Position numbers and translations under genes: made by a program. 42,195 nucleotides of DNA from Flavobacterium sp. SCGC AAA160-P02 (GTDB lineage Bacteria; Bacteroidota; Bacteroidia; Flavobacteriales; Flavobacteriaceae): positions 1 to 42,195 of the forward strand of contig CATISV010000145.1 of NCBI GenBank assembly GCA_949541125.1, in the 5' to 3' direction. Below are positions 1 to 42,195 of the stretch, in pieces. Each line of letters starts with the position of its first letter. Position 1 is the first letter of the stretch. The notes beneath the pieces are model-generated. The model worked only from the letters and a program-made list of their open reading frames with translations. It searched no databases and had not been told where the DNA came from.

Positions 1-849
1 GAAATGACAATGGATTATTTTAGTAGACAAGATATGAAAATGACCCCTCCAGATTCTCTATCTAAAAAAGACAAAAGGAAATGGAGTCAATTTGGATTTA
101 AACCCAACGAAATAGTTGTTCCTAATAAAAATTTAAGTCCACAAGAAATTCGTCGATGGAAGTATCAAAAGTATATCAAAGACTATTTAGCAACGATTAA
201 ATCTGTAGATGATAATATTGGAAGAGTATTAGACTACTTAAAAGAAAATGGATTAGAAAAAAACACGATTGTTATCTATGCTTCAGACCAAGGCTTTTTT
301 TTAGGTGAACACGGATTTTTTGATAAACGTTTTATGTATGAAGAATCACTGCATATGCCTTTTTTGATTCGTTATCCAGGAAAAATTAAACCTGGAATTA
401 TTATAGATGATATTGTTTCAAATATAGATTTTGCTCCCACCTTACTTGATATGGCTGGAGTTTCTATTCCAGAGCAAGTGCAAGGAAAAAGCTTTTTTAA
501 TAATCTTAAGGGAAAAACTTCTGAAGATTGGCAAAAATCGATGTATTATCACTATTATGAATACCCATACTACCACCGTGTCCAGCCTCATTATGGAATA
601 AGAAATCAACGGTATAAATTAATCCACTTTTATTATAATATCGATGTTTGGGAATTTTATGATCTTCAAAACGACCCCTCAGAAATGAATAATCTTATAA
701 ATTCTAAAGAACATGCGATGCTTATTAATCGTTTAAAGACCGAGTTATACCAACTAAAGAAAGATTATGGGAATACGCTCTCTTTAGAAGAATTAAGACA
801 TATTTCAGATACTGATTTTGGAGGATTAGAGTCAAAAAAGAAGAGCTAG
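1..849 (+). CDS. Sulfatase, C-terminal part (5' end outside window)
   Basis: Frame is open to the left edge; sulfatase C-terminal motifs 'NTIVIYASDQGFFLGEHGFFDKRFMYEESLHMPFLIRYPG' and 'DFAPTLLDMAG'. The N-terminal FGly motif is not in the window. Confidence 0.93.
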   Translation, partial: EMTMDYFSRQDMKMTPPDSLSKKDKRKWSQFGFKPNEIVVPNKNLSPQEIRRWKYQKYIKDYLATIKSVDDNIGRVLDYLKENGLEKNTIVIYASDQGFFLGEHGFFDKRFMYEESLHMPFLIRYPGKIKPGIIIDDIVSNIDFAPTLLDMAGVSIPEQVQGKSFFNNLKGKTSEDWQKSMYYHYYEYPYYHRVQPHYGIRNQRYKLIHFYYNIDVWEFYDLQNDPSEMNNLINSKEHAMLINRLKTELYQLKKDYGNTLSLEELRHISDTDFGGLESKKKS

Positions 850-933
850 GAACCTCATTTGAAGGACAGTTATCAGAATCACAAAAAATACTTTATCATA
901 TATAATTGTTTTTTACAGAGCATAAAATTTTGT

Positions 934-2865
934 TTAGAGTTTTATAAATCTAAAATAATATTGGTTTACTTTTAAAATATAGATTCCCATTTGTAGAGAT
1001 GAAATATCAATATAATTATACCATAGTTGTTTTTTAATTAATTTTCCGTTTATAGAATAAATTTCAATATTATAGATTGGTTTAGAAGATAGTATGTTGA
1101 TTTTATCTATGGCAGGATTAGGGAATATTCTTATTTCAGAATTAGGTAGTCCTTGATCTTGATCAATTGATAGGGCTGAATCAGAGTCTTCACATGTATA
1201 TATGTAATTATTAATCACAACACTATTATCTAGGTTATCAGGTCCTATTTGAATAGCTTCTGGAATAGAAGCACTTGATTCATAATTTTTATAAAAGTCA
1301 CCAATAAGGGTGAGATTATTTTGTGAGTCATAATAATCTGCTGTTCCAGAAACAGGCTCAAACCATGAATATCGCTCTACATAGCTTAAATTTTCTAAGT
1401 AAGGAAGCGCCAATTGCATGAATTCACGATTTACCTGTTCAGTTCTGTGTTTGTTAGCATTAAACTCTGTAATCCAAATAGGCAATCCATATAAATCGTA
1501 AACATTTTCTAAATACTCTGCAAATCGATTGAAAATATTTTGAGGATTTGCGTTTGGCGAATTTAATGGGTTAGCGTCCCAATCATACCAGTGAAGTGCA
1601 ATCACATCTATTCTAATATCATTTTGAATAGCCAGTTGATTAAATGAATCCAACCAATTAAATACAGCACCTTGTCTGCATGCTGGAGAAACTAAGCGTA
1701 AGCCAGTTTTCATTAAATTTTTATAAACCGCAACTGCTGTATCAACGACACACATATTACCATATTGACCAGATTGCCCATTACAATCATCAGGTTCATT
1801 AAATGCCAAAACATGAGTAGATTTATATTTTGATTGGTATAGACTAATATCCTCATCGTTATCAGCACCTCCTCTCCCCCAAGACATGGGTGTATATTCC
1901 CTTAGAAGATCAGATTCACCATGATTACTCCATCTGTAAAACCAGGTATTATTCATTCCTTGAATATCACCTGCTGTCCCTTTTTTAGAGACCCAATTCC
2001 AAGGGATTATTCTAATAAAGGAAATGTCATCAACCAAAAAGTTGGGTAATGATTGTAATTCTAAATCTTCTTCAGAGGCGATAAAAACTTTACTTTTTCC
2101 TGTTCCATCTTCATTAACTGCAAGAGTTAACATATATCCCTTACTAAGAAATAGTGACCGAATCTTATTATTCATTTGATTTGGAATTGATGAACCGCCA
2201 TACACTTGATCAATAGATAAACTCGACTCTGTTCCTTCTAGGTTTTCAAGGGTATAAATTTTTAATGGTGTGGTATCAAAATTGTGGATTCTAATTACTG
2301 TTCCATTATCGTAATAATTATCAAGACGAATATTATCAGGGTAGTTTGCAATGTCCTGAAACACAAAAATTGTTGACAAATAATTAGTATATACGTCGTT
2401 TGGATTTACATTGCTAAGACGCAACCAACTTATATCTGAATTCAAATAAATTTGAACAGAGTTAGATAATGGTATATTAGCAACTAAATTAATGTATGAA
2501 TTTTCATTAATATTGACTTGTCCACCGCTAATGCTAATGGCATTTAGAATTCCATTAGAAATGTGTAAAGTATTGGAATCATTTAATACAATTGCTTCGT
2601 TGGCTTCAACATTACAACTCAAGTATAGGTTAAAATGAATTGGTTGAGAAGGATTGATGCTGCCATTTGCTGGACTAAGGCCTGTACTTGTATCGATCCA
2701 ATTAGACTCATTAAAAAAATCATAATCATTGGCATTTCCTGACCACGAATAGTCTTGAGCTAATCCATAGCTTGATATCACTAAGAGTAAAAAAAATAAG
2801 AGATATCGGTGGGTGGTTTCTAAATGATTTTTTGATATTAATATTGTAGATATTTTTTTTACCAA
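934..2865 (-). CDS. Secreted Asl1/GH128-like glycoside hydrolase with T9SS type A sorting domain
   Basis: Signal peptide-like N-terminus; 'LAFNEPDDCN', 'VSPACRQG', 'VIALHWYDWDANP' and 'LPIWITEFN' resemble the Asl1-like catalytic core; C-terminus 'SEIRIFPNPAIDKINILSSKPIYNIEIYSINGKLI...MGIYILKV' matches a T9SS type A tail. Confidence 0.82.
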   Translation of the reverse strand: MVKKISTILISKNHLETTHRYLLFFLLLVISSYGLAQDYSWSGNANDYDFFNESNWIDTSTGLSPANGSINPSQPIHFNLYLSCNVEANEAIVLNDSNTLHISNGILNAISISGGQVNINENSYINLVANIPLSNSVQIYLNSDISWLRLSNVNPNDVYTNYLSTIFVFQDIANYPDNIRLDNYYDNGTVIRIHNFDTTPLKIYTLENLEGTESSLSIDQVYGGSSIPNQMNNKIRSLFLSKGYMLTLAVNEDGTGKSKVFIASEEDLELQSLPNFLVDDISFIRIIPWNWVSKKGTAGDIQGMNNTWFYRWSNHGESDLLREYTPMSWGRGGADNDEDISLYQSKYKSTHVLAFNEPDDCNGQSGQYGNMCVVDTAVAVYKNLMKTGLRLVSPACRQGAVFNWLDSFNQLAIQNDIRIDVIALHWYDWDANPLNSPNANPQNIFNRFAEYLENVYDLYGLPIWITEFNANKHRTEQVNREFMQLALPYLENLSYVERYSWFEPVSGTADYYDSQNNLTLIGDFYKNYESSASIPEAIQIGPDNLDNSVVINNYIYTCEDSDSALSIDQDQGLPNSEIRIFPNPAIDKINILSSKPIYNIEIYSINGKLIKKQLWYNYIDISSLQMGIYILKVNQYYFRFIKL

Positions 2866-2997
2866 CGTCGGTTTATTTTTTTAAATTTATAAAATTCAGC
2901 ATTATTAAAAATAATAATTTACAAATTGTATATTTAATATAATGTATTCTATATGTTTTTTGTAAAAATTATTTATTTAATCTTAAATTTTTTATGA

Positions 2998-4512
2998 ATG
3001 AGTAAATTTAAATATGTATTTCTATTACTTTTTGTAATGATACTCTCAGGATCAAAAACTATTCAAAAAAAATCAAAATTAAATGTTTTGTTTATCATCG
3101 CAGATGATTTAAATTGTGCTTTGGGTGCTTACGGCGATTCACTTGCAATCACTCCAAACATTGACAAACTTGCAAAAGAAGGTCTTGTTTTTAACAATGC
3201 ACATGTTCAATATCCGCTTTGTGGCCCTTCAAGAATTTCTTTGATGACGGGATTATACCCTGATCAAACAAAATCAAAAAAATTAAGATTATATCTTCGG
3301 CAAACGATTCCGGAGGTTATTACTATTGGACAAAAGTTTAGAATGGAAAATTACCACTCGATAAGAGTTGGTAAAATCTTTCACTATCATAATCCAAGAG
3401 ACATCGGAACTGCTGGACATGATGATTCATATACTTGGGATAGAACTGTAAATCCTTATGGTAGAGACAAAAAAGAAGAATATAAAATTAAAACTTTAAA
3501 ACCTAAACTAGATGGTGGAACCTTGAGTTGGCTTCAGGCAGATGGCTACGACGAAGAACAAACAGATGGTATTGGAGCTACGGAGACCATTGGCTTCCTT
3601 GATGAGTTTGCCAAAAGTGGAGAAAATTTCTTTTTAGCGTTCGGACTTTACCGTCCTCACGTTCCTTTTGTGGCACCAAAGTCTTATTTTGACCTTTACG
3701 ATATCGATGATTTTAGTGTTCCTAAAAGCTCTAAGGAGTATTTGAAAACAATTCCTAAACCTGCAGCATTTACAGTCCGAGCCAAAAAAGAACAAGTTGA
3801 TTTGGATCCTGATTTAGCAAAAAAAATAAAGCATGCCTATTATGCAACTACAAGTTTTATGGATGCTCAGATTGGACGTGTTTTAGATAAATTAAAAGAG
3901 ACTGGTTTAGACAAAAATACAATTGTTGTATTTACATCAGATCATGGATATCACTTGGGAGAACACGGACATTGGCAAAAGCAAACCCTATTTGAGGATG
4001 CCACGAGAGTACCTTTGATTTTTGCAGGACCTGGAATTAAAAAAAATAAAAAAATAATTGATAATCCTGTTGAACTGGTTGATCTTTACCCGACTATAAT
4101 GGATATGGTTCAAATGCAGACACCCAAATTTGTTAGTGGAAAAAGTCTAGTGCCAGTTATGAAAGATTCTAATCATTCGGTCCGTGAAAGTGCCTTAACA
4201 GAGCTACAAGTTTATACAGGAAAGGGAAAAGCCCAGGGTTATGCTTTAAAAACGGATCGTTATCGATTAAATCAATGGGAGTATAATGGAGATGTTAGCT
4301 ATGAATTGTATGACCATAGAATAGATAAGTCTGAGCTGAATAATTTAATAGGTCATAAGGAGTATAAAAAAACAAAAGATTCGCTCAAAACAATCCTTAA
4401 AGGACGAATTGCAGAGGCTAAAAGAGTACCTATTGGTCTTGGAAAACAAATTGATAACGTTCAGCCGTCATTTGAACCTAAAAGAATTCACTCAAAAGCC
4501 AAGAAATTTTAG
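2998..4512 (+). CDS. Sulfatase, iduronate-2-sulfatase-like
   Basis: 'NVLFIIADDLN', FGly motif 'CGPSRISLMTG', 'TIVVFTSDHGYHLGEHGHWQKQTLFEDATRVPLIFAGPG'. Confidence 0.94.
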   Translation: MSKFKYVFLLLFVMILSGSKTIQKKSKLNVLFIIADDLNCALGAYGDSLAITPNIDKLAKEGLVFNNAHVQYPLCGPSRISLMTGLYPDQTKSKKLRLYLRQTIPEVITIGQKFRMENYHSIRVGKIFHYHNPRDIGTAGHDDSYTWDRTVNPYGRDKKEEYKIKTLKPKLDGGTLSWLQADGYDEEQTDGIGATETIGFLDEFAKSGENFFLAFGLYRPHVPFVAPKSYFDLYDIDDFSVPKSSKEYLKTIPKPAAFTVRAKKEQVDLDPDLAKKIKHAYYATTSFMDAQIGRVLDKLKETGLDKNTIVVFTSDHGYHLGEHGHWQKQTLFEDATRVPLIFAGPGIKKNKKIIDNPVELVDLYPTIMDMVQMQTPKFVSGKSLVPVMKDSNHSVRESALTELQVYTGKGKAQGYALKTDRYRLNQWEYNGDVSYELYDHRIDKSELNNLIGHKEYKKTKDSLKTILKGRIAEAKRVPIGLGKQIDNVQPSFEPKRIHSKAKKF

Positions 4513-4683
4513 ACCTTTTATATAAGAAAGTACATCTTAAGAATAAGTTGTGTAGCTAAGAAAAATAAAACAACAACCCCTCCTCAGGTAATTCGCCTTA
4601 CTAATAAACCAAAGTTCATTTTTTTTTCTATTTTAGTTTCTATGAATCATGAAACCTATGGTAGGTTGGCAACTGGTAGTAGT

Positions 4684-6222
4684 ATGACAAAAAATATAAA
4701 AAAAATAATAGTTTTAATTAGCTGTAGCTTTGTTGTTTTTAGCTGTTCTATCGAGAAAAAAATAGAGCGCACACCAAATATAATTTACTTTCTTGCAGAT
4801 GATTTAGGCTATGGAGAGTTAGGCATTTATGGTCAATCCATCATCAAAACACCTCATATAGATGCACTAGCTAAAAATGGAATGATGTTTACTGAACATT
4901 ATTCTGGAGCACCGGTTTGTGCACCTGCAAGATATGTTTTTTTAACAGGAAAACATTCAGGACACTCTTTCATAAGAGGAAATGATGAATGGAATGAAAG
5001 AGGAGATGTTTGGAATTATGAAGAGGTCTATCTTAACCCGGGTTTAGAAGGGCAAAGACCTATACCTAAAAATACTGTTACCTTGGGAGACCGATTAAAA
5101 AAAGCTGGATATACAACGAGTGTTTTTGGAAAATGGGGATTAGGCGCACCTGAATCTGATGGCATACCAACTCTGCAAGGATTTGACTTTTTTTATGGAT
5201 ATAACTGCCAACGACAAGCACATAATCTCTATCCTGCACATCTTTGGGAAAATGAAACTAAAGTTTTATTGAATAACCAATTAGTTTCACCAAGGACCAA
5301 ATTAGACTCCTTGGCTGACCCCTTAAAAGAAGAAAGCTATTTAATATTTACTCAAAATGATTATGCTCCTCAAAAAATTCAAGAAAAAGCATTGTCTTTT
5401 ATTGAGGATAATAAAGATAAGCCTTTCTTTATGTATTATGCATCTCCTTTGCCCCACCTACCCTTACAAGCCCCTAAAGCGTTCGTAGATAAGTATAGAA
5501 AAATTTTAGGTGAGGAGGAGCCATATCTTGGAAATGATAGTTATTTTCCGAATAGGTACCCTAGAGCTACCTATGCTGCGATGATAAGTTATCTTGACCA
5601 TCAATTGGGTGAGCTTGTTAAAAAACTTAAAGAAAAAGGAATATATGAAAATACCGTTATAATTTTCTCTAGTGATAATGGACCTACTTATTTAGGAGGG
5701 GTTGACTATGATTATTTTAAAAGTTCAAAACCATTTTCAAATGGTTACGGACGAACCAAAGGATTTGTGTATGAGGGAGGTATTCGAGTTCCTCTTATTG
5801 TAAGTTGGCCAAATCATATTAAGCCTGGAACTAAAAGTGAACACATATCGGCTTTTTATGATCTTATGCCTACCATATCTGATCTAGCTGGGGTAAGCCC
5901 TCCAAATTCTATTGATGGTATTAGCTTTAAATCAACGTTACTTAATCAAGAACAAATACAACACGATTTTTTGTATTGGGAATTTCCTAGTTATAATGGC
6001 CAACAGGCAGTAAGAATTGGAAAATGGAAAGGTGTTCGTAAAAATATTTTTGATGGTAATTTAGAAATCGAATTATATAATTTAGAAACAGACATAAAAG
6101 AACAAATAGATATTTCTAATCAACATCCTAAAATTGTAGAAAGTATTAAAAGAATTATGAAACAAGAGCATGAACCGGCTTCTAATGAAAAATTCAAGTT
6201 TAAACAATTAGGAGATCTTTAG
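4684..6222 (+). CDS. Arylsulfatase lipoprotein (sulfatase family)
   Basis: 'NIIYFLADDLGYGELGIYGQ', FGly motif 'CAPARYVFLTG', 'GGIRVPLIVSWP'. Start moved from the ORF-track 4642 to the ATG at 4684, which gives a lipoprotein signal 'MTKNIKKIIVLISCSFVVFSCS'. Confidence 0.93.
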   Translation: MTKNIKKIIVLISCSFVVFSCSIEKKIERTPNIIYFLADDLGYGELGIYGQSIIKTPHIDALAKNGMMFTEHYSGAPVCAPARYVFLTGKHSGHSFIRGNDEWNERGDVWNYEEVYLNPGLEGQRPIPKNTVTLGDRLKKAGYTTSVFGKWGLGAPESDGIPTLQGFDFFYGYNCQRQAHNLYPAHLWENETKVLLNNQLVSPRTKLDSLADPLKEESYLIFTQNDYAPQKIQEKALSFIEDNKDKPFFMYYASPLPHLPLQAPKAFVDKYRKILGEEEPYLGNDSYFPNRYPRATYAAMISYLDHQLGELVKKLKEKGIYENTVIIFSSDNGPTYLGGVDYDYFKSSKPFSNGYGRTKGFVYEGGIRVPLIVSWPNHIKPGTKSEHISAFYDLMPTISDLAGVSPPNSIDGISFKSTLLNQEQIQHDFLYWEFPSYNGQQAVRIGKWKGVRKNIFDGNLEIELYNLETDIKEQIDISNQHPKIVESIKRIMKQEHEPASNEKFKFKQLGDL

Positions 6223-6411
6223 GAGCTATTATTTACAATTTATACTTCATTATAAAAGCTTTCAAAAAATAGTATCAGAAACCCAAAGGTAAAATATCCG
6301 TGATTGATGTTCTAGTCCCTAAGATAATGTAAAATCTTTTTTTGTTGGTAATATTCCAAAAAACTTATTTTTTTTAAATTTGATACGTTTTTGTTCCATA
6401 AATTACCCCTA

Positions 6412-7656
6412 ATGATTAAAGTATTAAAAGAGGAAGTTGAAAAAAAATTTGGAAAGAGAGTCGAAAATCGTGGAGATTGTGAATTGATTTCTGACGGAAT
6501 TCTTGAAATACTAGACAAAACAATAAGTTACAATACCCTCCGTCGTCTTTATGGTTTAGCCCCCTATTCTAAACCGAATATGAATACACTAAACACATTA
6601 GCAGAATTTATTGGTTACAACAATTATTTGCACTTCACCAAAAATTTTAATTACAAAGAAAAAGCAAGCCTTTTTCAAAAAACCTACAAGTATTTATATG
6701 ATGAAAATGAAAAACAAATTATAAAACTTGTCAAGAAAACAAAAAAAAGTACAGAAGATTATATTGGTTTTTTAACATTCTTGGTAAGGGAACTTTTTCG
6801 AGATAAAAATTTTGATCTTATCAATCGAATTTTTTTACTCAATGAAGTAGATTACCATCAATTTAGCTACGATGAATTAATATATCTTGGAAATTCGTTG
6901 GGGCTGGTCCTGAGAAAAGAAAAAAAAGTCCCTCAAGAATTAAGGAAAAACATAAATTTTAGAAATTGTGTCTTTCTGACATTTGTGGATTACTCATGCT
7001 TAAATTCTTATTATGGAGACTGGGCGAAATCACTAATGCTTTCAAAAAATACTTCAGAGGTTAAATTATTTTCCAGAGCAGTTCTAGAATTTCGAAATTT
7101 TTTAAATCTTAAAAAGGTAAAAGCAATAAAAATAGACATCATCTATTCTAATGAAATACACCCAATTTTGTGTAGTCGTCTGTTGGCTTTATATTTCTTA
7201 TCTAAAAAAAACACTAATGTCGAAGATATTTTAACAACTTACTTAAATTTTTTTAAAAAATCAACTAGCTCATCCGATTACTGGCTTGAATTACTAAGTT
7301 CCTCAGTTCTTACAAAAAATATTGAAGTAATGAAGTTTTTGGTTGAAAATTTAAAATTAAAAAGTGAATTTTTTTATCAAAGAGAACATTTGAATTCCTA
7401 TTATTTCATGTGTGCCTTTTACTATAAATTGACAAATAATAAGCAAAAAGAAATCGAAAATATGAATCGATTTAATATCGAAGAATGCCGATTTAGTTAT
7501 GAAGATTATATATGTATGTTTTATCTCATTTATTTATATCACAGTAACAAGTCTAGCTCTAGAAAAAAGATCTTGAAAAAAAAATATCTAGAGTTGTCTA
7601 AAAAATTAAACTATCCTTACTTTTCAGAGGATTTATTGCTAAATTACTTTGGTTAA
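6412..7656 (+). CDS. Hypothetical protein: putative N-terminal HTH-like domain plus all-helical C-terminal region
   Basis: Long ORF. N-terminal 'ISYNTLRRLYGLAP..KPNMNTLNTLAEFIGYNNYLHF' resembles a small helical motif recalled from other Bacteroidota proteins; the rest is K/L/F/Y-rich and looks helical. Start at the ATG at 6412 is preferred over 6391. Confidence 0.75.
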   Translation: MIKVLKEEVEKKFGKRVENRGDCELISDGILEILDKTISYNTLRRLYGLAPYSKPNMNTLNTLAEFIGYNNYLHFTKNFNYKEKASLFQKTYKYLYDENEKQIIKLVKKTKKSTEDYIGFLTFLVRELFRDKNFDLINRIFLLNEVDYHQFSYDELIYLGNSLGLVLRKEKKVPQELRKNINFRNCVFLTFVDYSCLNSYYGDWAKSLMLSKNTSEVKLFSRAVLEFRNFLNLKKVKAIKIDIIYSNEIHPILCSRLLALYFLSKKNTNVEDILTTYLNFFKKSTSSSDYWLELLSSSVLTKNIEVMKFLVENLKLKSEFFYQREHLNSYYFMCAFYYKLTNNKQKEIENMNRFNIEECRFSYEDYICMFYLIYLYHSNKSSSRKKILKKKYLELSKKLNYPYFSEDLLLNYFG

Positions 7657-7788
7657 AGTAAATCTTCTATTTTGAATAAGTAAATCGAAGGAGGTTGGGG
7701 AAGTATTACAAGAAACAATACTTAATAATCCAAACAATAGTATTATGAATCTTAATATGAGACTAATCATTTGAGTTATTGTTTAATC

Positions 7789-8859
7789 TTATATATTATT
7801 TAATTCAACACCCAATCCAGGTTTATCAGAGATACTCATCATCCCGTCTTTAAGAATAAAACCACCATTTACAATATCTTCAGCAAGGTCTAGGCTTCCG
7901 TCAAGATCGAGATATTTAGTGTTTACACAAGCATATGCTGCATGTAAGGCAGCTGTTATGCTTACAATACTTTCATCATTACATCCCCAAAATAAATCAA
8001 TCCCTCCAACCTTTGCAATGGTAGCAATCTCTAACGCGGACAAAATACCTCCACATTTCATTAATTTAATATTGAAAATACCATAGGGTTGAGGAGAAGG
8101 AGTGAAGCTTATCGCACTTTTACTATTTTTTAGACTTTCATCGGCAACTAAAATACTCCTATATTGCTTGTCTATTTCACTTAGTTCAGTTTCTTTACCT
8201 ACCAACAGAGGCTGCTCAATGATTTCTAACCCTAGCTTGTTTGTAGCCTTTATAAATTGTTCTAAATCTTTAACCTCATAGCCTTGATTGGCATCAACTC
8301 TAATTTTTATATTGTGAAATTTCTCATTAACTTTTATAATTCGCTCAATATCTAACTCTACTTCTTGCCCTGTTTTAATTTTTAAAACTTTAAAGCCCTG
8401 TTGTACATATTCCGATGCTTGTCTAAGAGTATCTTGTACATCCATGATACCAATAGTTACTGAGGTTGGAAGAGCATGGATATGTTGCCCATAAATTGCA
8501 GTCACTGGAATATTTAAATATTTTGCAAAAGCATCATGTAAAGCAATATCCCAAAGTACCAAAGTGCCTGGCTTATTTGGAAAAGCTATACTCACATCAT
8601 AGATCATAGATCTGAAATATTTTATGCTTTTTCCAATAAATTTTTGAAAATAATCTGACTGATAGGTTTTTAAAACATCTGCTGGAGATTCACCTACAAC
8701 TTGAAAATCTGGATTCGCTGCTCCAATACCAATAATTCCATTTTCAAGTGTAATAAGTAAAAATACATTTTCTACCTCAGTAATAGTTTTATAGGCAATT
8801 GTATAAGGCTTTGTTAGGACTAAGTTTTTAGAAAAAAATTCAATATTTTTTATATTCAT
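7789..8859 (-). CDS. dgcA: Enolase-superfamily epimerase/racemase (dipeptide epimerase or N-acetyl-D-Glu racemase DgcA type)
   Basis: 'VLKIKTGQEVELDIERI' (KxK), 'IRVDANQGY', 'IIEQPL', 'ILVADES', 'NIKLMKCGG' active-site motifs. The dgcA symbol rests mainly on the 4-bp overlap with the DUF1611/DgcN-type gene. Confidence 0.85.
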   Translation of the reverse strand: MNIKNIEFFSKNLVLTKPYTIAYKTITEVENVFLLITLENGIIGIGAANPDFQVVGESPADVLKTYQSDYFQKFIGKSIKYFRSMIYDVSIAFPNKPGTLVLWDIALHDAFAKYLNIPVTAIYGQHIHALPTSVTIGIMDVQDTLRQASEYVQQGFKVLKIKTGQEVELDIERIIKVNEKFHNIKIRVDANQGYEVKDLEQFIKATNKLGLEIIEQPLLVGKETELSEIDKQYRSILVADESLKNSKSAISFTPSPQPYGIFNIKLMKCGGILSALEIATIAKVGGIDLFWGCNDESIVSITAALHAAYACVNTKYLDLDGSLDLAEDIVNGGFILKDGMMSISDKPGLGVELNNI

Positions 8860-9905
8860 GATTGTAGGCCTTTAATTTCTGAGATAATCCTTGTTACACC
8901 CTCCTCCAAAGGCATAACCACAGGAATACCTAAAGATTTTTTATACCTAGTCTGATAATCTAGTGCTTCCTCTTTAGAAAGGCCTCTTGTGTTGAGAGCA
9001 AGAGCAATAACTTTCGCACCAAATTTTTCGATAATTTCAATTTCTGATGCCACAGAAGGAATTTCTCCCCATATAGGATCATTATCAAAATATGTTTTTT
9101 TCGGATCATTAATTAATACAATTTGCTTTGCATTTCCTGAAATTAAAAATTCTATACCACATGGACCACTTGGATTTCTTAAACTAGATTGTCCTTCTAA
9201 AAGAATTAGATCTGGTGTAGCTTCTTTCCAACAGTTTACAATAGCATTTTCAAGTTCACCAGCAACAAATTCATTGAGAGTTGAGTCAAATATAAATCCA
9301 TATTTATTGCCTTGCATCCAACCAGTTTGACCTGTATAAATCATTTCTACACGCATATTCATATTTAAACATTCTTCCTTCACAAATCTAGCGGTAGTAC
9401 GTTTTCCCATAGCACAATCCATAGCTAAAAAAGCAACAATAGGAACATCAACTTTATAGATATCACCTTTCCAAAAATGTAAATCCTTACTTGATTTTGG
9501 TGTACGAATATCAATTAGTTCAACACCATTTTCTTTCGCTAATAAAGCAACTTCTTTGTGTTCATTTAGTTTTTCATGCAGACCATTTACAATACTAATA
9601 TGTTTTGTAATTGCGTCCATAACAACATCTAGAAGTGAATTGGATAAAAACCCTCCAACTGTTGCAACACCCAGAACTAAATAATCAATATTGTCAAACT
9701 TTTTTATCGCTTCATCAATTGAATCAACAACAGGAATATTCCTGAAGGAACCATCTAACAATTCTCCTGCGTCCAAATTTTTGTATTTTGAATCAACAAC
9801 ACCTAGTACATTAAAGCGCTCTGATCCTCTTATTAAACCATGGGCTGTTTTAGCACTATCTGTTAAGAGTAAATTGTCAGTAGCAATAATTACATTTTTC
9901 TTCAT
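8856..9905 (-). CDS. dgcN: DUF1611 family protein (DgcN-type N-acetyltransferase)
   Basis: DUF1611-like two-domain sequence with P-loop-like 'AMDCAMGKRTTARF', 'TGQTGWMQG', 'ILLEGQSSLRNPSGPCG'; stop overlaps the start of the downstream epimerase. Confidence 0.83.
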   Translation of the reverse strand: MKKNVIIATDNLLLTDSAKTAHGLIRGSERFNVLGVVDSKYKNLDAGELLDGSFRNIPVVDSIDEAIKKFDNIDYLVLGVATVGGFLSNSLLDVVMDAITKHISIVNGLHEKLNEHKEVALLAKENGVELIDIRTPKSSKDLHFWKGDIYKVDVPIVAFLAMDCAMGKRTTARFVKEECLNMNMRVEMIYTGQTGWMQGNKYGFIFDSTLNEFVAGELENAIVNCWKEATPDLILLEGQSSLRNPSGPCGIEFLISGNAKQIVLINDPKKTYFDNDPIWGEIPSVASEIEIIEKFGAKVIALALNTRGLSKEEALDYQTRYKKSLGIPVVMPLEEGVTRIISEIKGLQS

Positions 9906-9945
9906 TTCATTACGATTTAAAAAATTGAACTCAATCCGATTTATT

Positions 9946-12759
9946 TTATTGATCGTTTTTCATCAATTCATACCCTTGATTGATTCCTTTTTCCATCGCA
10001 GGAACACCCCGAACCATCCACATTGGTTTCGGAGCTCCTTGAAGGTAATGGTCAAAAAATTGTTGCATTCTAATATTAAAATCTTTTCTATTTTGCATTT
10101 TAAGAGGCCAATGGCGAGCACCATTATAATTTAATAACCACGAGGGTTTTCCTAAGCGTCTTAAACTTACAAAAAATTCGATCCCCTGATACCAGGGCAC
10201 ATGTCCATCTGCATCGTTATGCATTATTAATAATGGGGTATGAATCTTATCTATATTATAAATTGGTGAGTTTTCAAAATAACGCTGAGGATATTCCCAT
10301 GGCGTACCCCCTATTCTACTTTGAGTATGTTCGTATTGAAATTGACGGCTTAAGCCAGTATCCCATCGAATCCCACCAAAAGCACTGATCATGTTTACAA
10401 CAGGAGCACCCGATTCTGCAGCTTTAAATATATTTGTCTTGGTCACTAAATATGCGATTTGATACCCACCCCAACTGTGACCTTGGGTTCCAATATTGTC
10501 TTTATCTACAAATCCTTTTTCTATCAATGATGTGATACCTGGAATCACACAATTGAAAGCACTTTCTCCTGGATAACCAACACGATAATAGACATCAGGA
10601 TTAAAAATTAGATAACCCCTACTGGTATAAAAACTATAATTGATTGTAGATCTTCCAGGATTTGGTGCCCAATACCTGTGAAGGCCATTAGAGCTTTTTT
10701 CATAAAAATTGACAATCATCGGATATTTTTTATTAGGATCAAAATTTTCAGGTTTAATTAGCATTCCTGTTAGTGGTAATCCATCAAGAGAGGACCAATG
10801 CACCAACTCTGCTGTTCCCCAATTATACTCCTCTTGTTGAGGATTCGCATTACTGATAAGGAGCTGTGATGTAAAGCTTAAATCAGACACTCTTATATTA
10901 GGAAACTCTTCGAATGATTGTCTAGTAAAAATGACAATATCACCCAATCTCGCTTTTTTTGGTCTAGAATAACGATAGGGGCCATTTATTAGCTGTGATC
11001 CCTTATTTTTTTTATATCGATATTCAAAATATCCTGAGTTTTTTGAAACCTCATTAAATGTCATCATGAGCATTTTTTCTGAGGTGTCAATATATCGTTT
11101 ATCAGGGTCAAGCTTAACTATTCTATAGGTGGTGCTAATTTCACGTCCTTTCGTAAGTCGTTTACTTGTTCCATTATCAGGGTTATACTCCCAGACATCA
11201 TAACGATCATAAATTAAAATCGTCTTGTCATTTTTTGTCCAACCAGCATGACCATAGGATCTTGGATAATTTGGGGAATCGTTGAGTTCATTGTAGAACT
11301 TTTTGCCTTTTGTTAACTCTGTATACTTATCAGTTGCTATATTATAAGTGTACCAGGTACTATCTATTTGATTATACCCATAAGCATACTTCCCTTTTGG
11401 ACTAAAACTTGCAGAGCTAGGATTGGCTTTAATGGCCATTTTAGAAATACCATTTTCCAGATTTATAATTGCTAAATCATTGGTTGAAAATTGAGCAGTC
11501 CATTGTGAACTTAATTGGTAAGGCTTTTTGGTACTAATTAAAGCATAATCACCGTTACCCTCATCAGACAATACAGCATTTGGAAATTCTTGAGTTGCTA
11601 TTTGTATCAGTTTTTTATCTTTTAAGTGGTATACGGTTTGGAATGATTTTTTCCTGTCATTTTTAACTTGTTTTTCTTGAACAGTATACAACCTAGGTTC
11701 ATCATAGGTCCATACTTCAACATTGACAATTTCTTCTTTCAACAATAGGGTATCCTGAACAATCTCTGGTAATGCCAATCCAAAATAAAGTTTACTTTCA
11801 TCTTTAGAAAATGTAATTGAACCATCTGAAGATACATGATATCCTTGAGGCGTACTGTTATCATTTACGATTAATTTGGCCTTATCATTCGATGAATTCC
11901 ACGCATACAATTCATTGGGTCTATGGTATGCTTTTGTGGAGTCAGCATCCACAACAAACCCTAGGTTTTTGCCTGAATCGCTTAAACGAAGCTTAAAATA
12001 TGTTGTTTTATGATGAGAATCAAAAACATGTTTAGTTGTGTTAGTTTTTAAATCAGTAACATAAACTCCAGCTTTTATTTTACCTTTAAGTCCTGTAGTT
12101 GAATACGCCAAGGTTTTGGCTTTCTTTGCAAAAGTGTAATTTGTTACAAAATGAATGGTGTCTTCTTGTGATGTTTTTAAATTACGAATAATCAGTGGGT
12201 ACCCATTTTTTGAACTCGGTTTTTTTTTCTTTTTATTTGGTTTAGCTTTAACTGTATCTTTTGCTTTTTTTGCTTTTTTTAATTTTGTCTGAGTCTTAGC
12301 ATTTGAAGAATTATAAGTATATGCAATAAAACCTGACCATTTTTCAGGGATCTTGTACGATTTTACATTGGCAATTTTTTGAAGAGACTGATTTTGCAAA
12401 TTATAAATACCAATGGAATCTTTTGGTAAGTTATCTTTTTTTACTTTTCTCCGTTTCATTTCAATAATACTATCAGTCCATGCTTTAATTTTGAAAAGAG
12501 CAAATTTTGCATCGTAGGTAAATTGACCATCCTCGGATCTTTCATAATCAAATATTAAATGGCCCTGACGGTCTTTAATTTTTAGATGACTATCTTTTTC
12601 ACCCTGTTGAAGAGAATACATGACATAATCACCCTCTGCACCAATAACTGGATTTTGAATTCTATTCCAGATGTCAAAGTCTGGATGGTCTAGTATTTTT
12701 TTCTGTGAAAATGTATTTATAGTTATTAATATCGATAGAGTACAAAAAAATTGTTTCAT
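9946..12759 (-). CDS. S9 family (prolyl oligopeptidase-type) peptidase, exported
   Basis: Signal peptide-like N-terminus; 'GTQGHSWGGYQIAYLVTKT' nucleophile motif, 'LLIMHNDADGHVPWYQG', 'GARHWPLK'. Confidence 0.92.
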   Translation of the reverse strand: MKQFFCTLSILITINTFSQKKILDHPDFDIWNRIQNPVIGAEGDYVMYSLQQGEKDSHLKIKDRQGHLIFDYERSEDGQFTYDAKFALFKIKAWTDSIIEMKRRKVKKDNLPKDSIGIYNLQNQSLQKIANVKSYKIPEKWSGFIAYTYNSSNAKTQTKLKKAKKAKDTVKAKPNKKKKKPSSKNGYPLIIRNLKTSQEDTIHFVTNYTFAKKAKTLAYSTTGLKGKIKAGVYVTDLKTNTTKHVFDSHHKTTYFKLRLSDSGKNLGFVVDADSTKAYHRPNELYAWNSSNDKAKLIVNDNSTPQGYHVSSDGSITFSKDESKLYFGLALPEIVQDTLLLKEEIVNVEVWTYDEPRLYTVQEKQVKNDRKKSFQTVYHLKDKKLIQIATQEFPNAVLSDEGNGDYALISTKKPYQLSSQWTAQFSTNDLAIINLENGISKMAIKANPSSASFSPKGKYAYGYNQIDSTWYTYNIATDKYTELTKGKKFYNELNDSPNYPRSYGHAGWTKNDKTILIYDRYDVWEYNPDNGTSKRLTKGREISTTYRIVKLDPDKRYIDTSEKMLMMTFNEVSKNSGYFEYRYKKNKGSQLINGPYRYSRPKKARLGDIVIFTRQSFEEFPNIRVSDLSFTSQLLISNANPQQEEYNWGTAELVHWSSLDGLPLTGMLIKPENFDPNKKYPMIVNFYEKSSNGLHRYWAPNPGRSTINYSFYTSRGYLIFNPDVYYRVGYPGESAFNCVIPGITSLIEKGFVDKDNIGTQGHSWGGYQIAYLVTKTNIFKAAESGAPVVNMISAFGGIRWDTGLSRQFQYEHTQSRIGGTPWEYPQRYFENSPIYNIDKIHTPLLIMHNDADGHVPWYQGIEFFVSLRRLGKPSWLLNYNGARHWPLKMQNRKDFNIRMQQFFDHYLQGAPKPMWMVRGVPAMEKGINQGYELMKNDQ

Positions 12760-12764
12760 GTTTT

Positions 12765-14651
12765 TTATTTTTTAGTAATAGGGAGTTGTATTTGAGAGGG
12801 ATACTTTGAAGAATGATGAATTTTATTATGTGCAACAATACCTACTTTTTCATCATAATTATTGCCGCCAGTATTTAAATTTCTAGCAAATCTAGGGAAG
12901 TTACTGCTAGAAATTTCTATTCTAATACGATGCCCTTTCTTAAACATATTGCTTGTTGACATTGGTGTTAAATTAACTTCGTAAATATTTCCTTTTTTCA
13001 TAAAAACCTCCTTATCATACCCTTCTCGATAACGAACACGTTGAATAGTCTCATCTAAATTATAGGCAGAACCGTCGGGGTATACATCAATTAATTTAAT
13101 CGTAAAGTCAGTATCCTTTACATCAGAAGACACGTAGAGTTTAGATGTAATAAACCCACTAACCTCAGTATCCTCCTCTAGAACATTTGTAGTGTAAACT
13201 AAGATATCATTTCTAGCTTCCATATCTTTTTGATCAAAAGAACCTCCTTTTACAGCATTTCCCGTGCAACAAACATTGCCTCCATAAGAGGGTACTGGTG
13301 ACATCGGATCATATGTAAATGTATCAGGATGATCTTTTTTGGCTTTACGAGTTGATAGTATTCCATCTCCAAAACGACTATTTGCATTTCCATTACTATG
13401 AAGATAGTAAGTGACCATTTCAGTATTTTCTGGAGGCCAAGTCTCTGCAGATTGCCATTGATTGCTACCCATGGTATAATATTGAACTCTGGGAGTTGTT
13501 TCTTTAAAATTATTTGAGTCTTCTTTTAACCATAAATCAAACCATTTGGTGATTTGTTCATCATAATTTAGTCGTGCATCACCTACACTACGTTCACCTA
13601 CAATTGTATTTTCTGTGGCTCTTGTAAAAGCACAATGGAGTGTTGGAGCTATAACAAGATATTGATTATCTCTAATAAATGCATCTTTTGAATTATTTCT
13701 AGCATGATTAAATAGTTGAATGTTTGGAGTAATCGAAACATCATACCATGACGCAAACCAAAAACTAGGTGTCCCAATATCTTTATCATCATGGTAAATA
13801 CCTCCCTCATACCATTGTGGATCATCTGGTTTTCGACGAATCATTTTATCAAAGATTTCATTTTTACCATTTATGTTTTTTAATATATCTTGAATGGGCA
13901 GATGTTTCAAAGCTTGACTCATGTCAACTTTTGGGTTCTCTGGTGCTAAATCATAAAATCTTGATATTCTAATTAAATCTTCTTGTGTTGCTCCTAAAGG
14001 AATTCTTGGTTTAAATTTGTCATGCTCTACACCATAGAGCCATGAAAAAAACAACATCTGTTCTACTCCTCCACGATACCAATTTCCTTGCTCATTAATA
14101 TCACCTACACGCCCAACGCCAGCTCCAAATCCCTGAGGAACCATCGCAGCATGAGATGGATGATCTAAGGCTGAAACAGCCATTTGCCATTCAGCAGTTG
14201 AAGAACATCCCAGCGTTCCAATTTTTCCATTTGACCAAGACTGATTTTTCATCCATTCAAAGGCGTCATAACCATCCGTAAGAGGTACTCCTAAAATATC
14301 CCACTCACCTTCTGAATAATAACGCCCACGTTCATTTTGAACAACATAGGCATATCCTTTTTTAACATAGTCGTAGGCACGCTTAGCAGTCCTTGTTTGT
14401 TGTTTACCATCTCCCCAAGAGTTAAAATTATAAGGGGTTCTAGAAAAAATAATAGGATATGTACCATTTCCTTTAGGTCTATAAATATCCGTAGAAAGTC
14501 TTACACCATCTCGCATTGGCATCATTACTTTTTGATCAACTATTGCTATCTTGTTTAATTTTTCAAAAATATCTTGTTGAGCTTGCAAAGAGGTTACATA
14601 TACAAAAGAATACAAAAGAGTACTGAAAAGAATAATTATCTTTTTTCTCAT
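12765..14651 (-). CDS. CocE/NonD (X-Pro dipeptidyl-peptidase S15-like) family hydrolase, exported
   Basis: Signal peptide; '[32 protein letters not shown]', '[21 protein letters not shown]', PepX C-terminal-like jelly roll ending '[24 protein letters not shown]'. Confidence 0.92.
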
Positions 14652-14851
14652 TATAAAAATTGATTAAATAATTAATTTAAAGGTAGTGAAATGATTGAAT
14701 AAATGTAAACTAAATTATATAAATTCTTGCGAAAACAGTTCGATTTTACAACCCTCTCATCTAAAATATTAGTTCAAAGAATACATTTTAATTTTTGAAA
14801 ATATTTTTGTTGTATAGACGATGGCCGAGGTAATAATGACTTTGAAGCTAA

Positions 14852-15070
14852 TCAAACAATAGTTACTGATTTCTTTTCTCCTGAAATTAATTCAGGTGAA
14901 TGAGAGTTCATCCCACCAAAAGAACTAAACTGGAATTCACTTACTATTGAAGATTCAATTACAGGCATGGGTAAAATTGTTAATTTCTTGATGCCGTTCC
15001 AAGTCAAAACCCAGCGGTAATTAAAGTGGGATAAACCCCAGGAGATTTTCTGGTTCCCATCAACTTCCAT
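14852..15070 (-). pseudogene. Possible fragment of an unidentified protein (short ORF 'MEVDGNQKISWGLSHFNYRWVLTWNGIKKLTILPMP...')
   Basis: 72-aa ORF with coding-like codon use and W/Y-rich composition, in a 743-bp gap without other genes; family not recognised. Confidence 0.3.
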
Positions 15071-15394
15071 AATGAAATACAGAACTATTTAAATCAAATT
15101 ACTGATAATTAGCTTACAGCCAAAAAAGAGATCAATCTTTCCAAAAATAGTTCGATTTTATTCTTTTTTTTCAAACTTTTAAACCCCAAAAAAATCGGCT
15201 TTTAATAAATCCTTATCAGTTCAAAAGAGGATTGAGCAATATCAATTTATTTGAAAAATTGGCCATATATTATTAATTTAAAGCAATATAGAATGCTATG
15301 TCACGTTGAATTTTATTCTCTTTGTACATGAAATTAAAATAGTATATTTAGAATTCATAACTGATTTAAAATATTTATAAATAAATCCCTCAAT

Positions 15395-16693
15395 TTGAAA
15401 CTACAAAGAGAAGTAAATACCTTAGGGCTTAGTGCTAATATTATTAACATTATTATAGGAGGAGGTATTTTTGTTTTACCTGCCACCATCGCTGCTAGTT
15501 TAGGATCTGCTAGTATTATAGCTTATTTATTTTGTGGATTTGTGATGCTATTGGTAATGGGGTGTTTTGCTGAATTAGGAAGTGTCTTTACAGGCGCTGG
15601 AGGAAGTTACAACTATATAGAATCTTCTTTTGGAACTTACCCAGGATTTATAACAGCTCTACTAATTGTATTGGCTTCTTTCTCTGGTGATGCGGCTGTT
15701 GTAAATGCGATTGCAGATATTTTAGGAACTTTTGTACCTGTTTTTAAAGAGTTCTGGATGCGTAGTCTTTTTTTTATATTCCTATTTTTTGGTTTTGGGT
15801 ATATCAATATTATTGGGTTAAAAAAAGGGGTTGGTTTTGTAAAACTAGTTACCTTGTTGAAACTTATACCCTTATTTCTAGTAATTCTGTTTGGTTTTAA
15901 AGAGATCCATCCTTCAAGTCTTCAATGGGATACTATGCCAAGTATAAACGATATTGGGGAAATGTCATTAATCTTATTTTTTGCTTTTATTGGTGCAGAA
16001 AAGGGATTGTCTTTAAGTGGAGAAGTTAAAAATCCCCAAAAAACAATTCCCAAAGCAATAGCGTTAAGCATTGCTGCAATTCTGATTATTTATATTCTTA
16101 TTCAGCTCATTTCACAGGGCGTTTTAGGTGACACCCTTTCTAAATACGATAAAAATCCATTAGCAGAGGTTGCTAATCTTATGTTTGGACCTATCGGTTT
16201 TACCATCATGACCTTTGGAGCCGCAATTTCGATGATTGGTAGTTTAAGTAGTAAAATTCTTAGTATGCCAAGAGTCATTTTTGCAGCGTCAAAAAACAAT
16301 GTGATCCCCATAAAGAAACTTGCTGAGGTTCATAAAAAATTTGCAACACCTTATATATCCATCATTTTATATACTGGCCTAGGGTTCTTGTTTGCAATCA
16401 TTGGAGGTTTTAAAGAATTAGCCATTATTTCAAGTGCCTCAACCTTGCTAATTTATCTTGGAATATCCTTAGCTACTCTAAAATTAAAAATTTCCAAATC
16501 AAAGGATATTTCAGGTGGGTTCAAAGTACCAGGAGGATTTATTGTTCCCGTAATATCTTCAGCAATCATCATATGGCTTTTATCAAAACTATCTCAAGAT
16601 AAAATATGGATGTTCTTAGGGGTATTGTTATTTTTAAGTATTGTTTTTTTACTATTACGTTTTTTTCAAAAAAAATCATTAAATGTTAAATAA
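15395..16693 (+). CDS. APC family amino acid permease
   Basis: 'LGLSANIINIIIGGGIFVLPATIAASLGSASIIAYLFCGFVMLLV' and multiple TM segments typical of APC transporters; TTG start. Confidence 0.92.
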   Translation: MKLQREVNTLGLSANIINIIIGGGIFVLPATIAASLGSASIIAYLFCGFVMLLVMGCFAELGSVFTGAGGSYNYIESSFGTYPGFITALLIVLASFSGDAAVVNAIADILGTFVPVFKEFWMRSLFFIFLFFGFGYINIIGLKKGVGFVKLVTLLKLIPLFLVILFGFKEIHPSSLQWDTMPSINDIGEMSLILFFAFIGAEKGLSLSGEVKNPQKTIPKAIALSIAAILIIYILIQLISQGVLGDTLSKYDKNPLAEVANLMFGPIGFTIMTFGAAISMIGSLSSKILSMPRVIFAASKNNVIPIKKLAEVHKKFATPYISIILYTGLGFLFAIIGGFKELAIISSASTLLIYLGISLATLKLKISKSKDISGGFKVPGGFIVPVISSAIIIWLLSKLSQDKIWMFLGVLLFLSIVFLLLRFFQKKSLNVK

Positions 16694-16797
16694 ATGACTT
16701 TTTATTCTTTTTATAAAAAGTTTTCTTAGATCAAAATTTAATTGTGCGAATAATTCTATGTTGTTTTTTATATCTTGCCTTAACTAATTGAATTTAA

Positions 16798-17883
16798 TTG
16801 AAAAGAATTATAGTTTCCGTCACCAATGATTTAGTCACGGATCAACGTGTTCACAAAACTTGTAGTATACTAACTGAGATAGGTTTTGAGGTTCTTTTAG
16901 TGGGTAGAAAATTAAAAAACAGTATCCCTATTGATAGAAATTATGAAACAAAAAGATTTCAATTGTTTTTTAATAAAGGGGCTCTTTTTTATGCAGAGTT
17001 CAACATAAGACTGTTTTTATTTCTACTTTTTAATAAAAAATGCACTTTATTTTCTAATGACCTAGACACACTTTTGCCTAATTTTTTGGTTAGTAGGCTT
17101 CAGCAAAAAAAATTAATTTTTGATAGTCATGAGTTATTTTCTGAAATTCCTGAGTTGGTAGCTAGGAAAAGAGTTAAAAAAATATGGCTAATAATAGAAA
17201 AAAAAATCATTCCTAAGCTACAATATATCATTACTGTTAGTGACTCTATAAAAAAATACTATCAAAATCTATATGGGGTTTCTGCAATTGTTGTTCGAAA
17301 TATTCCTGAAACCAAAAAAATTCATCGCACTAAGTTTAATTTTGATGTTAAAGAGAAAAAAGTAATTCTATATCAAGGTTCAATAAATATTGGTAGAGGA
17401 ATTGAATTAATGATTCAGACAATGCCATTACTTGACGAATATATATTTGTTATTATTGGAGATGGTGATATTTTAGACGTTTTAAAGAAAAAAGTAATCT
17501 CCTTATCTCTAGAAAAAAAAGTAAAATTTCTGGGACAGAAAACACCACAGGAACTAAAAAAACTTACCCCAAATGCTAGTATCGGAATGAGTTTAGAGGA
17601 TGATTTAGGATTGAACTACAGGTATTCCCTTCCCAATAAAATATTTGATTATATTCATGCCAAGGTTCCTATCCTTGTTTCTGACTTACCAGAAATGAGC
17701 TCCATTGTTGATAAATATTCTGTTGGAGAGGTTTTAAGAGAAAGAACTCCTGAAGCATTAGCCCAAGTCATAGTTAATATGAGTAATAAAAATTATGAAA
17801 AAGAACTGAAAGCAGCAGTAAAAGAGCTAAATTGGTCTAGAGAAAAGGAGAGATTAATTTCAATTTTTTCAAGTCTTGACTAA
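16798..17883 (+). CDS. Glycosyltransferase (GT4-like)
   Basis: 'NDLVTDQRVHKTCSILTEIGFEVLLVGR', 'VILYQGSINIGRGIELMIQTMPLL', 'SLPNKIFDYIHAKVPILVSDLPEM'; TTG start directly preceded by in-frame TAA. Confidence 0.9.
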   Translation: MKRIIVSVTNDLVTDQRVHKTCSILTEIGFEVLLVGRKLKNSIPIDRNYETKRFQLFFNKGALFYAEFNIRLFLFLLFNKKCTLFSNDLDTLLPNFLVSRLQQKKLIFDSHELFSEIPELVARKRVKKIWLIIEKKIIPKLQYIITVSDSIKKYYQNLYGVSAIVVRNIPETKKIHRTKFNFDVKEKKVILYQGSINIGRGIELMIQTMPLLDEYIFVIIGDGDILDVLKKKVISLSLEKKVKFLGQKTPQELKKLTPNASIGMSLEDDLGLNYRYSLPNKIFDYIHAKVPILVSDLPEMSSIVDKYSVGEVLRERTPEALAQVIVNMSNKNYEKELKAAVKELNWSREKERLISIFSSLD

Positions 17884-18997
17884 AAAAATTCATATCGTAT
17901 CTTTTGATGTCCCATATCCTGCCAATTACGGAGGTGTTATCGATATTTTTTATAAAATAAAATCACTACATGCTTTAGGGGTAGAAATTTACCTTCATAC
18001 ATTTGAATACGGAAAAGGGAAACAACAAGAACTAAACAACTATTGTAAGAAAGTTTTCTACTACCAAAGAAAACCATTCATAAAAAGTTTTCTTTCAACA
18101 AACCCTTTCATTGTCGTAACAAGAACAAACAAAAATTTAATAAAAAACTTACTTATTGACGAAAACCCAATACTATTTGAAGGACTTCATACCACATTCC
18201 CTATTCTTGATAATCAGTTAAATGGAAGGAAAACATTTATAAGAGCTCATAATGTAGAACATCTTTTTTATAAGGGTCTAGCAAAGAGTGAATCAAATAT
18301 TTTCAAACGTATTTTTTTTAGCCAAGAATCTAGAAAATTAAAACGATATGAGAAGGTTTTTAATAAAACGCAGGGAGTTTTTTCTATCTCACCTATTGAA
18401 CAAAATTATTTTAAAAATAAGTATGGAGATAAATGTGTGTATATTCCTGCTTTTCATGACACTAAAAGACATACAAGCATAAAGAAAAGAGGAGATTTCA
18501 TTTTATACCATGGTAATCTTTTGGTATCAGAAAATGTAAAAGCTGCATTATTTTTAATTGATACTTATAAAGATTCAGGTTACAAATTCGTTATTGCTAG
18601 TAGTAATATAAACAAGGAAATATCTGCATCAATTTCAACCTGTAAAAATATTAGATTTTATCATTTGGTTGAAGAAATTGATTTGTATCAATTATTTGAA
18701 AAAGCACACATAAATGTGCTCCCAACTTTTCAAAATACAGGAATTAAGTTAAAGCTTTTAAATACACTATACCAAGGAAAATTTGTAATTGCAAATGATT
18801 TAATGATTGATCAAACAGGCTTGGAATCATTATGTGAAAAAGCAAATACAAAGGTTGATTTTTTAAATAAGACAAAAGAATTATATGAGAAAGATTTTAA
18901 AGAATCTATTTTAGAAGAACGTAAAAAAATATTAAAAAACTTTGCACCAATAGAAAGTGCAAAAAAAATAATCGATTTTATGTTTCGGTCGTTTTAG
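17876..18997 (+). CDS. Glycosyltransferase
   Basis: 'SFDVPYPANYGGVIDIFYKIKSLHALGVEIYLHTF', 'RAHNVEHLFYKGLAKSE', 'GIKLKLLNTLYQGKFVIAND'; 8-bp overlap with the upstream GT; TTG start. Confidence 0.85.
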   Translation: MTKKIHIVSFDVPYPANYGGVIDIFYKIKSLHALGVEIYLHTFEYGKGKQQELNNYCKKVFYYQRKPFIKSFLSTNPFIVVTRTNKNLIKNLLIDENPILFEGLHTTFPILDNQLNGRKTFIRAHNVEHLFYKGLAKSESNIFKRIFFSQESRKLKRYEKVFNKTQGVFSISPIEQNYFKNKYGDKCVYIPAFHDTKRHTSIKKRGDFILYHGNLLVSENVKAALFLIDTYKDSGYKFVIASSNINKEISASISTCKNIRFYHLVEEIDLYQLFEKAHINVLPTFQNTGIKLKLLNTLYQGKFVIANDLMIDQTGLESLCEKANTKVDFLNKTKELYEKDFKESILEERKKILKNFAPIESAKKIIDFMFRSF

Positions 18998-19667
18998 TAA
19001 CAACTTCAAATAACTTTCCGCCTTCACACTTAATGGTTTTTTGTTTAAATTTAAGTATCAAAGCGTAATCATGAGTAGCCATGATGATACTTTTACCACT
19101 CTGATGAATTTTATTTAATAAATCCATAACTTCTAAAGAAGTTTTAGGATCTAAATTTCCTGTAGGCTCATCGGCTAAAATTAAGTCAGGATCGTTTAAC
19201 AAAGCCCTAGCAATAGCAACCCTTTGTTGTTCTCCCCCCGATAACTCAAAAGGGTTTTTATAGTATTGTGTTTTCATACCCACATGATTCAAGACCTCTT
19301 CAATTTTGGTCTTCATAGAGGCTTTATCTTTCCATCCTGTTGCCTTTAGTACAAACAAAAGATTATCAAAGACGGTTCTGTCATTTAACAGTTTAAAGTC
19401 TTGGAAAACAATTCCAATTTTTCTTCTGAGATACGGAATTTCTTTATCTTTTAATTTTTTAAGATCAAAACCAACAATAGACCCAGTACCTCTTTGTAGT
19501 TTTAAATCTCCATATAAGGTTTTCATTAAACTACTTTTACCACTTCCTGTCTTTCCAATCAAATAAAAAAATTCTCCTTTATTTATTGTCAAATTTACTT
19601 TGGATAACACCAATTTATCTCTTTGTAGAATGTCAGCGTTTTCTAGATATAAGATTGGATTTTCCAT
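18978..19667 (-). CDS. ftsE: Cell division ATP-binding protein FtsE (ABC ATPase)
   Basis: Walker A 'GKTGSGKSSL', signature 'LSGGEQQRVAIARAL', Walker B 'LILADEPTGNLDP'; FtsE-like size and 'VFQDFKLLNDRTVFDNL'. Confidence 0.82.
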   Translation of the reverse strand: MENPILYLENADILQRDKLVLSKVNLTINKGEFFYLIGKTGSGKSSLMKTLYGDLKLQRGTGSIVGFDLKKLKDKEIPYLRRKIGIVFQDFKLLNDRTVFDNLLFVLKATGWKDKASMKTKIEEVLNHVGMKTQYYKNPFELSGGEQQRVAIARALLNDPDLILADEPTGNLDPKTSLEVMDLLNKIHQSGKSIIMATHDYALILKFKQKTIKCEGGKLFEVVTKTTET

Positions 19668-19770
19668 GAAATTGTTCTTTCTACAAACCTACATAATTTT
19701 TTGCATAGAATTTATCACCTATTTTGAGTTAAATTACTTTTAAAATAAATTCAATTGCTATTATTGGCAC

Positions 19771-19806
19771 AAATTTTTAGAATTTTTAGAATTTTTAGAA
19801 TTTTTG
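19771..19806. repeat. 9-bp tandem repeat, (A)ATTTTTAG/AATTTTTAG about four copies
   Basis: Read directly: aaatttttagaatttttagaatttttagaattttt, about 55 bp upstream of the TPR gene. Confidence 0.9.
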
Positions 19807-19861
19807 CCCAACAAAAAATTAAATCACTCGTTATTAGTAGAAAGTAGTACAAAATTAATAC

Positions 19862-22800
19862 ATGAAAAACACCATTTTAACTTTCTTCTTTGCGCTGTTG
19901 TTTTTTTCTATAAATACCGGACAAATTTATGGACAACAATCCGAAATAGACATTAATCTTTATGCTAACTTCAATCACGCTGTAAAGCTTTTTAACTCTA
20001 AATCCTATGCTGCGGCACAAAAACATTTTGTAAAAGTTTCTGAAAATGTAAAAAACAGAACAACACTAAAAGCTGACGCCGATTATTACGATGCTGTATG
20101 TGCAATTCGCTTAAATAAAATTAATGCTGATAAAAAAATTCTAAAATTTGTTAATAATTATCCAAATAGTAATAAAAAAGACAAAGCTTATTTCAATGTA
20201 GGTAACTATTATTTTGCAAATAAAAAAGCAGCCCATGCATTAAAATGGTATTCAAAAGTAAACTTAGATGCCTTGTCTGAAAACAACAAAAAAGAGTTGA
20301 CTTTTAAAATGGCCTATGCATTATTATCAACCCAAAACTTAGACTTAGCCAAAAATAAATTTGTTACTTTGATTAACGATTCAAAGTATGGTAATGACTC
20401 TCGTTATTACTTTGGATACATTTCTTACAAACAAGAAGATTATGAAATTGCTGAAAAATCATTGGAAGAAATTGCAGATACGCAAGCATACAAAAGTGAA
20501 GTAACTTATTTTTTATTAGATATTAGTTTTAAAGCTGGAAAATTTGAAAAATGTATTGAGGTTGGAAAAAAATTACTAGAACAATCAAAAAATAAAGAAG
20601 CTTCTGAAATTTCAAAAATTATTGGTGAAAGTCTTTTCAATCTTAAAAGATATAAGGAATCAATTTCTTATTTGGAAGCCTATAGAGGTAGAAAAGGGAA
20701 ATGGAATAATACAGACTATTATCAGTTGGGCTATGCCTATTTTAAGCAAAACGATTTTGAAAGTGCTGTCAATAATTTTAATAAAATTATTGATGATAAA
20801 AATAATGTATCACAAAAAGCATACTACAATCTTGGAGAATGTTACATATACTTGGATAAAAAACCTGAAGCCCTAAACGCATTTAAGAGCGCAAGTGAAA
20901 TGAATTTTGATTTAAAAGTAAAGGAAGATGCTGCACTAAACTACGCAAAGCTTAGTTATGAAGAAGGAAACCCTTATAAAAGTGTCGCAGTAGTGCTACA
21001 AGATTTCTTGAAAAAATACCCAAAATCTCCTAGCTATGAAGAAATTAATGAATTGGTGGTAACTTCCTACTTGTATCAACAAGATTATCAGGGAGCTCTT
21101 GATTATTTAAAGAATAAAAAGAGCAAACAAAATCAAAATTTAAGCTATGAAGTTTCTTATTACAGAGCAATTCAGTTATTTAACTCAAATAAACTTCAAG
21201 AAGCTCTCCCTTATTTTAACCTAGGAAAAAAATCTATTGAAACCATCATAAAAAGTAATGCTTACTATTGGAGCGGAGAAACAAATTATAGATTGGGTAA
21301 TTATCAAACAAGTTTAGATGAGTTCATACAATTTAAAAAAATAGCCCCAAAAAACATCAAAGAATTGAACTTGATTGATTACAATATTGGCTACAGTTAT
21401 TTTAAACTAAAAAAATACGCAATTGCTGCAAAATCATTTCAAAATTTCATAGACACACAAAATAAGGATATGACTTTGAATGATGATGCGATAATACGAT
21501 TGGGAGATAGTTTTTTTGCTACTAGGAAATATATAGAGGCAATCAAGGCCTATAAAAACATCGTTAATACGTTTGGCACAGGTGCAGACTATGCTCAATA
21601 TCAAATGGCTATGAGTTTCGGTTTTTTAAAAAAGAATGGTGATAAAATCACGCAATTAGAAAATTTACTCACAAACTTTGAAACCTCAAATTTTAGAGAT
21701 GATGCACTGTTTCAATTAGGAAATACATACTCTGCTCAAAAAGACACTAAAAATGCTCATAGATCGTACAAAATATTATTACAAGATTTTCCAAAAAGCT
21801 CCTACAAAACAAGAGCTTTACTAAGAGATGGATTATTGTATTATAATGAAAATGAAAATCAAAAAGCATTAAAAAACTACAAAGAAATTGTTGCTAAATT
21901 TCCAAATTCAGCTGAAGCGAGAGAAGCAGTTACCAATGCGAAGAATGTATATATAGATTTAGGAGCAGTAGATGAATATGCTGTTTGGGCAAAAGGAATA
22001 AGTTTTGTTAACATCACTGATGCTGATTTAGATAATTCGACCTATGAATCTGCTGAAAATAAATTTTTAGCCAATGATATACCAAAAGCAACAGAAGGAT
22101 TTAAAAAATATATCATCACTTTTCCAGAGGGTCTTCATGTATTACAAGCTAATTTTTATTTGGCTCAACTTCTTGTAAAAAGTAACTTACACGATAAAGC
22201 TATTCAAAATTATCAATATGTCATCAATCAATCCCAAAGTGAATATAGCGAGGAATCTCTTAACAAATTATCACAAATTTTATTAGAAAAAGGAAATTGG
22301 CCTGCTGCTATTCCTCTATTAGAAAGGTTAGAACAAGAAGCAAATTTACCGCTTAATATTCTGTATGCACAGAGTAATTTAATGAAAGGATATTATCAAT
22401 CTCAAAAATATAATAAGGCAGTTGAATACGCAGAGAAAATTTTATTGCAAGATAAAATCGAGGCACTAGTAGAATATGATGCAAAAATTATTATTGCTCG
22501 TTCTGCTTTTCAAACTGATGATGATGCTAAAGCCGAGGAATTTTATACTGAAGTAGAGAGAAATGCCAGTGGAGAATTAAAAGCGGAAGCTTTGTATTTT
22601 GCAGCTTATTTTGCTAATAAGAAAAAACTGTATGATGTTTCCAACAAAATAATACAAACCATCACTTCAGATTTTTCTGCATACAAATATTGGGGAGCAA
22701 AAAGTTTTGTCATCATGGCAAAAAACTACTATGCATTAGAAAACTCAGACCCATATCAAGCTACCTATATCTTAGAAAATATTATTACGAATTTTTCACA

Positions 22801-22897
22801 ATTTGAAGAGGTGGTAAACGATGCTAAAAATGAACTGAAAAAAATCAAACTAAATGAAGCAAAAACGAATAATTCAATAACAACTCCAAAAAATTAA
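19862..22897 (+). CDS. Exported tetratricopeptide-repeat protein
   Basis: Signal peptide, many TPR-like units ('AYYNLGECYIYLDKKPEALNAFKSA', 'DALFQLGNTYSAQKDTKNAHRSYKILLQDFPKS'). Confidence 0.92.
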   Translation: MKNTILTFFFALLFFSINTGQIYGQQSEIDINLYANFNHAVKLFNSKSYAAAQKHFVKVSENVKNRTTLKADADYYDAVCAIRLNKINADKKILKFVNNYPNSNKKDKAYFNVGNYYFANKKAAHALKWYSKVNLDALSENNKKELTFKMAYALLSTQNLDLAKNKFVTLINDSKYGNDSRYYFGYISYKQEDYEIAEKSLEEIADTQAYKSEVTYFLLDISFKAGKFEKCIEVGKKLLEQSKNKEASEISKIIGESLFNLKRYKESISYLEAYRGRKGKWNNTDYYQLGYAYFKQNDFESAVNNFNKIIDDKNNVSQKAYYNLGECYIYLDKKPEALNAFKSASEMNFDLKVKEDAALNYAKLSYEEGNPYKSVAVVLQDFLKKYPKSPSYEEINELVVTSYLYQQDYQGALDYLKNKKSKQNQNLSYEVSYYRAIQLFNSNKLQEALPYFNLGKKSIETIIKSNAYYWSGETNYRLGNYQTSLDEFIQFKKIAPKNIKELNLIDYNIGYSYFKLKKYAIAAKSFQNFIDTQNKDMTLNDDAIIRLGDSFFATRKYIEAIKAYKNIVNTFGTGADYAQYQMAMSFGFLKKNGDKITQLENLLTNFETSNFRDDALFQLGNTYSAQKDTKNAHRSYKILLQDFPKSSYKTRALLRDGLLYYNENENQKALKNYKEIVAKFPNSAEAREAVTNAKNVYIDLGAVDEYAVWAKGISFVNITDADLDNSTYESAENKFLANDIPKATEGFKKYIITFPEGLHVLQANFYLAQLLVKSNLHDKAIQNYQYVINQSQSEYSEESLNKLSQILLEKGNWPAAIPLLERLEQEANLPLNILYAQSNLMKGYYQSQKYNKAVEYAEKILLQDKIEALVEYDAKIIIARSAFQTDDDAKAEEFYTEVERNASGELKAEALYFAAYFANKKKLYDVSNKIIQTITSDFSAYKYWGAKSFVIMAKNYYALENSDPYQATYILENIITNFSQFEEVVNDAKNELKKIKLNEAKTNNSITTPKN

Positions 22898-22902
22898 TCC
22901 TA

Positions 22903-24669
22903 ATGAAAACGTATATTTTATTATTGATTTTTGCTGTAAGTACACTTCAAATTTTTTCACAAAAAAAACCAAACAAAAACATAATAAAGAAGGATTCTAT
23001 TATTGAAGTCATTAATATTGTTACCTCATACACACCAACAATTGCTGATGCTTTTAAATTTAAAAAAAACCCAACGATTGTACTGAGTAAAAATTCTGAA
23101 AAGAAAAAACTTACATACACTATTTTTTCTGCTCCAGTCGCCTCTACATTTGTTCCAAAAAGTGGAACTGTAAAAGGAATTGATGTAGGTAAAAAAGAAC
23201 GTTTATTTGATAACTATCTTGCCTTAGGGTATGGTAATTATTCGACTCCATTTCTAGAAGCATTCTTGCATCAAAACATAAAATTTGAAAATGAAACCGG
23301 CATCTACTTAAAATATATATCATCCGAAGATGGTATTAAAAATACACCTTTGAACAACGGATACTCTAGCCTTAATATTGATGCATATTATACCCAAAAA
23401 GAACGTTATTTTACCTGGAAAATTGGTGGAAACATTCAGCAGCAAAATTACAATTGGTATGGATTACCAGACATCTCTTTTGATAATGAGTTAATTTACT
23501 CTATTCTTGAAAAACAAAGCTACAGACTCTATAAAATGGAAGGTGAGCTTGTTTTTAAAGAATCCTTCTTCACAAATGTCAAAACTTCACTTATTTCTTT
23601 TAATGATTCTTTTGGAAGTAATGAATTTGGCTTCTCATTAAAACCAAATATTAAACTTCCTTTAAATATAATTAGCAGAAAATTAAATGATATAGAAGTG
23701 AATACAAGTATTGATTATTTACAAGGTGAATTTGAGCAAAGTTATTTAAATGACAATAACCTAAACTACCGTTTCTTCAATCTAGGAATTCATCCAGTTT
23801 ATAGAATAGACTGGAATAAATTCAAAATTAAATTAGGAACTAAGGTTTTTATTAGCTCAGATATTGAAAATAGTTTAACCGATATTCTTGCATATCCAGA
23901 TATTCAAATAAGCCATCCATTTATTTCTAATTTAGTGAATATTTATGCGGGAGCTGGAGGGGATCTTCATATGAATTCTTTTCAAAATTTAAGTACAGAA
24001 AATCCTTTTGTTTCGCCCACTTTATTTTTAACTCAAACAAATGAACAATACAATTTCTTTGGAGGAATCAATGCTATATTTTCTTCTAACGTAAACTTTA
24101 ATATTAATGCAAGCTATAAAAGGGATGAAGATCATGTGTTATTTGTGAGAAATAATTCAAAATCTAATGGTATTTTTGATGTAACAACTCCTTTGTTAGG
24201 CTATGAATACGGAAACTCTTTTAATGTTTTTTATGATGATATAAGTACATTATCCATATCCGCTGAAGTAGAGGTAGACTTTTCAAAAAGATTCCTTACA
24301 GGAGGAAATATTCAATACAACTCATACAGAACTACTTTTCAACAAGAAGCATGGAATATGCCAAAATTTGAGGGAGTTATCTACGGAACCTACAAAAATG
24401 ACAAATGGTATGCTAACACAAATATCTTCTTTGTTGGAAAACGACAAGATATTCTATATAATGGAACATTCCCATCAACGATTTCTGGTATTCAATCTTT
24501 GGATGCTTTTATAGATGTAAATATAAATGGGGGATATCATTTTAACGATTTTTTCTCTGCATTTATAAAACTCAACAATGTCTTGGGAACCGATTACGAG
24601 CGCTATGCTAATTTTAATGTTCAGGGTTTTCAAATTTTAGGAGGCATTACCTATAAATTTGATTTTTAA
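22903..24669 (+). CDS. Outer-membrane beta-barrel protein (TonB-dependent receptor barrel-like, no obvious plug)
   Basis: Signal peptide; alternating aromatic beta strands; C-terminus 'FFSAFIKLNNVLGTDYERYANFNVQGFQILGGITYKFDF' like TBDT barrels; starts 5 bp after the TPR gene. Confidence 0.82.
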   Translation: MKTYILLLIFAVSTLQIFSQKKPNKNIIKKDSIIEVINIVTSYTPTIADAFKFKKNPTIVLSKNSEKKKLTYTIFSAPVASTFVPKSGTVKGIDVGKKERLFDNYLALGYGNYSTPFLEAFLHQNIKFENETGIYLKYISSEDGIKNTPLNNGYSSLNIDAYYTQKERYFTWKIGGNIQQQNYNWYGLPDISFDNELIYSILEKQSYRLYKMEGELVFKESFFTNVKTSLISFNDSFGSNEFGFSLKPNIKLPLNIISRKLNDIEVNTSIDYLQGEFEQSYLNDNNLNYRFFNLGIHPVYRIDWNKFKIKLGTKVFISSDIENSLTDILAYPDIQISHPFISNLVNIYAGAGGDLHMNSFQNLSTENPFVSPTLFLTQTNEQYNFFGGINAIFSSNVNFNINASYKRDEDHVLFVRNNSKSNGIFDVTTPLLGYEYGNSFNVFYDDISTLSISAEVEVDFSKRFLTGGNIQYNSYRTTFQQEAWNMPKFEGVIYGTYKNDKWYANTNIFFVGKRQDILYNGTFPSTISGIQSLDAFIDVNINGGYHFNDFFSAFIKLNNVLGTDYERYANFNVQGFQILGGITYKFDF

Positions 24670-24881
24670 AACATCGTTATCAATGAAAAAAAACATAAAA
24701 AATTGAAAAAAGAAAATTTATTAAAATAGTTCTCTTGGAAATATTTGGCCATCACGATTTAATAAAGACCAGAAATCATCTTATTTACCCCTATCTCTGT
24801 TTGATGTAGTGATTTGAATTTTTATCTGAATTTTATCAAAACATTCCGTAAATTTATACTTTATCAAAAAATTATATCTGG

Positions 24882-26312
24882 ATGAAAAAATGTATATTAT
24901 TAATTGCTGTAAGCATATTAGTTGCTTGTAATCAAAAAAAAACTCCTACCAATCTCACCACAGACCTATCTGAGCAAGAAAAAAGAGATTCAACACAAAT
25001 TAAACATCTTTTTAATGCTGCATTAACTGAAGGTAAATCATATGAGTGGCTAAGAGATTTAACCAAAAATATTGGAGGAAGATTATCTGGATCACCGGAA
25101 GCTCAAAAAGCTGTTGAGTGGGGGGAAAAAGTAATGAAGGAGGTTGGATTAGATTCGGTTTGGTTACAACCAGTAATGGTCCCTCATTGGGTTCGAGGTA
25201 AGAAAGAAGAAGCGTATTATACATCAAAAGGACAAAAAAAGAATGTTCCTATATGTGCCTTAGGTTTTTCAATTGCAACTCCTTCAGATGGAGTTACTGC
25301 AGAAGTTATTGAAGTAAAAAGCTTAGAAGAAGCCGAAGCTTTAGGGGATAAAATGAATGGTAAAATTGTATTTTTTAATCGTGCTTTTGACGATACGTTA
25401 ATTAATACCTTTAGAGCTTATGGAGGTTGTGTAGATCAAAGAGTAAGAGGTGCATCAATTTGTGGTCAATTTGGAGCAAAAGGAGTAATTGTTCGATCTA
25501 TGACCAACGCAATTGATGATTACCCTCACACTGGGACCATGAGTTATGGAGATTTGCCTGTTTCGAAATACATACCAGCAGCAGCGATAAGCTCTAAAGC
25601 GGCAGAAGACTTGAGTAAAGATTTGAAAAACAACCCTACTTTAAAATTTTACTTCAAACAAAATTGTAAAAACTTACCAGATGCTCCATCCTTTAATGTT
25701 GTTGGAGAACTTAAAGGTTCTGAAAATCCAGAAAACATATTTGTCGTTGGAGGTCATCTAGATTCTTGGGATTTAGGAGAAGGAGCTCATGACGATGGAA
25801 CGGGAATTGTACAATCTTTAGAAGTTGCCTATTTATTTAAAGAAAATAATATTCGCCCCAAAAATACCTTAAGAGTTGTTTTCTTTATGAATGAAGAAAA
25901 TGGAACTAGAGGCGCAAAAAAATATGCAGAATTAGCCAAATTAAACAATGAAAATCACATTGGAGGCTTAGAATCGGATGCTGGAGGTCATACACCAAGA
26001 GGTTTTTCAATTGATGCAAATTCTACAAACACCGAATTGCTTCAAAGTTGGAAAAAATTGCTATCACCTTATGGTCTTCATGATTTTGATAAAGGGGGTT
26101 CTGGTGCAGATATTAGGCCATTAAAGGCAGAAGATGTTACCTTGGTGGGTTATAGACCTGATCCTCAACGTTATTTTGATTACCATCACACAAGTAGAGA
26201 TACGTTCGACAAAGTCAATAAACGTGAACTTGAGCTAGGTAGTGCATCAATGGCTAGTATTATATATTTGATGGATAAATACTTGAACAGTGATACTCCT
26301 GTAAAACCCTAA
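24882..26312 (+). CDS. M28 family metallopeptidase (carboxypeptidase Q-like), lipoprotein
   Basis: Lipobox 'ISILVAC'; 'VVGGHLDSWDLGEGAHDDGTGIVQSLEVA', 'VVFFMNEENGTRGAKKYAE', 'DYHHTSRDTFDKV'. Confidence 0.93.
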   Translation: MKKCILLIAVSILVACNQKKTPTNLTTDLSEQEKRDSTQIKHLFNAALTEGKSYEWLRDLTKNIGGRLSGSPEAQKAVEWGEKVMKEVGLDSVWLQPVMVPHWVRGKKEEAYYTSKGQKKNVPICALGFSIATPSDGVTAEVIEVKSLEEAEALGDKMNGKIVFFNRAFDDTLINTFRAYGGCVDQRVRGASICGQFGAKGVIVRSMTNAIDDYPHTGTMSYGDLPVSKYIPAAAISSKAAEDLSKDLKNNPTLKFYFKQNCKNLPDAPSFNVVGELKGSENPENIFVVGGHLDSWDLGEGAHDDGTGIVQSLEVAYLFKENNIRPKNTLRVVFFMNEENGTRGAKKYAELAKLNNENHIGGLESDAGGHTPRGFSIDANSTNTELLQSWKKLLSPYGLHDFDKGGSGADIRPLKAEDVTLVGYRPDPQRYFDYHHTSRDTFDKVNKRELELGSASMASIIYLMDKYLNSDTPVKP

Positions 26313-26326
26313 TACAAATAAAATAC

Positions 26327-26677
26327 ATGCTAATTATAACCATTATTTTTGGTTTTTTATTTATGGTTGCAGGACTTTCTCATATCGTAAACCCAAAATT
26401 TTTTGAGCATTTTATTCCCAATATATTTCCAAAATTAACTGTTAACTATATCGTTGGTTTTATCGAATTTGTTTTGGGCTTAGGATTGTTTTTTCCAACA
26501 ATGACTTCCTATGCCTCCCTAGGAATTTTTATCATAATGTTTTTATTTCTTCCAATCCATGTCTGGGATGCAACAAAAAAAAAGCCTGCTATTGGCTCTA
26601 AATTTATTGCATACATAAGAATACTCTTACAATTTTTGTTCCTGTATGGGGCCTATTCAATATACCAAAACTCATAA
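26327..26677 (+). CDS. DoxX-like membrane protein
   Basis: Four TM-like segments; 'FLFMVAGLSHIVNPKFFEHFIPNIFP...GFIEFVLGLGLFFPT'. Confidence 0.82.
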   Translation: MLIITIIFGFLFMVAGLSHIVNPKFFEHFIPNIFPKLTVNYIVGFIEFVLGLGLFFPTMTSYASLGIFIIMFLFLPIHVWDATKKKPAIGSKFIAYIRILLQFLFLYGAYSIYQNS

Positions 26678-26687
26678 TAATTACTCT

Positions 26688-28319
26688 ATGAAAAAAATAA
26701 TTTATATACTATGCATTACCGCTTTATTTTCTACTTGTAAACAGGTACAAGTAGATCTAATTGTTACCAATGCTAATATATATACTGTTGATGAAAATTT
26801 CAGTAAAGCAGAGGCTTTTGCAATCAAAGATGGAAAATTTATTGATATTGGTCGTAGTTTTGAAATTACAAGCAAATATGCGTCTTTAAATACCATCGAT
26901 GCAAAAGGAAAGACTATATTACCTGGACTTATAGATGCACATTGTCACTTTTATAGAATGGGTCTACAGCAACAAAAAGTTTCTTTAGAAGGAACAAAAA
27001 GTTATGATGAGGTTTTACAAAAATTAGTTGCGTTTCAAAAAGAGAAAAACACTCGCTTTATCAGTGGCCGTGGTTGGGATCAAAATGATTGGGAAATAAA
27101 AGAATTTCCAACAAAAGATAGGTTAGATAAATTATTTCCAACAATACCAGTAGCTATAGGAAGAGTCGATGGCCATGCTTTACTAGTAAACCAAGCTGCA
27201 ATTGATTTATCAGGAATCAACAAAGACATAAAGATATCAGGTGGTGAAATCATCATTAAAGATGGTAAAATGACGGGAGTCTTAATTGATGCTGCGATGG
27301 ATTTAATTAAGTTTCCTACAGTTTCAAAACAAGAGGCTATACAAGGATTATTAGATGCTCAAAACATTTGTTTTTCATACGGTCTTACGACTGTTGATGA
27401 TGCAGGAATAGATAAAGAAATTATAGAATTAATTGATAGTTTGCAAAAAGCTAATAGTTTAAAAATGAGAATTTATGCGATGGTTTCGGGAGATAAACAA
27501 TCACAAATTGATTATTATATTTCTAAAGGAAAAATTAAAACAGAAAGATTAAATGTTCGTTCTTTCAAAGTTTATGGAGATGGGGCCTTGGGGTCTAGAG
27601 GAGCTGTAATGCGGGCTCCTTATTCAGACAGAAAAAACCACTATGGAACATTAATTTACAGTCCAAAACGCTATCAGGAAATTGCTCAACAGATTGCAGC
27701 TTCAGATTACCAAATGAATACTCATGCAATCGGTGACTCAGCGAATACTTTAATCTTAAAAACATACAATGAAATTGCACAAAATCTGGAAAATAGACGA
27801 TGGAGAGTAGAACATGCACAAATAATTTCTCCAGAGGACTTTAGCCTCTTTAAACACACCATTCCTTCTATTCAACCCACCCATGCAACTTCTGATATGT
27901 ATTGGGCTGAAGACAGAGTTGGTGAAAAAAGAATAAATGGCGCATATGCTTATAAAAACTTATTGAATATTCATGGGAAAGTAGCTTTAGGAACTGATTT
28001 CCCTGTCGAAAAAGTAAGTCCATTTTTAACCTTTTATGCAGCGACAATTCGAAAAGATACAGATGGCTATCCTTCGGAAGGATTCCAAATAAAAGACGCT
28101 TTGTCTAGAGAAGAAACTTTAAAAGGTATGACTATTTGGGCCGCTTATTCAAACTTTGAAGAAAAAGAAAAAGGAAGCATTGAGGTTGGAAAATTTGCTG
28201 ACTTTGTGATACTTAACCAAGATATTATGACGGCAGAAGAAGATAGAATTCCAAAAACTAAAGTCATATCAACCTATATAAATGGGGAGAACGTATATCA
28301 AAAATTAGATCTCAATTAA
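26688..28319 (+). CDS. Amidohydrolase family protein (YtcJ-like), lipoprotein
   Basis: 'ILPGLIDAHCHFYRMGLQ', 'GRGWDQNDW', 'TDFPVE', 'GKFADFVILNQDIM'. Start set at the ATG at 26688, giving lipobox 'ALFSTC', rather than ORF-track 26646. Confidence 0.92.
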   Translation: MKKIIYILCITALFSTCKQVQVDLIVTNANIYTVDENFSKAEAFAIKDGKFIDIGRSFEITSKYASLNTIDAKGKTILPGLIDAHCHFYRMGLQQQKVSLEGTKSYDEVLQKLVAFQKEKNTRFISGRGWDQNDWEIKEFPTKDRLDKLFPTIPVAIGRVDGHALLVNQAAIDLSGINKDIKISGGEIIIKDGKMTGVLIDAAMDLIKFPTVSKQEAIQGLLDAQNICFSYGLTTVDDAGIDKEIIELIDSLQKANSLKMRIYAMVSGDKQSQIDYYISKGKIKTERLNVRSFKVYGDGALGSRGAVMRAPYSDRKNHYGTLIYSPKRYQEIAQQIAASDYQMNTHAIGDSANTLILKTYNEIAQNLENRRWRVEHAQIISPEDFSLFKHTIPSIQPTHATSDMYWAEDRVGEKRINGAYAYKNLLNIHGKVALGTDFPVEKVSPFLTFYAATIRKDTDGYPSEGFQIKDALSREETLKGMTIWAAYSNFEEKEKGSIEVGKFADFVILNQDIMTAEEDRIPKTKVISTYINGENVYQKLDLN

Positions 28320-28444
28320 TTTCGATTTGGTAGGATTTTTAATTGCTATCCCAATTACTTTTGTTACGCCCTTTAACTTTGAAAATCTCTAAGTAAAATA
28401 AGTTGATAAAATATAAAATGATTTTTCTATCGATGATATATTAA

Positions 28445-29221
28445 TTATTGTTTTTCTAATTTACTGTTAGAAATATTATTTGCAATATAATCCCATAAGG
28501 AAATTCTTGCCTCTAATGCTTGTTTTGCTGTCGCAAGAACTTCTTTCCACTTTTGATCATCTTCTCCACATAATTCTATAATCATTTCTAAAGATAAAGG
28601 CCCATGAGAATCGCCATCCAGTTCGATATGTCTATTTAAATAATATAGAAAATCTTTGAAGGATTCCTTTTTGTTAGTCTCATTGATAATTTGAATGAAC
28701 ATATCTGGAATAAGGTCTTCTCTACCAAAAGTAAATGCCGCAGCAACTTTATGGGCATCGTTGGAATCGATTATGTCAAAAGTAAATTCAACAAATTTTT
28801 TAACCGGACCAGGAATTTCTGTAATTTCTAGCGCCTTTTTTATAGAATTTGTTTGTGATATATGAGTTAGAAGACTATTTATTTTACTAAGGTCAGCATC
28901 AAAGTTTTGCATGGCCTCTAAATACATTTCAAAATGACTTTTTACTTCTCCATAAAGATTTACATCACTCTCCTCTGCTAAGGTTATTTCATTAACAAAC
29001 TGGGCAAGTTTGCTGTTTTTTCTTGGAATCCATGGAATGGAAACACAAGTCAATTCTCTTTGTAAAAATTTTAAAAGAGACATAAAATCCCATACCGCAA
29101 ATACATGATCTTCAGTAAAAACTTTTATATCATCAATCGTTTCCAATTTTTTATAGAGTTTATGTGATTTTAACTGTTGCCTTAACGGAGCTATTTCATT
29201 TTGAATAAAGTCTATATTCAT
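28445..29221 (-). CDS. DUF3050 domain-containing protein
   Basis: 'LRQQLKSHKLYKKLETIDDIKVFTEDHVFAVWDFMSLLKFLQRELTCVSIPW' and 'RHIELDGDSHGPLSLEMI' typical of DUF3050. Confidence 0.88.
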   Translation of the reverse strand: MNIDFIQNEIAPLRQQLKSHKLYKKLETIDDIKVFTEDHVFAVWDFMSLLKFLQRELTCVSIPWIPRKNSKLAQFVNEITLAEESDVNLYGEVKSHFEMYLEAMQNFDADLSKINSLLTHISQTNSIKKALEITEIPGPVKKFVEFTFDIIDSNDAHKVAAAFTFGREDLIPDMFIQIINETNKKESFKDFLYYLNRHIELDGDSHGPLSLEMIIELCGEDDQKWKEVLATAKQALEARISLWDYIANNISNSKLEKQ

Positions 29222-29271
29222 TAGTCTAAATGTTTTATAAATATTTCTAAATCTTTATATAATTTTGCAGC

Positions 29272-29352
29272 TAAAACCTAAGTTTTGACTAAGTTATATT
29301 TTGTATAATTATCGTAAAAAAAACTTATCAAAAGCTGAGTTTTATGTTTTTT
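29272..29352 (+). other. Long imperfect inverted repeat/stem-loop followed by a T tract
   Basis: Arms taaaacctaagttttgactaag (29272-29293) and cttatcaaaagctgagtttta (29324-29344) pair with bulges; followed by tgtttttt. Confidence 0.6.
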
Positions 29353-29612
29353 AAAGTTAGTCGGTAATTGACTTATTTATATAATAGAACTCCAGCCTCA
29401 TGTTAATTATCTTTTTTTAGAATACAAATTTAAATACTCATTTTAAATTTTAAAAAAAATTCAGTATGAATTTAAAAAATGGGAGATGACATACAAAGCT
29501 TTTTGATTATTTTAAAAAATTCCTTTTTAATATCTTTATTAGTTGTTGTTGGACTCAAATAATTAAAAAAAGAAGAAATCCTATTAATTAACATAATAAA
29601 CTAAAAAATAAT

Positions 29613-29638
29613 GGGCTTAAAATTTACTTTTTAAGCCC
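29613..29638. terminator. Perfect 10-bp stem-loop in the gyrB upstream region
   Basis: gggcttaaaa-tttact-ttttaagccc; on the minus strand followed by attattttttag. Confidence 0.6.
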
Positions 29639-29689
29639 ACTTTCATTCAATTCAATTTTTTAGTTGAAATTATTTTCGTGAATATTAGT

Positions 29690-29728
29690 TTTAAGGCACT
29701 TTAGAGACTATTTAAGGTACTTTTTAGA
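29690..29728. repeat. Two direct repeats upstream of gyrB, 21-bp period
   Basis: tttaaggcactttaga (29690-29705) and tttaaggtactttttaga (29711-29728). Confidence 0.65.
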
Positions 29729-29805
29729 AATTAACAAATGTTGATAAAACTAGAGTATTGCATATAAAAATGCTCCTAAAAAACATCGTTTTTTTTTTAA
29801 TTTGA

Positions 29806-31815
<2,010 letters not shown>

Positions 31816-31901
31816 TTTAGCTAAATAATGGAACTCTAAAAATACTTTCTTAGATGACTTCTTTTTCTTTGATAACAGAATTTAAAATAATTATTTTGTG
31901 C

Positions 31902-31909
31902 TACTTTTG
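31902..31909 (+). promoter_or_regulatory. Bacteroidota -7 box upstream of mdh (TACTTTTG)
   Basis: Matches TAnnTTTG, 37 bp before the mdh ATG; no convincing -33 TTG at normal spacing. Confidence 0.55.
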
Positions 31910-31945
31910 CACAACTTTATATAAACAAAATTAAAACAAAAAAAC

Positions 31946-32872
31946 ATGAAAGTTACAGTTGTAGGAGCCGGTGCAGTTGGTGCTAGTTGTGCAGAATACA
32001 TTGCTATTAAAAACTTTGCTTCTGAGGTTGTATTATTAGATATTAAAGAGGGCTATGCTGAAGGTAAGGCTATGGATTTAATGCAAACAGCTTCTTTAAA
32101 TAGTTTTGATACTAAAATCATGGGGAGCACAAATGACTATTCAAAAACAGTACACTCAGATATTTGTGTTATCACATCAGGAATCCCAAGAAAACCTGGA
32201 ATGACTAGAGAAGAATTAATTGGTATTAATGCTGGTATTGTAAAAACAGTTTCCTCAAGTTTAATTAAACATTCTCCAAATACAATCATTATTGTGGTGT
32301 CCAATCCAATGGATACAATGACCTATTTAGTTCATAAAACTACAGGATTGCCTAAAAATAGAATCATTGGAATGGGTGGAGCTTTAGACTCAGCTAGATT
32401 TAAGTACAGATTAGCTGAAGCTCTGGGAGCTCCTATCTCTGATGTTGACGGAATGGTCATCGGTGGTCATTCAGACAAAGGAATGGTTCCTTTAACAAGG
32501 TTGGCAACTCGTAACTCTGTTCCAGTTTCTGAATTTATTTCTGAAAAAAGGTTAGCACAAGTATTACAAGATACTAAAGTTGGTGGTGCTACATTGACGG
32601 GTTTATTAGGAACCTCTGCATGGTATGCACCTGGGGCAGCAGTGAGTGGATTGGTTCAAGCGATCGCTTGTAATCAACTAAAAATATATCCTTGCTCAAC
32701 CTTATTAAGCGGTGAATATGGCCTCAACGACTTGTGTATAGGAGTTCCTGTTGTCTTAGGAAAAAATGGAATTGAAAAAATTGTAGAAATTGCATTAAAC
32801 GAAACCGAAGAAGCACACTTAAAAATATCTGCAGAAGGAGTCTCTAAAACAAATTCACTTTTAGAAATATAA
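31946..32872 (+). CDS. mdh: Malate dehydrogenase
   Basis: 'KVTVVGAGAVGASCAEYIA', 'SGIPRKPGMTREELI', 'VVSNPMDTMTYL', 'GMGGALDSARF', 'GGHSDKGMVPLTR'. Confidence 0.96.
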   Translation: MKVTVVGAGAVGASCAEYIAIKNFASEVVLLDIKEGYAEGKAMDLMQTASLNSFDTKIMGSTNDYSKTVHSDICVITSGIPRKPGMTREELIGINAGIVKTVSSSLIKHSPNTIIIVVSNPMDTMTYLVHKTTGLPKNRIIGMGGALDSARFKYRLAEALGAPISDVDGMVIGGHSDKGMVPLTRLATRNSVPVSEFISEKRLAQVLQDTKVGGATLTGLLGTSAWYAPGAAVSGLVQAIACNQLKIYPCSTLLSGEYGLNDLCIGVPVVLGKNGIEKIVEIALNETEEAHLKISAEGVSKTNSLLEI

Positions 32873-32890
32873 AAATTCATAAATAAATAA

Positions 32891-32913
32891 AAACCAGCTA
32901 AGCTGGTTTTTTT
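32891..32913. terminator. Intrinsic terminator after mdh, shared with the convergent fhs gene
   Basis: aaaccagc-taa-gctggttt followed by ttttt; A-rich on the other side, so possibly bidirectional. Confidence 0.88.
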
Positions 32914-32936
32914 GTTTAATTAATGATAGTAAGAAC

Positions 32937-34616
32937 TTATGAAAGACCTGAAATAACTCCATCTTTATCAATTAGCATTCCTTCTGATGCTGGTTTAGCC
33001 GGCAATCCGGGCATACGCATCATTTTCCCTAAAATAGGAATGATAAATTTAGCTCCAGCAGCGATTTCAATTTCTCTTACTGTCACGGTAAAACCTTCGG
33101 GTCTTCCAATTAACTGCTCATTATCAGAAAATGATTTTTGGGTTTTGGCCATACAAATTGCAAAATCATTAAATCCTAGGCGATTAATTCTTCGCAAATT
33201 TAGTTGTGCTCTTTTACTATATTCAACGGATACCGCACCATATATCTCTTTTGCGATGGTTTCAATTTTTTCTGTAACTGGACTTTTCCAATCATACAAA
33301 GGTCTGTATTGACTTGCTTTGTTTTCAACAATATCCACCACTACTTTTGCCAATTCTCTTGTACCATCACTGCCTTTGGCCCATCCCTCAGAAACTACTG
33401 CACGTACCCCTAAACTTTGACATTTTTGAATAACAAAATTTACCTCATTTGAGCTATCAGAAATAAAAGAATTAATGGCCACAACTGGCTCAATATTATA
33501 TTTCCTGATATTCTCTATGTGTTTTTCTAAATTTTTAAATCCTTCTCTTACGGCCTCTAAATTTGGAATATTATATGCTTCTTTTTGAATACCACCATGA
33601 TGACGTAATGCTCTGATAGTTGCCACTAAAACGACACATTTTGGGTTTAGTTTTGCAAAAGAAGATTTAATATTTAAGAACTTTTCAGCTCCTAAATCTG
33701 CACCAAAACCAGCTTCAGTTACAACATAATTAGACAATGTTAAGCCCATTTTTGTTGCAATAATTGTGTTAGTCCCTTGCGCTATATTAGCGAAAGGTCC
33801 TCCGTGAATAATCGCAGGATTTCCTTCTAAAGTCTGAACCAAATTTGGCTTAATAGCATCTTTTAGCAAAATAGCCATCGCATTTTCGGCTTTTAAATCT
33901 CGAGCAAAAACAGGTTCTTTCTTATAAGTAAATCCAATAAATATATCTCCTAATCGTTGCTTCAAGTTTTGAAAATCAGTTGCCATACATAAAATTGCCA
34001 TGACCTCTGAAGCTGGAGTAATATTAAATCCATCTTGTCTTGGAACACCATTAGCAGTTCCTCCCAAACCTATTGTAATATCTCGAAGGGACCTATCATT
34101 CATATCAATAACACGTTTCCACAAGATTGTTCTTGGGTCAATATTTAGATTATTTGTTTTATTTTGAATGTTATTATCAATCAATGCAGACAATAAATTA
34201 TTTGCCTTTTCAACAGCATTAAAATCTCCTGTAAAGTGAAGATTGATATCTTCCATAGGAACTACTTGAGAATACCCACCTCCTGCAGCTCCTCCTTTAA
34301 TTCCAAAAACGGGTCCAAGTGATGGTTCTCTTATAACAACAGTGGATTGTTTTCCGATTTTGTTCAATCCTTCGGATAATCCAATAGAAACGGTCGTTTT
34401 ACCTTCCCCTAATGGAGTTGGAGTCATAGCGGTAACCAATACCAGGTTGTTTTCAGATACTCTTACATCATCAATAAGGTGCAGTGGAAGTTTTGCTTTA
34501 TATTTTCCATACATTTCAATATCAACATCACCTACATTTAATTTTTTAGCAATATTCGTAATGTGATCGAGATTCTTCGATTGTGCAATTTCTATGTCGG
34601 ATGGCTGATTCGTCAT
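32937..34616 (-). CDS. fhs: Formate--tetrahydrofolate ligase
   Basis: 'LVLVTAMTPTPLGEGKTTVSIGLSEGLNKIGKQSTVVIREPSLGPVFGIKGGAAGGGYSQVVPMEDINLHFTGD'. Start at MTNQPSD (34616) preferred over ORF-track 34676. Confidence 0.97.
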   Translation of the reverse strand: MTNQPSDIEIAQSKNLDHITNIAKKLNVGDVDIEMYGKYKAKLPLHLIDDVRVSENNLVLVTAMTPTPLGEGKTTVSIGLSEGLNKIGKQSTVVIREPSLGPVFGIKGGAAGGGYSQVVPMEDINLHFTGDFNAVEKANNLLSALIDNNIQNKTNNLNIDPRTILWKRVIDMNDRSLRDITIGLGGTANGVPRQDGFNITPASEVMAILCMATDFQNLKQRLGDIFIGFTYKKEPVFARDLKAENAMAILLKDAIKPNLVQTLEGNPAIIHGGPFANIAQGTNTIIATKMGLTLSNYVVTEAGFGADLGAEKFLNIKSSFAKLNPKCVVLVATIRALRHHGGIQKEAYNIPNLEAVREGFKNLEKHIENIRKYNIEPVVAINSFISDSSNEVNFVIQKCQSLGVRAVVSEGWAKGSDGTRELAKVVVDIVENKASQYRPLYDWKSPVTEKIETIAKEIYGAVSVEYSKRAQLNLRRINRLGFNDFAICMAKTQKSFSDNEQLIGRPEGFTVTVREIEIAAGAKFIIPILGKMMRMPGLPAKPASEGMLIDKDGVISGLS

Positions 34617-34665
34617 TTGCGTTTTAGTTTTTTTTATATGTACCTTGTATCTCCTGAAAAGCAAG

Positions 34666-34673
34666 CAAATATA
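34666..34673 (-). promoter_or_regulatory. -7 box for fhs (TATATTTG on the minus strand)
   Basis: caaatata on the plus strand, about 50 bp upstream of the fhs ATG. Confidence 0.5.
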
Positions 34674-34707
34674 CATAATTTCATTAGGCTAATCTTTTTG
34701 TAAATAT

Positions 34708-34715
34708 TATATTTG
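34708..34715 (+). promoter_or_regulatory. -7 box for secDF (TATATTTG)
   Basis: TAnnTTTG match 38 bp upstream of the secDF ATG. Confidence 0.55.
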
Positions 34716-34752
34716 CACGTTTTAAAAAGAAGACGACTAAAATTAAACAAAG

Positions 34753-37740
34753 ATGCAAAACAAAGGACTTATAAGATTATTTGCAATTCTTTTCGGATTG
34801 GTTAGTTTATACCAATTGTCTTTTTCATTCTTTACCAATAAGGTTGAGAATGAAGCTAAGGAATATGCGAAATCTAGGGGAGGTTTAGATAATGGAAGAG
34901 AATTAGCAAAATTAGAAAAGAAATATCTTGATAGTGTAAATAACCTAGAAGCAATCAACTTGGGAATATCTCAATTTACCTACAATGACATCAAGAACAA
35001 AGAAATGAACTTGGGTCTTGACTTAAAAGGAGGTATCAATGCCATTCTTCAAGTATCTGTCAAGGAAGTGTTAATTTCACTATCAAACGATTCTAAGAGT
35101 TTGGTTTTTAGACAGGCTTTAAAAGCAGCCGATGAAGCTCAGAAAAATGATAATGACAATTATTTAGATTTATTTTTTACAGAATTTGAAATTGCTACTG
35201 GAAATAGTGGAATTAAACTAAGTGATCCTGAAATCTTTGGAACTAAAGCTCTTCGTGAAAAAATAAACTTCAATAAAACAACTGATGAAGTAAAAGAAGA
35301 ATTGCAAAAAGAAATTAATAGCTCTATAAATACTGCATTTGAAGTATTGCGAAGTAGAATTGATAAATTTGGTGTTACCCAACCTAATATTCAACGTATA
35401 GGAAACTCTGGAAGAATTCAAATTGAATTACCTGGTGCAAAAGACATTGAAAGAGTTACTAAATTAGTGACAAGTAAGGCTGAATTACAGTTTTGGGAAG
35501 TTTTTTCTAATGCTGAGGTTCAAAATTATTTATACTCAGTAAATGCTGTTGTTGCAGACATCTTAAAAGACGATTCTCCAGAGAAAGAGAGAGATATAAC
35601 TGAGTCTAATGATATACAAAGTATTTTAGATGAAGCTATTGACTCTACGGAAATCAAACAAAAAGATTTATTTACCTATTTAAGTATCAATGAGGCTCGA
35701 TCAGAACAACAACTAAGTTCAATGGTTGCCTTGGCAAAAGTTGGTGATACTGCTATGGTTAATAAACTATTGCTGGATAGAAATGTGTTGAATAAACGTC
35801 CTAATGAATTAAGAAATGTAAAGTTTTTATGGGATTATAAATCAACCCTTAGTTCTGATGGTTCGGATATAATTGCTTTATATGCCATCAAATCAAATAG
35901 AAATGATGCTGCTCCAATCCAAGGGGATGTAATTACGGATGCTGCTCAAGTTTTTGATCAGTTAAATAATCCAGAGGTAAGCATGGCTATGAACGGAAGA
36001 GGTTCTAGGTTATGGGAAAAATTAACTGGAGACAATGTTGGAGGATTTGTAGCTGTTGTTCTGGATGATTATGTATATACCGCTCCTTCTGTAAAACAGG
36101 CAATTTCTGGTGGAAGAACATCTATTTCTGGTGGAAGTATGACCGTAGAAGAGGCACAAGATATAGCAACCGTTTTAAAAGCGGGTAAATTACCAGCCGC
36201 AGCAAGAATTATTCAAGCAGAGGTTGTAGGTCCTTCTTTGGGAAAAGAATCCATTGAACAATCTACGCAATCTTTTATTTTAGCGATCTTATTAGTATTA
36301 ATTTGGATGATTGTATACTATGGTAGAGCGGGAATATATGCAAATATTGCTTTGTTGGTAAACATTTTATTCATTTTTGGAATTTTAGCCTCTTTTAATG
36401 CTGTGTTAACTTTACCTGGTATCGCAGGTATTATTTTAACCATTGGTATGTCTGTTGATGCTAACGTAATTATTTTTGAGAGAATTAAAGAAGGTCTTTC
36501 TAAAAAGAAAGGCTTAAAACAATCCATTGAAGAAGGCTTTAGTGTTAAAGGGGCTTTATCTGCTATTATAGACGCAAATATCACCAGTTTATTAACTGGA
36601 ATTATTTTATATGTTTTTGGAACTGGCCCTATTAAAGGGTTTGCTTTAACATTAATTATCGGTATTCTTACTTCGTTATTTACCGCGGTATTTATTACTC
36701 GTTTATTGATTGATGGAGCAACAGAAAAAGGGAAAAATTTAACATTTAATACTACCCTGTCTAAAGGTTGGTTCCAAAATATTAACATTGAATTTTTACG
36801 TAAAAGAAAGATTGCATATGTCATCTCAGGAGCAATTATTCTAGGAGGTATTGCATCAATTGCTAGCATTGGTTTAAAACAAGGAGTCGATTTTAAAGGA
36901 GGTCGTTCTTATGTTGTCCGTTTTGATCAATCAATGAATGCAACAGAAGTTGCTGGCTCTTTGAAAAATGTTTTTGAAAGCGCTCCAGAAGTAAAAACCT
37001 ATGGATCAGATTCTCAATTAAAAATAACAACAGTCTACAAAATTGATGAGGAAGGTAGTGAAGTTGATGAGGAAGTACAAAAAGCATTATTTACTGGTTT
37101 GAATCAGTACCTAGCTGAAGGAACAAGCTATGAAGATTTTAAGCCCGGTTTTGAAAAAGACGGTAATAATGCTATTATGAGTTATATAAAAGTTGAGCCC
37201 ACTATTGCAGATGATATTAAAACTTCTGCCATCTATGCTGTCTTTGGTTCTTTACTAATTGTATTTCTTTACATATTACTTAGATTTAGAAAAATATCTT
37301 TTAGTTTCGGTGCTGTGGTTGCCGTATTCCATGATGTTCTTATTGTTCTTGGAATTTTCTCAATTTTATATAAATTCATGCCTTTTGACATGGAAATAGG
37401 ACAATCATTTATCGCAGCAATTTTAACAGTTGTTGGATATTCTTTAAATGACACAGTGGTTATTTTTGATAGAATTAGAGAGTTCACTGGTATACATACC
37501 AAATGGAGATATACTGAAGTAGTAGATAAAGCATTAAGTAGCACACTAGGAAGAACAATTAACACCTCATTAACCACATTATTAGTAATGTTGGCCATCT
37601 TCTTATTCGGTGGAGATTCTATTAGAGGGTTTATGTTTGCTTTAATCATTGGTGTTATCGTAGGAACATATTCATCATTGTTCGTTGCTACACCTATCAT
37701 GTTTGATACTTCTAACAAAAAAGAAGTTAACAAAAAGTAA
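34753..37740 (+). CDS. secDF: Protein translocase, fused SecDF
   Basis: 'MNLGLDLKGGINAILQVS', 'GTGPIKGFALTLIIGILTSLFTAVFITRLL', 'GVDFKGGRSYVVRF', 'VVGYSLNDTVVIFDRIRE'. Confidence 0.97.
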   Translation: MQNKGLIRLFAILFGLVSLYQLSFSFFTNKVENEAKEYAKSRGGLDNGRELAKLEKKYLDSVNNLEAINLGISQFTYNDIKNKEMNLGLDLKGGINAILQVSVKEVLISLSNDSKSLVFRQALKAADEAQKNDNDNYLDLFFTEFEIATGNSGIKLSDPEIFGTKALREKINFNKTTDEVKEELQKEINSSINTAFEVLRSRIDKFGVTQPNIQRIGNSGRIQIELPGAKDIERVTKLVTSKAELQFWEVFSNAEVQNYLYSVNAVVADILKDDSPEKERDITESNDIQSILDEAIDSTEIKQKDLFTYLSINEARSEQQLSSMVALAKVGDTAMVNKLLLDRNVLNKRPNELRNVKFLWDYKSTLSSDGSDIIALYAIKSNRNDAAPIQGDVITDAAQVFDQLNNPEVSMAMNGRGSRLWEKLTGDNVGGFVAVVLDDYVYTAPSVKQAISGGRTSISGGSMTVEEAQDIATVLKAGKLPAAARIIQAEVVGPSLGKESIEQSTQSFILAILLVLIWMIVYYGRAGIYANIALLVNILFIFGILASFNAVLTLPGIAGIILTIGMSVDANVIIFERIKEGLSKKKGLKQSIEEGFSVKGALSAIIDANITSLLTGIILYVFGTGPIKGFALTLIIGILTSLFTAVFITRLLIDGATEKGKNLTFNTTLSKGWFQNINIEFLRKRKIAYVISGAIILGGIASIASIGLKQGVDFKGGRSYVVRFDQSMNATEVAGSLKNVFESAPEVKTYGSDSQLKITTVYKIDEEGSEVDEEVQKALFTGLNQYLAEGTSYEDFKPGFEKDGNNAIMSYIKVEPTIADDIKTSAIYAVFGSLLIVFLYILLRFRKISFSFGAVVAVFHDVLIVLGIFSILYKFMPFDMEIGQSFIAAILTVVGYSLNDTVVIFDRIREFTGIHTKWRYTEVVDKALSSTLGRTINTSLTTLLVMLAIFLFGGDSIRGFMFALIIGVIVGTYSSLFVATPIMFDTSNKKEVNKK

Positions 37741-37754
37741 TTTTTAAAATATAG

Positions 37755-37811
37755 ATAATAACCGTTTTGTTTGCACTGATTTTTAGTTCAGTATCTCAAA
37801 ACGGTTATTAT
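37755..37811. terminator. 15-bp perfect stem with long loop between secDF and hpt
   Basis: ataataaccgttttg (37755-37769) pairs with caaaacggttattat (37797-37811), followed by ttttt; the loop holds an inner actga/tcagt stem. Confidence 0.8.
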
Positions 37812-37838
37812 TTTTTACAATGAGTACAGTACCTTTGT

Positions 37839-38390
37839 ATGATGAGCAAGATTAAATTACAAAATCTATATTTTACCCCTTATATTACAGAAGAAGAAAT
37901 TTCTACTATAGTATCTTCCTTAGTTCATAAAATAAGTTTAGATATAGATGAAAATGAAATTCCATTATTTATTGGGGTTTTAAATGGTTCTTTTCTATTT
38001 GCGGCAGATTTTATAAGAAAATACAAACACAATTGTGAGATCTCTTTTGTAAAACTAAGCTCATATAAGGGGACTACATCTTCCTACACAGTAAATGAGT
38101 TAATTGGCATTAATGAAGATGTAACTGGAAGAACTGTAATCATTTTAGAGGACATTATTGACACTGGAACAACCCTTCATAAAATTTACGATTTCTTTAA
38201 AGAGAAAAAGGTAAAACAATTAAAAATAGCTACATTGTTTTTTAAACCCGATGTGTATAAAAAAGAATTACCAATAGATTATATTGGGAAAAACATTGAC
38301 GATAAATTTATTGTGGGGTATGGATTAGATTACAATGGATTAGGAAGAAATTTACCCGCTATATATCAATTAACAACAGACATAAAATGA
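37839..38390 (+). CDS. hpt: Hypoxanthine phosphoribosyltransferase
   Basis: 'PLFIGVLNGSFLFAADFIRKY', 'VKLSSYKGTTSSYTVNEL', 'VIILEDIIDTGTTLHKI'. Confidence 0.94.
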   Translation: MMSKIKLQNLYFTPYITEEEISTIVSSLVHKISLDIDENEIPLFIGVLNGSFLFAADFIRKYKHNCEISFVKLSSYKGTTSSYTVNELIGINEDVTGRTVIILEDIIDTGTTLHKIYDFFKEKKVKQLKIATLFFKPDVYKKELPIDYIGKNIDDKFIVGYGLDYNGLGRNLPAIYQLTTDIK

Positions 38391-38959
38391 AAAATATTGT
38401 ATTATTTGGACCTCCTGGTGCCGGAAAAGGAACACAGGCAATTATTTTAAAAGAAAAATACAACCTGGTTCACATTTCTACTGGAGACGTTTTTAGATTT
38501 AATATAAAAAACAAAACAGTGTTAGGATTGTTAGCCAAAAAATATATGGATCAAGGAGATTTAGTTCCAGACCAAGTAACCATCAATATGCTAAAAGCAG
38601 AAGTTGAAAAAAACAGTAATACAAATGGTTTTATTTTTGATGGATTTCCAAGAACTCAATCACAAGCAGAAGCTCTAGATGAGTTTTTAACATTGAAAGG
38701 GATGAAAATTAACGGAATGGTTGCCTTAGAAGTTTCTGAAGATGTATTGGTTAAACGCTTATTAGAAAGAGGAAAAACAAGTGGAAGAACTGATGACACT
38801 GATGAAGGAAAAATCAGAAATCGCTTTAATGAATACAATACAAAAACAGCTATATTAAAAGAATATTACACCGAAAAAGGATGCTATCATGGAGTTTACG
38901 GTGAGGGGTCAATTGAAGAAATCACCGAGCGATTAGTTGACGTTTTTAATACATTGTAA
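38387..38959 (+). CDS. adk: Adenylate kinase
   Basis: 'NIVLFGPPGAGKGTQAIIL', 'HISTGDVFR', 'GFIFDGFPRTQSQAEAL', 'GRTDDTDEGKIRNRF'; overlaps hpt by 4 bp. Confidence 0.97.
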   Translation: MKNIVLFGPPGAGKGTQAIILKEKYNLVHISTGDVFRFNIKNKTVLGLLAKKYMDQGDLVPDQVTINMLKAEVEKNSNTNGFIFDGFPRTQSQAEALDEFLTLKGMKINGMVALEVSEDVLVKRLLERGKTSGRTDDTDEGKIRNRFNEYNTKTAILKEYYTEKGCYHGVYGEGSIEEITERLVDVFNTL

Positions 38960-39008
38960 AATTCAATCATTTTTACAGACAATAAAATCAATGTATAAAC
39001 AATAAATT

Positions 39009-39998
39009 ATGACTGAGGGAAATTTTGTTGATTATATAAAAATATATGCATCCTCCGGAAAGGGAGGTAGTGGCTCTGCTCATCTTCACAGAGAAAAATA
39101 CATTGCAAAAGGAGGACCAGACGGTGGAGATGGTGGTCGAGGAGGTCATATAATTATTCGTGGTAATAAAGATATGTGGACTTTATTTCACCTTAAGTTT
39201 AAAAAGCATTTTAGAGCTGAACAGGGCGGTGACGGAAGCAAGAGTAGAAGTACAGGTAAAAATGGAAACGATATTTACATAGATGTTCCTTTAGGTACCA
39301 TTATACGTGATAGTAATACTAATAAGGTTGTTTTTGAAATTACTGAAAACAAGCAGGAAAAAATTTTATTGGAAGGTGGTATGGGAGGCCGTGGAAATTG
39401 GCATTTTAAATCCTCTACAAACCAAACTCCGCGCTACGCACAACCAGGAGTAGACGGCCTAGAAGGCTGGTATCAAATAGAATTAAAAATCTTAGCAGAT
39501 GTTGGTTTGGTTGGTTTCCCAAATGCTGGGAAATCAACTTTACTTTCTGTAATTACTGCTGCAAAACCAAAAATTGCTGATTATGCTTTTACCACTCTAA
39601 AACCTAATTTAGGAATTGTAAACTACAGAAATTATAAGAGTTTCGTCGTTGCAGATATCCCAGGAATTATAGAAGGAGCAGCAGAAGGTAAAGGCTTAGG
39701 ACATCGTTTTTTAAGACATATAGAACGCAACTCTACGCTCCTTTTTTTAATTGCTGCTGATAGTGATAATATTCAAAAAGAATATGATGTTTTATTAAAT
39801 GAACTAAAAAAACATAATCCAGAATTATTAGACAAACAACGTTTATTAGCCATCTCTAAATCCGATATGTTAGATGAGGAGTTGAAAGAAGAAATTAAAA
39901 AAGAGATTCCTACTAATGTGAAGTACCTTTTTATTTCTTCATTAGCGCAAATTGGTCTTAAAGAATTAAAAGATCAACTATGGAAAATGCTGAACTAA
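39009..39998 (+). CDS. obgE: GTPase Obg
   Basis: '[45 protein letters not shown]', '[16 protein letters not shown]', '[29 protein letters not shown]'. Confidence 0.97.
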
Positions 39999-40465
39999 TT
40001 TTCCAATTTAATTTTTATCGGCAATGTATAGGCTGTTGTGACCGGAATACCTCTTTTAATAGCAGGATAGATATCTGGCAAAGCTTCAATACTTTTTTCA
40101 ATCATTTCCTGAAGCCTTGGGATTTCTCTTAATAAACTATCTGAAACTTTTATGGCTGATAATTTTACTTCTTTGTTAGATTGAATTGTAATAACTACTT
40201 CAATCGTTTCATCAATAGGATGTTTAAGCTTTATAGAATGTTTTTCTAAACTTTTATATATTTCTTGACGCATCGTTTTTCTAAAACAATTAGTCTTTTT
40301 AGATTTATCAATGAGTGTATCACATACTTTAAATGAAGGAGAAAAATCTACTGAAGTAAAATCTATATCCATATCAATTTTATCTAAATTCTCATTTTTT
40401 TCAAATGAAAAATAATCACAAGAAGTAAAAGAAAGCACTATACCTATATAAAAAAAATAACGCAC
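39995..40465 (-). CDS. Small lipoprotein with TonB_C-like C-terminus
   Basis: Lipobox 'LSFTSC'; C-terminal '[31 protein letters not shown]' resembles a TonB C-terminal domain; converges on obgE with a 4-bp overlap. Confidence 0.65.
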
Positions 40466-40711
40466 TGATGATAAAATAAATTTAGGGTGAAATTACGCAA
40501 TTATAATGACTTTAAATACTTTATGTTCTGTGCTAAAAGAACCTATTACAATTTTTAATAATCAAACGCCAGTTAAAAAATGAGCTTGAAAATATCTATA
40601 GCTAATGGATTTTGACTAATCATTATTATTAAAAAAAGTAACTAAATGGATATAATATTTGTAACAAAAAACACAAAAAATCGTCATATATACAACAACA
40701 ATTAAGACTCA

Positions 40712-41212
40712 ATGGATGTTTTAATCCTTTTATTAGGAATATTGTTTATTATTCTTGGAATCATAGGATCCTTTCTACCTGTTTTACCAGGTCCCATAAC
40801 AAGTTGGGTTGGGTTATTATTGATACAACTCACTGAGTCGGTACCATTTGATTGGATTTTTATTGGAATTACTTTGGCTGTTGCAATTGTAATCTATCTA
40901 CTAGATTATATCATTCCAGCTTTAGGGACAAAAAAATTTGGAGGAAGCAAGTATGGAATCTTTGGAACAACAATAGGATTAATTGTTGGTCTTATTTTCT
41001 TTGGTCCTTTTGGAATAATTATCGGTCCATTTATAGGGGCTTTAATAGGTGAATTAATAAATGATGGCAACAATTCTTCAAGAGCAATCAACGCCGCTTT
41101 TGGTGCTTTTTTAGGGTTTTTATTCTCTACTGGAATCAAATTTATAGTAAGTATTATCTATGCGGGTCTATTTATCTCAACTTTTTGGGAGTATAAATCT
41201 ACTTTTTTTTAA
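40712..41212 (+). CDS. DUF456 domain-containing membrane protein
   Basis: 'LLGILFIILGIIGSFLPVLPGPITSWVGLLLIQLT' and Gly-rich TM pattern 'FGPFGIIIGPFIGALIGELI'. Confidence 0.92.
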   Translation: MDVLILLLGILFIILGIIGSFLPVLPGPITSWVGLLLIQLTESVPFDWIFIGITLAVAIVIYLLDYIIPALGTKKFGGSKYGIFGTTIGLIVGLIFFGPFGIIIGPFIGALIGELINDGNNSSRAINAAFGAFLGFLFSTGIKFIVSIIYAGLFISTFWEYKSTFF

Positions 41213-41216
41213 AAGC

Positions 41217-41325
41217 AAAAAAAAGCAACCCGTTTAAGGGAAGCTTTCCATTGGTTCACAAAACCAAGACACTTTTTTCAAAAAGTGCCAAAACAACACA
41301 ACAGTTACAATTTATAAATAAACTG
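41217..41325 (-). ncRNA. Candidate small structured RNA, about 110 nt
   Basis: On the minus strand: TTG-N20-TACATTTG promoter, then hairpins CAGTT/AACTG, CACTTTTT/AAAAAGTG and TTGGTT/AACCAA, ending in AAGCttCCCttaaacGGGttGCTTTTTTTT (terminator-like). No ORF fills it. Confidence 0.55.
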
Positions 41326-41329
41326 CACA

Positions 41330-41337
41330 CAAATGTA
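41330..41337 (-). promoter_or_regulatory. -7 box TACATTTG for the candidate sRNA (TTG 20 nt further upstream)
   Basis: caaatgta on the plus strand; fits the TTG / TAnnTTTG flavobacterial promoter pattern. Confidence 0.55.
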
Positions 41338-41403
41338 CTTGTTTTTTAAATTTCTAGCAATTTTTTTTCTTTTTTAACCTTAACATTCTTTTTAGCAAAT
41401 GAC

Positions 41404-41411
41404 TATCTTTG
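41404..41411 (+). promoter_or_regulatory. -7 box for lysS (TATCTTTG)
   Basis: TAnnTTTG match 36 bp upstream of the lysS ATG. Confidence 0.6.
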
Positions 41412-41446
41412 TGGCTTAAAATCATTTTTTCGATAAAAAATCCAAA

Positions 41447-42195
41447 ATGCAATTATCAGAACAAGAAGTTGTACGTAGAGAAAAACTACTAAGATTACGT
41501 GAAATAGGAATCAATCCTTATCCTGCAGATTTATTTGCAGCAGACAGTAGTTCAACACTGATTAAAGAACAATTTGAAGAGGGTAAAAAAGTAGTCGTCG
41601 CAGGGAGATTAATGTCTCGTCGTATCCAAGGAAAAGCTTCTTTTGCTGAATTGCAAGATTCAGAAGGAAGAATTCAAGTTTATTTTAACAGAGATGAAAT
41701 CTGTACAGGAGAGGATAAAACTTTATACAACGAAGTCTATAAAAAACTATTAGACATTGGAGACTTTATCGGAATTGAAGGTGAATTATTTACAACTAAA
41801 GTCGGTGAAAAAACTATTATGGTTAAAAATTTCACCTTATTAAGTAAAGCTTTAAAACCTTTACCATTACCAAAAACAGATGCTGACGGAAAAACCTATG
41901 ATGAATTTAATGACCCTGAGTTACGTTATAGACAACGTTATGCGGATTTAGTTGTAAACCCACATGTAAAGGAAGTTTTTGTTAAAAGAACAAAACTTTT
42001 CAATGCCATGCGAACCTTTTTTAATGAGGCGGGTTATTTTGAAGTAGAAACACCTATTTTACAACCTATTCCTGGAGGTGCCGCAGCAAGACCTTTTACA
42101 ACTCATCATAATTCTTTAGACATTCCTTTGTATATGAGAATTGCTAATGAATTATACCTAAAAAGATTAATTGTAGGTGGTTTTGATGGGGTGTA
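41447..42195 (+). CDS. lysS: Lysine--tRNA ligase, N-terminal part (runs off the window)
   Basis: Hand translation from the ATG at 41447: MQLSEQEVVRREKLLRLREIGINPYPADLF...DPELRYRQRYADLVVNPHVKEVFVKRTKLFNAMRTFFNEAGYFEVETPILQPIPGGAAARPFTTHHNSLDIPLYMRIANELYLKRLIVGGFDGV; absent from the ORF track because no stop is present. Confidence 0.97.
   Translation, partial: MQLSEQEVVRREKLLRLREIGINPYPADLFAADSSSTLIKEQFEEGKKVVVAGRLMSRRIQGKASFAELQDSEGRIQVYFNRDEICTGEDKTLYNEVYKKLLDIGDFIGIEGELFTTKVGEKTIMVKNFTLLSKALKPLPLPKTDADGKTYDEFNDPELRYRQRYADLVVNPHVKEVFVKRTKLFNAMRTFFNEAGYFEVETPILQPIPGGAAARPFTTHHNSLDIPLYMRIANELYLKRLIVGGFDGV

What the first reader, a model, noticed from the sequence alone, without database searches (positions are those of the whole stretch)
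7789..14651. Four-gene peptidase-DgcN-DgcA run: candidate D-glutamate / D-amino-acid peptide catabolic operon
Seen: four minus-strand genes spaced +5, +40 and -4 bp (exported CocE/NonD hydrolase, exported S9 peptidase, DUF1611 protein, enolase-superfamily epimerase). Established: DUF1611 proteins of the DgcN type paired with enolase-superfamily DgcA act in D-glutamate catabolism through N-acetyl-D-Glu racemisation to N-acetyl-L-Glu; the same enolase group also contains L-Ala-D/L-Glu epimerases. Inference: joining two exported serine hydrolases to this pair suggests uptake and breakdown of D-Glu-containing peptides (for example peptidoglycan stem peptides or D-residue-rich marine organic matter), with both steps in one transcription unit.
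Basis: partly seen in the sequence, partly recalled or inferred. Interest (0 to 1): 0.72.

Follow-up and report, generated by a model that had tools for sequence, protein, structure and literature searches.

The report
Dipeptide epimerase–DUF1611 pair beside peptidases
A flavobacterium carries two exported protein- or ester-cutting enzymes directly in front of a probably borrowed two-gene unit that may flip mirror-image amino acids within small peptides; it resembles, but is not, the known D-glutamate pathway.

Summary
The four genes, coordinates and spacings (+5, +40, -4 bp) are as described. The enolase-superfamily enzyme is not DgcA: it scores 133 bits against a DgcA cut-off of 400, matches Pseudoalteromonas CF6-2 DgcA only partially (30%), and falls in a strongly supported clade with the Methylococcus dipeptide epimerase 3RIT, with conservative versions of all three published 3RIT specificity residues (K24, D51, D295). 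The DUF1611 protein has the DgcN fold and P-loop motifs but is 27% identical to CF6-2 DgcN and fails its cut-off. The genome has a separate ordinary L-Ala-D/L-Glu epimerase, so peptidoglycan recycling is not the obvious role. The DUF1611–epimerase pair is an old unit (adjacent, same strand, in 67 of 80 loci, several phyla), often near exported D-aminoacylase- or beta-lactamase-type hydrolases and permeases. That supports a D-residue-peptide theme, but not glutamate. The CocE/S9 genes come from a different conserved run (CocE–BNR–S9–cupin–SDR–SDR); their junction with the pair was found nowhere else. Most likely this is a laterally acquired, non-glutamate D-dipeptide module behind two exported hydrolases. 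Substrate and co-transcription are unproven.

The parts
12765..14651 (-). Exported CocE/NonD-family (S15-like) serine hydrolase, 628 aa; triad candidates S150, D304, H339
   Evidence: TIGR00976 367 bits, cut-off 66; cocaine esterase 3i2g; 68-87% identical relatives in 60 other Flavobacteriaceae-level genomes of 400
9946..12759 (-). Exported S9-family (prolyl-oligopeptidase-like) peptidase, 937 aa; triad motifs GHSWGG, HNDADGH, GARHW
   Evidence: up to 77% identical orthologues in the family
8856..9905 (-). DUF1611 two-domain protein (Rossmann-like + P-loop, motif AMDCAMGKRTT), DgcN superfamily but not DgcN proper
7789..8859 (-). Enolase-superfamily dipeptide epimerase of the 3RIT clade; catalytic K162/K265, metal ligands D189/E215/D240, DxD 318/320, specificity positions K24/D51/D295
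9906..9945 (-). 40-bp junction between the S9 gene and the DUF1611 gene, i.e. between the two evolutionary modules; in relatives a cupin-SDR-SDR tail follows S9 here
15395..16693 (+). Divergent APC-family amino-acid permease; a genus background gene, judged not part of the module (74% identical in a congener that lacks the module)

Best explanation
The run joins two modules. CocE and S9 are exported serine hydrolases from a Flavobacteriaceae run that normally continues with cupin and short-chain-dehydrogenase genes. Behind them lies a DUF1611-dipeptide-epimerase pair of the type found in Cytophagales, Chitinophagales and Saprospirales, probably gained by lateral transfer. Proposed working: the exported hydrolases release small peptides or acyl-amino compounds; these are taken up; and in the cytoplasm the epimerase inverts the alpha-carbon of the C-terminal residue of a dipeptide containing a D-residue, so that ordinary peptidases can finish it. 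The DUF1611 protein, with a P-loop and ligase-like fold, probably performs a nucleotide- or CoA-dependent step on the same substrate or on a released D-amino acid. The substrate is more likely a cationic or other non-glutamate dipeptide than N-acetyl-glutamate. Shown: gene content, families, conserved residues, phylogeny, conserved pairing, module origins. Inferred: co-transcription, export, substrate, the order of steps, and lateral transfer as the mechanism.
For: Epimerase: 42% identical to 3RIT (271 bits), against 30% over 241 aa to CF6-2 DgcA (72 bits) and 26% to the genome's own AEE. The 3RIT clade holds with SH-aLRT 99. Grouping with DgcA is rejected, p-AU 0.017. Published 3RIT specificity residues R24, E51, D296 (PMC3965090) map to K24, D51, D295; DgcA CF6-2 has G, Y, V there. 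Pairing: 67 of 80 epimerase loci have DUF1611 as the adjacent same-strand gene, 59 in the order DUF1611 then epimerase, often with a 4-bp overlap, including Desulfobacterales, Planctomycetota and Acidobacteriota hosts. Neighbours within 3 genes: D-aminoacylase/beta-lactamase proteins in 25 loci, APC permeases in 15, beta-lactamase2 in 13. DUF1611: model pLDDT 92 matches 2obn, 2g0t and DgcN 7xrj over full length, then at much lower TM-score cyclic-DPG synthetase, BioD, ATP-citrate lyase and succinyl-CoA synthetase. Module origins: CocE-(BNR)-S9-cupin-SDR-SDR in relatives. CocE is absent from 59 congeners, while gyrB on the same contig is 90-92% identical to congeners. Holding the window epimerase with the common Flavobacteriaceae epimerases is rejected, p-AU 0.006.
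Against: No enzyme activity is known to me for any close relative of either protein except 3RIT itself, at 42% identity. Position 51 is Asp in only 4 of 80 pair-linked relatives, so one specificity residue is not a family constant. DgcA also keeps the DxD motif, so that motif does not discriminate. The hydrolase-pair junction is unique so far and may be a chance juxtaposition. The conserved D-aminoacylase partner is missing from the module here.
Confidence: 0.55

Rival explanations
1. One reading: a true DgcN-DgcA pair that acetylates D-Glu and racemises N-acetyl-D-Glu, fed by two exported peptidases.
For: Same superfamilies and the same gene order and overlap style as dgcN-dgcA of CF6-2; P-loop, TGQTG and EGQ motifs shared with DgcN; fold match to DgcN 7xrj.
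Against: Curated DgcN (117 vs 480) and DgcA (133 vs 400) cut-offs missed. 27% and 30% partial identity to the CF6-2 proteins. Tree and AU test. DgcA lacks the D295/D51 counterparts. No dgcR-like regulator adjacent.
Confidence: 0.12
2. A muropeptide-recycling L-Ala-D/L-Glu epimerase, with exported peptidases acting on cell-wall stem peptides.
For: Enolase-superfamily dipeptide epimerase with a basic residue at position 24, as in B. subtilis AEE.
Against: The same genome has a distinct epimerase closest to B. thetaiotaomicron 3iji/3ijl, with E. coli and B. subtilis AEEs among its other best matches. The window enzyme has D295 where the AEEs have I or T. No cell-wall amidase or NlpC/P60 gene is adjacent.
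Confidence: 0.1
3. Chance adjacency: DUF1611-epimerase landed downstream of CocE-S9 and only shares its promoter, without a shared substrate.
For: No other genome has the four-gene order: 0 of 80 epimerase loci, 0 of 40 S9/CocE loci, and six genomes with both S9 and DUF1611 homologues carry them apart. CocE and S9 normally precede cupin-SDR-SDR.
Against: In other lineages the pair is repeatedly next to exported hydrolases of predicted D-amino-acid compounds, so an exported hydrolase partner is common.
Confidence: 0.23

Closest known systems
Methylococcus capsulatus dipeptide epimerase (PDB 3RIT/3RO6)
   Same: Same clade (SH-aLRT 99), catalytic and metal residues, WGCxDES motif, counterparts of R24/E51/D296
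   Different: 42% identity; R24 to K and E51 to D; substrate here untested
DgcN-DgcA D-glutamate pathway (Pseudoalteromonas sp. CF6-2)
   Same: Two-gene unit of a DUF1611-superfamily protein and an enolase-superfamily epimerase; P-loop motifs and fold of DgcN
   Different: 27%/30% partial identity, both curated cut-offs missed, different epimerase clade, no DgcR
Bacteroidota DUF1611-dipeptide epimerase pairs with exported D-aminoacylase / beta-lactamase-like proteins (Spirosoma, Fibrella, Chitinophagaceae)
   Same: Closest relatives of both proteins (up to 58% and 62% identity), same order
   Different: There the partner hydrolases are of amidohydrolase/beta-lactamase type; here CocE and S9
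Flavobacteriaceae CocE-(BNR)-S9-cupin-SDR-SDR run
   Same: CocE and S9 are close relatives (80-87% and 66-77%) in the same order
   Different: The cupin-SDR-SDR tail is absent and DUF1611-epimerase follows instead
Bacterial L-Ala-D/L-Glu epimerases (B. subtilis 1JPM, B. thetaiotaomicron 3IJI)
   Same: Superfamily, KxK and DxD motifs
   Different: 29-30% identity; different specificity positions; the genome has its own copy elsewhere

Membership tests
DgcA (N-acetyl-D-Glu racemase) | NCBIfam NF042940 score above curated cut-off (400 bits) | tested here: not met
   132.8 bits
DgcA (N-acetyl-D-Glu racemase) | Groups with CF6-2 DgcA in a tree | tested here: not met
   Separate, in the 3RIT clade; held-together tree rejected, p-AU 0.017; DgcA is a long branch, so placement of DgcA itself is uncertain
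DgcA (N-acetyl-D-Glu racemase) | Racemises N-acetyl-Glu | not testable with these tools
   Needs an enzyme assay
DgcN (D-Glu N-acetyltransferase) | NCBIfam NF041892 above cut-off (480 bits) | tested here: not met
   117.4 bits; 26.8% over 276 aa to CF6-2 DgcN
DgcN (D-Glu N-acetyltransferase) | DUF1611 two-domain fold with P-loop GxDCxxGK | tested here: met
   (7xrj, TM 0.75); the first Gly of the motif is Ala in the window protein
DgcN (D-Glu N-acetyltransferase) | Acetyl-CoA-dependent acetylation of D-Glu | not testable with these tools
   Needs an enzyme assay
Dipeptide epimerase, 3RIT type | Catalytic lysines K162 and K265/266 and three acidic metal ligands | tested here: met
   K162, K265, D189, E215, D240 aligned with 3RIT
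Dipeptide epimerase, 3RIT type | Specificity residues R24, E51, D296 (PMC3965090) | tested here: inconclusive
   K24, D51, D295: conservative at two positions, identical at one
Dipeptide epimerase, 3RIT type | Clade membership | tested here: met
   SH-aLRT 99 for the set holding 3RIT, window and pair-linked enzymes
L-Ala-D/L-Glu epimerase | NCBIfam AEE models above cut-off | tested here: not met
   186.9 vs 500 and 82.3 vs 343
CocE/NonD hydrolase | TIGR00976 above cut-off and Ser-Asp-His triad | tested here: met
   367 vs 66 bits; S, D, H aligned with cocaine esterase
S9 prolyl oligopeptidase family | Pfam Peptidase_S9 above cut-off with Ser, Asp, His motifs | tested here: met
   92.3 vs 22.6 bits; motifs
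Dpp5 dipeptidyl-peptidase | NF053518 above cut-off | tested here: not met
   76.5 vs 900 bits

The most novel reading that the evidence does not exclude
DUF1611 proteins are a general family of nucleotide- or CoA-dependent enzymes that acylate D-amino acids, each paired with a racemase or epimerase fitted to the product. DgcN makes N-acetyl-D-Glu for DgcA; the type seen here would link a D-amino acid to an aminoacyl or other acyl group, so that a dipeptide epimerase can invert it and a common peptidase can release the L-form: a ligate-invert-hydrolyse route for non-glutamate D-amino acids. A caution: DUF1611 genes paired with PLP-type ornithine racemases do not fit easily, since those racemases need a free amine.
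Probability: 0.15. Interest if true: 0.68.

Novelty: new variant of a known kind. Interest (0 to 1): 0.42.

Why it matters
The physiological substrates of the dipeptide epimerases other than the Ala-Glu type are, to my knowledge, an open question, since their specificities were found by modelling and screening. The multi-phylum pairing with DUF1611 and the recurring D-aminoacylase/beta-lactamase neighbours give a testable pathway for them. They also warn that DUF1611 genes outside the DgcN clade should not be counted as D-glutamate catabolism, as surveys of dgcN in Bacteroidota may do.

Tried and rejected
The window's APC permease as part of the module was rejected: it is 74% identical in a congener without the module, and only 23% identical to the permeases beside the pair elsewhere. 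The window amidohydrolase at 26646-28319 as the missing D-aminoacylase was rejected (34 bits to the pair-linked one). Contig contamination as the reason the genes are absent from congeners was rejected, because gyrB on the contig is 90-92% identical to congeners. DxD as a discriminator between dipeptide epimerase and DgcA was dropped, because DgcA keeps it. The primary papers on DgcN-DgcA (ISME J 2023) and on dipeptide epimerase specificity (PNAS 2012) are not in the held library; the 3RIT residues come from PMC3965090. That 3RIT's ligand is L-Arg-D-Lys, i.e. a cationic dipeptide, is from memory.

Full report
Observation. All four ORFs are present at the stated coordinates and spacings, with intact domains and intact catalytic motifs. 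The order of reading is CocE/NonD hydrolase, S9 peptidase, DUF1611 protein, enolase-superfamily epimerase. Whether they form one transcript is inferred from spacing only.

The epimerase. Its best solved relative by far is 3RIT, the Methylococcus capsulatus dipeptide epimerase (291 bits; the next is B. subtilis AEE at 161). It misses the curated cut-offs for DgcA and for both L-Ala-D/L-Glu epimerase models. The true DgcN and DgcA of Pseudoalteromonas sp. CF6-2 were fetched from the plasmid collection. The window epimerase matches that DgcA at 30% over 241 residues, and 3RIT at 42% over 352. In trees it lies inside a clade with 3RIT and Bacteroidota epimerases (SH-aLRT 99); the careful tree gives a starred set of 21-22 rows holding it, and holding it with DgcA is rejected (p-AU 0.017). 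DgcA is a very long branch, so its own place is uncertain. The SFLD paper (PMC3965090) names K162 and K266 as contributing to proton abstraction and R24, E51 and D296 as thought to take part in specificity in 3RIT. The window has K162, K265, K24, D51 and D295. In 80 relatives the residue at 295 is Asp in 79, while positions 24 and 51 vary. DgcA CF6-2 has Gly, Tyr and Val at the three specificity positions, and the genome's own AEE has Lys, Tyr and Thr.

The genome already holds a second epimerase (contig C164), nearest to B. thetaiotaomicron 3IJI, with the E. coli and B. subtilis AEEs further down. Muropeptide recycling could therefore be served by another gene.

The DUF1611 protein. It shares the P-loop (DCxxGKRTT), TGQTG and EGQ motifs with DgcN, with small differences, and the full fold with 2OBN, 2G0T and 7XRJ (titled N-acetyltransferase DgcN-25328). 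Beyond the family, the nearest folds are cyclic-2,3-diphosphoglycerate synthetase, dethiobiotin synthetase, HypB, ATP-citrate lyase and succinyl-CoA synthetase, with much lower TM-scores. This fits a nucleotide- or CoA-dependent ligase- or transferase-like reaction (inference). It scores 117 bits against the DgcN cut-off of 480.

Conservation of the pair. In 67 of the 80, DUF1611 is the adjacent same-strand gene, 59 in the window's order, often with a 4-bp overlap. Hosts are mostly Cytophagales, Chitinophagales and Saprospirales, but also Thermodesulfobacteriota, Planctomycetota, Acidobacteriota and Balneolota. Neighbours are exported Amidohydro_3 proteins of the N-acyl-D-amino-acid-deacylase type, some fused to a beta-lactamase domain for which a D-aminopeptidase model is the best beta-lactamase-fold equivalog (below its cut-off), beta-lactamase2 proteins, and APC or Gate-type transporters. 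These are predictions by family name, not tested functions. A related DUF1611 subtype pairs with PLP ornithine-racemase-like enzymes and, in Flavobacteriaceae, a VanX-like dipeptidase, and another, in Flavobacteriaceae, with a threonine-synthase-like enzyme and a differently specified epimerase carrying Glu24.

Origin of the four-gene run. In other Flavobacteriaceae, close relatives of CocE and S9 form CocE-(BNR)-S9-cupin-SDR-SDR, with S9 and cupin practically touching. In the window the DUF1611-epimerase pair stands where cupin-SDR-SDR stands elsewhere. None of 40 S9/CocE loci has the pair, none of 80 epimerase loci has CocE, and only one has any S9 homologue (23% identity). Six genomes with both S9 and DUF1611 homologues keep them apart. 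CocE is absent from 59 congeners, and DUF1611 from all but one of 23 congeners, where it is of the ornithine-racemase-linked type. gyrB on the same contig is 90-92% identical to congeners, so the contig is native. Holding the window epimerase together with the common Flavobacteriaceae type is rejected (p-AU 0.006). Lateral gain of the pair is the simplest reading. The neighbouring permease at 15395 is a genus gene present without the block.

Interpretation. The evidence supports a D-residue-peptide theme and a dipeptide-epimerase chemistry, and argues against the D-glutamate assignment. The coupling of exported hydrolysis to epimerisation is plausible by analogy with the recurring hydrolase neighbours, but this particular pairing is unique so far, and chance adjacency is a live rival.

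Literature used: PMC3965090 (specificity residues of 3RIT), PMC12363236 (dgcN as the key gene of a D-acidic-amino-acid route; Bacteroidetes reported as carriers in the Mariana Trench), PMC10845958 (DgcN-DgcA in Shewanella), PMC13338154 (diverse dipeptide epimerases, including one acting on dipeptides with hydrophobic C-terminal residues).

Noticed in passing
7639-7770 (-): A 43-aa lipoprotein-like ORF (lipobox SIVSC) starts 18 bp after the epimerase stop; remnant or tiny lipoprotein.
   Followed up: no
L177:1477-2487 (own genome, contig C164): A second, ordinary Bacteroidota-type L-Ala-D/L-Glu epimerase, nearest to 3IJI.
   Followed up: yes
L043 and window 18978-24669: In another family member the Flavobacteriaceae-type PALP-DUF1611-epimerase run sits beside FtsE/YbgF genes orthologous to those about 9 kb from the window's block; possible insertion hot spot.
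   Followed up: partly
L033, L048-L051, L185, L186: DUF1611 genes paired with ornithine-racemase-like PLP enzymes, in some with a VanX-like dipeptidase; also on Vibrio and Ruegeria plasmids.
   Followed up: partly
L097:5320-7794, L098, L101, L104, L111: Exported fusions of a beta-lactamase domain with an Amidohydro_3 domain (about 790-890 aa) next to DUF1611-epimerase.
   Followed up: partly
L034, L036, L040: Longer D-amino-acid-looking runs: threonine-synthase-like enzyme, DUF1611, a 506-aa protein with a faint MurL hit, creatininase-family protein, epimerase.
   Followed up: no
1-6222: Three sulfatase genes and a glycosyl hydrolase with a T9SS sorting signal: probably part of a polysaccharide-use region.
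   Followed up: no
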